This document shows positions 1-43,674 of a DNA stretch of 43,674 nucleotides, one piece after another; positions within the stretch are counted from its first letter, which is position 1, and each line of letters starts with the position of its first letter. The position numbers and the translations under genes were made by a program. The notes below the pieces were generated by a model that did not search any database, had not been told where the DNA came from, and saw nothing but the letters and a program-made list of their open reading frames with translations. The DNA is from Anaerolineaceae bacterium (GTDB lineage Bacteria; Chloroflexota; Anaerolineae; Anaerolineales; E44-bin32): the NCBI GenBank assembly GCA_020350285.1, contig CP070708.1:3197234-3240907 (forward strand), in the 5' to 3' direction.

Positions 1-1041
1 ACCGGAAAACCAAAAGGGGTCGTCCGCTCTCACGAATCACACATCGCGTTCTACCTCATCAACGCTGTTGATTTCGGGTTCAATGAACATGATGTATGCC
101 TCAATATCATGCCGTTGTGCCACATCAACTCCACCTTCTTTACATTCACCTTCACATATATCGGTGGTACCGCCTATATCCATCCTGCGCGCTCTTTCCG
201 CGCTGGAGAGATCTTGGAGATCATTGAAAAGGAGAAAATCTCTTTCATCTCACTCATCCCAACTCATTACAGTCTTATATTGAACGCTAAAGAAGAGATC
301 GTGAAACGCGATGTGAGTTCGATTCGAAAATTGCTCTGTTCTTCCGCACCGGCCAGAAAAGACATGAAGCTGGCAGTTATGGAGATCTTCCCAGGGGTTG
401 AACTCTATGAAGCCTATGGCTCAACCGAGGCAGGGATCGTTACCGTCCTCAAGCCCGAGGATCAAATGAGAAAGCTAGGCTCCATCGGATTTGAGTCCTT
501 AGGAACAGATTTTGTCAAGATTTTGGATGAGGACGGTAATGAAGTAGGTGTCGGTGAGATTGGCGAACTGTACTCTCGAGGTCCGATGCTTTTTGATGAG
601 TATTACAAGATGCCCCAAAAAACCACCGCTTCGTTCAAAGGCGAGTGGTTCAGCGCCGGGGATATGGCCAGGCGCGATCAGGATGGCTACTTCGAGATCG
701 TAGATCGTAAGGATAACCTGATCATTACGGGCGGCGAGCACGTCTATCCCAGCGAGGTAGAGAAACTGATCGGCTCCCATCCGGATGTCTTAGATGTTGC
801 CATCATCGGTTTGCCGGATAAGATTTGGGGCGAGGTGGTCACGGCGTTCATCATCCCAACAGATCCCAGCGCCCCACCCGAGGAGAAGGAAATCATTTCC
901 TTCTGCAGTGAGAAGATCGCCGGATACAAGCGCCCCAAACAAGTTCGATTGATCTCCCAAGAAGAGATGCCGAGGACTGGTTCGGGGAAGATCCTTCACC
1001 GCGCTTTGCGCCAACGCTACTCTGATGAATCGGATCATTAA
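1..1041 (+). CDS. Acyl-CoA synthetase (AMP-forming), 5'-truncated by window edge
   Basis: The reading frame is open from base 1, and its first residues are TGKPKGV, the end of the ATP-binding P-loop (A3) motif of the adenylate-forming family, so the N-terminal part lies outside the window. About 346 residues are visible. They include the A5 motif YGSTEAG, the hinge region DRKDNLIITGGEHVYP, and the C-terminal catalytic lysine in TGSGKILHRALR. Family members activate a carboxylic acid to its CoA thioester through an acyl-adenylate, spending ATP to AMP and PPi. The substrate cannot be read from the sequence; the layout is that of medium/long-chain or aromatic acyl-CoA ligases rather than acetyl-CoA synthetase. 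It heads the visible part of a long co-directional catabolic locus with a thiolase and acyl-CoA dehydrogenase, so it probably supplies the entry step. Confidence 0.93.
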   Translation, partial: TGKPKGVVRSHESHIAFYLINAVDFGFNEHDVCLNIMPLCHINSTFFTFTFTYIGGTAYIHPARSFRAGEILEIIEKEKISFISLIPTHYSLILNAKEEIVKRDVSSIRKLLCSSAPARKDMKLAVMEIFPGVELYEAYGSTEAGIVTVLKPEDQMRKLGSIGFESLGTDFVKILDEDGNEVGVGEIGELYSRGPMLFDEYYKMPQKTTASFKGEWFSAGDMARRDQDGYFEIVDRKDNLIITGGEHVYPSEVEKLIGSHPDVLDVAIIGLPDKIWGEVVTAFIIPTDPSAPPEEKEIISFCSEKIAGYKRPKQVRLISQEEMPRTGSGKILHRALRQRYSDESDH

Positions 1042-1102
1042 CCGATCGTTGCCAAGATACTATGATGCTCATGAGGAAGTGTGAGAAGAGGAGGCTTAAC
1101 TC

Positions 1103-2059
1103 ATGGAAGATGAACCAAGAGTAGCCATCGTGGGTGTTGGCCCTGTCGGTGGGATCATGGGCGCATACCTCTCCCATGCAGGGCATTATGTCGTGATGTG
1201 TGACGTCATTAAGACCCATCTGGACGCCATCCAGGAAAGCGGCCTGACCATTACGGGTGTCTCGGAGATATCCACCAAATGCAAGGGATTGGCGTACCAT
1301 ATTTCTGAACTATCGAATTTCCCGGAGGTAAATACAGTTGTCATTTCTACCAAAGCGTCTGTCATGCCACGAATCGTGCCTGACATTGCCAAGGTAGTTC
1401 AACCCGGAACACAATTTATCTGCAACCAGAATGGGCTCGGAAACGAGGAGTTCCTGGCTGAGACCTTTGGTCCGGACAACATCCTACGCATCGTCCCTAA
1501 TTATGCTGGTGGGATCGTGGAAGATGGCAAAATATGGATGTCGTTCTTCAACCCGCCCAACTACATCGGTGCTATGACTCCCAAAGGTGAAGCAGCAGCG
1601 CGCCAGATGGCAGACATGATGACGGAAGCAGGGCTCGATACCCAGTTCACAACCAATATCATCAGGTACGAGTGGGAGAAGGTCATCCTCAACGCCGCTC
1701 TCAACCCGGTATGCGCTCTGACCCGCAAGACGATGAAGGACATGATGGGCTTTGAGACTACCGAGTCGCTGGTTGAGGAACTCATGCGAGAAGGAATCGA
1801 GGTCGCCGAAGCTGCTGGGGTGACGTTCGACGAGGGCTTCTTTGAGCATGGCGTGCAGTACCTTAAGAAGGCGGGCCATCACAAACCCTCCATGCTACAA
1901 GACATCGAGCGGGAAGTCCCAACCGAAATCGACTGGATCAATTGCATGATCGTTGAATGGGGTCAAGCGAATGGAGTTGAGACTCCTTACAATTCCACCA
2001 TCGCATCCCTGATCAAAGGATTGGAGATGGAGTCGGAAGCTCCAGAAAAGCATTCATAA
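1103..2059 (+). CDS. Ketopantoate reductase family (PanE/ApbA) NAD(P)-dependent dehydrogenase
   Basis: This 318-aa protein opens with a Rossmann dinucleotide-binding motif (VGVGPVGGIMGAYL, residues about 10-23). It keeps the two PanE catalytic positions: the lysine in EWEKVILNAALNP and the glutamate in VPTEIDWIN near the C terminus. The domain order, N-terminal NAD(P) domain then helical C-terminal domain, and the length are normal for 2-dehydropantoate 2-reductase homologues. A good ribosome-binding site (AGGAGG, 1089-1094) sits 8 bases before the ATG. Many family members in catabolic clusters reduce or oxidise 2-hydroxy or 3-hydroxy acids other than pantoate. Its position 61 bp after an acyl-CoA synthetase and just before a hydroxyacyl-CoA dehydratase-type activator makes a hydroxyacid dehydrogenase role more likely than pantothenate synthesis; that is inference. 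Confidence 0.85.
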   Translation: MEDEPRVAIVGVGPVGGIMGAYLSHAGHYVVMCDVIKTHLDAIQESGLTITGVSEISTKCKGLAYHISELSNFPEVNTVVISTKASVMPRIVPDIAKVVQPGTQFICNQNGLGNEEFLAETFGPDNILRIVPNYAGGIVEDGKIWMSFFNPPNYIGAMTPKGEAAARQMADMMTEAGLDTQFTTNIIRYEWEKVILNAALNPVCALTRKTMKDMMGFETTESLVEELMREGIEVAEAAGVTFDEGFFEHGVQYLKKAGHHKPSMLQDIEREVPTEIDWINCMIVEWGQANGVETPYNSTIASLIKGLEMESEAPEKHS

Positions 2060-2103
2060 CGAATTGAAGACCATCACCTGATACTACATTGACTGAGGAC
2101 ATC

Positions 2104-2874
2104 ATGTTTGCTGGTATTGACATCGGAGCGACAACTACAAAAGCAGTAGTTATCGACGAAAATAAAAAGCTCTTAGGACGTTTTGTCAAGCGCTCAGGGA
2201 CGGATTTAATCTCAGCGACGACAGAAGCCTTAGATCAAGCCATGACTCAAGCGGACACCAACAGGGATTCAATCCATGCCATTGTGGCAACTGGATACGG
2301 TCGAAAGAACATCCCCTTTGTCCAGGACACGAAGACAGAAATCAGTTGTCATGGCCGAGGATGCTTTCATTACTTCCCTGAAGCTATCACGGTCGTGGAT
2401 ATTGGTGGTCAAGATAGCAAGATTATCAAGTTGGATGAAGAGGGCAAACGCATTGGTTTTAAGATGAATCGCAAATGCGCTGCCGGTACAGGAGCTTTTC
2501 TAGAAGAGATCGCCTATAAAATGGACATTCCTCTTGGTGATCTAAACGCTATAGCCCATGAAGCAAGCGATACCGCGAAGATTGGGAGTTATTGTACCGT
2601 CTTCACCGCAACTGAAATCTTAGATCGCATCCGAGCTGGTGAGAGAATGGACGGTATCATCAGGGGATTGTTCGACTCGGTCGCAAAACGCATTGTAGAG
2701 ATGGACACGTTACCAGGTCGGGTGATCATGACCGGGGGAGTGATCGCGTTTAATGACATTGTGGCCGAGCTTCTGAGTTCACGGACGGGAATTGAGGTAG
2801 AGATTGCCCCCCACCCTCAAGAGATGGGAGCCTTTGGAGCCGCCCTATTTGCTTCAGATGTTAGTAGTCAGTAG
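2104..2874 (+). CDS. 2-hydroxyacyl-CoA dehydratase / benzoyl-CoA reductase-type ATPase activator (BcrA/BadF/HgdC family)
   Basis: The 256-aa protein has the ASKHA ATPase fold: phosphate-1 loop GIDIGATTTK at the N terminus, DIGGQDSK at 99-106, and MTGGV in the C-terminal half. Cys125 (in KCAAGTG) and Cys164 (in GSYCTVF) match the two cysteines that bridge the [4Fe-4S] cluster across the HgdC homodimer. The family couples ATP hydrolysis to injection of a low-potential electron into a partner enzyme, either a 2-hydroxyacyl-CoA dehydratase or an ATP-dependent (class I) benzoyl-CoA reductase. No partner subunits are found in the window. ATG 2104, preceded by GAGG, begins exactly at the conserved GIDIG motif; an in-frame TTG at 2089 is a less likely start. 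The last codons and the TAG stop lie inside an intergenic-type repeat that begins at about 2862. Confidence 0.9.
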   Translation: MFAGIDIGATTTKAVVIDENKKLLGRFVKRSGTDLISATTEALDQAMTQADTNRDSIHAIVATGYGRKNIPFVQDTKTEISCHGRGCFHYFPEAITVVDIGGQDSKIIKLDEEGKRIGFKMNRKCAAGTGAFLEEIAYKMDIPLGDLNAIAHEASDTAKIGSYCTVFTATEILDRIRAGERMDGIIRGLFDSVAKRIVEMDTLPGRVIMTGGVIAFNDIVAELLSSRTGIEVEIAPHPQEMGAFGAALFASDVSSQ

Positions 2875-2935
2875 TCAGATATCAGACTGCTGATTACTGG
2901 TGTCTGACTACTGACATCTGATTACTGAATACTGT
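2862..2935. repeat. AGTAGTCAG-type imperfect inverted repeat, copy 1
   Basis: Runs of AGTAGTCAGTAGTCAG (left arm, starting inside the 3' end of the activator gene) are followed by the complementary CTGACTACTGAC and CTGATTACTGA (right arm). The element can fold into a long imperfect hairpin. It supplies the final Ser-Ser-Gln codons and the TAG stop of the upstream gene. A related copy lies at about 3601-3683, so the CBS-ACT gene is bracketed by the two. Confidence 0.75.
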
Positions 2936-2947
2936 AAGGAGATTCTG

Positions 2948-3595
2948 ATGCTTGTAAAGGACCGTATGACCCCAAATCCGATAACGATCGAACCAGACAC
3001 CTCTTTTACTGAGGCGTTCCGCATCCTTCGGGAAAACAATATTCGTCATGTACCCGTTGTGAACAAGAAAGGAACTCTACTTGGAATCGTCGCTCAAACC
3101 GATCTACTTCATGCTTCACCTTCATCAGCAACCTCATTATCCGTATTCGAGATCAACTACCTGTTGGCGAATCTGGATGTATCTGAAGTGATGAGCAGCC
3201 CACCCATCACGGTTCCTGATGACGCTCCTCTAGAGGAAGCAGCAAGGCTCATGGTGCAAAAAAAGATCGGATGCCTACCGGTGCTACATGACGGGAACCT
3301 GGTAGGGATGATCACAGAAACCGATATCTTCAAGGTTTTTGTAGAAGTGTTAGGAGACGAGGAGGCATCCCTGCGCGTCACGGTGCGGGTGCCTGACGTG
3401 CGCGGTGAATTAGCCCGATTATCTGCTGTGATCGCCAAACTTGGGGGGAATATCGGCTCTGTCGCGCGTTTTCGAGGCGAGGATCCCGAACATTGTTACA
3501 TCACCTTCCGTCTTGAGGGCGTAGAGGAAGAAGATCTTGTCCCGGCGTTGGAAGCCGAAGTAGAGGACGTGGTTCATATTTGTTGCGCTACATGA
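2948..3595 (+). CDS. CBS-pair plus ACT-domain protein (AcuB-like regulator)
   Basis: In this 215-aa protein, two CBS domains (about residues 7-57, with MTPNPITIEPD, and about 77-130, with VMSSPPITVPDDAPLEEAARLM) are followed by a C-terminal ACT-like domain beginning near residue 137 (SLRVTVRVPDVRGELARLSAVIAKLGGNIGSV in part). CBS pairs bind adenosine nucleotides and ACT domains bind small ligands such as amino acids, so this is a likely sensor of cell energy or metabolite state. The same architecture occurs in AcuB-type proteins, but no catalytic domain is present. The start is supported by AAGGAG at 2936-2941, six bases before the ATG. Placement within an acyl-CoA catabolic locus suggests local allosteric control, with the target unknown. 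It lies between two copies of the same repeat. Confidence 0.85.
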   Translation: MLVKDRMTPNPITIEPDTSFTEAFRILRENNIRHVPVVNKKGTLLGIVAQTDLLHASPSSATSLSVFEINYLLANLDVSEVMSSPPITVPDDAPLEEAARLMVQKKIGCLPVLHDGNLVGMITETDIFKVFVEVLGDEEASLRVTVRVPDVRGELARLSAVIAKLGGNIGSVARFRGEDPEHCYITFRLEGVEEEDLVPALEAEVEDVVHICCAT

Positions 3596-3600
3596 TTCAT

Positions 3601-3683
3601 ATCAGTAGTCAGTAGCCAGTAGTCAGCAGTCAGACTACTGAGATTTGATTTCTGACTACTGACGTCTGACTACTGATTATTGA
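3601..3683. repeat. AGTAGTCAG-type imperfect inverted repeat, copy 2
   Basis: The left arm (CAGTAGTCAGTAGCCAGTAG) and the right arm (CTGACTACTGACGTCTGACT) are near complements, as in the copy at 2862-2935. The element ends just before the ribosome-binding site of the thiolase gene, so it forms most of that gene's 5' untranslated spacer. Confidence 0.75.
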
Positions 3684-3703
3684 ATAAAGGAGGTTCGTAA
3701 CCG

Positions 3704-4909
3704 ATGAAGTTTCATAAAGCCTACATCCCCTATGGCGGTTATTGGAGCACGCCCTTCAGCCGCTGGCAAGAAAGTTTCTCGCATCTCAACGCCGTGTCGT
3801 TTGCTGCCCAGATCACGACAAGGGCTCTTCAGGAGCGTGACATCTCACCTCAGGTATTTGACGGTCTTTACTTAGGCCTCACAGTTCCACAAAAGCATTC
3901 ATTCTATGGTGGTCCTTGGCTAGCGGGTCTTATTGGAGCAGAAACCGTCACCGGTCCGATCATCAGTCAAGCCTGCGCGACAGGAGCCCGTGTAGTAGGC
4001 TGTGCTGCTTCTGAAGTAGAAAATAGCGATGAGAGAGTGATCTTGACAATCACGGCTGATCGTTGTAGCAACGGTCCTCATATCTATTACCCAAATCCGT
4101 TAGGACCTGGTGGCACAGGCGATAAGGAAGATTGGGTGTGGGATAACTTTGGCCATGATCCGTACGCCAGAAACGCCATGATTGAGACAGCTGAGAATGT
4201 GGCCAAGGAAGCTGGTATCACCAAAGAAGAGCAAGACGAGATGACACTTTTACGCCATCAACAATATGGTGACGCCCTCAAGGACGATGCTTCCTTTCAT
4301 CGTCGTTTTATGGTCATTCCCATAGAGGTGAAGGATGCTCGGGGACGTAAGGTCTTGGCCACTGTTGAAGGGGATGAAGGCGTGTTTCCAACTACGGCTG
4401 AAGGATTAGCAAAGATCAAACCCGTCATCCCAGATGGTTCGGTCACTTATGGCACACAGACTTACCCTGCTGATGGCAATTGCGGGATGATCATCACCAC
4501 TCAGGAAAAGGCACAGGAACTCAGCCGCGATGCCAAGACCGAGATCCAGCTGTTGTCCTATGGCAGGGGACGGGCGAAGAAGGGCTACATGGCCCAAGCC
4601 GTCGTCCCTGCAGCAAAGCAGGCTCTCTCACTTGCAGATATAAGCATCGAGGACGTGAAGGTAATCAAAACTCACAACCCCTTCGCTGTGAACGACATTT
4701 ATTTCAGCCGTGAGATGGGCGTAGCAGCAGAGGCGATGAACAACTACGGCTCGTCCCTGATTTTCGGGCACCCACAAGGACCCACCGGACAGCGACTAAT
4801 CATCGAAATGATCGAGGAGTTGGTATTGATTGGAGGTGGTTATGGGCTCTTCGTTGGCTGTGCTGCAGGTGACACGAGTGCAGGCGTGGTCCTTAAAGTT
4901 AGTGACTGA
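3704..4909 (+). CDS. Thiolase family protein (acetyl-CoA acyltransferase-like)
   Basis: At 401 aa this is a normal thiolase length. The nucleophilic cysteine is Cys91 in SQACATGA. The C-terminal signature GGGYGLFVGCAAGD carries the second cysteine (Cys386), and His356 lies in GHPQGPTGQR. The usual NEAFA loop is replaced by HNPFAVND, so this is not a textbook acetoacetyl-CoA thiolase and resembles divergent thiolases of uncertain substrate. Thiolases cleave 3-ketoacyl-CoA with CoA or run the reverse condensation. AAAGGAGG at 3686-3693 precedes the ATG by 10 bases. A small zinc-ribbon gene follows by 28 bases, a pairing common for non-classical thiolases. A catabolic beta-oxidation role fits the acyl-CoA synthetase and dehydrogenase neighbours. 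Confidence 0.9.
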   Translation: MKFHKAYIPYGGYWSTPFSRWQESFSHLNAVSFAAQITTRALQERDISPQVFDGLYLGLTVPQKHSFYGGPWLAGLIGAETVTGPIISQACATGARVVGCAASEVENSDERVILTITADRCSNGPHIYYPNPLGPGGTGDKEDWVWDNFGHDPYARNAMIETAENVAKEAGITKEEQDEMTLLRHQQYGDALKDDASFHRRFMVIPIEVKDARGRKVLATVEGDEGVFPTTAEGLAKIKPVIPDGSVTYGTQTYPADGNCGMIITTQEKAQELSRDAKTEIQLLSYGRGRAKKGYMAQAVVPAAKQALSLADISIEDVKVIKTHNPFAVNDIYFSREMGVAAEAMNNYGSSLIFGHPQGPTGQRLIIEMIEELVLIGGGYGLFVGCAAGDTSAGVVLKVSD

Positions 4910-4937
4910 CATGGAACGCAGAATTGTGGAGGGTACG

Positions 4938-5162
4938 ATGACAACAGGGACCAGTGATAAGAAGCGTAAGCGTATTGGACAAGTACGCTGCCAAAATTGT
5001 TTTGAGCGCTTTTCGCCTCAAAAGGGGGTAGACCGGACGTCATGTCCTGAATGTGGCTGGGAATGGTACATTTCCTGGTCTGGTGAGCTGGCCAAGATCA
5101 GAAAGCCGGTCTGGGACAGCTGGGAAGAACATATAGCTGAGACTAGAAAGAAGACGAAATAA
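4938..5162 (+). CDS. Small zinc-ribbon protein, probable thiolase partner
   Basis: This 74-aa protein is dominated by one zinc-ribbon: CQNC, then about 18 residues, then CPECGWEW. The rest is basic or charged with no membrane segment. The start at ATG 4938 is chosen because GGAGGG (4928-4933) lies just upstream; ATG 4911, in frame and two bases after the thiolase stop, is the alternative and gives 83 aa. Zinc-ribbon (rubredoxin-like, DUF35 N-terminal type) proteins often accompany divergent thiolases and HMG-CoA-synthase-like enzymes, where they help assemble the acyl-transfer complex. Here only the ribbon is present, without the OB-fold. The functional link is inferred from position. Confidence 0.7.
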   Translation: MTTGTSDKKRKRIGQVRCQNCFERFSPQKGVDRTSCPECGWEWYISWSGELAKIRKPVWDSWEEHIAETRKKTK

Positions 5163-5176
5163 TAGGGAGATCGCGG

Positions 5177-7081
5177 ATGGCACTCAATCGCAAAATAGCA
5201 TACATAGACCTTACAACAGGCGAATTCAAGACCGCCCCCATTCCCATCGAAATGCGTGAGTTGTACCTCGGTGGTCGTGGTCTTGATATGTACCTGTTGT
5301 ACAACCATATAGAGCCTGGCGTGGACCCACTGGGTCCAGATAACGTACTCACAGTCAGTGCAGGATTGCTTGGGGCTACACTAGCTTCGGCCTCCACGCG
5401 GACCCACATTGGGGCTAAATCGCCGCTGACTGGCTTCATTGGCAGCTCGAACATGGGAGGTTACTTCGCTCCGGAGCTAAGATGGGCCGGGTTCGATCAC
5501 CTGGTAATCAAGGGGAAGGCTGAAAGCCCCAGCTATCTCTGGATCCACAACGGGGAAATTGAGATTCGCGACGCATCCGATGTCTGGGGTGAGAATGTCT
5601 TTGATACCCAGGAACTTATCAGGCAGGAGTTGGGTGACCCAGAGGTCAAGGTGCTATGTATCGGTATCGCTGGGGAAAACATGGTGCGTTACGCAAATGT
5701 AATGACCGGCATGAAGGACGCCGCTGGTCGGTCCGGGATGGGCGCGGTGATGGGCTCTAAGAACCTCAAAGCCATCGCCGTCCGGGGCACGATGGACCTT
5801 GAAATCCGTTTCCCCGAGCAAGCGCTAGAATACAATCAATCCCTCATCGAGCACATCAGCTCGACAAAGTTCGCCAAGATTATGCAGAAGTGGGGCACCA
5901 TGTTCATTTACGGTGTTACCAACACTACTGGTTTGGTGCGCGTACGTAACTTCCAATTGAACCAGCAGGTAGGGGGGAACATCGAATGTGAACACATCGA
6001 GAAATACGCCCTAGGCACGGAGGGTTGCTACGGCTGCATTATTCACTGTCGACACAAGTATCAGATCAGGGAAGGTCCTCATGCAGGAATCTATGGTCAG
6101 GGACCAGAGTACACCAGTCAAGGTGCTTTCGGCATGGAGGTCGGCTGCAACGAATTCGAGACTGTCCTTGTCGCCAACCATCTGGTCAACAAGTACGGAC
6201 TAGACACGTTGGAAACCGGCAGCATGATCGCTTGGGCGATGGAACTCTACGAGAAGGGTATCCTGACCGACGAGGACACAGGCAACTTGAAGCTTGAGTG
6301 GGGCAACGACGAGGTGGTGCTGGAGATGATCAAACTCATTGCCGAGCGAAAAGGGCTGGGTGATATCCTGGCTGAAGGCCCACTGAGAGCCGCCAAGAAG
6401 ATCGGAAAGGACTCGATCAAGTATCTTATACACGTCAAAGGTATGAGCAACTTGCATTCGGATGAGCGTCCCACACCGTCATTAGCGTTGGGAATCGCCA
6501 CAGGTTCGCGAGGCTCCGACCACCTACGCAGCCGACCCGCGATTGATCTCTACCATCTGCCTCAAGAACTACTGCGCAAGATATACGGCGGTCCTAAGCC
6601 ATACGATGGTCCACTTTCGTCCGACTACACCTCGTATGAAGGGAAACCCCGCATGGTGCTGTGGCAGGAGATGATGTACGAGGCGATCGATTCTGTAGGT
6701 GTATGTAAATTCCACTCCATCTTCCTCAGCCCTAATCTGATCGCCTTCGAGGAGTTGTCCAAATTAATCTATTACAACACCGGTTTGGAGTTCACACCGG
6801 AGGAGATCTGGGACATTGCGGACCGTGCGTACACCATAGAAAGGTTGTTCAACATCCGTGAAGGGCTGACACGGGAACACGATTGGCTTGTGGATCGCTA
6901 CTTCGACGAACCGACCCCCGTTGGTTTGCCAATCGTCAGGAACAAAAGCATCGATCGTGAAAAGTTCAAACAGATGATAGATGAATATTACGAAATGCAC
7001 GGTTGGGATGAGAACGGTGTTCCCAGACCAGAGACGCTGGAAAAACTGGGACTAGACGCTGAACCTTCACATAAGCTGTAG
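5177..7081 (+). CDS. Tungsten-dependent aldehyde:ferredoxin oxidoreductase family protein (AOR- or BamB-like)
   Basis: The 634-aa protein covers the full AOR fold. The N-terminal domain carries STRTHIGAKSPLTG and SSNMGGYFAPELRWAG, which bind the bis-pyranopterin cofactor. The [4Fe-4S] ligands are C284, C287, C291 (GCYGCIIHC) and C510 (DSVGVCKF). E311 in PEYTS and H449 in RGSDHLRSR match the positions of the AOR active-site Glu and His. The family oxidises aldehydes to acids with ferredoxin, or in the BamB branch reduces benzoyl-CoA-type substrates. The adjoining polyferredoxin gene and downstream HdrA/MvhD/Flx-like genes recall the Bam complex, but sequence reading alone does not separate BamB from AOR. 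Cys324 lies near the active-site segment and deserves alignment. A MoaD/ThiS gene at the end of the locus would serve its cofactor. GGGAG (5164-5168) precedes the start. Confidence 0.93.
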   Translation: MALNRKIAYIDLTTGEFKTAPIPIEMRELYLGGRGLDMYLLYNHIEPGVDPLGPDNVLTVSAGLLGATLASASTRTHIGAKSPLTGFIGSSNMGGYFAPELRWAGFDHLVIKGKAESPSYLWIHNGEIEIRDASDVWGENVFDTQELIRQELGDPEVKVLCIGIAGENMVRYANVMTGMKDAAGRSGMGAVMGSKNLKAIAVRGTMDLEIRFPEQALEYNQSLIEHISSTKFAKIMQKWGTMFIYGVTNTTGLVRVRNFQLNQQVGGNIECEHIEKYALGTEGCYGCIIHCRHKYQIREGPHAGIYGQGPEYTSQGAFGMEVGCNEFETVLVANHLVNKYGLDTLETGSMIAWAMELYEKGILTDEDTGNLKLEWGNDEVVLEMIKLIAERKGLGDILAEGPLRAAKKIGKDSIKYLIHVKGMSNLHSDERPTPSLALGIATGSRGSDHLRSRPAIDLYHLPQELLRKIYGGPKPYDGPLSSDYTSYEGKPRMVLWQEMMYEAIDSVGVCKFHSIFLSPNLIAFEELSKLIYYNTGLEFTPEEIWDIADRAYTIERLFNIREGLTREHDWLVDRYFDEPTPVGLPIVRNKSIDREKFKQMIDEYYEMHGWDENGVPRPETLEKLGLDAEPSHKL

Positions 7082-7091
7082 GAGATTCCAG

Positions 7092-7589
7092 ATGGAAATG
7101 ATATTGGTAGTCGACCACGAGAAATGTACCGGTTGCCGAGCATGCGAAATGGTCTGCTCGGTGAAACACACCGGTGTGAATAACCCTACCCGCTCCCGGA
7201 TTAACGTCATCAAGTGGCCGATGGAGGGTTTTGACTTACCGATGCTCTGTCAACAATGCGAGGAGGCTCCTTGCATCGCCGTCTGTCCTAAGGATGCCCT
7301 TTCGCAGGATCTTGTCCTTGGACGAGTGACACTCAACTATGATCTGTGCATTGGATGCAAGATGTGCGTGACCGCCTGTCCGTTCGGTGGTATGGGAATC
7401 GATACCGTGGTTCAGCGAGTGATCAAGTGTGATCTTTGCGACGGCGACCCGACATGTGTCCGGTTCTGCGATCCTGGCGCACTCCAATATGTGCCCGCCA
7501 GCACGGTAAATCTGATGAAGAAGCGAGATGCTGGATGGAAGTTCTCGGAGTTGATGAAAAAATCTTCACTGATCTCAAGCAACGAATAG
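7092..7589 (+). CDS. Polyferredoxin subunit of the tungsten enzyme (four [4Fe-4S] motifs; AorA/BamC/HycB-like)
   Basis: The 165-aa protein has four cysteine groups in the DmsB/CooF arrangement: CTGCRACEMVC, CQQCEEAPCIAVCP, CIGCKMCVTACP and CDLCDGDPTCVRFC, enough for four [4Fe-4S] clusters. AGGAG lies 7 bases before the ATG, and the gene begins 10 bases after the tungsten enzyme stop, so the two are surely co-translated. Such subunits wire the AOR-family active site to a ferredoxin, an NADH module or an Hdr complex. It could be a BamC or AorA equivalent; length fits either. It has no membrane anchor or Tat signal, so the enzyme pair is cytoplasmic. Confidence 0.92.
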   Translation: MEMILVVDHEKCTGCRACEMVCSVKHTGVNNPTRSRINVIKWPMEGFDLPMLCQQCEEAPCIAVCPKDALSQDLVLGRVTLNYDLCIGCKMCVTACPFGGMGIDTVVQRVIKCDLCDGDPTCVRFCDPGALQYVPASTVNLMKKRDAGWKFSELMKKSSLISSNE

Positions 7590-7605
7590 TTTGATCACAG
7601 GATAA

Positions 7606-8457
7606 ATGAGGATCACCTTGATCAAAGTGGATAACCCGACTGATATCAAAGGATCGATACGCCAGGGATGGGAAGAAGTAGCAGTTGAATATACAAAAGA
7701 CCGACTTGGTATTTTCGAACGATGTGCCGGGCGCCTATTAGAATTAGTTCATCCATCTTCTGGCAGCAGCATATTTGATGTTGGGTGCGGTAGTGGAGCA
7801 GTCTCACTTCAAACAACCAGGTGGACAGGATCTGAGGGACTTGTCATAGGAAGTGATATTGCGGTAACGATGCTAAATATGGCTAGATCTAAAGCTGAAG
7901 ACCTGAATACTGATCTTGAGTTCTGTCAAATGGACGCAGAGCAGTTGGGTTTACCCAACGCGTCTTTTGATAACGTAACCTGTGCTTTTTCACTGTTCCA
8001 ATTTACCGACATGGAACAAGCGCTGATCGAGATGTGGCGAGTGCTAAAATCAGGAGGGCGTTTGGGACTCTCCAACTGGGGTACAGGTTACTTCTCGCCC
8101 ATCGCTTCAATCCAACGAGATCTCTTTCGCATGTTCAATCTCAAACCTCTGTTGAATAACCCCCTCTCCTTCAAGCCAAATGAGTTAAATGATTTATTAA
8201 CTCGAACAGGTTTTTCGGAGGTGGAATTGATTGAAGAGACAGACGAGGTTTGGTTCAATACCCCAGAGGAGATCTGGGCGTTTAATATGGATATGGGACC
8301 CTTCCCTATCATGCTGCGACAACAATTATCCTCTGATGAACAGAGTAGATTATTTCATCAATTCAAAGCAACGATGGAAAACCTACGAACAGAGCAGGGT
8401 ATCAAGAGCACTTTTCATCTGATTTATGCCCTGGCTGGGAAGGGAGACATTGACTAA
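7606..8457 (+). CDS. Class I SAM-dependent methyltransferase (UbiE/Coq5-like)
   Basis: This 283-aa protein has the SAM-binding motif I FDVGCGSGAVSL near residues 59-70, an acidic residue ending beta-2 (GSDIAVTMLNMAR), motif II-like DAEQLGLPNASFDNVTCAFSLFQF, and motif III-like VLKSGGRLGLSNWG. The substrate is unknown. It is 16 bases downstream of the polyferredoxin gene, yet by eye its base composition is more AT-rich than its neighbours and no strong ribosome-binding site is present. It may be a recent insertion into the operon, or it may modify a quinone or cofactor used by the neighbouring flavoproteins. Neither idea is tested here. Confidence 0.85.
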   Translation: MRITLIKVDNPTDIKGSIRQGWEEVAVEYTKDRLGIFERCAGRLLELVHPSSGSSIFDVGCGSGAVSLQTTRWTGSEGLVIGSDIAVTMLNMARSKAEDLNTDLEFCQMDAEQLGLPNASFDNVTCAFSLFQFTDMEQALIEMWRVLKSGGRLGLSNWGTGYFSPIASIQRDLFRMFNLKPLLNNPLSFKPNELNDLLTRTGFSEVELIEETDEVWFNTPEEIWAFNMDMGPFPIMLRQQLSSDEQSRLFHQFKATMENLRTEQGIKSTFHLIYALAGKGDID

Positions 8458-8620
8458 ATTCGCCGCAAGAACATAGACACACTATGCAATATTTCAATGT
8501 CTTAATGAATATCTTGAACTTTCGAAATGTAACGTTTTTATGGCACTAAGGAATAGCGCGTTACTAAGGACATACGAAGATTAGAGCAGATCATTTATCT
8601 TTTACATCAGGAGGAGCACC

Positions 8621-9838
8621 GTGGAGTTTCGATTAAGCACCGAACAAGAGTTATTCAAACGCATGGTCCGCGAGTTCTGTGAGAAAAATGTCGAGCCTCG
8701 CTCGCGCGAGATGGACGATAAAGAGGAGGGCATCCCTGATGAACTCATCAAGGGCTTGGCCGACCTTGGCGTTTTTGGGATCATGATCCCTGAAAAATAT
8801 GGAGGTTCAGCCCCCGAGGGGGAAGAGATGACCTACGCCAACATCGCGGTGCAGGAACTTGGACGAGCCGAGATGAGCATGGCTCTTCCTGTATACACAT
8901 TACTCTGCCTAGGTTGGGGATTCCTCATCACCAAGTACGGCACTGAGCAGTTGAAAGAAGAAGTGCTACCTCGGGTTGCTGCGGGTGAGTACTTTACAGG
9001 CATTGCCACAACGGAACCAGGAGGCGGTTCGGACATCGCCAATATCCAGACATCCGGCATGTACAAAGACGGCAAGTTCATCGTGAACGGTGAGAAGGTG
9101 TATATCAGCGGTGTCCTGGAATCGATCGAACAGCGTGATGGAGGCCACATCACGCTCATAAGAACCGATCCTGAGGCCGGCCACAGGGGCTTCACCTTCG
9201 TCTTCATCCCCGCAAAGTTACCCGGCATCTCCTACAGCACTTTCGATGACATCGGCCGTATGGCTCTCTCGACAGGCAGCCTCGTGTATAAAGACGTAGA
9301 GGTGCCTGAATATTACATGTTAGGTGAGATGAACCGAGGCTTCTATCTCAATATGGAAGGCTTTAATCTAGCTCGCATTCTGGTTGCCGCTGCCTGCGTC
9401 GGAATGACCGAGAAGGCGTTGGAGATCTCCCGTGACTATGTAAAACAGCGCGTGCTCTTTGGCCGACCTCTGGCCAAGTTCGAGGGGATCTCCTTCGAAA
9501 TCGCAGAGGACCATGCTAAATTAGAACAATTGAAACTGTACCTTCAGTACACGGCCTGGGCTGCTGATACGCTTTATAAGGAACCTGATTTCATCTCTCA
9601 TCGCGATCTTAGCCGGATGGTCTCGATCTGCAAGATGGAAGCACCGATGTTAGGCGCGGAGATCACCCAGCGTTGTATGACACACCTAGGTGCGTTCAGC
9701 TACACCAAAGAATGTCCGTTGGGGCGTGGATTGCGCGGGATCATGTCCTATGTTGTCGGTGCTGAGGGCGGCTACCACATTCAGAAACTCATCATCGCCC
9801 GAGAGTATATTGGCGACGAAGCTGTTCCGTATCGCTGA
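8621..9838 (+). CDS. Acyl-CoA dehydrogenase
   Basis: The 405-aa flavoprotein contains the acyl-CoA dehydrogenase core: GIATTEPGGGSDIANI (FAD/substrate loop), the C-terminal helical domain, and LIIAREYIGDE near the end. Glu382 in GAEGGYHIQ occupies the place of the catalytic base of the MCAD type (YEGT in the classical enzyme, here AEGG). It oxidises an acyl-CoA to 2-enoyl-CoA and passes electrons to ETF; FixC, FixX, EtfB and EtfA follow directly, which makes the electron route clear. The GTG start has an excellent GGAGG (8610-8614). The 163-base gap upstream is the widest in the locus and may hold an internal promoter (TTGAAC at 8514-8519 with only a poor -10). Substrate chain type is not readable. 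Confidence 0.93.
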   Translation: MEFRLSTEQELFKRMVREFCEKNVEPRSREMDDKEEGIPDELIKGLADLGVFGIMIPEKYGGSAPEGEEMTYANIAVQELGRAEMSMALPVYTLLCLGWGFLITKYGTEQLKEEVLPRVAAGEYFTGIATTEPGGGSDIANIQTSGMYKDGKFIVNGEKVYISGVLESIEQRDGGHITLIRTDPEAGHRGFTFVFIPAKLPGISYSTFDDIGRMALSTGSLVYKDVEVPEYYMLGEMNRGFYLNMEGFNLARILVAAACVGMTEKALEISRDYVKQRVLFGRPLAKFEGISFEIAEDHAKLEQLKLYLQYTAWAADTLYKEPDFISHRDLSRMVSICKMEAPMLGAEITQRCMTHLGAFSYTKECPLGRGLRGIMSYVVGAEGGYHIQKLIIAREYIGDEAVPYR

Positions 9839-9911
9839 TTGCCAGACAGTATGCATTAACGAGTGTCGCGTCTCGAATGGCCGCGGTCTGAGAACAAAGC
9901 GAGGGTTGTGA

Positions 9912-11225
9912 GTGGAGAAAGTTGAGTTCGTTGTTGTTGGAGCAGGATTGTCTGGTTTGGCAACCGCATTGGTTCTCGCTGAGGCGGGTGCTGAGGTGCT
10001 GGTCGTCGAGCGGGGCGATTATCCGGGCAGTAAAAATGTCACCGGGGGTCGCCTCTACCTCGGTCCAGTTCGATCCTACCTCCCTGATCTATGGGAGGAG
10101 GCTCCACTGGAACGCCGCGTCGTAAAGGAACGGCTTACGATGATGGCTCCCGGATCCTCCATCACGGCAGAATTAAGCAGCGAGCGCTTCCGTAACCCTC
10201 CCTTTCCTAGCTACACCCTTCTCCATGCAACTTTTGACCGCTGGTTTGCAGACCAAGCATCCGCGCGAGGAGCAATGGTCATCTCAGGTTATAAAGTTGA
10301 CGATGTGCTTCAGAAAGATGGCAAAGTTATTGGCATTGTCTCGTCTGGCGACGAAATTCACGCTGATGCGGTTGTGGCTGCCGATGGTGCACTATCATTT
10401 ATGGCTGAAAAAACCGGTTTGCTCAAACCGCGAGCCGCAAAGAATTACGCCGTGGCGGCCAAAGAAATTATCGAGTTGCCCCCTCATGTCATCGAAGACC
10501 GCTTCGGAGTGGAAAATGACGAAGGGACCGCGCAGTTGTTCTTCGGGTCTCTGACAGCGGGCATTCATGGAGGCGGTTTTCTGTACACCAATCAGGCGAG
10601 CCTCTCCCTCGGATTGGTTCTTGCCATTCAGGATCTGATGGACAAATCCGGGCCGAATCTCTCCAATGAGGAATCTGCCTTCTCACCCCACAATCTACTT
10701 GAAGCTTTCAAGGATCGGTCTGAAATCCGACCCCTGATCGCTGATGGTCACTCTGTCGAGTATTCAGCCCACATCATCCCCGAAGGTGGCTTTCGAGCCC
10801 TGCCCAGATTGTTTACGGACGGGATGCTAATCGTCGGGGATGCTGCGGGTTTCACATTGAACTTGGGCGTGACCGTACGGGGCATGGATTTGGCGTTGGT
10901 TTCAGGCGTGTTGGCCGCTCGAGCCCTGCTTCGAGCTCGCGAGCGTGCTGATTTTTCGAGCGCTAGTCTTTCGTACTACGAAACCTTAATCAAAGAGAGT
11001 TTTATCTGGGAGGACCTCAAGACATTCCAGCATATGCCCGACTTTTTATCAAATCCCAGGATTTATGAGCGCTACCCATCCATGGCCTGCGATCTTCTGG
11101 AACAAATCCTGTGGGTCGGCGAGGGAACCAAAGAGAAACTCTCAACAACCATTCTGCGAACGGTCCGTCAGAATCTGTTCCGAATAAGTGTGTTGAGGGA
11201 CCTCTTCACGATGCGAAAAATCTAG
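9912..11225 (+). CDS. fixC: FixC-like ETF-quinone oxidoreductase flavoprotein
   Basis: The 437-aa protein starts with the FAD dinucleotide motif VVGAGLSGLATALVLAEAG, then ERGDYPGSKNVTGGRLY, and has the second FAD motif LIVGDAAGFTLN near residue 310. The family (FixC, ETF:quinone oxidoreductase) accepts electrons from EtfAB and reduces quinone; in FixABCX/EtfABCX complexes it is the high-potential branch of flavin-based bifurcation. The start is GTG at 9912, 73 bases after the dehydrogenase. Unlike mitochondrial ETF-QO it lacks a built-in Fe-S domain, which is supplied by the separate FixX gene that follows 10 bases later. The C-terminal LRTVRQNLFRISVLRDLFTM stretch is amphipathic and may contact the membrane. 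Confidence 0.92.
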   Translation: MEKVEFVVVGAGLSGLATALVLAEAGAEVLVVERGDYPGSKNVTGGRLYLGPVRSYLPDLWEEAPLERRVVKERLTMMAPGSSITAELSSERFRNPPFPSYTLLHATFDRWFADQASARGAMVISGYKVDDVLQKDGKVIGIVSSGDEIHADAVVAADGALSFMAEKTGLLKPRAAKNYAVAAKEIIELPPHVIEDRFGVENDEGTAQLFFGSLTAGIHGGGFLYTNQASLSLGLVLAIQDLMDKSGPNLSNEESAFSPHNLLEAFKDRSEIRPLIADGHSVEYSAHIIPEGGFRALPRLFTDGMLIVGDAAGFTLNLGVTVRGMDLALVSGVLAARALLRARERADFSSASLSYYETLIKESFIWEDLKTFQHMPDFLSNPRIYERYPSMACDLLEQILWVGEGTKEKLSTTILRTVRQNLFRISVLRDLFTMRKI

Positions 11226-11235
11226 CGAGTGTGCC

Positions 11236-11511
11236 ATGAACATTGAGGCCAAATTAGGTTTGGATGTTTTTAAGATCGACACAGAGCCGCATATTCTCAT
11301 CGATCATGAAATCTGCCAGGTAAAATGTGAGATTCGTTACTGCTTGAGTATCTGCCCCGCAGAGTTATACACATTGGATCCGCAGGATAAGGTCCAGGTT
11401 AATTTTGAGGGATGCCTAGAATGTGGCGCCTGTTTCATCGCCTGCCAACATGAAGCGTTGGCTTGGCATTATCCCAGGGCTGGATACGGAGTGCAATATC
11501 GATTTGGTTAG
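11236..11511 (+). CDS. fixX: FixX-like ferredoxin
   Basis: This 91-aa protein is of the FixX type. It has an irregular first cysteine group (CQVKCEIRYCLSICP) and the regular motif CLECGACFIACQHEAL, followed by the WHYPRAGYGVQYRFG tail characteristic of FixX. It is the Fe-S partner of FixC, replacing the fused ferredoxin domain of ETF-QO. Its end lies 52 bases before the EtfB start. Confidence 0.92.
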   Translation: MNIEAKLGLDVFKIDTEPHILIDHEICQVKCEIRYCLSICPAELYTLDPQDKVQVNFEGCLECGACFIACQHEALAWHYPRAGYGVQYRFG

Positions 11512-11563
11512 GAACTCGAAGGTTTGGTCAAAAGTCCACATCCCGATGAAAAGGGAAGAGGTT

Positions 11564-12373
11564 ATGAACATCATCGTTTGTATGAAACAAGTCATCGATC
11601 TGGAGCAGATACGCATCAAGCCCAATACCCGAGAACCGGTTACTAAAGGATTACCTCTCTTATTCGGCGACTTCGAGAAATGCGCATTGGAAGAAGCGGT
11701 TCGGATCCAGGAGAAGCATGGCGGTAAGGTTACGGCTTTGGCTGTAGGCTCCCCAAAGTTAAAAGACACGATAAAGGAAGCGTTGGCTATCGGTGCTGAT
11801 GAGGCCATCATCTTGACCGACCCAATGTTCAATGATTCTGACGCCATGGGCTCAGCACGTGTGATCGCAAAAGCCATTCATAAGATTGGAGAGTATGACC
11901 TGATCCTGTTGGGGGATAGCTCTGCGGACGAATACTCGGGCGAGATACCTCCCCGAATTGCTGAATTGTTGGATCTCCCTCAAGTCGGCTTCGCTAGGGA
12001 ACTTGAGATCCTGGAGGGCAACGATCAGGGAACGAACACAAAGACGATTCGTGCCGTGCGTGACTTGGAAGACGCTCTGGAAGTAGTGGAGCTGGATTTA
12101 CCTGCTGTTGTTGGAGTCACCAGTGAACTAAACACGCCTCGCTTAGCACCATTGTCCGCAATTCTGAAAGCTGGTCGGAAACCACTCAACGAATGGGGAC
12201 CAGAAGATATTGGCATCACAGCCGATGAGGTGGGCGCGAATGCATCGGTCGTTGAGGTACTAAGTAATTTGGCTCCGGTTCAGGATCGCAAGGAAATAAT
12301 CTACGAGGATGTGGAGGAAGGTGTTGCCGAAGTTGTCAAGGCTCTACTGCAGGAAGGAGTCTTGACACAATGA
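11564..12373 (+). CDS. etfB: Electron transfer flavoprotein beta subunit
   Basis: This 269-aa subunit begins MNIIVCMKQVIDLEQIRIKP, the standard EtfB N terminus. It has the ETF beta core (GDFEKCALEEAVRIQEKHGG; AIGADEAIIL; LILLGDSSADEYSGEIPPRIAE; VVGVTSELNTPRLAPL). The ATG at 11564 is chosen for the family N terminus and a GGGAAGAGG stretch just upstream; longer in-frame starts run into fixX. EtfB carries AMP or, in bifurcating types, an extra FAD and the NADH site. With FixC and FixX adjacent this is probably the bifurcating EtfABCX type, but I have not verified the diagnostic residues. It overlaps etfA by 4 bases. Confidence 0.94.
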   Translation: MNIIVCMKQVIDLEQIRIKPNTREPVTKGLPLLFGDFEKCALEEAVRIQEKHGGKVTALAVGSPKLKDTIKEALAIGADEAIILTDPMFNDSDAMGSARVIAKAIHKIGEYDLILLGDSSADEYSGEIPPRIAELLDLPQVGFARELEILEGNDQGTNTKTIRAVRDLEDALEVVELDLPAVVGVTSELNTPRLAPLSAILKAGRKPLNEWGPEDIGITADEVGANASVVEVLSNLAPVQDRKEIIYEDVEEGVAEVVKALLQEGVLTQ

Positions 12374-13332
12374 ACGGGATCGTCGTTTATTCAGAGTTGG
12401 AAGAAACAGCCCTGGGATTGTTAACCAAGGGTCGGGAGTTGGCATCCGAACTCAACAAACCATTATCAGTTGCATTGTTAGGTGAACAGGCTGGTGATCG
12501 AGCCGAGAACACCTTTGGATATGGAGCCACACAAGCTTTTATCGCAGACTCCCCCGCCCTGACTCCCTTTCAAGCCAGTACATACGCCGCAGCCCTGAAA
12601 CAGATCATGACTCACGCAGAAGCCGATATCATCCTGATCGGTTCCACTCGGCGCGGTCGAGAACTTGCCCCGCGTTTAGCCCAGAAACTTTCAGCAGGCT
12701 GCGTTACGGATGCGATCAGCCTCTCCGTTGAAGATAATCGACTTATCGTCGAACGCCGCGCGCTCGGAGGCAACACCGTATCCGCCAAAGTTATCACTAG
12801 CCAACAGCAGGTCGTTGCCGTCATGCCAAAACTTTATGATGCTGAGCCTATGACCGGCGGTGCTGGTGAGGTGATACCGGTATCGCTTGAATTGCAAGGA
12901 CCAACAACAAAGGTGCTTGAACGACGACCAAAAGAAGTAGGGATCGGCAACCTTGAAGAAGCCGATGTTTTAGTATGTATCGGACGGGGTTTGAACGACA
13001 AAGGTGATCTGTCATTGATTCAGCCCTTAGTCGATTCAGTTGGGGGTATGCTGGGCTGTACTCGACCGATCTCTCATGAGTACCACTGGCTTACGGAAGA
13101 CCAAATGGTAGGTCTTTCAGGCAAAGAATCCAGCCCAAATCTGTACCTCGCCATTGGTATATCGGGACAGATCCAACATACCGTGGGTGTCATGAATGCA
13201 AAAGTCATCGTCGCTATTAATAATGATAAAAACGCCCCGATCTTTAAGATCGCAGACTATGGTATCGTCGGTGATTTGTATCAGGTTGTGCCTAAGCTGA
13301 CCGAGAAACTCCAGAGTGAGTTCGGTCAGTGA
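12370..13332 (+). CDS. etfA: Electron transfer flavoprotein alpha subunit
   Basis: The 320-aa protein ends with the EtfA FAD domain: VCIGRGLNDKGDL, MLGCTRPISHEYHWL, QMVGLSGKESSPNLYLAIG, SGQIQHTVGV and VIVAINNDKNAPIFKIADYG. The gene starts in an ATGA overlap with etfB, so translation is coupled. It forms the EtfAB heterodimer that collects electrons from the acyl-CoA dehydrogenase upstream and delivers them to FixCX. Confidence 0.95.
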   Translation: MNGIVVYSELEETALGLLTKGRELASELNKPLSVALLGEQAGDRAENTFGYGATQAFIADSPALTPFQASTYAAALKQIMTHAEADIILIGSTRRGRELAPRLAQKLSAGCVTDAISLSVEDNRLIVERRALGGNTVSAKVITSQQQVVAVMPKLYDAEPMTGGAGEVIPVSLELQGPTTKVLERRPKEVGIGNLEEADVLVCIGRGLNDKGDLSLIQPLVDSVGGMLGCTRPISHEYHWLTEDQMVGLSGKESSPNLYLAIGISGQIQHTVGVMNAKVIVAINNDKNAPIFKIADYGIVGDLYQVVPKLTEKLQSEFGQ

Positions 13333-13383
13333 CCGTCAAAGTGAGTTGAGGACTCGATCAACATTCAGTGAAGGGGAATAACC

Positions 13384-15345
13384 ATGGGACCAGAGGCTCA
13401 ATTTCCCTTTAACCAACCCATCGTCTGGGAACCCAGTGATGAGTATGTCCAACGCAGTCGCTTAAAGCGATTCATGGATCGGCATCATCTGAGCTCCTTT
13501 GATGAACTGATGCAGCGCTCAACCACCGACATCGCATGGTTCTGGGAGGCGGTCTTTGAAGACCTCGGCATCGAGTTCTATGAACCCTACACACAAGTTG
13601 TGGATCTCTCGGAAGGCATTCAATGGCCCAAATGGTGTGTCGGAGCCAAACTCAACATCGTCCACAACTGCCTCGACAAGTGGATGGGGACGCCGACGCA
13701 GGATCGCATCGCCATCCGCTGGGAGGGCGAAGAAGGAGTTGTACGCCAACTGACGTACCGTAATCTCAATAATCAAGTCAACCAAGTGGCATCTGCGTTA
13801 CGGTCGGTTGGGTTAGGTAAAGGTGATGCCATCGGTCTCTACATGCCGATGGTCCCTGAGATCGCGATCGCCCTACTAGCGATCGCCAAGATCGGCGGCA
13901 TCATCCTCCCACTTTTCTCCGGCTACGGCTCTGGCGCCATCGCGATGCGGCTTGCTGACGCGGATGCTAAAGCGATCTTTACTTCCAATGGGCAGTTGAG
14001 GAACGCAAAAACCATAGCGATGAAACCAGTTGTCGATGAAGCGTTGAATGAGGTCCCATCCATCGAGAAGGTGATCGTTTACCGACGTACTGATCTAGAG
14101 GTACCGATGACCCCTGACCGCGATGTTTGGTGGGATGATTTTGTGGATGGCCAGCCGACAGAAGCCCCCACCGAGCGGACCGATGCCGAAGACATAATCA
14201 TGATCATCTATACCAGCGGCACTACCGGTCAGCCTAAGGGGGCGGTTCATACCCACTGTAGTTTCCCCATCAAGGTCACTCATGACATGGCCCACTGCTT
14301 TGATGTTCAGCAGGATGACACCGTGTTCTGGATGACAGACATGGGTTGGATGATGGGACCTTGGGAGGTATTTGGTACAACGATCTTGGGCGCGAACATG
14401 CTCTTCTATGATGGCGCACCTACTTACCCTGATGTCGATCGAGTGTGGGCATTGGTTGAGAGGCACGGAGTAACCTGTTTGGGCATCGCGCCAACCTTCG
14501 TGCGTTCGATCATGCCGCATGGTAGCGAACCTATAGAACGCCATGATCTCAGTTCGCTGCGCGTCATCGGTTCCACAGGCGAGGCGTGGAATCCGGACCC
14601 ATGGTGCTGGCTCTTCGAGACCGTTGGTCGAAATGAAGTACCTATCCTGAACTACTCTGGTGGGACTGAAATCGCTGGTGGCATTGTATTAAGCAACACT
14701 TTACTCCCAATCAAACCGTGCTCGTTCTCCGCTCCGCCCCCAGGGATGGCTTCCGATGTCGCGGATGAGGAAGGCAATCCTGTACGGGGCGCGGTCGGGG
14801 AATTGGTCATACGTCAACCATGGATAGGTATGACGCGCGGATTCTGGAAAGACCCTGAACGATACCTGGAGACGTACTGGAGTCGAATTCCTGATGTGTG
14901 GATCCAAGGGGATTTCGCTGCGATTGATGAGGATGGGCATTGGTTCATCCTTGGTCGTTCAGACGATACGATCAAAATTGCAGGCAAGCGTGTGGGACCA
15001 GCGGAGGTAGAAAGTGTACTGGTGAGTCATCCAGCTGTGGCAGAGGCCGCCGCAATTGGTGTGCCGGATGAGATCAAAGGGGAAGCAGTAGTCGCATTCG
15101 CGGTACTGCAACCTAATGTGAACCCAGATGATGCTTTGCGTGCAGAACTCGAAGCCCTGATCGTCAGAGAGATGGGTAAACCCCTCGCGCCCAAGACCGT
15201 GCTATTTGTACCCGATATTCCCAAGACTCGGAATGCAAAAGTCATGCGGCGTGTCATACGAGCCACCTACTTGGGTGAACCTCCAGGTGATCTAAGTGCG
15301 TTGGTAAACCCAGAGATTGTCAATGAGATACGAGAGGCGATATGA
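13384..15345 (+). CDS. Acetyl/propionyl-CoA synthetase-like AMP-forming ligase
   Basis: The 653-aa protein has the length and domain plan of the AcsA family, including the N-terminal ACS extension. The phosphate-binding motif is IYTSGTTGQPKG, A5 is NYSGGTEIAGG, and the hinge is GRSDDTIKIAGKRVGPAEVE. The catalytic lysine is Lys619 in KTRNAKVMRR, where the usual glycine before lysine is alanine. It converts a short-chain acid plus ATP and CoA to acyl-CoA, AMP and PPi. The usual ACS acetate-pocket tryptophan region reads TDMGWMMGPWEVFG, so a short acyl chain is plausible, though substituted acids cannot be excluded. It stands between the ETF and Hdr genes, so it may activate the acid made by the tungsten enzyme or the incoming substrate. 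AAGGGGAA lies upstream of the ATG. Confidence 0.9.
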   Translation: MGPEAQFPFNQPIVWEPSDEYVQRSRLKRFMDRHHLSSFDELMQRSTTDIAWFWEAVFEDLGIEFYEPYTQVVDLSEGIQWPKWCVGAKLNIVHNCLDKWMGTPTQDRIAIRWEGEEGVVRQLTYRNLNNQVNQVASALRSVGLGKGDAIGLYMPMVPEIAIALLAIAKIGGIILPLFSGYGSGAIAMRLADADAKAIFTSNGQLRNAKTIAMKPVVDEALNEVPSIEKVIVYRRTDLEVPMTPDRDVWWDDFVDGQPTEAPTERTDAEDIIMIIYTSGTTGQPKGAVHTHCSFPIKVTHDMAHCFDVQQDDTVFWMTDMGWMMGPWEVFGTTILGANMLFYDGAPTYPDVDRVWALVERHGVTCLGIAPTFVRSIMPHGSEPIERHDLSSLRVIGSTGEAWNPDPWCWLFETVGRNEVPILNYSGGTEIAGGIVLSNTLLPIKPCSFSAPPPGMASDVADEEGNPVRGAVGELVIRQPWIGMTRGFWKDPERYLETYWSRIPDVWIQGDFAAIDEDGHWFILGRSDDTIKIAGKRVGPAEVESVLVSHPAVAEAAAIGVPDEIKGEAVVAFAVLQPNVNPDDALRAELEALIVREMGKPLAPKTVLFVPDIPKTRNAKVMRRVIRATYLGEPPGDLSALVNPEIVNEIREAI

Positions 15346-15361
15346 AGAATACGAGCCAGAG

Positions 15362-16684
15362 ATGAAACAATCTGTCCTCGTAATCGGCGCTGGTATTGCT
15401 GGTATCCAAGCCTCCATCGACCTGGCCCAGATGGGCTTACAGGTCTACTTGGTTGAGCGCTCACCTTCTATCGGTGGCCGCATGGCTCAACTGGACAAAA
15501 CTTTCCCAACCAACGACTGTGCAATCTGTATCCTAGCTCCCAAGATGATTGAGTGTGCCAATCATGAGAATGTCCATTTGTTGACCTATTCCGAGGTCGC
15601 TGCAATAGAAGGGCACGCGGGCAATTTTCGGGTGAACGTTCGCAAGAAACCCCGTTATGTCGATCCGGATCGGTGCACCGGCTGTGGCGAGTGTGTGGAG
15701 AAATGTCCCCGACGGGTGTCGGACGAGTTTAATTTAAACCTAAACCGGAGACGAGCGATCTATATCCCCTTCCCCCAAGCGGTGCCACGGGTGATGACAG
15801 TCGATGCCGAGCACTGCCTCTACCTGACGGATCTGGATAAAGATCGGTGCCGCCTTTGTGAGGAAGTCTGCCAGGCGGGAGCGATCAACTGGGAGCAGCA
15901 GGAGGAGATCGTTGAGTTGGATATCGGCGCCATCGTCATCGCCACCGGTTTTGACCCTTACGACGCCTCGGAGCTGGAGGAGTACGGATTCGGCAGGATC
16001 CAGAACGTAATTAACGGTCTGCAGTATGAGCGATTGGTCTCGGCTTCGGGTCCCACCGGCGGTGAGTTGTTACGCCCCTCAGATGGGGCACATCCACACA
16101 CGGTAGCCTTCATCCAGTGTGTTGGTTCACGGGACATGAATCACAACCCTTACTGCTCCAGTGTTTGTTGCATGTTCGCCACCAAAGAGGCCATCCTGGC
16201 CAATGAGCACGATCCTGAATTAAAGCCCTACATCTTCTATACCGATCTTCGGGCGGGTGGAAAGCGCTTCCAAGAGTACATCACACGAGCTGAAGATGAA
16301 TACCAGGTTACCTACATTCGGGGTCGTCCAGGGAATATCGGCGAGAATCCAGAGACCGGGAATCCCGTCGTGCGTTATGAGGACACGACCGCCCGCCAGG
16401 TACATGAGATGGAGGTGGATCTGGTAGTGCTGTGCCAAGCACTCGTTCCCCGCCACGGGCAACAAGAAATCGCCAAGGTGTTGGGCATCGTCCTGGATGA
16501 GTATGGATTCGTGCACACACCAGAAAGGTTGCTCTATCCAGTGGATACGAGTGTGCCGGGGATCTTCGCATGTGGCTACTGTCAGAGCCCTCAAGACATC
16601 CCGGATTCCGTGACCCAAGCCTCAGGTACAGCAGCGCGAGTAGCAGAGCTGCTGTGTAGAGAAGAGATGGAGCACAAGCTTTGA
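15362..16684 (+). CDS. HdrA-like FAD/Fe-S protein 1 (heterodisulfide reductase A-like)
   Basis: From ATG 15362 the protein is 440 aa and begins MKQSVLVIGAGIAG, the FAD-binding motif, followed by ERSPSIGGRMAQLDKTFP. The HdrA-specific cluster segment is C53, C56 and C65 (CAICILAPKMIEC). An inserted ferredoxin domain has C105/C108/C111/C115 and C163/C166/C170. The active flavin region includes GTDYSS-type residues replaced here by NPYCSSVCCMFATKEA. HdrA is the bifurcating flavin centre of Hdr complexes. This copy lacks the C-terminal ferredoxin domain, which is on the next gene. ATG 15323, within the 3' end of the synthetase, would give 453 aa and translational overlap; I prefer 15362 on family grounds, but neither has a clear ribosome-binding site. 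Its stop overlaps the next start by 4 bases. Confidence 0.88.
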   Translation: MKQSVLVIGAGIAGIQASIDLAQMGLQVYLVERSPSIGGRMAQLDKTFPTNDCAICILAPKMIECANHENVHLLTYSEVAAIEGHAGNFRVNVRKKPRYVDPDRCTGCGECVEKCPRRVSDEFNLNLNRRRAIYIPFPQAVPRVMTVDAEHCLYLTDLDKDRCRLCEEVCQAGAINWEQQEEIVELDIGAIVIATGFDPYDASELEEYGFGRIQNVINGLQYERLVSASGPTGGELLRPSDGAHPHTVAFIQCVGSRDMNHNPYCSSVCCMFATKEAILANEHDPELKPYIFYTDLRAGGKRFQEYITRAEDEYQVTYIRGRPGNIGENPETGNPVVRYEDTTARQVHEMEVDLVVLCQALVPRHGQQEIAKVLGIVLDEYGFVHTPERLLYPVDTSVPGIFACGYCQSPQDIPDSVTQASGTAARVAELLCREEMEHKL

Positions 16685-18204
16685 GTGAACCTCGGGTCGG
16701 CGTATTCGTTTGCCATTGTGGTACCAACATCGGCGGCGTTGTCGATGTGCCCGCTGTGGTGGAATACGCCCGTGCGCTCCCGTATGTAGCCCACGTTGAG
16801 GGTAACCTGTACAGCTGCTCTGTAGATGGATTGTCATCTCTCAAACAAGGTATTCACGAACACCGCCTCAATCGCGTCGTTGTCGCTTCCTGTACACCTA
16901 GGACACACGAACCGTTGTTCAAGGACGCCTGTGAGCAGGCCGGACTTAACCGCTACCTCTTTGAATTTGTAAATATTCGGGAGCATTGTTCTTGGGTCCA
17001 CAGTCATGAAGGCGATGTAGCGACAGTTAAGGCCATAAGACTCATCCGAATGGGGGTAGCTAAGGCCTGTCTGCTAGAGCCCCAAGACGAGGCAGAGAGT
17101 GGAGTGATTCCCGAGGCGCTTGTCATCGGCGGCGGTATCGCCGGAATGACAGCAGCGCTGAACCTGGCTCGGCAGGGATTCCATGTGCATCTGGTGGAGA
17201 AGGAAGCGCAACTCGGTGGACGGTTGTTACAAATCAATCGGCTGTGCCCCACCGATATAGAGGCATATGACCTCATCAAACCCATTATCCAAGAGGTTGA
17301 GGATCACGGACGAATAACTCTGCATGTTTCGTCCATGGTTCATGAGGTCAGCGGTTATGTAGGTAATTTCCAGATTACGGTTGCCGAAGATGGTGAGAAG
17401 CAGAGCTTCGACGTGGGAACAATTGTCGTCGCGACCGGTGCTGACGTTTTGCAGCCAGTCGGGTTGTACGGCTATGGGCAATTCCCTAATGTGCTCACCC
17501 AGTTGGAACTGGAGGATCGACTAAAAGCAGAACCGCCATTGATCACAGGGGCAGTTCTTATCAATTGCGTTGGCTCTCGCATTCCTGAACGGCCCTATTG
17601 TTCACGCGTTTGCTGCATGACCTCTCTGAAAAATGCAATCCAACTGAAGAAGTTGAATCCCGATGCCCAAGTCTACGTGCTACATCGGGACCTGTTAACT
17701 TACGGTGTTGAATTCGAGCGTTATTATCGGCGGGCCATGAAGGCTGGCGTTCGTTTCCTGCGCTACAACCTTGAGAATCCCCCCCAGATCGTCGGCCGTG
17801 GACGCGCAGAGAACGTCGTAGTTTGGGATGCACTGCGGGGTCGGGAACTTCACTTGCCCGTTGACCTAGTTGTTTTAAGCACCCCCCTAGTTCCCGCTTC
17901 AGACAATGAGAGGATCTCCCGCTTGTTAAAGGTTCCATTGGGAGAGTCGGGCTTCTTCCTCGAGGCGCACATTAAGCTGCGTCCAGTGGAGTTCGCCACC
18001 GATGGAATCTTTGTCTGTGGTACAACCCGTTGGTCAGCCGATGTATCCGAGAGTATCTCCCAGGCCTACGCAGCCTCCACCAAGGCAGCTATTCCGATGC
18101 GAATGGGCGTTGTCACCGCCGAGGCAATCACTGCTTACTCAGAGCCATCCTTTTGCACAGGTTGTGGCACTTGTGTTGTCACTTGCCCTTTCAACGCCAT
18201 ATAA
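16681..18204 (+). CDS. HdrA-like protein 2, ended by an in-frame TAA within the C-terminal ferredoxin domain
   Basis: The 507-aa protein starts with the HdrA N-terminal domain (RVGVFVCHCGTNIGG, VVVASCTPRTHEPLF, VKAIRLIRMGVAKACLLEP). It then has the FAD motif VIGGGIAGMTAALNLARQGF, and CSRVCCMTSLKNA with YVLHRDLLTYG around the flavin. It has no mid-protein ferredoxin insert. The C terminus reaches the first cluster motif C492/C495/C498/C502 (CTGCGTCVVTCP) and stops at TAA 18202-18204. The same frame continues for 55 codons with a perfect second cluster motif and the conserved HdrA tail. As written the protein would lack the cysteine pairing needed for either C-terminal cluster. It starts with TTG at 16681 in a 4-base overlap with HdrA 1. 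Confidence 0.85.
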   Translation: MSEPRVGVFVCHCGTNIGGVVDVPAVVEYARALPYVAHVEGNLYSCSVDGLSSLKQGIHEHRLNRVVVASCTPRTHEPLFKDACEQAGLNRYLFEFVNIREHCSWVHSHEGDVATVKAIRLIRMGVAKACLLEPQDEAESGVIPEALVIGGGIAGMTAALNLARQGFHVHLVEKEAQLGGRLLQINRLCPTDIEAYDLIKPIIQEVEDHGRITLHVSSMVHEVSGYVGNFQITVAEDGEKQSFDVGTIVVATGADVLQPVGLYGYGQFPNVLTQLELEDRLKAEPPLITGAVLINCVGSRIPERPYCSRVCCMTSLKNAIQLKKLNPDAQVYVLHRDLLTYGVEFERYYRRAMKAGVRFLRYNLENPPQIVGRGRAENVVVWDALRGRELHLPVDLVVLSTPLVPASDNERISRLLKVPLGESGFFLEAHIKLRPVEFATDGIFVCGTTRWSADVSESISQAYAASTKAAIPMRMGVVTAEAITAYSEPSFCTGCGTCVVTCPFNAI

Positions 18205-18372
18205 CTGCAAGTGCACGGAAATGGGCGTCAAGTGGCAACTGTTAATGTGGTCCAATGCAAAGGCTGTGGCAGCTGTGTAGCGGCCTGCCCAAGTAAGGCA
18301 ATGCAACAGCGAGGTTTCACCGATTGGCAGGTGCTCCGTATGATCGAGGCCTGTGGAAGTTGGATCGACTGA
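18205..18372 (+). pseudogene. Continuation of HdrA-like protein 2 after the in-frame stop
   Basis: This stretch is in the same frame as the preceding gene and encodes 55 residues: a spacer, then CKGCGSCVAACPSKAM (cysteines at virtual positions 526, 529, 532, 536) and GFTDWQVLRMIEAC, the usual end of HdrA. The next gene starts 2 bases after its TGA, exactly where an intact operon would place it. So the original gene spans 16681-18372 (563 codons before the stop), and TAA replaces a sense codon at position 508. No ribosome-binding site is seen for separate translation. Confidence 0.85.
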
Positions 18373-18373
18373 T

Positions 18374-18814
18374 ATGAGCGAGCACACTTTTCAACCCCGC
18401 ATCATTGCTTTCTGCTGCAATTGGTGTTCCTACGCGGGAGCCGACCTGGCCGGTGTCTCACGTTTACAAATGCCTGCGGACTTTAACATCATCCGTGTAA
18501 TGTGTTCGGCACGGGTGGCACCGGAGTGGATTATCAAGGCCCTCCTGAATGGGATTGACGGCGTGATGGTGTTGGGCTGCCACATTGGCGATTGTCACTA
18601 CATCAGCGGGAACCACCGAGCCGCAAAGCGGTTTGTATTGCTTAAGGAGATGCTCGCCTTCGTGGGCGTTCATCCCGACCGTCTACTTGTGGATTGGGTT
18701 TCAGCCTCGGAGGGAAGGAAGTTCCAAACGCTAGTGACGGAGTTTAGTAAGCGGGTGAAAGAGTTGGGACCATGCAGAGAATGGCAAGTTGAAATCCAAA
18801 CTCCTCAACGTTGA
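18374..18814 (+). CDS. MvhD/FlxD-like [2Fe-2S] electron-transfer subunit
   Basis: This 146-aa protein is of the MvhD family: FCCNWCSYAGADLAG at the N terminus (C14, C15, C18), RVMCSARV (C44), and VLGCHIGDCHYISGN (C69, C74). MvhD delivers electrons to HdrA from a hydrogenase, formate dehydrogenase or, in Flx systems, an NADH module. The ATG at 18374 overlaps neither neighbour and lies 2 bases after the end of the HdrA reading frame. No selenocysteine codon replaces the conserved cysteines, unlike BamF of some benzoyl-CoA reductases. The FlxC/B/A-like genes that follow suggest NAD(H) as its electron source. Confidence 0.9.
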   Translation: MSEHTFQPRIIAFCCNWCSYAGADLAGVSRLQMPADFNIIRVMCSARVAPEWIIKALLNGIDGVMVLGCHIGDCHYISGNHRAAKRFVLLKEMLAFVGVHPDRLLVDWVSASEGRKFQTLVTEFSKRVKELGPCREWQVEIQTPQR

Positions 18815-18881
18815 TGAATAACGGTAGGTGGCAAGTCTGCTCAGTAGATATAGTTTCACTCAACGGAAGTAATAGGAACAT

Positions 18882-19769
18882 ATGACAGAATTTACTCTAC
18901 AAGATCAAATCAGAGACCGAGCAAAACAATTACTTGCGAGCGAGCAGGTCAAGTGCGTTATCGGTTATGAGCATGGCTCGCGGGGACAGGTCCGTCCGGC
19001 ATTTATCCACCAGATCAACGATGTAGACAGCTTGGTTTGGAACCAGGGCTGCACCCACAACCTGGTTACATATCTGCGCGATATAAAGGGGACTTTTGGA
19101 AGCGACGAGCATCTACAGCGCGTGGCGATTATCGTTAAGCCGTGTGATAGCCGCGCGTTGAACGTGCTTCTGGCTGAGAAACAAATAGAACGTGAGCACA
19201 TCTATGTTATTGGAGTAGTGTGTACGGGGATTGTAGAGGGGGCCGGGTATGCCGGGCAAAGCAGCGATAAGCTGCAAACTCGCTGCGTACGCTGCAGCGA
19301 TCGTGTGCCTGTCATTTACGACTTGTTGGTTGGTGAACCCACCCATCCAGAAATTACAGATGATTATGTCGATCTCACCGAACTGGAAGCGATGCCCCCC
19401 GCTGAGCGTGCGGCCTTTTGGCTGAAACAATATGAGCGCTGTATTCTCTGCTATGCCTGTCGTCAGGTTTGCCCAGGGTGCTATTGCAGCACCTGTATGT
19501 TCGAACGGGACGATTCCTTGTGGGTTGGTATCGCTGCAGGTGTCAAGGAAAAAGAGGCCTTCCACTTGGGTCGAGCTTACCACTTGGCAGCCCGCTGTAT
19601 TGGCTGCGACGAGTGTGAACGTGTGTGTCCGATGGAACTTCCTCTGAGCTTACTTAACCACAAATTGGCCAAGGAGGTACAAAGGTTGTTCCATTACTGT
19701 GCTGGGGACGAACCATCCCAGTCGCCGCTGGCGACGATGTTGGCAGAAGGGGAGGAGTTTCCGGCATGA
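18882..19769 (+). CDS. Fe-S subunit with FrhB-like N-terminal domain (FlxC-like)
   Basis: In this 295-aa protein, the N-terminal part has VIGYEHGSRGQVRPAF, VKPCDSRALNVLL and YVIGVVCTGI, resembling the FrhB/FdhB domain that binds flavin or cluster. The C-terminal half has two [4Fe-4S] motifs: C187/C190/C193/C197 (CILCYACRQVCP) and C239/C242/C245/C249 (CIGCDECERVCP), plus extra cysteines in CPGCYCSTC and CVRC. It is encoded between the MvhD-like gene and two genes for NAD-linked Fe-S/flavin subunits, so I place it in a FlxABCD-type NADH dehydrogenase module; the exact subunit equivalence is from memory and uncertain. Its end overlaps the next start by 4 bases. Confidence 0.8.
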   Translation: MTEFTLQDQIRDRAKQLLASEQVKCVIGYEHGSRGQVRPAFIHQINDVDSLVWNQGCTHNLVTYLRDIKGTFGSDEHLQRVAIIVKPCDSRALNVLLAEKQIEREHIYVIGVVCTGIVEGAGYAGQSSDKLQTRCVRCSDRVPVIYDLLVGEPTHPEITDDYVDLTELEAMPPAERAAFWLKQYERCILCYACRQVCPGCYCSTCMFERDDSLWVGIAAGVKEKEAFHLGRAYHLAARCIGCDECERVCPMELPLSLLNHKLAKEVQRLFHYCAGDEPSQSPLATMLAEGEEFPA

Positions 19770-20812
19770 AGTATATCTCCAGAGAGGCTTTACAGACGTG
19801 GCTAGACCGACTGGCGAATGACGTCACATTGATTGCACCACGTCTTGTGGACGATATATTGCTCTATCAATCGGTATCATCCGCCCGCGAAATCGTTCTT
19901 GACTACACTCGCCCCAAGATGTCGGCGAAGGAGGTCGTCCTTCCATCGTCAGAACCCATCCTGTTCGTGGAGAAACGCGGCCAAGAAGTGAGTCTTACTG
20001 AACCATCCTCGGGAGCACAAATAATCTTTGGATTACGCCCATGCGATGCGCACGGCATCGCTGTGTTGGATACGGTGTTCGTAGGGCAGGAACCCATCGA
20101 TTTGAATTACGCGCGACGGCGTGAAGCGATAACATTGATTGGTCTGTCTTGTCCTCAAATGAGGGAGGATTGCTTCTGTACCAGCATGGGCGGAATGCCC
20201 AACGATCCCACCCATTTTGACGTGCTGCTTACAGAAGTGGAGGACGGTTACGCGGTCAACACCGTTACCGACAAAGGCAGAACACTCGTCGATCATTTGA
20301 ATTTAGAGGAGATAAAGGGTGAGCCAGCCGAACCAATCATAAATGAGACAGAATCGGTGCTGGCTCAGGAACACTGGCCTGACCTCTTTGCCGATCATTA
20401 TTGGGACCTTCTGGCTGAGCGCTGCCTTGAATGCCGTATGTGCGCTTACCTCTGTCCTGTCTGCCGTTGCTTTGATGTCCAGGATCAGGTGACCCAGCAA
20501 GGCATTAGTTATTCCAAGTACGACCGCTTACGCTGTTGGGACAGCTGTACGGGGACAAATTATCGGGTGGTGGCTGGTGGACACAATCCACGGGCGACCA
20601 AAGGCCAGCGCCTTCGAAACCGTTTCTTCTGCAAGTTCCATTATTTTCCTGTGGAATATGATCACAGCGGCTGTGTAGGTTGTGGACGCTGCATTGAGGC
20701 TTGTCCGGTCAACATAGATATCGTCGAGGTGATGCGTGATATATCGCGGGCTTTCAACGCATCACAGATTTCGAACGCCTCCCCCGATGCCGAAAAAGGG
20801 GTAACTGCATAA
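19766..20812 (+). CDS. 4Fe-4S dicluster subunit, sulfhydrogenase beta/anaerobic sulfite reductase A-like (FlxB-like)
   Basis: This 348-aa protein carries FGLRPCDAHGIAVLDTVF and REDCFCTSMGGMP, the signature of HydB/AsrA proteins. Two [4Fe-4S] motifs follow: C220/C223/C226/C230 (CLECRMCAYLCP) and C303/C306/C309/C313 (CVGCGRCIEACP). The family bridges an NAD(P)-binding flavoprotein and a downstream redox enzyme. Four-base overlap with the previous gene and a two-base gap to the next indicate a co-translated complex. In this setting it most likely connects the FlxA-like NAD site with the MvhD/HdrA chain. Confidence 0.87.
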   Translation: MKYISREALQTWLDRLANDVTLIAPRLVDDILLYQSVSSAREIVLDYTRPKMSAKEVVLPSSEPILFVEKRGQEVSLTEPSSGAQIIFGLRPCDAHGIAVLDTVFVGQEPIDLNYARRREAITLIGLSCPQMREDCFCTSMGGMPNDPTHFDVLLTEVEDGYAVNTVTDKGRTLVDHLNLEEIKGEPAEPIINETESVLAQEHWPDLFADHYWDLLAERCLECRMCAYLCPVCRCFDVQDQVTQQGISYSKYDRLRCWDSCTGTNYRVVAGGHNPRATKGQRLRNRFFCKFHYFPVEYDHSGCVGCGRCIEACPVNIDIVEVMRDISRAFNASQISNASPDAEKGVTA

Positions 20813-20814
20813 CT

Positions 20815-21678
20815 ATGAATGAACCAGGAAACCCCATCCAGGATCCTATGACCCCCTACCTAGGTCGGTTGGTCGGGAAAAAGGACCTGGGAACCGACAT
20901 CAAGTTACTTCAAGTCGAGCTGGTTGAACCAAATGGGAAAGCCCGATTTGCGGATTATCGACCTGGACAATTCGCTTTCGTATCGGCTTTGGGAATAGGT
21001 GAGGCTCCCTTTGGCATCGCCTCTACCCCTTCAGGAAACGGGTTGTTGGAATTTGGCATTGCGAAGGTGGGGAGTGTGACGGCGGCACTCCACTCGCTCG
21101 AAGTTGGCGAAATTGTAGGGGTACGCGGACCGCTGGGCAACGGGTTCCCAATGGATGAGATGAAGGACAAGAACATTTGCGTCTTGGGAGGCGGGATTGG
21201 AGGTGCACCCCTGCGTCCCGTTATTAGGGACATTCTCGATCAGCGAAGCGACTACGGTCACCTGACGATTTTGTGGGCAGCACGCAATCCTTCACTTTTG
21301 GTTTTTACCGATGAGTACGACCTGTGGCGTTCGGCACCTAACACTGAGCTTCATGTGACAGTGGACGAGGGAGATGAAGAATGGAAAGCCGCCGGTGGGA
21401 ACGAGGGACTGATTACACAATTACTGGAGACGATCGCCCCTTCGCCTGAAAATGCCGTGACTATCACATGCGGCCCACCAGCCATGCTTCATTTTGTAAC
21501 CCTTACACTCCATGAACTGGGCTTTAGCCTGGACCAGATGTGGACCACGTTGGAGGCGCGAATGCATTGCGGTATTTGCAAATGCGGCCGCTGTAACATG
21601 GGCGACAAATTCGTGTGTACTGATGGCCCGGTCTTTCGACAGGATGAGGTGGCCGGGTTCTTGGAGACGTACCTTTAG
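20815..21678 (+). CDS. FAD/NAD(P)-binding oxidoreductase, PyrK/HydG family (FlxA-like)
   Basis: The 287-aa protein has a ferredoxin-reductase fold. The FAD domain has RPGQFAFVSALGIGEAPFGIAS, the NAD(P) domain starts NICVLGGGIGGAPLRPV, and the nucleotide pocket includes TCGPPAMLHFV. The C terminus binds a [2Fe-2S] cluster: C252, C257, C260, C268, with one extra cysteine at 255. Homologues PyrK, HydG and FlxA exchange electrons between NAD(P)H and Fe-S partners. It is the likely NAD(H) entry or exit site of the Hdr-Flx complex encoded here. NADH versus NADPH preference is not visible. Confidence 0.9.
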   Translation: MNEPGNPIQDPMTPYLGRLVGKKDLGTDIKLLQVELVEPNGKARFADYRPGQFAFVSALGIGEAPFGIASTPSGNGLLEFGIAKVGSVTAALHSLEVGEIVGVRGPLGNGFPMDEMKDKNICVLGGGIGGAPLRPVIRDILDQRSDYGHLTILWAARNPSLLVFTDEYDLWRSAPNTELHVTVDEGDEEWKAAGGNEGLITQLLETIAPSPENAVTITCGPPAMLHFVTLTLHELGFSLDQMWTTLEARMHCGICKCGRCNMGDKFVCTDGPVFRQDEVAGFLETYL

Positions 21679-21696
21679 GAACCGTGCGGTGAACAG

Positions 21697-22197
21697 ATGT
21701 TAAACATAGAACAACTCGCTGACCAATACGGGCTCACCCTTTGCGTGGAATGTGGCAAATGCGTCGCGATTTGTCCAATAGGAGAGGTTTTTAACAATTT
21801 CTCGTACGAGGTCTCGCCTCGTGGAGTCATCGAAAGGATATTGATCGATCCTGAGATCCCACACGATGACAGCATGTGGTTCTGCTTGACCTGCGATTTG
21901 TGCACGGATTTATGTCCGGCGGGAGTACGCTTTCGTGATTTTGTCGAAGTGGCTCGCCAATGGGTGATAGAAACAGGGGTCACACAATTTGGTTCCTTTT
22001 GCGAGAGTTGTGGCGTGTACCTTTATCCTCAATATGTCCTGGAGTACGTGAAACAAACACTGGGCGAAAACACAGAAGAAATCCTGAATCTTTGCCCAAG
22101 GTGTCGGCGTTACGAAATTGGGGGAACGATAAAGACGTTGCTGCCTGGAAGGTTTAAGTTGAACTCTCCACGGTCACGAATGGGAGACAACCAATGA
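21697..22197 (+). CDS. HdrC-like two-[4Fe-4S] protein with an extra C-terminal CxxC pair
   Basis: The 166-aa protein has two cluster motifs of HdrC type, C16/C19/C22/C26 (CVECGKCVAICP) and C63/C66/C69/C73 (CLTCDLCTDLCP). Unlike plain HdrC it adds two CxxC knuckles, C102/C105 (FCESCG) and C133/C136 (LCPRCRR), likely a zinc site. HdrC normally links HdrA to HdrB, the CoM-S-S-CoB or disulfide-reducing subunit with CCG domains, but no HdrB gene is in this window. Here it may dock the complex onto a different acceptor. It overlaps the following gene by 4 bases. Confidence 0.85.
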   Translation: MLNIEQLADQYGLTLCVECGKCVAICPIGEVFNNFSYEVSPRGVIERILIDPEIPHDDSMWFCLTCDLCTDLCPAGVRFRDFVEVARQWVIETGVTQFGSFCESCGVYLYPQYVLEYVKQTLGENTEEILNLCPRCRRYEIGGTIKTLLPGRFKLNSPRSRMGDNQ

Positions 22198-22478
22198 AGG
22201 TCCATCTCAAGATCTTCCTCCCCGCCCTTCCTGAAGCGATAGGCGATAACGAATTGATAGTTGAATTTGATGGAACGACTGTCAGGGATCTGATCGAGAC
22301 TCTAGTTGATCGCTATGGGCAGAAAGCCAAGGAAGCGTTGTACGATGAAAAAGGTCAGTTCGATCCATTGGTCCAGGTGTTACTCAACGGAGAGGAGTGG
22401 CTGGCCCAGGATCAACTTGACACAGCTTTGAATGATGGCGACAGTATTATCTTCATGATGATGATGGCAGGAGGATAA
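22194..22478 (+). CDS. MoaD/ThiS family sulfur carrier
   Basis: This 94-aa ubiquitin-fold protein ends in AGG, the Gly-Gly tail that is adenylated and thiocarboxylated in MoaD and ThiS. It is longer than typical MoaD (about 80 aa) and has a MMMMAGG end with an unusual run of methionines. MoaD donates sulfur for the dithiolene of molybdopterin/tungstopterin. Translational coupling to the HdrC-like gene and presence in the same locus as a tungsten-pterin enzyme suggest a dedicated W-cofactor supply. It is the last gene before the terminator at 22617. Confidence 0.85.
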   Translation: MKVHLKIFLPALPEAIGDNELIVEFDGTTVRDLIETLVDRYGQKAKEALYDEKGQFDPLVQVLLNGEEWLAQDQLDTALNDGDSIIFMMMMAGG

Positions 22479-22616
22479 TCTAACACACACTATATCGCTT
22501 GGATGAACAGATCAAATAGAGTAGTAGGGGCGAGGTTCCCCCGCCCATTCACACGATTATAGAGATAGGTCAATTTCATCTATGAATTCATTTTCTGAAT
22601 AACAAGCAATAAATGT
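22479..22616. other. Gap between last operon gene and terminator, with a degenerate GTAGGGGC palindrome
   Basis: The gap contains GTAGGGGCGAGGTTCCCCCG (22525-22544), a decayed member of the GTAGGGGC palindrome family described elsewhere in this annotation. No gene was seen. Confidence 0.5.
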
Positions 22617-22648
22617 AAAACCCCGTTGGCATCCGTCAACGGGGTTTT
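22617..22648 (+). terminator. Strong intrinsic terminator of the redox locus
   Basis: A perfect 12-base-pair hairpin, AAAACCCCGTTG / CAACGGGGTTTT with an 8-base loop, has a T-run as its 3' arm. The A-run and T-run make it work in both directions, so it could also end the - strand gene at 22704-23126. Confidence 0.9.
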
Positions 22649-22703
22649 AAACTCAATCAAGTAATTGGATCTGAAACTTTGAGTAAGGCGATCCAAGATA
22701 ACA

Positions 22704-23126
22704 TTAGAATTTAGAGGCTATTGCCTTGGCTGATATTGCCAACCCTCCGGTAATACCAAGGCCTGCAGCTACGACCAAGTTCCCATACAAAACGATCGCA
22801 ACAGGCACACCGACGACAAGCGTGAGCATGGAAATGCCAGTGGCAGCCTCAAGCGAGTTGGGTGCCACAAGACCTGCCATCAGACCTAAGGGTGCGAATA
22901 GGAGATACCCCAAATGGATCATGCCTCGCCCAAGCGGTGTATTCAAGCCCGTGTGGGCAGCCATAAACAAACAACCGCTGAGAATGCCTGCCAAGAACAA
23001 ACCAATCGCTTCAGCCACCAGGGTCGCACCAGAAGGTAGATACCCAAAATGGACTGCCATGAGGCCAAGGCCTAGAAACGGCCAGGCAAGCCCTATGAGC
23101 AAGATAAACATCTTTCGAGAATTCAT
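22704..23126 (-). CDS. Small integral membrane protein of unknown function
   Basis: This 140-aa protein is almost entirely hydrophobic, with about four membrane segments: near residues 5-27, 33-55, 70-90 and 95-130. Glycines are frequent and there are few charges apart from the termini (MNSRKM and AKAIASKF). I do not recognise a family. It stands alone on the - strand, opposite to both neighbours, with AGGTTAGG-like sequence before its ATG. A long open frame on the other strand over the same bases is an artefact of its composition. Confidence 0.7.
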   Translation of the reverse strand: MNSRKMFILLIGLAWPFLGLGLMAVHFGYLPSGATLVAEAIGLFLAGILSGCLFMAAHTGLNTPLGRGMIHLGYLLFAPLGLMAGLVAPNSLEAATGISMLTLVVGVPVAIVLYGNLVVAAGLGITGGLAISAKAIASKF

Positions 23127-23284
23127 CCTAACCTCCCGGCGAGCACTACGAATTCAACTATAGACTCGCAGGTAAGTGATCTCTAGCATTTTGCCATTAA
23201 TTCAACCGGAAGAGGCCTCTTTGAAAGCACACTGTAAGTCGATAATTAGGGACCTAGACCGGTTCACGGAAGCTGTATTGCACA

Positions 23285-23293
23285 TGCTATAAT
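23285..23293 (+). promoter_or_regulatory. Extended -10 promoter for the acyl-CoA mutase gene
   Basis: TGCTATAAT is a perfect extended -10 (TGn plus TATAAT). A weak -35-like TTCACG lies 19 bases upstream (23263-23268). It is 107 bases before the mutase ATG and the same nine bases occur upstream of the gene at 36184. Confidence 0.6.
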
Positions 23294-23399
23294 CACGCTC
23301 GATCATCGAAATCGATCACGTTGTGAAATATATTGCGAATAATGGGTTTTGTGTAGTCACATACCAAGATCGCGTCTCGAAATCAACTTGGAGGCTCAG

Positions 23400-25079
23400 A
23401 TGTTCGATCGGGAGAAGCTTGAAGGCTTACGGCAAGCAATGGAGGCATGGGAACAGGAAAAACTCAAGGAGACGATAGATCAGGTTCCAGAGCGTCGTGA
23501 AGAATTTATAACCACCTCTTCTGAGCCAATCAATCGTCTTTACACTCCATTAGACATCGAAGACATCGATTTCCAGCAAGATCTGGGCTTACCGGGTGAG
23601 TATCCATATACCCGTGGTGTGCACCCAACACTTTACCGTGGAAGACCTTGGACGATGCGGATGTTCGCCGGTTTCGGTTCTGCTAAGGAGACAAACAAAC
23701 GTTTCCGATACCTACTCGATCAGGGTCAAACTGGATTATCGACCGCATTCGATCTGCCCACTTTAATGGGCTATGACACCGATGCGCCAGAAGCTCTCGG
23801 TGAATTTGGAAAATGCGGCGTGGCGATCTCCTCGCTGCAGGATATGGAAATCCTTTTCAAAGATATACCACTCGATAAAGTCTCCACCAGCATGACGATC
23901 AATTCCCCGGCAGCTGTTATTTGGGCGATGTACATTGCTGCGGCTGAGAAACAAGGTGTGCGTCAAGAACAACTCCGGGGAACCATCCAGAACGACATTC
24001 TCAAAGAATACATCGCCCAAAAAGAGTACATTTTCCCGCCTAAGCCTTCCATGCGCTTGGTGATCGACACCATCGAATATGGCAGCAAGCAACTACCTTT
24101 GTGGAACACGATTTCAATTTCTGGATATCACATTCGAGAAGCGGGATCAACTGCCGCCCAGGAATTAGCATTTACCCTTTCGGATGGGATGGAATACGTA
24201 CGCTGGTCTCTCGATCGAGGCTTGGAGATTGACACCTTTGCCCCTCGATTATCCTTCTTCTTCAACGCACACAATGATTTCTTCGAGGAAATCGCTAAAT
24301 ACCGCGCCGCTCGTAGGATCTGGGCCGACGTTATGCGGAACACCTTCGGTGCTAGAAACGAACGGTCCTGGCTGATGCGCTTTCACACTCAGACCGCCGG
24401 TGTGAGCCTAACCGCTCAACAACCAGAGATCAACATCGTGCGCGTTGCTATTCAAGCATTGGCGGCCGTCTTAGGGGGTACCCAGTCGCTTCACACCAAT
24501 TCGATGGACGAAGCTTTAGCTCTACCATCCGCTCACGCCGCAACGATAGCGCTTCGAACCCAACAGATCCTGCTTGAGGAATCGGGCACAGCCAATACGA
24601 TCGACCCACTGGGAGGGTCATTCTTCGTCGAAGCCTTGACAGATCGCATGGAGCAACAAGCAAGAGAGTACTTCCGTCGGATCGATGAATTAGGGGGCGT
24701 GCTCCCTGCGCTGGAGGTAGGTTTCTTCCAGCGCGAGATCCATGAGGCGGCTTATCGCTATCAACGTGAAATTGACAACGGACAACGTAAGATCATCGGT
24801 GTCAACGCATACATCGATGATGTACCCTTGAAGATCTCTCTCTTGGAGATGGATCCGGAGGGGCATCGACGCCAAGTGGAACGCTTGGAGAAGCTTCGAC
24901 AAACTCGAGATAACGGTGCAGTCGGACAAGCGCTCGATCGCCTGCGCATAGCTTGCCAGGGGACCGAAAACACGATGCCACATATCCTCGAAGCCGTTCA
25001 TGCATACGCTACTTTGGGTGAGATCATTGATGTAATGAGGGAGGTTTTCGGGACTTACGAAGAACCCAGTTGGATGTGA
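23400..25079 (+). CDS. Coenzyme B12-dependent acyl-CoA mutase large subunit, isobutyryl-CoA mutase-like by active-site residues
   Basis: The 559-aa protein is the TIM-barrel catalytic part of the methylmalonyl-CoA mutase family, without the C-terminal B12-binding domain. Start ATG 23400 has GGAGG five to six bases upstream. Counting from it, catalytic His244, Tyr243, Gln197 and Arg283 fall at the same numbers as in Propionibacterium MutB. The two residues that hold the free carboxylate of methylmalonyl/succinyl-CoA in MutB, Tyr89 and Arg207, are Phe89 (RMFAGF) and Gln207 (IAQKEY). Phe/Gln at these sites is the reported signature of isobutyryl-CoA mutase (butyryl-CoA to isobutyryl-CoA). Ala116 does not match the Asp of 2-hydroxyisobutyryl-CoA mutase. 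The small B12-binding subunit and a MeaB-type chaperone are not in the window. Automatic annotation would call it methylmalonyl-CoA mutase. Confidence 0.85.
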
Positions 25080-25595
25080 ATCCACATAAAAATGGCGCAT
25101 TTTACTGAAAGGCTACTCTTATATGTTGTAGGGGCGCAATTAATTGCGCCCCTACGCTTTATATCTTAATTAATAGAAGCTACGCAGATACGGATTACAG
25201 GTCGCCTGGAGTATCTTTCAAGCTGAAAGACCCATCATAGGTTTCTTCGCATTTTCCAGCCCACAGAATGACATCCTAGTATGTAGGGGCGGGGTAACCC
25301 CGCCCCTACAAAGGATGCAACCTCAGAGCAAAGTTTAAGGGCGACTGGCCAGTCGCCCCTACATCATCATCTACTAATTATCCTGAAACGTATTCTCATT
25401 CTACCGTTGAGAGTTTAAATGTAGGGACAATTCGTGAATTGCCCCTACATCTTTGAAAAGGATCGAGATTCAGAAGGAAATGAGGTAAGAGAGGACGTTC
25501 GTAGGATGTACTTAAGCTTAACAATGGAATGTGACGCGTCCAGCCGCGATCCAGATGACCCATCATCGCAAACGGACCGGTGAAGACCACAGAAC
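25080..25595. repeat. Gene-free spacer with four GTAGGGGC-type palindromes
   Basis: Palindromes lie at 25128-25155 (core CGCAATTAATTGCG), 25282-25310 (core CGGGGTAACCCCG), 25337-25363 (core CGACTGGCCAGTCG, left end eroded) and 25419-25450 (core CAATTCGTGAATTG, one arm mismatch). All but the third have GTAGGG and CCCTAC at the ends. A fragment ACAGAATGACATCCTA at about 25263 matches the larger repeat found at 42.5 kb. No credible gene was seen. Confidence 0.85.
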
Positions 25596-25901
25596 TTAGA
25601 TTGTTACAGGGGGCATTTCGAAGGTCGCCTCAGGATTCTCCCCCACCGTCGAAAACTCCCCCCAATCCTTCGTGCCGAAGTAATGCACTGCAGTTTTAAG
25701 CAATGTCCGAGTGTGGATGAGAAAATAATTTCGGACGACAGGATCTAACTCCTTAAGAAACGACTCAATTTCCCCTTGTAGATCATCCATTGGACGACGG
25801 ATATAGATTCTCAACCATTCAATGGCATTTTGCCGATATGGCTCTTCCAAAGAATTGATCCAGTCCGTCAAATCCGCAGCTTCCCGCTTACAGCTTCGCA
25901 T
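25596..25901 (-). CDS. Hypothetical protein, 101 aa
   Basis: This is a soluble, mostly helical-looking protein with several Trp, Tyr and acidic residues; no motif, signal or membrane segment was recognised. A convincing AGGAGGG ribosome-binding site lies 10 bases upstream of the ATG on the - strand, which is the main reason to accept it. It is isolated between repeat-rich spacer and the divergent phosphofructokinase gene. Confidence 0.6.
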   Translation of the reverse strand: MRSCKREAADLTDWINSLEEPYRQNAIEWLRIYIRRPMDDLQGEIESFLKELDPVVRNYFLIHTRTLLKTAVHYFGTKDWGEFSTVGENPEATFEMPPVTI

Positions 25902-26035
25902 GGTATCAAATCCCTCCTATCCCACATCGATCCACTGTTCCCATCTGCACAACTAAATAGATGCAAGCTTCAGGCCACAAACAGCAGGTCACAAGCTGGA
26001 GCCCCGAAGAATAAGAAAGACAAAATCCTTGATGG

Positions 26036-26062
26036 ACCTATCTTGTTTCGGTTAAGATAGGT
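26036..26062. promoter_or_regulatory. Perfect inverted repeat upstream of the PPi-type phosphofructokinase gene
   Basis: ACCTATCTT and AAGATAGGT form a 9-base-pair stem around a 9-base loop. It ends 62 bases before the ATG at 26125. It may be an operator or a leader hairpin; no T-run follows, so it is not a normal terminator. Confidence 0.45.
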
Positions 26063-26124
26063 AAATATCTGAGTGAATGGAATAGTAAAATAAAGCAGGT
26101 GATATGCCTGGAGGGGAAGCCAAA

Positions 26125-27330
26125 ATGAATGTCGAGAAGAAAAAGGGTGTCATTGCTATCCTTACCGGAGGTGGGGATGTCCCAGGTCTCAATCCGGCAA
26201 TCCGTGCTGTGACAATACGAGCCCTTCATGAAGGCTACCAGGTCCTCGGCTTTCGCCGTGGATGGGCCGGTCCTATCGGGGTTCTCCATGAGAAAAATGC
26301 TGATAACAGCAAATGCTACCAAGTGCTGACCGAAGAGATTGTCAATAAAGCAGGCAGAACCGGTGGAACGTTTTTACACACCTCACGCACAAACCCTACA
26401 CGCATAGCTAAAGCTGACGTTCCTGAGCATCTGAGGGAACAATACAACGAAGAAGTGAACGACTTAACTCCGGAGGTTATTAAAACTTTGGACAACTTGG
26501 GAGTTGACTATCTTATCCCGATTGGTGGAGACGACACCTTGAGTTATGCGGTGCGTTTGTATCAAGAAGGGGTAAAAGTAGTCGCTATCCCTAAGACAAT
26601 GGACAATGATGTTCCCGGAACGGATTATTGCATCGGATTCAGCACATGTGTAACCAGAACGATCGAGATGACGAATCGTCTACGAACCACTGCAGGCTCA
26701 CATGAAAGGATCATGATCATAGAGGTTTTTGGTCGTTATGCTGGCTTCACTGCGATGCTCCCTACCATGGCGGGCGCCGCAAATCGCTGTGTTATCCCGG
26801 AGTACAGATTCGACATCGACCATTTTACCGAGCTCATGGTCTACGATCGCTGCATCAATCCCAGTAAATACTCTGTCGCACTCGTTTCGGAAGGGGCGAT
26901 GTTTGAAGGCGGAGAAATGATGTTCCAAGACACCGAAAAAGATGCCTATGGCCATATGAAGCTTGGAGGCATCGGTGATCTTGTTTCAGTCAAAATCAAA
27001 GAGCTGTCCCCGAAATACAATAATGGGATTCCGGTCAACACCATCAATCAGAAGTTGGGGTATTTGGTACGTGGAGGTGATCCGGACGCCATTGATTCGA
27101 TCGTCCCTATGGCTTACGGAAATCTCGCTTTAGATTTGATCATGGCCGGGATCCACGGTCGACTCGTCGTGCTCAAGAACGGACGCTACGACAATGTCCC
27201 TATTGATGTTGTCACAAGCTCGACCAAAGTTGTCAATGTGGATAAGCATTACAACAAAGAGCGTTTACGACCAAAATACAAAAGTTTCGCGATGAAGCCC
27301 CTCTTTATCATGACCAGCGAATTGGACTGA
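26125..27330 (+). CDS. 6-phosphofructokinase, PPi-dependent type
   Basis: The 401-aa protein has the PFK fold: TGGGDVPGLNPAIRAV near residue 14, IGGDDTLSYA at 133-142, PKTMDNDVPGTDYCIGF at 156 onward, and catalytic Asp160/Asp162. The residues that separate phosphoryl donors are Asp137 (GGDD, where ATP enzymes have Gly) and Lys157 (PKTMDND, where ATP enzymes have Gly). This is the pattern of pyrophosphate-dependent PFKs, which act reversibly in glycolysis and gluconeogenesis. The start at 26125 is preceded by GGAGGGG at 26111-26117; an earlier ATG at 26104 overlaps that site. A second PFK of ATP type lies convergently 1.1 kb downstream. The PPi released by the two AMP-forming ligases in this window could feed such an enzyme; that link is inference. 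Confidence 0.9.
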   Translation: MNVEKKKGVIAILTGGGDVPGLNPAIRAVTIRALHEGYQVLGFRRGWAGPIGVLHEKNADNSKCYQVLTEEIVNKAGRTGGTFLHTSRTNPTRIAKADVPEHLREQYNEEVNDLTPEVIKTLDNLGVDYLIPIGGDDTLSYAVRLYQEGVKVVAIPKTMDNDVPGTDYCIGFSTCVTRTIEMTNRLRTTAGSHERIMIIEVFGRYAGFTAMLPTMAGAANRCVIPEYRFDIDHFTELMVYDRCINPSKYSVALVSEGAMFEGGEMMFQDTEKDAYGHMKLGGIGDLVSVKIKELSPKYNNGIPVNTINQKLGYLVRGGDPDAIDSIVPMAYGNLALDLIMAGIHGRLVVLKNGRYDNVPIDVVTSSTKVVNVDKHYNKERLRPKYKSFAMKPLFIMTSELD

Positions 27331-27349
27331 TCGTAGAACACGGGTAAAC

Positions 27350-28285
27350 GTGACCACCTTCGAAGCATGTTACTTGTCTTTACATCAATCGGGTGAATTA
27401 GCCGATCGCGCATCGATCGCACGCCAGCATGAACGCGCCTGTGATCTGTGCGGACGATATTGCCGTGTAGATCGTTCGGAACGCCACGGCGGCTGCCGTA
27501 CAGGGACAAAAGCATGGGTTGCATCCTATGGTCCCCACCATGGTGAGGAACAACCGCTAAGCGGTTGGCGGGGATCTGGAACGATCTTTTTCACATGGTG
27601 TAACTTGCGTTGTCAATACTGCCAAAACAGCGACATCAGTCAAGGATCTGCAGGTCGTGAAGTAGAGTCCGATGAGCTGGCAGCCATCATGCTCACCCTT
27701 CAAGAGTCTGGCTGCCACAACATTAATTTCGTGTCACCTTCCCACGTCGTGGCAGAAATCCTCGAAGCATTAGACATCGCAGTCAACCACGGTTTGCGTA
27801 TTCCGCTGGTGTACAACACGGGTGGTTTCGACTCCCTTGAAGCGTTAACCTTGCTTGATGGTGTAATCGATATTTATATGCCTGACATGAAGTACGCCGA
27901 TCGCTTGGTTGCCCGCAGGCTGTCAAAAATCGGAAATTATCCAGAGGTCAACAGAGCAGCAATCCGTGAGATGCACCGCCAGGTGGGAGACTTAATATTA
28001 GATTCTCGAGGCATTGCACAACGAGGTCTCTTGGTCCGTCATCTGGTCCTGCCAGAAGGACTAGCGGGTACCGAAGAAACCGTACGTTTCTTAGCTGAAG
28101 AGATTTCAACAAATACCTATTTGAATCTAATGGATCAATATCGTCCATGCTATAAAGCTCATAAGTACCCACCACTGAACCGCAGGCTGACATCGGATGA
28201 ATACCGCGAAGCGATCAAGATGGCTGAAGACGCCGGTTTGACTCGCCTCGATGAGCGTCGCAGGGCAATTTATCTGAGGTGGTAA
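27350..28285 (+). CDS. Radical SAM protein, pyruvate formate-lyase activating enzyme-like
   Basis: The 311-aa protein has the radical SAM cluster motif CNLRCQYCQN (CxxxCxxC), preceded by TIFFTW. An N-terminal cysteine-rich segment CDLCGRYCRVDRSERHGGC probably holds a further metal site. The N-terminal Cys-rich region and the FVSPSHVVAEI motif are typical of the PflA-like proteins of unknown substrate found in anaerobes, rather than of true PflA, which lacks that region. The GTG start is 19 bases after the phosphofructokinase stop, so the two genes are probably cotranscribed. No glycyl-radical enzyme partner lies in the window. The substrate is unknown. Confidence 0.87.
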   Translation: MTTFEACYLSLHQSGELADRASIARQHERACDLCGRYCRVDRSERHGGCRTGTKAWVASYGPHHGEEQPLSGWRGSGTIFFTWCNLRCQYCQNSDISQGSAGREVESDELAAIMLTLQESGCHNINFVSPSHVVAEILEALDIAVNHGLRIPLVYNTGGFDSLEALTLLDGVIDIYMPDMKYADRLVARRLSKIGNYPEVNRAAIREMHRQVGDLILDSRGIAQRGLLVRHLVLPEGLAGTEETVRFLAEEISTNTYLNLMDQYRPCYKAHKYPPLNRRLTSDEYREAIKMAEDAGLTRLDERRRAIYLRW

Positions 28286-28444
28286 GTTCCCCAACCAACA
28301 TCCCCTTCCTAAACAGTATCGGGGCGGTTCATGAACCGCCCCTACGTCTTTTTTAGGAGTGTTTTTACAATTTCTTAATGGTCTAAACTCTAGGGGCAAT
28401 TCGTGAATTGCCCCTAGGGCAAGGTTCTCTTCGACTTACTCAAT
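28286..28444. repeat. Two palindromes of the GTAGGGGC family between convergent genes
   Basis: One is 28321-28345 (GGGGCGGTTC / ATGAACCGCCCCTAC, core CGGTTCATGAACCG) and the other 28390-28417 (core CAATTCGTGAATTG). They may serve as bidirectional 3' hairpins for the convergent radical SAM and phosphofructokinase genes. Confidence 0.8.
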
Positions 28445-29416
28445 TCATCGAGCGAGGGTCTTTGCCATCTCATAGAATTCAAGATTAGGCTCCCGTGACT
28501 GTGACACGACTTGCTCCAGTGGAACAGTCACGATCTCACGACCTTGGAGACCAACCATCACATCGCTCTCGCCCCGTAGGAGAACCTCCACCGCTTCGAC
28601 CCCCATCCGTGTCGCCAACATCCGGTCGAAAGCGGATGGGCTTCCTCCGCGTGGAACATGTCCCAGGATGGTACCCCTCGTCTCAAATCCCACTTCACGA
28701 GAATTGAGGTGATCGGCTACCTCGTCAACGCTGACTTGAGCTCCCTCAGCGATAATGATGATGGCGTGCGTTTTCCCACGAGCGTAAGCGTCTTCGACCG
28801 CATCGCCCACTTGCTCTATTGGCATCTCAACTTCTGGGATCAGAATCACCTCTGCCCCACAAACAACACCAACCAGTAGTGCGAGATATCCACATCCCCG
28901 TCCCATGGTCTCAACCAAAAAAGCACGTTGGTGTGAGGAAGCTGTATCACGTAATTTGTCAACCGCCCCCATGATGGTGTTCAGGGCTGTATCTACTCCG
29001 AGGGACATGTCCGTTCCCCAAATGTCGTTATCGATCGATGCAGGTACACCAACAACTGGGAACTCGTACCCCGCTAGCACGTGGGTTCCCTTCATCGATC
29101 CGTCCCCCCCGATCACGACTAGACCCTCAATCCCCGATTCATGCAACTCGCGTAATGCCTGGCGTTGGCCTTTTCGTTCGAGAAACTCTGGGCAGCGCGC
29201 TGTTCTCAAAAACGTTCCACCGCGCTGCAAGATCCCACCCACATCCCTCACTCTTAACGAATGCATCTCACCACGGATCAAACCATCAAAGCCTTCCTGG
29301 ATACCAATAACTTCAACACCTTCCGAGATCGCACTCCGTACAACAGCACGGATACAGGGATTTATACCCGGTGCATCACCACCTGAAGTTAACACTCCGA
29401 TCGTACGATATTTCAT
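28445..29416 (-). CDS. 6-phosphofructokinase, ATP-type
   Basis: The 323-aa protein begins MKYRTIGVLTSGGDAPGINP and has the ATP-type donor-site motif VVIGGDGSMKGT (Gly where PPi enzymes have Asp). It also has VPASIDNDIWGTD with Ala rather than Lys before the catalytic SIDND. Length is that of bacterial PfkA (about 320). ATG 29416 is preferred because GGAG lies 7 bases upstream; an in-frame GTG at 29428 is the alternative. Together with the PPi-type enzyme at 26125 the cell has two PFKs with different phosphoryl donors, so flux direction could be switched. It lies 54 bases downstream of dnaE in the same direction. Confidence 0.9.
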   Translation of the reverse strand: MKYRTIGVLTSGGDAPGINPCIRAVVRSAISEGVEVIGIQEGFDGLIRGEMHSLRVRDVGGILQRGGTFLRTARCPEFLERKGQRQALRELHESGIEGLVVIGGDGSMKGTHVLAGYEFPVVGVPASIDNDIWGTDMSLGVDTALNTIMGAVDKLRDTASSHQRAFLVETMGRGCGYLALLVGVVCGAEVILIPEVEMPIEQVGDAVEDAYARGKTHAIIIIAEGAQVSVDEVADHLNSREVGFETRGTILGHVPRGGSPSAFDRMLATRMGVEAVEVLLRGESDVMVGLQGREIVTVPLEQVVSQSREPNLEFYEMAKTLAR

Positions 29417-29469
29417 TGTAGACTCCACAGGAAACGTTCAAACTTTAGAAGACGAATTCTTTAGAATAC

Positions 29470-32400
29470 TCATTGAAGCCGTATTGGTTCTACCCTGACT
29501 GAGCCCTCGCCCAATAACGCATGGAGTTGAGCATGTAACTCGGGACAATATCCAGTCGTAGAACTGGGGAATTCGAGATGATAACGGCGAGAGGTCTCAT
29601 AGACATTAAACACAAAACGATCGTTGCCTGGATAGGATGTTAACAATCCATGTACCCGCCGCATACGTAATGCGTCACGCCTTTGATCACCAGTTGACTT
29701 GAGAATGATCGTCACCATCTGCGGATCAGTCGGCTCTGTACGACCCATCCCCATAGATACAAACGAAGCATAGGAAAGCGGGTCGGCTGGTGAAGTTGTG
29801 TGGAGATATGAATCGGATTCCGATAAAGGAGGAGATGTCTCGGAATGCGGAATTGGATCCTCAACCCCAGCTTGTGATTCTGGAATTGAGAGGGATTCGT
29901 CGATCTCAGATGCAGGGTGGACATCTTCGAGATCTGGTGAATCACTCGAAGCTTGAGCCAACGTAGCCTCAACAGGGATATCTTCCCAAATATCCATCTC
30001 CGGCACAGGCGGTAGTTCAAAGGGATCGAGATCAGATGAAATCGATTCCGGCTCGTCAACCAAGTCAACTGGAACATCATCAGGAGGCGGCGGACCCACC
30101 TGCTTCGGCTCTTCTATAAGCTTTATATTTTCTAGATCAGCACTGATCATATCGACCAAGATCTTCGGATCACCACGTTCGGTATCGACCTTACCCTTTA
30201 CCAGCACGATCATACCCGACTGCAGCCACTTGGTGACATCTCTCCATACCCTATTGAAGACCACCAGGTCCACCAACCCTTGTAAATCCTCGATGGTGAC
30301 AAAGCCCATGGCTTTTCCCGCACGCGTCTGGTAAGGTCGAATATTACTGACTTCCCCAGCTACGCAGACCTGTTGACCATGTTCTGCATCCCCAAGTTCG
30401 GCACTAAAATGAGTGACCACACGCGCCAGATTTTCAATATGGGGGGTTAGCGGGTGATCTGAGACATAAACCCCAAGCAATTCCTTCTCCCAACTGAGTT
30501 GTCGGCGTCGGGGAACTTCGGAGGGTCCACGTGACAGCTCCACACTATCCGTGATTCCGTTCTCGGTACCGAAGAAGGACATCTGACCGACCTCAATCGC
30601 TCGAAAATGCGCTGAGGAGAGACTGAGGATCCGTTCGATCGAATCCAATACCGCGATACGAGGTCCGAAACAATCCAACGCGCCCACGCGCACCAAACTT
30701 TCAAGCGCCCGTTTACCGACATGTCGCAGATCCACTCGCCGCGCGAATTCTTCTAGGCTTTCGAACGGTCCACCTTTCCGTCGCGCAGCCAAGATGACTT
30801 TAACTGCACTGTCCCCAACGTTTTTCACCGCGCTTAAGCCAAATCGGATCGCCGCCGGATGACCTTCCCGATCCTCGATCATAAAATCGAGATCACTGGC
30901 ATTTATCTCTGGTGGGAGCACATCGATCCCCATCCGCCGACAATCAGCGATATAAAGGGCTACCTTGTCGGTGTCATGTTTGAAAACTGAGAGCGTTGCT
31001 GTCATGAACTCGATGGGGTGATGTGCCTTGAGATAGGCGGTTTGTACAGCGATCACACCATAGTCCGCAGCATGGGCTTTGTTAAAGCCGTAGCGAGCAA
31101 AGTTCTCCCAATCATCAAAGATGCTGCTAGCGATTTGTTGTCCAATGCCCCGATTGGTCGCACCTTGAATGAAATTTGTACGGTGCTTCTTAAGATCTTT
31201 TGCTTTCTTTTTCGCGATCGCTTTTCGGAGATCGTCAGCCTCTGAGGGTGAATATCCCGCGATATCCATAGCGGCGGACATAATCTGTTCTTGGTAAACC
31301 GGGATGCCAAAAGTTTCCTTGAATATTGGCTCAAGAGCTGGGTGACGATACTCGACCTGTTCTCTCTCATGCATGCGGCTGATGTAGGTGGGGATAAATT
31401 CCAACGGTCCTGGCCGATAGAGCGCCACCATAGCCACCACGTTAGCTAATTCACGTGGTTTCATGTCCATCAGATAGCGACGCATTCCGGCACCTTCAAC
31501 TTGAAAGACGCCTAGTACATCGCCACGTCCTAACAACTGATAAGTCTCTTTATCATCCAAAGGAATCGAGTGAATGTCGAGATCATGACCATATCGTTCA
31601 CGAATGAGATCACAAGCCCGGGCCATAACCGTCAGCGTTGACAAGCCCAGAAAGTCGATCTTGAGTAATCCGAGTGAGTCGAGCACATTCAAATCAAATT
31701 GTGTCACTGCCCCAATTGGGTTATCGTCGGAATTCCCTCCCGTTGGACGGTGAAGCGGGATGTACTCAATGATCGGTTTGTCTGTGATGATCACCCCAGC
31801 AGCATGTGTCCCTGCGTTACGCGCGACACCTTCCAATTGAGTGGCGGTATCAATAAGTTCACGCATGTAAGGGGTTTCTTCGTATACCTCTCGCAGTGAA
31901 GTGACACGCTGAAGTGCTTCCTGTATGCTGACGGGTTTACCTGGTATAGCAGGGACCATCTTCGCAACTCGATCAACCTCGGGGAGTGGGATGTCTAACA
32001 CCCTGCCAACATCCCGGATGGCCGCACGAGCACCTAAGGTGCCAAATGTGATGATTTGGGCTACCTTATCACGACCATATTTATTGGACGTGTACTCTAG
32101 CAGTTTGCAGCGTTGATCATCTTGGAAGTCGAGATCGATATCGGGCATAGAGACCCGACTTGGATTGAGAAAACGCTCAAAGATTAAACCGTGTTCAATC
32201 GGATCAACGAGCGTGATTTCAAGGCAGTAGGCCACAATCGAGCCTGCAGCAGAGCCGCGCGCGTTGTACCAGATACCCTGCTCACGGGCGAAACGGCAAA
32301 GATCCCACACGATCAGAAAATAGGCATTGAAACCCATCTGGTTGATGATATCCAGCTCGTAATCCAGACGCTCGAGCAGGACCGGATCCGCCTTTCCGCG

Positions 32401-33330
32401 GCCGTAGCGTTTGGCCATTCCATCTTCACAGAGATGACGCAGATAAGCTTCGGAGGTGTAGCCTTCAGGTACATCAAAGTCCGGTAGACGATACCCTTTG
32501 AAATCGAGGTCGACCTCGCACCGCTCAGCGATCCACAGCGTATTCTTTAAGGCTTCAGGAATATCCCCAAAGAGTTCATGCATCTCCTCAGGCGTTCTAA
32601 GGTAGTACGAAGGATCCGTCATTCGCATACGTTCAGGATCTGCCTTCACCGCACCAGTTTGAATGCAAAGCATGATATCTTGAAGCTCAGCATCTGACGG
32701 ATGAACATAATGGACATCATTGGTGGCGATCAAATGCCCTTGATAACGCTGTGCCAAATCAATCAGGTTTTTATTTACCTCGGGTAGTTCTGGGATATCG
32801 TGATGCTGTAATTCGAAAAAGAAGCGATCACGCCCGAACACCTCGAGATACCAATCGACCAATCTTTGTGCGTGATCGAAACGGCCCCCCTGCAAGGCAC
32901 GGGGTACCTCACCTGAGAGGCAACCGGTTGTAGTGATCAAACCTTCGCTATGTGATGCCAAGAAATCGTGATCAATGCGAGGGCGATAGTAGAAACCCTC
33001 AAGCTGACCTGCACTTGCGATTTTCAACAGGTTACGGTAGCCAATATCGTTTTCAGCTAGAAGCAATAGATGGAAGGTTCGGGCGTCGAACTGGGGATCT
33101 CGATCATGCATACTACGCGTTGCTAAATACGTTTCCATGCCTATGATCGGTTTTACCCCGGCACGTTTGGCCGTTCGATAGAAATCCACGACCCCGTGCA
33201 TCGCGCCATGGTCGGTGAGACCGATGGCTGGCATGCCAAGCTCTACCGTCCGATCGATCAATGTACGGATACGACAGAGGCCATCTAATAGAGAATATTC
33301 TGAATGTACGTGCAGGTGAACGAAAGACAT
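29470..33330 (-). CDS. dnaE: DNA polymerase III alpha subunit
   Basis: The 1286-aa protein has an N-terminal PHP domain ([15 protein letters not shown], with [10 protein letters not shown]), the polymerase palm with catalytic [10 protein letters not shown], the fingers, and [22 protein letters not shown]. A helix-hairpin-helix region ([31 protein letters not shown] in part) and an OB-fold ([28 protein letters not shown]) follow. After the OB-fold comes a roughly 120-residue acidic, proline- and serine-rich linker and a C-terminal domain of about 85 residues. It is the replicative polymerase. ATG 33330 matches the family N terminus; an in-frame TTG at 33363 would add 11 residues. PHP metal ligands look intact. 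It is not a DnaE2 error-prone type by gene context. Confidence 0.95.
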   Translation of the reverse strand: [1286 protein letters not shown]

Positions 33331-33485
33331 CCGCGACCCGCCAGTTACGGAAACTCCCAGCAAAAGGGGGTGGCAGAGATTATAGCCTCGCTCAAAGGCT
33401 CGCGCTAGGGTTCAGGCTAAATTATTGAAAAATTTAAGATTTCACGCCCAACTCGTGACCTCTCATTCGATACAGTGAGCGAAAA

Positions 33486-33521
33486 AATAAATGGGGTGAC
33501 GATAACGTCACCCCATTTATT
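33486..33521 (-). terminator. Intrinsic terminator of the sigma-factor operon
   Basis: A perfect 16-base-pair stem, AATAAATGGGGTGACG / CGTCACCCCATTTATT with loop ATAA, lies 25 bases past the last gene of the - strand sigma operon and upstream of dnaE. The flanking A-run on the left serves as the T-tract on the - strand. Confidence 0.9.
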
Positions 33522-33545
33522 CGTCTCGATAGAGGAGCCTCTAGG

Positions 33546-34583
33546 TTAGCTCTCCTCCTCCGGCTCATCCGGTGGTGGAACTTCGACAATCGCTTCTTCA
33601 GTGGAAACAGGCGCTGCAGATATCATGTACGTCTGTGTTCCGAAACGCGAGAGGACTACACCCCCAAGCCCAACCGCACCCACTAAGAACGGCGCAATCC
33701 AACCTACGCAGGGGATGAAGTTAATCCCGTTCACCACCAAACTAAGGACCAAAGTCCCCAAACCGGCCATGACGACGGGTTGATACTCCTGGTTTAACGC
33801 AATCCCCAGACGCTTGCCGACCTCCAAGCCCAAGGCAATCCAGCCAAATACCACGGCCACAACCAGGATGATGATCCCGATGATGCTCACTGGAATGAGG
33901 CAGATTGTGATCATCAACAAGACCAACAGGATCGGTGCGACGACCATGGTTAGCAGACCTATCCCTCCTGTGGCGACGGGTTGACCCATCACGGTCGAGG
34001 CCACACGGCTGGTGGGTTTAGGCCAGAAGACCACCACGAGCACTGCCAATGCTGCTAGCACAAAACTCTGGAACAGATAGCCAATCACTCGTGCTTGAGT
34101 GGAAACCCAAAAACCTGGAAGACCGCGAAAGTTACGAGTGAAATCACGGATGTCACGCGTGAAAGTAAAGGTAAAGTCGTCAATATCAAAGGGAATATCG
34201 AGGCCTTCTCCTTCATAAAAATCCCCCTCAATACGCGCTCTGCCTTTGTTCACATTGCCACCGAACTCCCACACATCACCTCGAACGACTGCGTTCGCCC
34301 CGAGGTTTGCATTACCCCCGGCTACGACGAGATCGCCATTAATCTCACCATTGGCTTCAAGATTACCCCCAATCACAGCCACGGAGCCTTTTACTATGGA
34401 ACCCATTTCCAAAATTGCTGCTCCGCCGAAGACCGCCAAATCCCCATCCAAGACTTCTCCACTGCGTAGGACGAAGCTGCCACCAAACACAACTCTGCTG
34501 TCATAAAGACCCCCAGCGAAAGCCGTAGCTGGTAAGGCAAAGGCCAGAACCAAAACCAAAGAGGCAACTACTAAACGTTTCAT
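33546..34583 (-). CDS. Signal-peptide membrane protein with bactofilin-like beta-repeat ectodomain
   Basis: The 345-aa protein starts with a clear signal peptide (MKRLVVASLVLVLAFALPATAFAGG). Next comes a region of glycine-rich short repeats about residues 30-125 (GDLAVFGGAAILEMGS, GSVAVIGGNLEANGE, GDLVVAGGNANLGAN) that form a right-handed beta-helix as in polymer-forming bactofilins. A spacer follows, then about four membrane helices (roughly 168-190, 210-262 and 280-310), and an acidic Pro-rich tail PPPDEPEEES. It is coupled to the anti-sigma gene (4-base overlap), so it is probably a surface or envelope partner of that regulatory pair. The exact role is unknown. Confidence 0.8.
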   Translation of the reverse strand: MKRLVVASLVLVLAFALPATAFAGGLYDSRVVFGGSFVLRSGEVLDGDLAVFGGAAILEMGSIVKGSVAVIGGNLEANGEINGDLVVAGGNANLGANAVVRGDVWEFGGNVNKGRARIEGDFYEGEGLDIPFDIDDFTFTFTRDIRDFTRNFRGLPGFWVSTQARVIGYLFQSFVLAALAVLVVVFWPKPTSRVASTVMGQPVATGGIGLLTMVVAPILLVLLMITICLIPVSIIGIIILVVAVVFGWIALGLEVGKRLGIALNQEYQPVVMAGLGTLVLSLVVNGINFIPCVGWIAPFLVGAVGLGGVVLSRFGTQTYMISAAPVSTEEAIVEVPPPDEPEEES

Positions 34584-35128
34584 GATATTACTCCTTTCGT
34601 TATCCTTCGATAATTTAGTCGATAAAGCGAGAAAACCCAGAAGGCTGCTAACCCGGCAAGGCTAAGTGGCAGAACCACTCGATATACTAGAGGAATATTC
34701 TCCAAGGTTGCTTCCACCAATATGCCCATGACCAACCGAAACACATTAAGATTGGCGACCAGATTCGCCACTTTCCCTACCCACGACACGAGGGTGGGAA
34801 CCGCTTGTTGTAATGAGGGGAGCAACTCAGCTCCAAAGAGTACAGACAGCACGGCTAACCCTACAGCCGTTGTCAAGAGCAACACGCCCATTTGACGATG
34901 ACTGATCCGGCGGCGGTGATCGGCAAGGTAAGTTCGCCAACGCCGAGAGAAGCCCGGTGCAGGCGCGATAAGCGAAGCCGAGAGAATCTGACCTTCGACG
35001 TCCGCCCAAGCTGTGGCGAGGGCGCGACAGCTAGCGCAAATCTCGAGGTGATCCTCAAGATCTCGGGTTTGATCTTTCGTGAGTGTCTCTCGCTCGTAGA
35101 GCCAAGATTCAAAAGGCTGATGCTTCAT
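34580..35128 (-). CDS. Anti-sigma factor with zf-HC2 domain and membrane segments
   Basis: From ATG 35128 the protein is 182 aa. The N-terminal zinc-binding anti-sigma domain has H27, C31 and C34 (HLEICASC). A membrane segment lies near residues 78-100 (MGVLLLTTAVGLAVLSVLFG) and a second near 145-168. Such proteins hold an ECF sigma factor at the membrane until a signal releases it. The start is preceded by AGGGAG and lies 20 bases inside the 3' end of the sigma gene, so translation is coupled. The longer in-frame extension to 35260 is rejected because it is all inside the sigma gene and precedes the zinc domain. Confidence 0.85.
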   Translation of the reverse strand: MKHQPFESWLYERETLTKDQTRDLEDHLEICASCRALATAWADVEGQILSASLIAPAPGFSRRWRTYLADHRRRISHRQMGVLLLTTAVGLAVLSVLFGAELLPSLQQAVPTLVSWVGKVANLVANLNVFRLVMGILVEATLENIPLVYRVVLPLSLAGLAAFWVFSLYRLNYRRITKGVIS

Positions 35129-35711
35129 CACATCTCCCTTGTTTCCCCACTTCAATACTGGTGCGTTTGATCCACTGATCGGCAAGCTGTCGCCGAGCAC
35201 GATGAAGACGGCTCTTAACCGCAGAGACTGATGAGGAAAGTGATTGGGCAATTTCCTCATAGGAAAGGTCGTACCAGTAGCGGAGGATTAGCACCATCCG
35301 ATCATGATCCCCAAGTTGTTCCAACATCTTCCTGACCGCTTCTTGGTTCTCCTTTTGCGTGAGTGCAGTTTCGGGTCCAGGCATATCGTCCGCTTTTTGT
35401 TGCCACGGGAGCAGTTCATCAAGTGAACGGATGGGATATTTTCGTCGTCGTAATCGATCGATGCAGTGATGGGACGCGATGGACAACAACCACGTTGCGA
35501 AACGGCGCTCAGGATCGTACCTATTGATTCCCTTATAAGCTCTCAGGAAGGCCTCCTGAGCTGCGTCTTCGGCTTCCATTGGATTACCTAACATGCGGTA
35601 ACACAAGTTGTAAACCGGCACCTGGTAAACCTCCACCAGCATGGCGAAGGCATTGTCGTCGCCCTGCATAGCACGGTGGATCCATTCACTTTCGTTGGGA
35701 CGTTCGACCAT
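35109..35711 (-). CDS. ECF-family RNA polymerase sigma factor
   Basis: The protein is about 200 aa from ATG 35711 (an in-frame TTG at 35723 adds 4 residues). Region 2 has NLCYRMLGNPMEAEDAAQEAFL and FATWLLSIASHHCIDRLRR; region 4 has LRYWYDLSYEEIAQSLSSSVSAVKSRLHRAR, the helix-turn-helix that reads the -35 element. The group is the RpoE/SigW type. It is the first gene of a three-gene - strand operon with its anti-sigma factor and a bactofilin-like membrane protein. Target promoters were not identified. Confidence 0.93.
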   Translation of the reverse strand: MVERPNESEWIHRAMQGDDNAFAMLVEVYQVPVYNLCYRMLGNPMEAEDAAQEAFLRAYKGINRYDPERRFATWLLSIASHHCIDRLRRRKYPIRSLDELLPWQQKADDMPGPETALTQKENQEAVRKMLEQLGDHDRMVLILRYWYDLSYEEIAQSLSSSVSAVKSRLHRARRQLADQWIKRTSIEVGKQGRCDEASAF

Positions 35712-35723
35712 GCTTTCTGCCAA

Positions 35724-36148
35724 TCTTTCGAGTTCTGTCTACCACTCTATACGTAAAGTCAGGTTCAGGGTTGCACGGAATTTCACCCAATCCGTGCTAT
35801 TGATGATGATTTGCGAGACAATGGCAACACGCAGGGCGTTCCCATAGCGTTCGTTGAGTTCAGTCCATCGCGATACTTCAATAGACAAATAACGTTTGAT
35901 CTTGAGGTATGGTTCTGTCATTATACCCGGGAGGGAAAATGAATTCGAAAAGCCTCAAGCCTGGCAAACACCTGTACATTCCTCAGTTACCATCTCGGTT
36001 AAGAATGCCAGTATGCTTAGATGTTCGCGTTCTATAACACCACTGTGAAAAGGTCGACGCGAGATAAGGACTAGGATGTATGGGGTTCTAGCTGGTCTCT
36101 TGTCTTCACTCTCATCGAGGGTAGTTTTTCAGTGGGCTCTCTCATGCA
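35724..36148. other. Divergent spacer upstream of the sigma operon; no confident gene
   Basis: This roughly 425-base region separates the - strand sigma operon from the + strand gene at 36184. It should contain the sigma operon promoter, possibly autoregulated, but I cannot pick one with confidence. A 60-codon - strand frame (35739-35921) ends 27 bases before the sigma ATG without a convincing ribosome-binding site. A 32-codon + strand frame at 35939-36037 does have GGGAGGG upstream. Neither is accepted as a gene. Confidence 0.5.
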
Positions 36149-36157
36149 TGCTATAAT
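36149..36157 (+). promoter_or_regulatory. Extended -10 promoter for the 36184 gene
   Basis: TGCTATAAT is an exact extended -10 element 27 bases before the ATG, with TTTTCA 19 bases upstream as a weak -35. It is identical to the element at 23285-23293. Confidence 0.6.
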
Positions 36158-36183
36158 TCACCCAACCCACATATCTAGGAAGA

Positions 36184-36918
36184 ATGGCAATGTTCAAGCG
36201 TCTACGCAGCCTTTTCGGTCTTCCCTCTAAACAAGAAGAACCTGTTGAGGAACCCCAAGTCACCCAAGAAGCATCCATCCCTGATGACCCATTACCTCAA
36301 GCAAGCGAAGTATCATCCTTCGATGAGGCGCTTACTTACCTGAATCGAGTTCAGGAAAAGATCAATCGACTCGCGGAGGAATTTGCTGATGGTTCGATCA
36401 ACAGATCCCAATTCAACGAACTCTATGACCATTATCGGAAAGAACAAATTACAGTAAAACAATGGATTGATCTCTATCCGGAATCAGATGCCTGGAAAGA
36501 AGCGACAACTGAAGGCAAGAGCGTCATCATCCGAGCCGAACATACCGCCAAGGTAGTCGGTTATGCCATTTATGAAAACGAATCCGGTATGCCCTTGAAC
36601 ACGATCGGTCAATTCGAGGTTGAAGCGGAATTGGCCATACCGATGCTATCTTCATACCGTGCTGCCACGAAAGAGATTTTTGGTGCTGGGATGCGTTCCT
36701 CGCAGATCGAGGGTGGTAGATGGTTATGTTACATGCCGGGGGAGTTTACGACGCTTATGGCGCTTTTCTCCACTGAACCAGCGGCAACCCAATTGGAAGC
36801 CATGGAGAATCTGCACCGCCTTTTCGAACGTGCAAACCGAACCCTATTAACTCAACAAGTTGTCGATCCAAATGAACTTGTTTTCCCTCACTCGTATTTC
36901 TTGGGAAGTTTGCGATAA
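36184..36918 (+). CDS. Conserved hypothetical protein, 244 aa
   Basis: I do not recognise the family. Residues 1-10 are basic and hydrophobic (MAMFKRLRSLFG). An acidic Pro/Gln-rich low-complexity linker (about 15-50) follows, then a helical segment (EKINRLAEEFADGSINRSQFNELYDHY) recalling short regulatory helix-loop domains. A C-terminal alpha/beta domain (about 110-225) carries ERANRTLLTQQ at its end and resembles roadblock/LC7-like small signalling folds in length and pattern. That last comparison is weak. It has its own promoter and is followed by repeats, so it is a single-gene unit. ATG 36190 is an alternative start. Confidence 0.75.
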   Translation: MAMFKRLRSLFGLPSKQEEPVEEPQVTQEASIPDDPLPQASEVSSFDEALTYLNRVQEKINRLAEEFADGSINRSQFNELYDHYRKEQITVKQWIDLYPESDAWKEATTEGKSVIIRAEHTAKVVGYAIYENESGMPLNTIGQFEVEAELAIPMLSSYRAATKEIFGAGMRSSQIEGGRWLCYMPGEFTTLMALFSTEPAATQLEAMENLHRLFERANRTLLTQQVVDPNELVFPHSYFLGSLR

Positions 36919-37388
36919 TATCATCTAACTCTCTTCCAATAACTGTAGGGGCGCAATTCATTGCGCCCCTACAGTTATCCGTGTGGTTGACTGAAGTAGG
37001 GGCGGGATTACCCCGCCCCTACTCGATTTAGGAATGATTGTCTCCCTCTCCCTTTTAGGGAGAGGGCTAGGGTGAGGGTGTACTTTGTCGGTCACCCTCC
37101 ACTCACCCTACCCTATCCCCAAGGGGGAGAGGGTATGTGTCCTCTACAAGTAGGTCGGGCTCCCACGCCGTTCGGCTGAGCTCACGCCAAAGCCCGACCG
37201 ATCCTTACGCTGTCTCACCACAAATGAGAGGGGATGTCTCGGATCTCTCTACAGGTCCTTTCAAGACAAACCTGGATTAATATCGTCAGGCAGGACTGAA
37301 CATCTACTTGGCGACCAGATCTGCTCCGCTGTGTAAATCATGCGGAAAGAGAATGAATCCCCAAAAACATGCAGGAAAGCCTGTTGAA
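36919..37388. repeat. Repeat-rich spacer: two GTAGGGGC palindromes and a CCCTCTCCC hairpin repeat
   Basis: At 36941-36976 there is a perfect 17-base-pair palindrome (arm AACTGTAGGGGCGCAAT) that probably also terminates the 36184 gene. At 36995-37023 a second has arm AGTAGGGGCGGG. At 37044-37133 lies CCCTCTCCCTTTTAGGGAG and a complementary region CTCACCCTACCCTA / GGGGGAGAGGG, forming nested inverted repeats. No gene was seen; the segment 37141-37388 is featureless apart from modest GC content. Confidence 0.8.
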
Positions 37389-39323
37389 TTATCCAACTTG
37401 AGGATGGAATTGAGTCTCATAAAGACGGGTGTACAGACCACCACGAGCTAGCAGGTTCTCATGACGACCCTGCTCGACAAGACGCCCTTCGTCCATGACC
37501 AAGATTAAATCAGCATCCATGACGGTACTTAATCGATGAGCGATCACAAGGGAGGTTCGACCGCGCATCACTCGCTCCATGGCATCCTGGATGAGCGCTT
37601 CGGATTGTGAATCGAGATGACTGGTAGCCTCATCGAGGATCAGCACCTTTGGATCTTTCAACAACACACGCGCGATCGCCACACGTTGTTTTTCACCGCC
37701 TGACAATCGATAGCCACGTTCACCAACGACCGTGTCATAACCTTCAGGCAGGGAAATGATGAAATCGTGAATATTTGCCGCGCGACAAACTGCCTCCAGT
37801 TCCTCCTGGGTCGCATCCGGCTTCGCATAGAGCAGGTTCTCGCGTAATGTTGCGTGAAAGAGATAGGTCTCCTGAGTGACCATACCCACATGATCTGCGA
37901 TCGACTCGAGGGTTATTTCACGCAAGTCATGGCCATCGAAAGTAACCCGACCCTCGGTAGGATCATACAAACGTGGTAATAGGTAAGTGATGGTCGTCTT
38001 ACCTGCACCACTCGGCCCGACAAGCGCGGCCACCTGCCCAGGCTGAATCTCAAAATCAACATCCTGCAGCGCATACCGCACCGGTGTATCTTCGCCCTCC
38101 GATGCGCCATCTCCTCCCTTACGTTGCACCTTCGGTATCACGTAACTGCTGCGTGCATGCCGTCCGAAACGGCGGATCTCTTCCAATCCAACTGGGGCTC
38201 CCTTTGCTTCTTCATAACTAAAGGCTACCCCTTCGAAGCGAAGATGACCCTGCGCGTCAACCAGCATGGTCGCCTCTGGTTGATCGGTGATTTCAATCGG
38301 CAGATCGAGGACTTCAAAAACACGTTCAAAACTCACCATTGAGGTGGCGAACTCGACCCTCGCATTGGTCAAGGACGTCAGAGGGCCGTACAAATCTCGC
38401 AGATACACACTGAAAGCGACAATCGTACCGATCGTAAAGACGCCGCTGAGGACAAGGTGCCCACCCACCCAGAAGACCAATGCAGTCCCAACCGCGCTTA
38501 CCAAGCTTAGTCCCAAGAAGAACCAACGACTTATCACGGCTTGGCGTACCCCAATATCGCGAACCTTGGCGGCATTATCAGAAAATCGCTCCACTTCCGA
38601 TCGATATCGTCCGAAGATCTTCACCAACAAAGCGCCGCTGATGTTGAGTGTTTCATTCATCATCGCGTTCATGCGAGCATTGAGGTCCATCGATTCACGT
38701 GCGACGCGTCGTAACACATCACCGACACGACGCGCTGGTATCACAAAAAGAGGTAGGATGGCGACGCCTAAAAGTGTCAAACGCCACTCAAGCGAAAACA
38801 TGATGATCAAAGTAGCAATGAGGGAGAAGATGTTGCTGACAAGCGCAACCAGCGTACCCGTAATCGCACGTTGTGCACCGATGACGTCGTTGTTAAGACG
38901 TGACATCATCTCTCCCACCTGGGTATGGGTGTAAAAACGCAGGCTCATTCGTTGGAGGTGAGCATACAGCGCTCGTCGTAGATCGAAGATGATCCCCTCG
39001 CCGACGCTGGAACTGGCGTAACGCTGCGCAACCCCTAGCAAGCCGTTGACAAGTGGTACGGCGATCATCCCAAGCGCGAGTAAATTCAAGCGCACAAAAT
39101 CACGTTGTGGGAGAGCGTTGTCAAGCAGATCCCGCATAAGCAAAGGAGGTAACAGAGTTAGGAGCGATATTCCAATCATCGTCGCCAGAATAGTCACGAT
39201 CCCCCGCCAATAAGGTCGAGCGTAATCCCCAACCCTACGTAACAGTGCCTGGCTGACATCGGGTCGATCTTGTTCTTCGTCGTAACGAATATAGGAAAAC
39301 CACCCGCCACCGTGAAAACCCAT
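37389..39323 (-). CDS. ABC exporter, fused permease and ATPase (MsbA/multidrug type)
   Basis: The 644-aa protein has an N-terminal six-helix transmembrane domain (about residues 35-330, starting after VGDYARPYWRGIVTIL). A nucleotide-binding domain follows, with Walker A GPSGAGKTT, Q-loop VGMVTQETYLFHATLREN, signature LSGGEKQRVAIARVL, Walker B VLILDEATSHLD and H-loop VIAHRLST. Between the two domains is an insertion, including HARSSYVIPKVQRKGGDGASEGEDT, longer than in MsbA. It works as a homo- or heterodimer to export a lipid or drug; no partner gene is adjacent, so a homodimer is likely. Substrate unknown. Confidence 0.92.
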   Translation of the reverse strand: MGFHGGGWFSYIRYDEEQDRPDVSQALLRRVGDYARPYWRGIVTILATMIGISLLTLLPPLLMRDLLDNALPQRDFVRLNLLALGMIAVPLVNGLLGVAQRYASSSVGEGIIFDLRRALYAHLQRMSLRFYTHTQVGEMMSRLNNDVIGAQRAITGTLVALVSNIFSLIATLIIMFSLEWRLTLLGVAILPLFVIPARRVGDVLRRVARESMDLNARMNAMMNETLNISGALLVKIFGRYRSEVERFSDNAAKVRDIGVRQAVISRWFFLGLSLVSAVGTALVFWVGGHLVLSGVFTIGTIVAFSVYLRDLYGPLTSLTNARVEFATSMVSFERVFEVLDLPIEITDQPEATMLVDAQGHLRFEGVAFSYEEAKGAPVGLEEIRRFGRHARSSYVIPKVQRKGGDGASEGEDTPVRYALQDVDFEIQPGQVAALVGPSGAGKTTITYLLPRLYDPTEGRVTFDGHDLREITLESIADHVGMVTQETYLFHATLRENLLYAKPDATQEELEAVCRAANIHDFIISLPEGYDTVVGERGYRLSGGEKQRVAIARVLLKDPKVLILDEATSHLDSQSEALIQDAMERVMRGRTSLVIAHRLSTVMDADLILVMDEGRLVEQGRHENLLARGGLYTRLYETQFHPQVG

Positions 39324-39411
39324 GCTTGTCTACCCTTTCTATGCGATAGGAGAAGACTTCTAGTGTGGATTATAACGCAGCACATTATCTTGGGACGTTA
39401 ATAAAACCAAG

Positions 39412-39443
39412 AATCCCCCGTGCATTTCACCCCGGTGGGGGAT
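39412..39443. other. Leader hairpin between divergent genes
   Basis: AATCCCCC (39412-39419) pairs with GGGGGATT (39436-39443); the inner part contains CACCCCGGTG, which is also self-complementary. It lies upstream of the small gene at 39498. It could be an attenuator or a leader hairpin; TTTCT follows. Confidence 0.5.
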
Positions 39444-39497
39444 TTCTATGTCAGCGAGTCCTGCTTATCCTTATGGCAAATGACCAAGGAGGTCATC

Positions 39498-39764
39498 ATG
39501 GACAGCTTCCTCGCAACACCACTCGAACCCAATAGGTTTCCATTAGATTGCGACATGAATACGCTTGCCCGTTTCCGACGTGCGATGGGTAAGGACGACC
39601 AGGAGATATTAGACGACCTGCTCTTTTCCGTCAGACATCACTGGCCATTGAAAGAAGACGCAGCTCACTTGACGCCGATTGAGTTGCTGCTCATGACGAT
39701 GCTGGTAGAACAAAGGAAAGAGTTGTTGGATTTGAAGGATGTGGTGAATGGTAAGCAGGTATAG
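39498..39764 (+). CDS. Hypothetical protein, 88 aa
   Basis: ATG 39498 is preferred because AAGGAGG (39486-39492) lies five bases upstream; in-frame earlier starts at 39420 (GTG) and 39480 extend across the leader hairpin. The protein is helical and acidic, with RFRRAMGKDDQEILDDLLFSVRHHW and IELLLMTMLVEQRKELLDL. No known family is recognised and there is no membrane segment. It is followed by a tandem repeat array that may end its transcript. Confidence 0.6.
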   Translation: MDSFLATPLEPNRFPLDCDMNTLARFRRAMGKDDQEILDDLLFSVRHHWPLKEDAAHLTPIELLLMTMLVEQRKELLDLKDVVNGKQV

Positions 39765-39801
39765 GCGACAAGCTGCAAGCCCCAAGCTACAATCTGTATG
39801 C

Positions 39802-39998
39802 TGTAGCCGTAGGCTTTCGCTTGCGTTTCTCACCGCACCCTAAAGGGTGCGGTGATATTTTTTTACCAATGTAGCCGCAGGCTTTAGCCTGCGCTCCTCA
39901 ACGCACCCTAAAAAGGGTGCGGCTACATTTTTCACCACTGTAGCCTCAGGCTTTAGCCAGCGCTTCTCAATGCACCCTACAGGGTGCGACTACGTTTC
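39802..39998. repeat. Three-copy tandem repeat of 68-69 bp with nested hairpins
   Basis: Copies start at 39802, 39870 and 39939. In copy 2 the outer arms TGTAGCCGC (39870-39878) and GCGGCTACA (39919-39927) enclose two hairpins, GCAGGC-TTTA-GCCTGC (39877-39892) and GCACCCT-AAAA-AGGGTGC (39903-39920). T-rich tails follow each copy. Copies 1 and 3 have diverged, with some compensating changes (copy 3 CCTCAGGC, copy 1 GTAGGC). Confidence 0.85.
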
Positions 39999-40013
39999 TA
40001 CTTAATTAATTCC

Positions 40014-40910
40014 TCACGGGAAGTAAGAGCTTAACTTCTCAGGCCCTGCTACAACATCCCTCGCGACATAGAGCACCCCACCCTGCTCTGTTTTCGTTCT
40101 AATCCACCACCTAACCAAAGTGATGTTCCCATCTTCGATCTCAATACCGGTGATGCTACGAGGGTGCACACAACTACCGGTGTTGAAATATGGCGGCCTA
40201 CCAGGTTTCGGGAACATCGGCCGATGCGTGTGGCCACAGATGAAGATTACATCCTGCGATTTAACCCAACGGATATATTCCCTCTCATAAGCCCTTCGTT
40301 TTTTGTGATTTCTCGCTGGACTCGTGGGATCTCGAATCCCCAAGAGCTGTAGGGGTCGCCACAGAAAGCGCGAGAAGAGCCTGGCCAACCACCACAGTGT
40401 CTCACCTAGCAAATCCCCTTGATGTCCATGAGCCAGGAATATTCGATTGGAGGTTTCCCAATGTCTTAACACGAGCCCCTCATGCACTTCGATCCCGTCA
40501 AATAGGGGCTCATATTGTTGAGTCTCTTCGTCGTAATATCGATAGAGAGTCCTCTCAACGACTTGGGGATCTTTGCGCACAATATCATGGTTTCCAAAAA
40601 TGAGGTGCAATCGCCCATCATCGTAAAAATTACGCATCAGGAAAAAAACGTCGCTGTGCGCTTGCCGAACATTCTCAAACCACCAGTTCTCGAGCAGCTC
40701 ATCACAATCGCCGATCTCGATGAAGGTGAAACCATGCGCGAAATAATGCTCCAAGGCAAAATAGAAGAGGTTTTCGTTATGGGCAAAATCATCGGCCCAA
40801 CTGTTATCCCCTCGATGGCAATCGCTGAAGAGCACGATCTTGCTTGAATCGTTAAATGGGATCTCCTCTGCCATCTCCAAGACTTCGGTTAATCGTTCGT
40901 ATGTGGACAC
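40014..40910 (-). CDS. Calcineurin-like metallophosphatase
   Basis: The 298-aa protein has the five metallophosphatase motifs in order: FSDCHRGD (Asp-X-His), GDCDELLEN, FGNHDIV, HGHQGD and CGHTHRP. They bind two metals. The overall length, and the FALEHYFAHGFTFIEIGD and RALFSRFLWRPLQLLG-like helical insert with several Trp and Leu, recall LpxH-type UDP-diacylglucosamine hydrolases, but Chloroflexota generally lack lipid A, so another phospho-substrate is likely. The GTG start has GGAGG five bases upstream. It is 92 bases downstream of the M20 peptidase gene in the same direction. Confidence 0.9.
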   Translation of the reverse strand: MSTYERLTEVLEMAEEIPFNDSSKIVLFSDCHRGDNSWADDFAHNENLFYFALEHYFAHGFTFIEIGDCDELLENWWFENVRQAHSDVFFLMRNFYDDGRLHLIFGNHDIVRKDPQVVERTLYRYYDEETQQYEPLFDGIEVHEGLVLRHWETSNRIFLAHGHQGDLLGETLWWLARLFSRFLWRPLQLLGIRDPTSPARNHKKRRAYEREYIRWVKSQDVIFICGHTHRPMFPKPGRPPYFNTGSCVHPRSITGIEIEDGNITLVRWWIRTKTEQGGVLYVARDVVAGPEKLSSYFP

Positions 40911-41002
40911 CCTCGCCTCCTGGGCACGACATAAGCCTATCGTATCAACGGACGAGATAATCCTTGATCATCTTGACAATATAAACTATATCACCCACCC
41001 GA

Positions 41003-42331
41003 TTATCCAACATACCTTTGAAGAACAGAATATACTGCATTGGTGCCGAAGTCCATGACCTCCACTGGGAGGCGTTCATCCGCGGCGTGTGCCAGATCAA
41101 AGAACTTAAAGTCTTCAGGTAATTTCATCGGTGTAAAGCCATAGGTTTGGATACCCAAACGGGAGAAAAGACGTGCATCTGTAACTGCTGGCAGCATCAT
41201 AGGCAAGGCAATTCCTGCCGGGTCGGCCTCTAGTAAGACATCCGCTAAGATGTTAAAGAGACCCATGTCAGGTTCTGAAGGTCCTGGATCATACAAAATA
41301 ACCTCAAGTTCGACCTCATCTCCCAGGATCGGACTCAACTCCGCGATCATGTCATCGGGGGTATAACCGGGGAGTAATCGACCATCCATTTCAAAGACGA
41401 TCGTACTAGGAATGACGTTGATTTTCTCACCGCCCTTTACAATCGTTGCGTTAACGGTGTTATGGAAGAGCGGTTCGAAATTAAGTTTATGTTCCCCCAT
41501 CAGATTCAGTACGCTATCGGTCAGCACTGGATTTAATAGTTGACGGAGTACGAAACCTGGCACCAGAGGTAGAGAAGAACTGACGATTTCGAACATCTGC
41601 CGCGCAGCAGGTGTGATATGAACCGGCAAACGCGATTTATCCAATCGTTGAAGGACTCGGCCGAGTTTGGCCATCGCACCGCCGCGCATCGGCCTTGATC
41701 CATGTCCACCAGGTCCTCTGATCGTACCTTTCATCCAACAGATTTGCTTTTCAACAACCTGGATCGGATAGAAGGTCGTTCCAGCGATGTAAAATGAAGC
41801 GCCGCCAAACTCTCCGAGAGCGTATTTGATCCCCTCGAAGTGATCCGGATGTTCATCCACCATGTACATCGCCCCATATACACCACCGGCCTCTTCGTCA
41901 CAGAGAATCGCCAATACAACATCTCCTGTTGGGGTTAGACCTGATGCCTTCGCACGTAGAACCGCGGCCAACATCATGGCCGCGCCGCTCTTCATGTCCA
42001 ACGTCCCTCGACCCCAGATATACCCATCATGGATCTCCCCTCCAAAGGGAGGGTGTGTCCAATCTTGACCCTCGGTTGTGACTACATCGACATGACCGTA
42101 GAGCAGGAGCGGTGGTGCTGTACCTTGCCCTGGCAAACGCGCAACCAGGTTCGGTCGGTTGGGGTCTTTAGCGAAGATCCAGGTGTCCACGCCCGCGTCT
42201 GTGAGCAGACGATGGATGTAATTCACGCAATCGATCTCATTTCCCGGCGGATTGGTCGTATCAAAACGGATCAGGTTTTGAAGCAATTCTATTGGGCGTG
42301 TATGGATGGGATCGTTTTTTGAGATGGTCAT
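41003..42331 (-). CDS. M20 family metallopeptidase/deacylase
   Basis: The 442-aa protein, from ATG 42331, begins MTISKNDPIHTRPIELLQNL. Metal-binding motifs are present: LLYGHVDVV (His-X-Asp), WGRGTLDMKSGAA (Asp bridge), LAILCDEEAGG (Glu-Glu catalytic and metal pair), and a C-terminal His in FDLAHAADERLP. Between the two metal-domain halves lies the dimerisation lid (about residues 200-320). The family includes acetylornithine deacetylase, succinyl-diaminopimelate desuccinylase and dipeptidases; substrate is not assignable from sequence. A TTG at 42355 is an alternative start, closer to GGGGAGG. Confidence 0.9.
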   Translation of the reverse strand: MTISKNDPIHTRPIELLQNLIRFDTTNPPGNEIDCVNYIHRLLTDAGVDTWIFAKDPNRPNLVARLPGQGTAPPLLLYGHVDVVTTEGQDWTHPPFGGEIHDGYIWGRGTLDMKSGAAMMLAAVLRAKASGLTPTGDVVLAILCDEEAGGVYGAMYMVDEHPDHFEGIKYALGEFGGASFYIAGTTFYPIQVVEKQICWMKGTIRGPGGHGSRPMRGGAMAKLGRVLQRLDKSRLPVHITPAARQMFEIVSSSLPLVPGFVLRQLLNPVLTDSVLNLMGEHKLNFEPLFHNTVNATIVKGGEKINVIPSTIVFEMDGRLLPGYTPDDMIAELSPILGDEVELEVILYDPGPSEPDMGLFNILADVLLEADPAGIALPMMLPAVTDARLFSRLGIQTYGFTPMKLPEDFKFFDLAHAADERLPVEVMDFGTNAVYSVLQRYVG

Positions 42332-42355
42332 TCTCGGCTCTGTACCTCCCCACAA

Positions 42356-42976
42356 TATGCAGTCATTTTAGCTCGCTGTTCCGCTTTTTGGTAATGGCTT
42401 ATTAATGTCAATCTGGGTGCTGTCTAGTAAGGAGAATTCATGTGATGTGCAGTTTTAAGAGCTTAATCATAGGGATTCTTCGCGCCTATCGGCGCTCAGA
42501 ATGACATCCTGCCTAATGTCATTCTGAGTGAGCGAAGCGACGAAAAATCTCGTTGTTCGCACAGAAGGATTATTTTCCCAGTCGGAAAACGAGATCTTTC
42601 GCGGAGCCGCAGGTTCCGAGCGGAGTCGAGGGGCTCAGGATGACATAGAGAAGGAATATCCCTCTAAGAATGGCATTCTGAGCGAACCCTCACAAAAGGT
42701 GTAAGGGCGACTGGCCAGTCGCCCCTATCCCATACATTCAGATTGAATCCTGTAGGGGCGGGGTTACCCCGCCCCTACACATTTGGTTATCATTGCTAGT
42801 GCCACCATTTGACTAGGAATCAAGAAAAATATGTCATTCTGAGCCGAAACGAAGAGTAGGCGAAGAATCCCTATGATGTATCGAATTCAGAAACCACATC
42901 ATAGGGATTCCTCGTCGCGGAGCCGCAGGTCCTGAGCGAAGCCGAAGGGCTCCTCGGAATGACATAAGGGTGGATG
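42356..42976. repeat. Repeat cluster: two inverted-repeat elements with ATGTCATTCTGAG plus two GTAGGGGC palindromes
   Basis: Two related elements occur, 42513-42646 and 42833-42966. Each has a left arm beginning TGTCATTCTGAG, an interior arm pair near GGAGCCGCAGGT, and a right arm ending GGAATGACAT or GGATGACAT, so each end mirrors the other. Partial pieces lie at 42466-42507 and 42671-42690. Between them are GTAGGGGC-family palindromes at 42701-42727 (core CGACTGGCCAGTCG) and 42751-42779 (core CGGGGTTACCCCG). No coding frame is credible here. The elements look like non-autonomous MITE-like repeats, with no transposase in the window. Confidence 0.8.
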
Positions 42977-43674
42977 TCATTCGCCCACAAAAATCGGAGG
43001 ACGATCCTCTAGGAAACTGCTGATCGCCTCCTTGAAATCCGGGCTATCGATTAACCCCGCTTGCACGTCAATTTCCAAATCTTGGCTGGCTCGCAGGGTC
43101 AAGTTGGCACCCTCATTAATGATTCGCTTCGCCCCTCCAACAGTTCGCGGGGGTAGCAGCAAGAACTTTTCTGCCATTGAAATTGCAGCCTGATCGAGAT
43201 CTTCAGGCGGTACAACTTGATGTACTACCCCATATTCTTTCGCCGTGCTGGCGTTGAGATTACGACATAGGAGGATCATCTCCTTGGCTGCTGCCATCCC
43301 GACGACCCGGGTAACACGCTGTGTCCCGGCGATCACCGCCACGCCTCGTTTAACCTCTGGAAGCCCCAAAACTGTTCGGTTGCTCGCGATGCGGAAATCG
43401 CAACACAAAGCCAGGATCAACCCCCCACCTAAACAAAATCCATGAAGCTTAGCAATCGTGGGTTTCTCAAGCGCTTCAAAAGCATCCAGGTGTTGTTGCA
43501 TCGCCAGGAGGTTTTCTCGAAACGCTTCTTCCGAATAATCGATTATGGAATGAATCACAGAGAGGTCGACGCCAACGGAAAAATGCTTCCCCTTCCCCTC
43601 GATAATTACCGCCCAGATATCCTTATCGGCTTGTAATCGGTTGGTGATCTCTCCCAGCTCATGGAAGGTCTTTA
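42977..43674 (-). CDS. Crotonase/enoyl-CoA hydratase family protein, 5' end beyond window
   Basis: The frame is open to base 43674: residues before the first in-window methionine read KTFHELGEITNRLQADKDIW, then GKHFSVGVDL, the crotonase FSAGxDL motif, so the gene starts outside the window. The oxyanion-hole motif CLGGG is present (HGFCLGGGLILALCCDFRI). Of the two catalytic glutamates of hydratases, the second is kept (GLPEVKRGV) but the first is replaced (GGLILALCCD where hydratases have GGCELAM). It may therefore be an isomerase or another crotonase activity, acting on enoyl-CoA in beta-oxidation or a related path. The C-terminal PPIFVGE tail is ordinary. Confidence 0.85.
   Translation of the reverse strand, partial: KTFHELGEITNRLQADKDIWAVIIEGKGKHFSVGVDLSVIHSIIDYSEEAFRENLLAMQQHLDAFEALEKPTIAKLHGFCLGGGLILALCCDFRIASNRTVLGLPEVKRGVAVIAGTQRVTRVVGMAAAKEMILLCRNLNASTAKEYGVVHQVVPPEDLDQAAISMAEKFLLLPPRTVGGAKRIINEGANLTLRASQDLEIDVQAGLIDSPDFKEAISSFLEDRPPIFVGE

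Follow-up and report, generated by a model that had tools for sequence, protein, structure and literature searches.

A tungsten-family oxidoreductase operon of Anaerolineae with two complementary HdrA proteins and no HdrB, a candidate electron-bifurcating complex

Within the limited literature covered here, class II benzoyl-CoA reductase is the only enzyme of the AOR/WOR family described as being fed by HdrA, and the accessible parts of PMC13328260 name it as the only HdrA-containing WOR; the same parts report a WorX-type gene in many class IV WOR operons. Hdr-Fwd assemblies of methanogens supply a tungsten enzyme that belongs to a different family. According to the accessible parts of PMC12054007, purified Fdh-Hdr-Fwd supercomplexes join HdrA to tungsten/molybdenum formylmethanofuran dehydrogenase, and PDB entry 7bkb holds HdrA and Fwd subunits together.

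The window, the whole stretch of DNA analysed here, comprises 43,674 nt of Anaerolineaceae bacterium GCA_020350285.1 (contig CP070708.1, positions 3,197,234-3,240,907), in which we studied positions 15362-22478. A preliminary description had read a HdrA-HdrA-MvhD-FlxCBA-HdrC gene set from this stretch, and had placed a tungsten AOR-family enzyme, a polyferredoxin and FixC-FixX-EtfB-EtfA on the same strand. All of these genes were found at the expected place on the + strand, the latter group by Pfam matches:

4938..5162, + strand: small zinc-ribbon protein (C-x2-C...C-x2-C); ORF 4830-5162, likely start ATG 4938
5177..7081, + strand: tungsten AOR/WOR-family catalytic subunit, WorL-like (PF01314, PF02730)
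7092..7589, + strand: polyferredoxin, WorS-like (Fer4 families; 16 Cys, sufficient for four [4Fe-4S] clusters)
7606..13332, + strand: inserted catabolic block of UbiE-type methyltransferase, acyl-CoA dehydrogenase, FixC, FixX, EtfB and EtfA
9912-13332, + strand: FixC-FixX-EtfB-EtfA within this block, EtfB likely from 11564
13384..15345, + strand: acetyl-CoA synthetase-like AMP-forming acyl-CoA ligase (PF00501, PF13193, PF16177; below the TIGR02188 cut-off)
15362..16684, + strand: HdrA1 (NCBIfam HdrA2/HdrA models)
16681..18372, + strand: HdrA2 (NCBIfam HdrA2/HdrA models); 16681-18204 up to an in-frame TAA
18374..18814, + strand: MvhD/FlxD-type electron-transfer subunit (PF02662, E 6.5e-53)
18882..19769, + strand: FlxC-like (FrhB/FdhB-type) iron-sulfur subunit (PF04432, Fer4)
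19766..20812, + strand: FlxB-like (AsrA/HydB-type) iron-sulfur subunit (PF17179; TIGR02910 and NF040829 below cut-off)
20815..21678, + strand: FlxA-like (AsrB/HydG-type) FAD/NAD(P)-binding subunit (PF00175, PF10418, PF00970; NF006220 and TIGR02911 below cut-off)
21697..22197, + strand: HdrC-like protein with two [4Fe-4S] motifs and a C-terminal four-Cys site
22194..22478, + strand: MoaD/ThiS-type sulfur carrier, WorX-like, ending in Gly-Gly (PF02597; TIGR01687 above cut-off)
22616..22649, reported on the - strand only: terminator-like inverted repeat 3' of MoaD, the last gene of the unit

Matches of HdrA1 and HdrA2 to the NCBIfam HdrA2/HdrA models had E values of 1e-94 to 1e-163; none reached the cut-offs for full-length HdrA. 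The zinc-ribbon protein matched HypA weakly, below the cut-off. Spacing in the unit is tight: HdrA1 and HdrA2, FlxC and FlxB, and HdrC and MoaD each overlap by 4 nt. The MoaD-type gene, of the kind serving tungsten/molybdenum cofactor making, lies within the end at 22478; since it overlaps the end of the HdrC gene, it supports the view that the Hdr set and the tungsten enzyme work together. The inverted repeat is weak evidence of a terminator, because the scan found one such element against 1.0 expected in shuffled sequences and reported it on the - strand only. CoA ligases, thiolases, a BadF/BcrA-type activase and acyl-CoA genes lie upstream.

In the window, 8.3 kb separate the AOR from the Hdr genes, and we surveyed 298 genomes of the class for both. 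The close AOR clade (69-100% identity) was present in nine and the four-Cys HdrC in ten, including 9/9 of the AOR genomes (Fisher p 2e-16, overstated because the genomes are related); the tenth HdrC genome, G347, has a completeness of 70% and a contig that breaks off within HdrA2. In all nine, HdrA1 sequence shared contig and strand with the AOR, cut by a contig end in G107 and present only as a 52-residue piece in G178. The uninterrupted order zinc ribbon-AOR-polyferredoxin-HdrA1-HdrA2-MvhD-FlxC-FlxB-FlxA-HdrC-MoaD was found in G231, G065 and G158, and consistent pieces of it on split contigs in G215, G178 and G107. Among the loci examined, the catabolic block 7606-13332 was common only to the window and the same-genus genome G002, being absent from L100, L103 and L105; FixCX-EtfBA did not occur in the fetched stretches around the operon of G231, G065 and G158, and G195 carries EtfBA upstream with a different partner. 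The earlier proposal of a hybrid complex driving a low-potential reduction by the tungsten enzyme was borne out in its association of the Hdr-Flx genes with the tungsten enzyme, but not in its inclusion of FixCX-EtfBA, which is confined to the window's genus in this stretch and not conserved with the AOR.

Synteny extends to a second phylum. Desulfobacterota MAGs show the order HdrA1-HdrA2-HdrC-zinc ribbon-AOR-polyferredoxin; six of 13 loci with HdrA1 also hold HdrC-zinc ribbon-AOR (62-67% identity to the window AOR), two of these six being cut by contig ends. The AOR clade was detected in all eight searched Desulfobacterota genomes with HdrA1 loci (57-67%; a partial sequence in G359), and in clade loci of both groups that reach that far the zinc-ribbon gene adjoins the AOR gene. 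Orthologous IclR regulators stand beside seven of the 13 HdrA1 loci and also beside two AOR loci without Hdr genes in the fetched stretches. Routine occurrence of the homologues in separate operons, which the preliminary description had named as counter-evidence, was not seen in Anaerolineae, but three of the eight Desulfobacterota genomes examined (G356, G357, G360) carry HdrA and AOR on different contigs. Furthermore, in G051 and G319 an independent WOR lineage (31% identity) has AOR-polyferredoxin-HdrA-HdrC-MvhD-FlxCBA as one continuous series, and related HdrA1/HdrA2 pairs of G108 and G341 stand beside genes of 2-oxoacid:ferredoxin oxidoreductase, likewise a low-potential enzyme.

Input modules vary around a constant core. 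Formate dehydrogenase takes the place of FlxBA in two genomes, G195 (above the TIGR01591 cut-off) and G347 (77% identical to the G195 enzyme), and in at least one Desulfobacterota locus HdrA1 contains a GltD domain of NAD(P)H type. G072 has only a FlxC-like gene of the Flx set, and 10 of the 13 Desulfobacterota loci, many on short contigs, have no Flx gene on the contig.

The motif CxnCx3CC....K is kept in both HdrA proteins, and its Lys may correspond to Lys409, which lies next to the CC ligands and, with Glu356, is characteristic of bifurcating HdrA. HdrA1 consists of a FAD domain with an inserted ferredoxin domain and a Cys197-type motif (DCAIC), and lacks both the N-terminal and the C-terminal ferredoxin domain. 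HdrA2 has the N-terminal cluster domain, the FAD domain and a C-terminal ferredoxin domain (2 x CxxCxxCxxxC), and lacks the inserted ferredoxin domain and the Cys197 motif. One protein thus has the N-domain without Cys197 and the other Cys197 without the N-domain, the pattern from which heterodimers have been inferred for tandem HdrA of ANME in the accessible parts of PMC9012536; HdrA1 and HdrA2 are predicted to be complementary halves of such a heterodimer.

None of the 17 genome-wide matches to the HdrB-type CCG domain falls in the window, in agreement with the reported absence of HdrB, and no extra gene, hence no HdrB, lies between AOR and MoaD in L100, L103 and L105. The extra zinc-type site claimed for HdrC is present as an added C-x2-C...C-x2-C (C102, C105, C133, C136), whose four Cys are invariant in 36/36 rows, the window and 35 picked from the 120 matches listed among 181. 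A structural search with an AlphaFold model of HdrC (pLDDT 71) found no match (best E 0.66).

The second shell of AOR sensu stricto comprises Thr243, Glu313, Tyr427 and His448 in PfAOR numbering (PMC12096430). PDB alignments showed that the window subunit keeps Thr243 and His448 and has Thr313 and Ser428 in place of Glu313 and Tyr427. In the window and the best 120 of 7867 matches, the Glu313 position is Thr in 119/121 rows (one Ala, one Ser) and the Tyr427 position Ser in 120/121 (one gap). As both changes run through the clade, we reject a canonical AOR identity; their conservation points to a predicted, as yet undescribed tungsten reaction. Thr313 alone is no marker, since the distant WOR L123 has Thr as well. 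The fetched stretches of sister WOR groups with Thr, Ser or Ala at 313 were free of Hdr genes, and one sister WOR (G195) shares a contig with its Hdr genes at a distance of about 29 kb.

Our preferred reading, to which we assign a probability of roughly 0.6, is that AOR, polyferredoxin and HdrA1-HdrA2-MvhD-FlxCBA-HdrC would form one bifurcating complex in which NAD(P)H drives a low-potential reduction at the W site. Our data establish gene content, co-occurrence, two-phylum synteny, domain layout and active-site residues; the physical complex, its cofactors, direction and substrate we infer. Support comes also from the IclR regulators, the donor swap, the independent WOR lineage and the pairs beside 2-oxoacid:ferredoxin oxidoreductase, with the purified Fdh-Hdr-Fwd supercomplexes as precedent. 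The 8.3-kb gap in the window, the separate contigs of G356, G357 and G360, the patchy occurrence of FlxCBA, the stop in HdrA2 and the sister WOR groups described above speak against it. Electrons from NAD(P)H would pass through FlxA, FlxB/FlxC, MvhD and the C-terminal ferredoxin domain of HdrA2 to the bifurcating FAD, and in relatives formate dehydrogenase or the GltD domain within HdrA1 would serve as alternative input. The low-potential electron would travel over a cluster shared by HdrA2 and HdrA1 (Cys197), the inserted ferredoxin domain of HdrA1 and the polyferredoxin to the W site, which would occupy the docking place of free ferredoxin in ordinary HdrABC. The other, high-potential electron would exit through HdrC, whose four-Cys tail may stand in the position of the missing HdrB, to an acceptor such as, possibly, menaquinone or ETF.

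The same complex might operate in reverse, with the tungsten enzyme oxidising a substrate and HdrA passing electrons to NAD+ (or to CO2, giving formate) and to a second carrier, as is said of WorABC-type class IV WORs. Such enzymes couple aldehyde oxidation to ferredoxin and NAD+ (PMC13328260, in the accessible parts), HdrA reactions are thought reversible, by bifurcation or confurcation (PMC12054007, likewise), the CoA ligases and thiolases upstream fit catabolism, and G051 of the independent G051/G319 operon has aldehyde-type residues. However, aldehyde oxidation proceeds near -500 mV, from which NAD+ reduction would need no HdrA bifurcation, and the window's clade has Thr in place of Glu313, the proposed catalytic base; we regard this direction as rather unlikely. 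Two independent systems in one regulon, one a Hdr-type complex linked to NADH and the other a ferredoxin-dependent AOR, connected only via soluble ferredoxin, would agree with the separate contigs in three Desulfobacterota genomes and the gap in the window; common control by an IclR-type regulator would be enough to account for co-occurrence. This is improbable in view of HdrA1 following the polyferredoxin directly in seven genomes (G195, G072, G231, G215, G065, G158, G107), of Hdr genes directly 5' of zinc ribbon-AOR in Desulfobacterota, and of the presence of the HdrC variant in 9/9 genomes with the AOR clade.

Decay of the locus in this strain, with the complex not made here, is suggested by the in-frame TAA of HdrA2 at 18202-18204. 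Beyond it the same frame continues to 18372 and encodes the second half of the C-terminal ferredoxin domain; the stop is missing at that site in all 10 aligned relatives, including G002, which is 66-96% identical gene by gene. No other gene of the unit is interrupted, and the TAA may just as well be an assembly error; we consider such decay unlikely. A variant of class II benzoyl-CoA reductase reducing an aromatic or alicyclic acyl-CoA would share the principle of AOR-type subunit, polyferredoxin, HdrA, MvhD and NADH module, and would suit the BadF/BcrA-type activase and acyl-CoA genes upstream. However, Thr occupies the BamB Cys322 site in the window and 18 other clade rows (the BamB-type L133, aligned with 4z3w, has MKCF there, and both share EMKVHDEKWH), window residues 234-262 contain neither His nor Glu for the BamB Zn/proton site (Glu251, His255, Glu257, His260), and the window AOR is far from BamB in the tree. 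No NuoE/F/G-type Pfam match to a BamGHI (BfuABC/NuoEFG-like) module was found in the unit, where FlxCBA is present instead. Lacking Cys ligand, Zn motif and BamGHI-type module, the enzyme is rejected as a class II benzoyl-CoA reductase, and even a variant of it is highly improbable.

Our preferred complex shares features with several described systems. Class IV bifurcating WORs (WorLSABC; Acetomicrobium, Eubacterium) have homologues of its WorL and WorS and an NAD-linked electron module, but the unit has no Pfam match to the WorABC bifurcation module, which HdrA with Flx or FDH would replace, and the active site differs. Homologues of FlxA, FlxB, FlxC, MvhD/FlxD, HdrA and HdrC of Desulfovibrio FlxABCD-HdrABC are all in the window, which differs in its missing HdrB, two HdrA halves, HdrC four-Cys site, and tungsten enzyme and MoaD within the unit. 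Tandem ANME HdrA (HdrA5/6, 12/13) and type II HdrA show the same complementary halves (PMC9012536 and PMC12054007, in the accessible parts); the ANME pairs stand with HdrBC/HdrD or FdhAB-like genes, those of the window with a tungsten AOR and without HdrB. Methanogen Fdh-Hdr-Fwd/Fmd and Mvh-Hdr-Fwd likewise combine HdrA, an exchangeable donor side (formate or H2) and a W/Mo enzyme joined through iron-sulfur subunits (PMC12054007, in part), but use Fwd/Fmd of another enzyme family, HdrB and a single HdrA gene, against an AOR/WOR-family enzyme, no HdrB and two HdrA halves here. The accessible parts of a 2009 paper on Desulfobacterium autotrophicum HRM2 (PMC2702500) include a figure legend listing Aor5, ferredoxin and Fe/S protein at hdr loci, by that description perhaps an earlier record of this kind of locus, and do not interpret these loci as a complex.

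Tentatively, and with more doubt than confidence, the locus may encode a third kind of AOR/WOR-family oxidoreductase, with an HdrA heterodimer, a tungsten subunit replacing free ferredoxin, no HdrB and a plug-in donor (NADH/FlxCBA, formate/FDH or NAD(P)H/GltD), and could serve as a low-potential pump, independent of ATP, for a reduction that, as the Thr313/Ser428 active site suggests, would be neither aldehyde/acid nor benzoyl-CoA chemistry. If this further modular case across two phyla holds, HdrA-driven tungsten chemistry would be a general strategy. The likeness to Bam (BamBCDEFGHI, Geobacter metallireducens) drawn in the preliminary description survives as a working principle, an AOR-family W subunit and polyferredoxin joined to HdrA-type and NADH-linked modules, with the HdrA-type and MvhD-type subunits present in the window, but not as membership. 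Bam has BamB Cys322 as W ligand with a Zn site, BfuABC-like BamGHI and HdrABC-like BamD/E, whereas the window has Thr313, no Zn motif, FlxCBA (FDH in relatives), tandem HdrA, and HdrC without HdrB. Simpler than Bam in having no BamGHI, the proposed system would allow a test of how HdrA bifurcation yields electrons below ferredoxin.

The genomic evidence gives good support to a modular HdrA-tungsten enzyme complex, for which bifurcation and the direction of electron flow are predictions. In the window, its putative components are encoded on one strand together with a block of catabolic genes:

3704-4909, + strand: thiolase
4938-5162, + strand: small zinc ribbon protein
5177-7081, + strand: AOR, the tungsten AOR/WOR-family catalytic subunit
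7092-7589, + strand: polyferredoxin
between polyferredoxin and ligase, + strand: methyltransferase, acyl-CoA dehydrogenase, FixC, FixX, EtfB and EtfA, in this order
13384-15345, + strand: acyl-CoA ligase
15362-22478, + strand: HdrA1, HdrA2, MvhD, FlxC, FlxB, FlxA, HdrC (with a four-Cys tail) and MoaD, in this order

The lack of HdrB noted in the preliminary description was affirmed, an HdrB-type CCG domain being absent throughout the window. Elsewhere in the genome, a canonical-looking HdrC-HdrB-HdrA-MvhD set is followed by two genes likened to MvhG and MvhA by size alone. HdrA2 contains an in-frame TAA (18202-18204) inside the C-terminal ferredoxin domain, a stop found at that site in none of 10 aligned relatives, and the frame continues to 18372. 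Since it ends before the MvhD ATG, which begins at 18374, the two are separate genes and an MvhD-HdrA2 fusion was ruled out. The methylmalonyl-CoA mutase gene (23349-25079) was set aside as a member of the unit, with a terminator-like repeat and 0.9 kb intervening. Upstream, at 2089-2874, lies a gene for an acyl-CoA dehydratase activase (BadF/BcrA type, above the TIGR00241 cut-off) with no dehydratase gene adjoining; an HGD-D gene occupies the corresponding place in genome G178 (L099:472-1776).

Association of the Hdr/Flx genes with the AOR was assessed in 298 genomes of the class, with matches taken at E 1e-80 or better for AOR and at E 1e-25 for HdrC. AOR identities split into 69-100% in 9 genomes and 44% and below in the next ones. 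The four-Cys-tail HdrC was detected in 10 of the 298 genomes, including all nine with a close AOR (Fisher p 2e-16, a value inflated by the relatedness of the genomes). The tenth is G347, a 70% complete genome whose contig breaks off within HdrA2. HdrA1 at 69% identity or more was present in 8/298 genomes among the matches listed, all within the nine AOR genomes, and G178, the ninth, carries HdrA1 as a 52-residue piece only. At E 1e-18, the HdrC clade was absent from the 300 other genomes that made up a phylum sample, itself partly overlapping the class sample, and a fold search with HdrC gave no informative match.

In G231, G065 and G158, eleven genes form a single run in the order zinc ribbon-AOR-polyferredoxin-HdrA1-HdrA2-MvhD-FlxC-FlxB-FlxA-HdrC-MoaD, and polyferredoxin directly precedes HdrA1 in 7 genomes. 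Because this run is unbroken there, the catabolic block of the window looks like an insertion between polyferredoxin and HdrA1; among the loci examined, it is common only to the window and G002, a genome of the same genus with 66-96% identity. With this block in place, AOR and HdrA of the window lie 8.3 kb apart. The FixCX-EtfBA set, previously described as part of the same + strand unit, was seen only within the genus and was rejected as a fixed part of it. In G195, EtfBA lies upstream with a 698-aa CCG/Fer4 protein.

Moreover, when named genomes were searched for HdrA1, 13 loci emerged, all from Desulfobacterota/Deltaproteobacteria MAGs as judged by title, with HdrA2 next in 12/13 and HdrC in 11/13; AOR (62-67% identity to the AOR of the window) and zinc ribbon genes occurred on the same contig in six and a Flx gene in three. 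The AOR clade was present in all eight of these genomes searched. Routinely separate operons had been named beforehand as the arrangement that would speak against a joint complex: the eleven-gene run runs counter to this, whereas AOR and HdrA1 do lie on separate contigs in G356, G357 and G360. An orthologous IclR regulator adjoins 7 of the 13 HdrA1 loci and also two AOR loci whose fetched stretches contain no Hdr genes. In L057, a GltD-like NAD(P)H domain is inserted into HdrA1, and four more loci have ORFs alike by size alone. Downstream of AOR-polyferredoxin, a EutA-like gene (B12-enzyme reactivase type) occurs in the Desulfobacterota loci L054 (16592-19611), L049, L051, L157 and L164; in L054 and L049 its neighbour resembles a radical SAM gene, with a score short of the cut-off.

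The second-shell residues reported for AORs are Thr243, Glu313, Tyr427 and His448 (PfAOR numbering), and in BamB of class II benzoyl-CoA reductase (Bam) Cys322 is the W ligand (PMC12096430). Aligned with PfAOR, the window AOR has T241, T313, S428 and H449 at these positions. Within the set of this protein and the best 120 of 7867 matches, T313 is found in 119/121 and S428 in 120/121, with one gap. AOR ORFs below 540 aa and exact duplicates were left out of the active-site count, in which the 19 locus AORs that reach 50% identity, the window's own among them, are alike in all six letters, while Glu occurs in 0/6 at 40-50% and in 34/38 below 40%. The four exceptions are L107 (Thr, sister group), L123 (Thr, distant WOR), L130 (Trp) and L133 (BamB-type). 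In a tree rooted by choice on BamB, the window's clade was monophyletic (23 members, support 0.999), inside a wider Thr/Ser/Ala group (30 members, support 1.0). Membership in class II benzoyl-CoA reductases was ruled out by the Cys ligand, the Zn motif and the subunits. A second WOR cluster of G195 (L095:12768-19562, L096) comprises, in this order, ligase, PanE and BadF-type genes, genes for a 591-aa protein ending in a ThiS domain and for an NAD(P)H-oxidoreductase-like protein, and AOR (43%, Thr at 313) and thiolase genes.

A different arrangement, AOR-polyferredoxin-HdrA(Sec, with MvhD domain)-HdrC-MvhD-FlxC-FlxB-FlxA, was found in G051 and, with the same order and 70-90% identity, in G319:

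L038:8245-18068 and L174:5348-15188: G051/G319 operon, HdrA with in-frame TGA, polyferredoxin after FlxCBA

This operon is independent of that of the window. As the G051 AOR is only 31% identical and keeps the aldehyde-type residues Glu313 and Tyr427, the joining of HdrA and Flx to WOR genes has taken place in two or more lineages.

Furthermore, the donor module varies. G195 has a selenocysteine formate dehydrogenase in place of FlxB and FlxA (score 876.5, cut-off 666.25), G347 a 77% identical homologue at the same position, and G072 only a FlxC-like gene there. The window Flx proteins are nearer to those of L031, another HdrA cluster of the genus (53-60% identity), than to those of G231, G065 and G158 (36-48%), and the module therefore seems to have been exchanged. 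The L031 proteins are the closest outside G002 among the loci examined; their cluster (L031:1072-7601) reads HdrA-HdrA-MvhD-FlxCBA, with a TGA interrupting one HdrA.

WORs have been split into five classes, the bifurcating class IV being WorABC-bearing, and Bam is the sole HdrA case named among them in the accessible part of that work (PMC13328260); elsewhere Bam is treated as Bfu plus HdrA (PMC9304861). Archaeal HdrA has been classified (PMC12054007), other Hdr sets are described (PMC5736913, PMC10553843, PMC5109826), and an hdr figure legend includes Aor5 (PMC2702500). Bam apart, no description of tandem HdrA and Flx together with an AOR/WOR enzyme was found in the titles, opening lines of abstracts and consulted passages of the literature searched.

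HdrA1 has the Cys197 motif and an inserted ferredoxin domain and lacks the N- and C-terminal domains; HdrA2 has these two domains and lacks the motif and the insertion. Related pairs adjoin 2-oxoacid:ferredoxin oxidoreductase genes (L149:3141-12973, L150:6312-15062), and several low-potential enzymes thus seem to be partners of the HdrA pair. Like complementarity of N-domain and Cys197 is reported for tandem ANME HdrA, for which heterodimers were inferred, with electrons passing from MvhD through the C-terminal ferredoxin to FAD, where the path forks towards HdrC and towards the inserted ferredoxin domain (PMC9012536). Applied here, this route would place the low-potential exit on HdrA1, whose gene comes after that of polyferredoxin in the uninterrupted operons. 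The methanogen Fdh-Hdr-Fwd supercomplex, in which HdrA is linked with an enzyme of tungsten or molybdenum, offers a precedent (PMC12054007).
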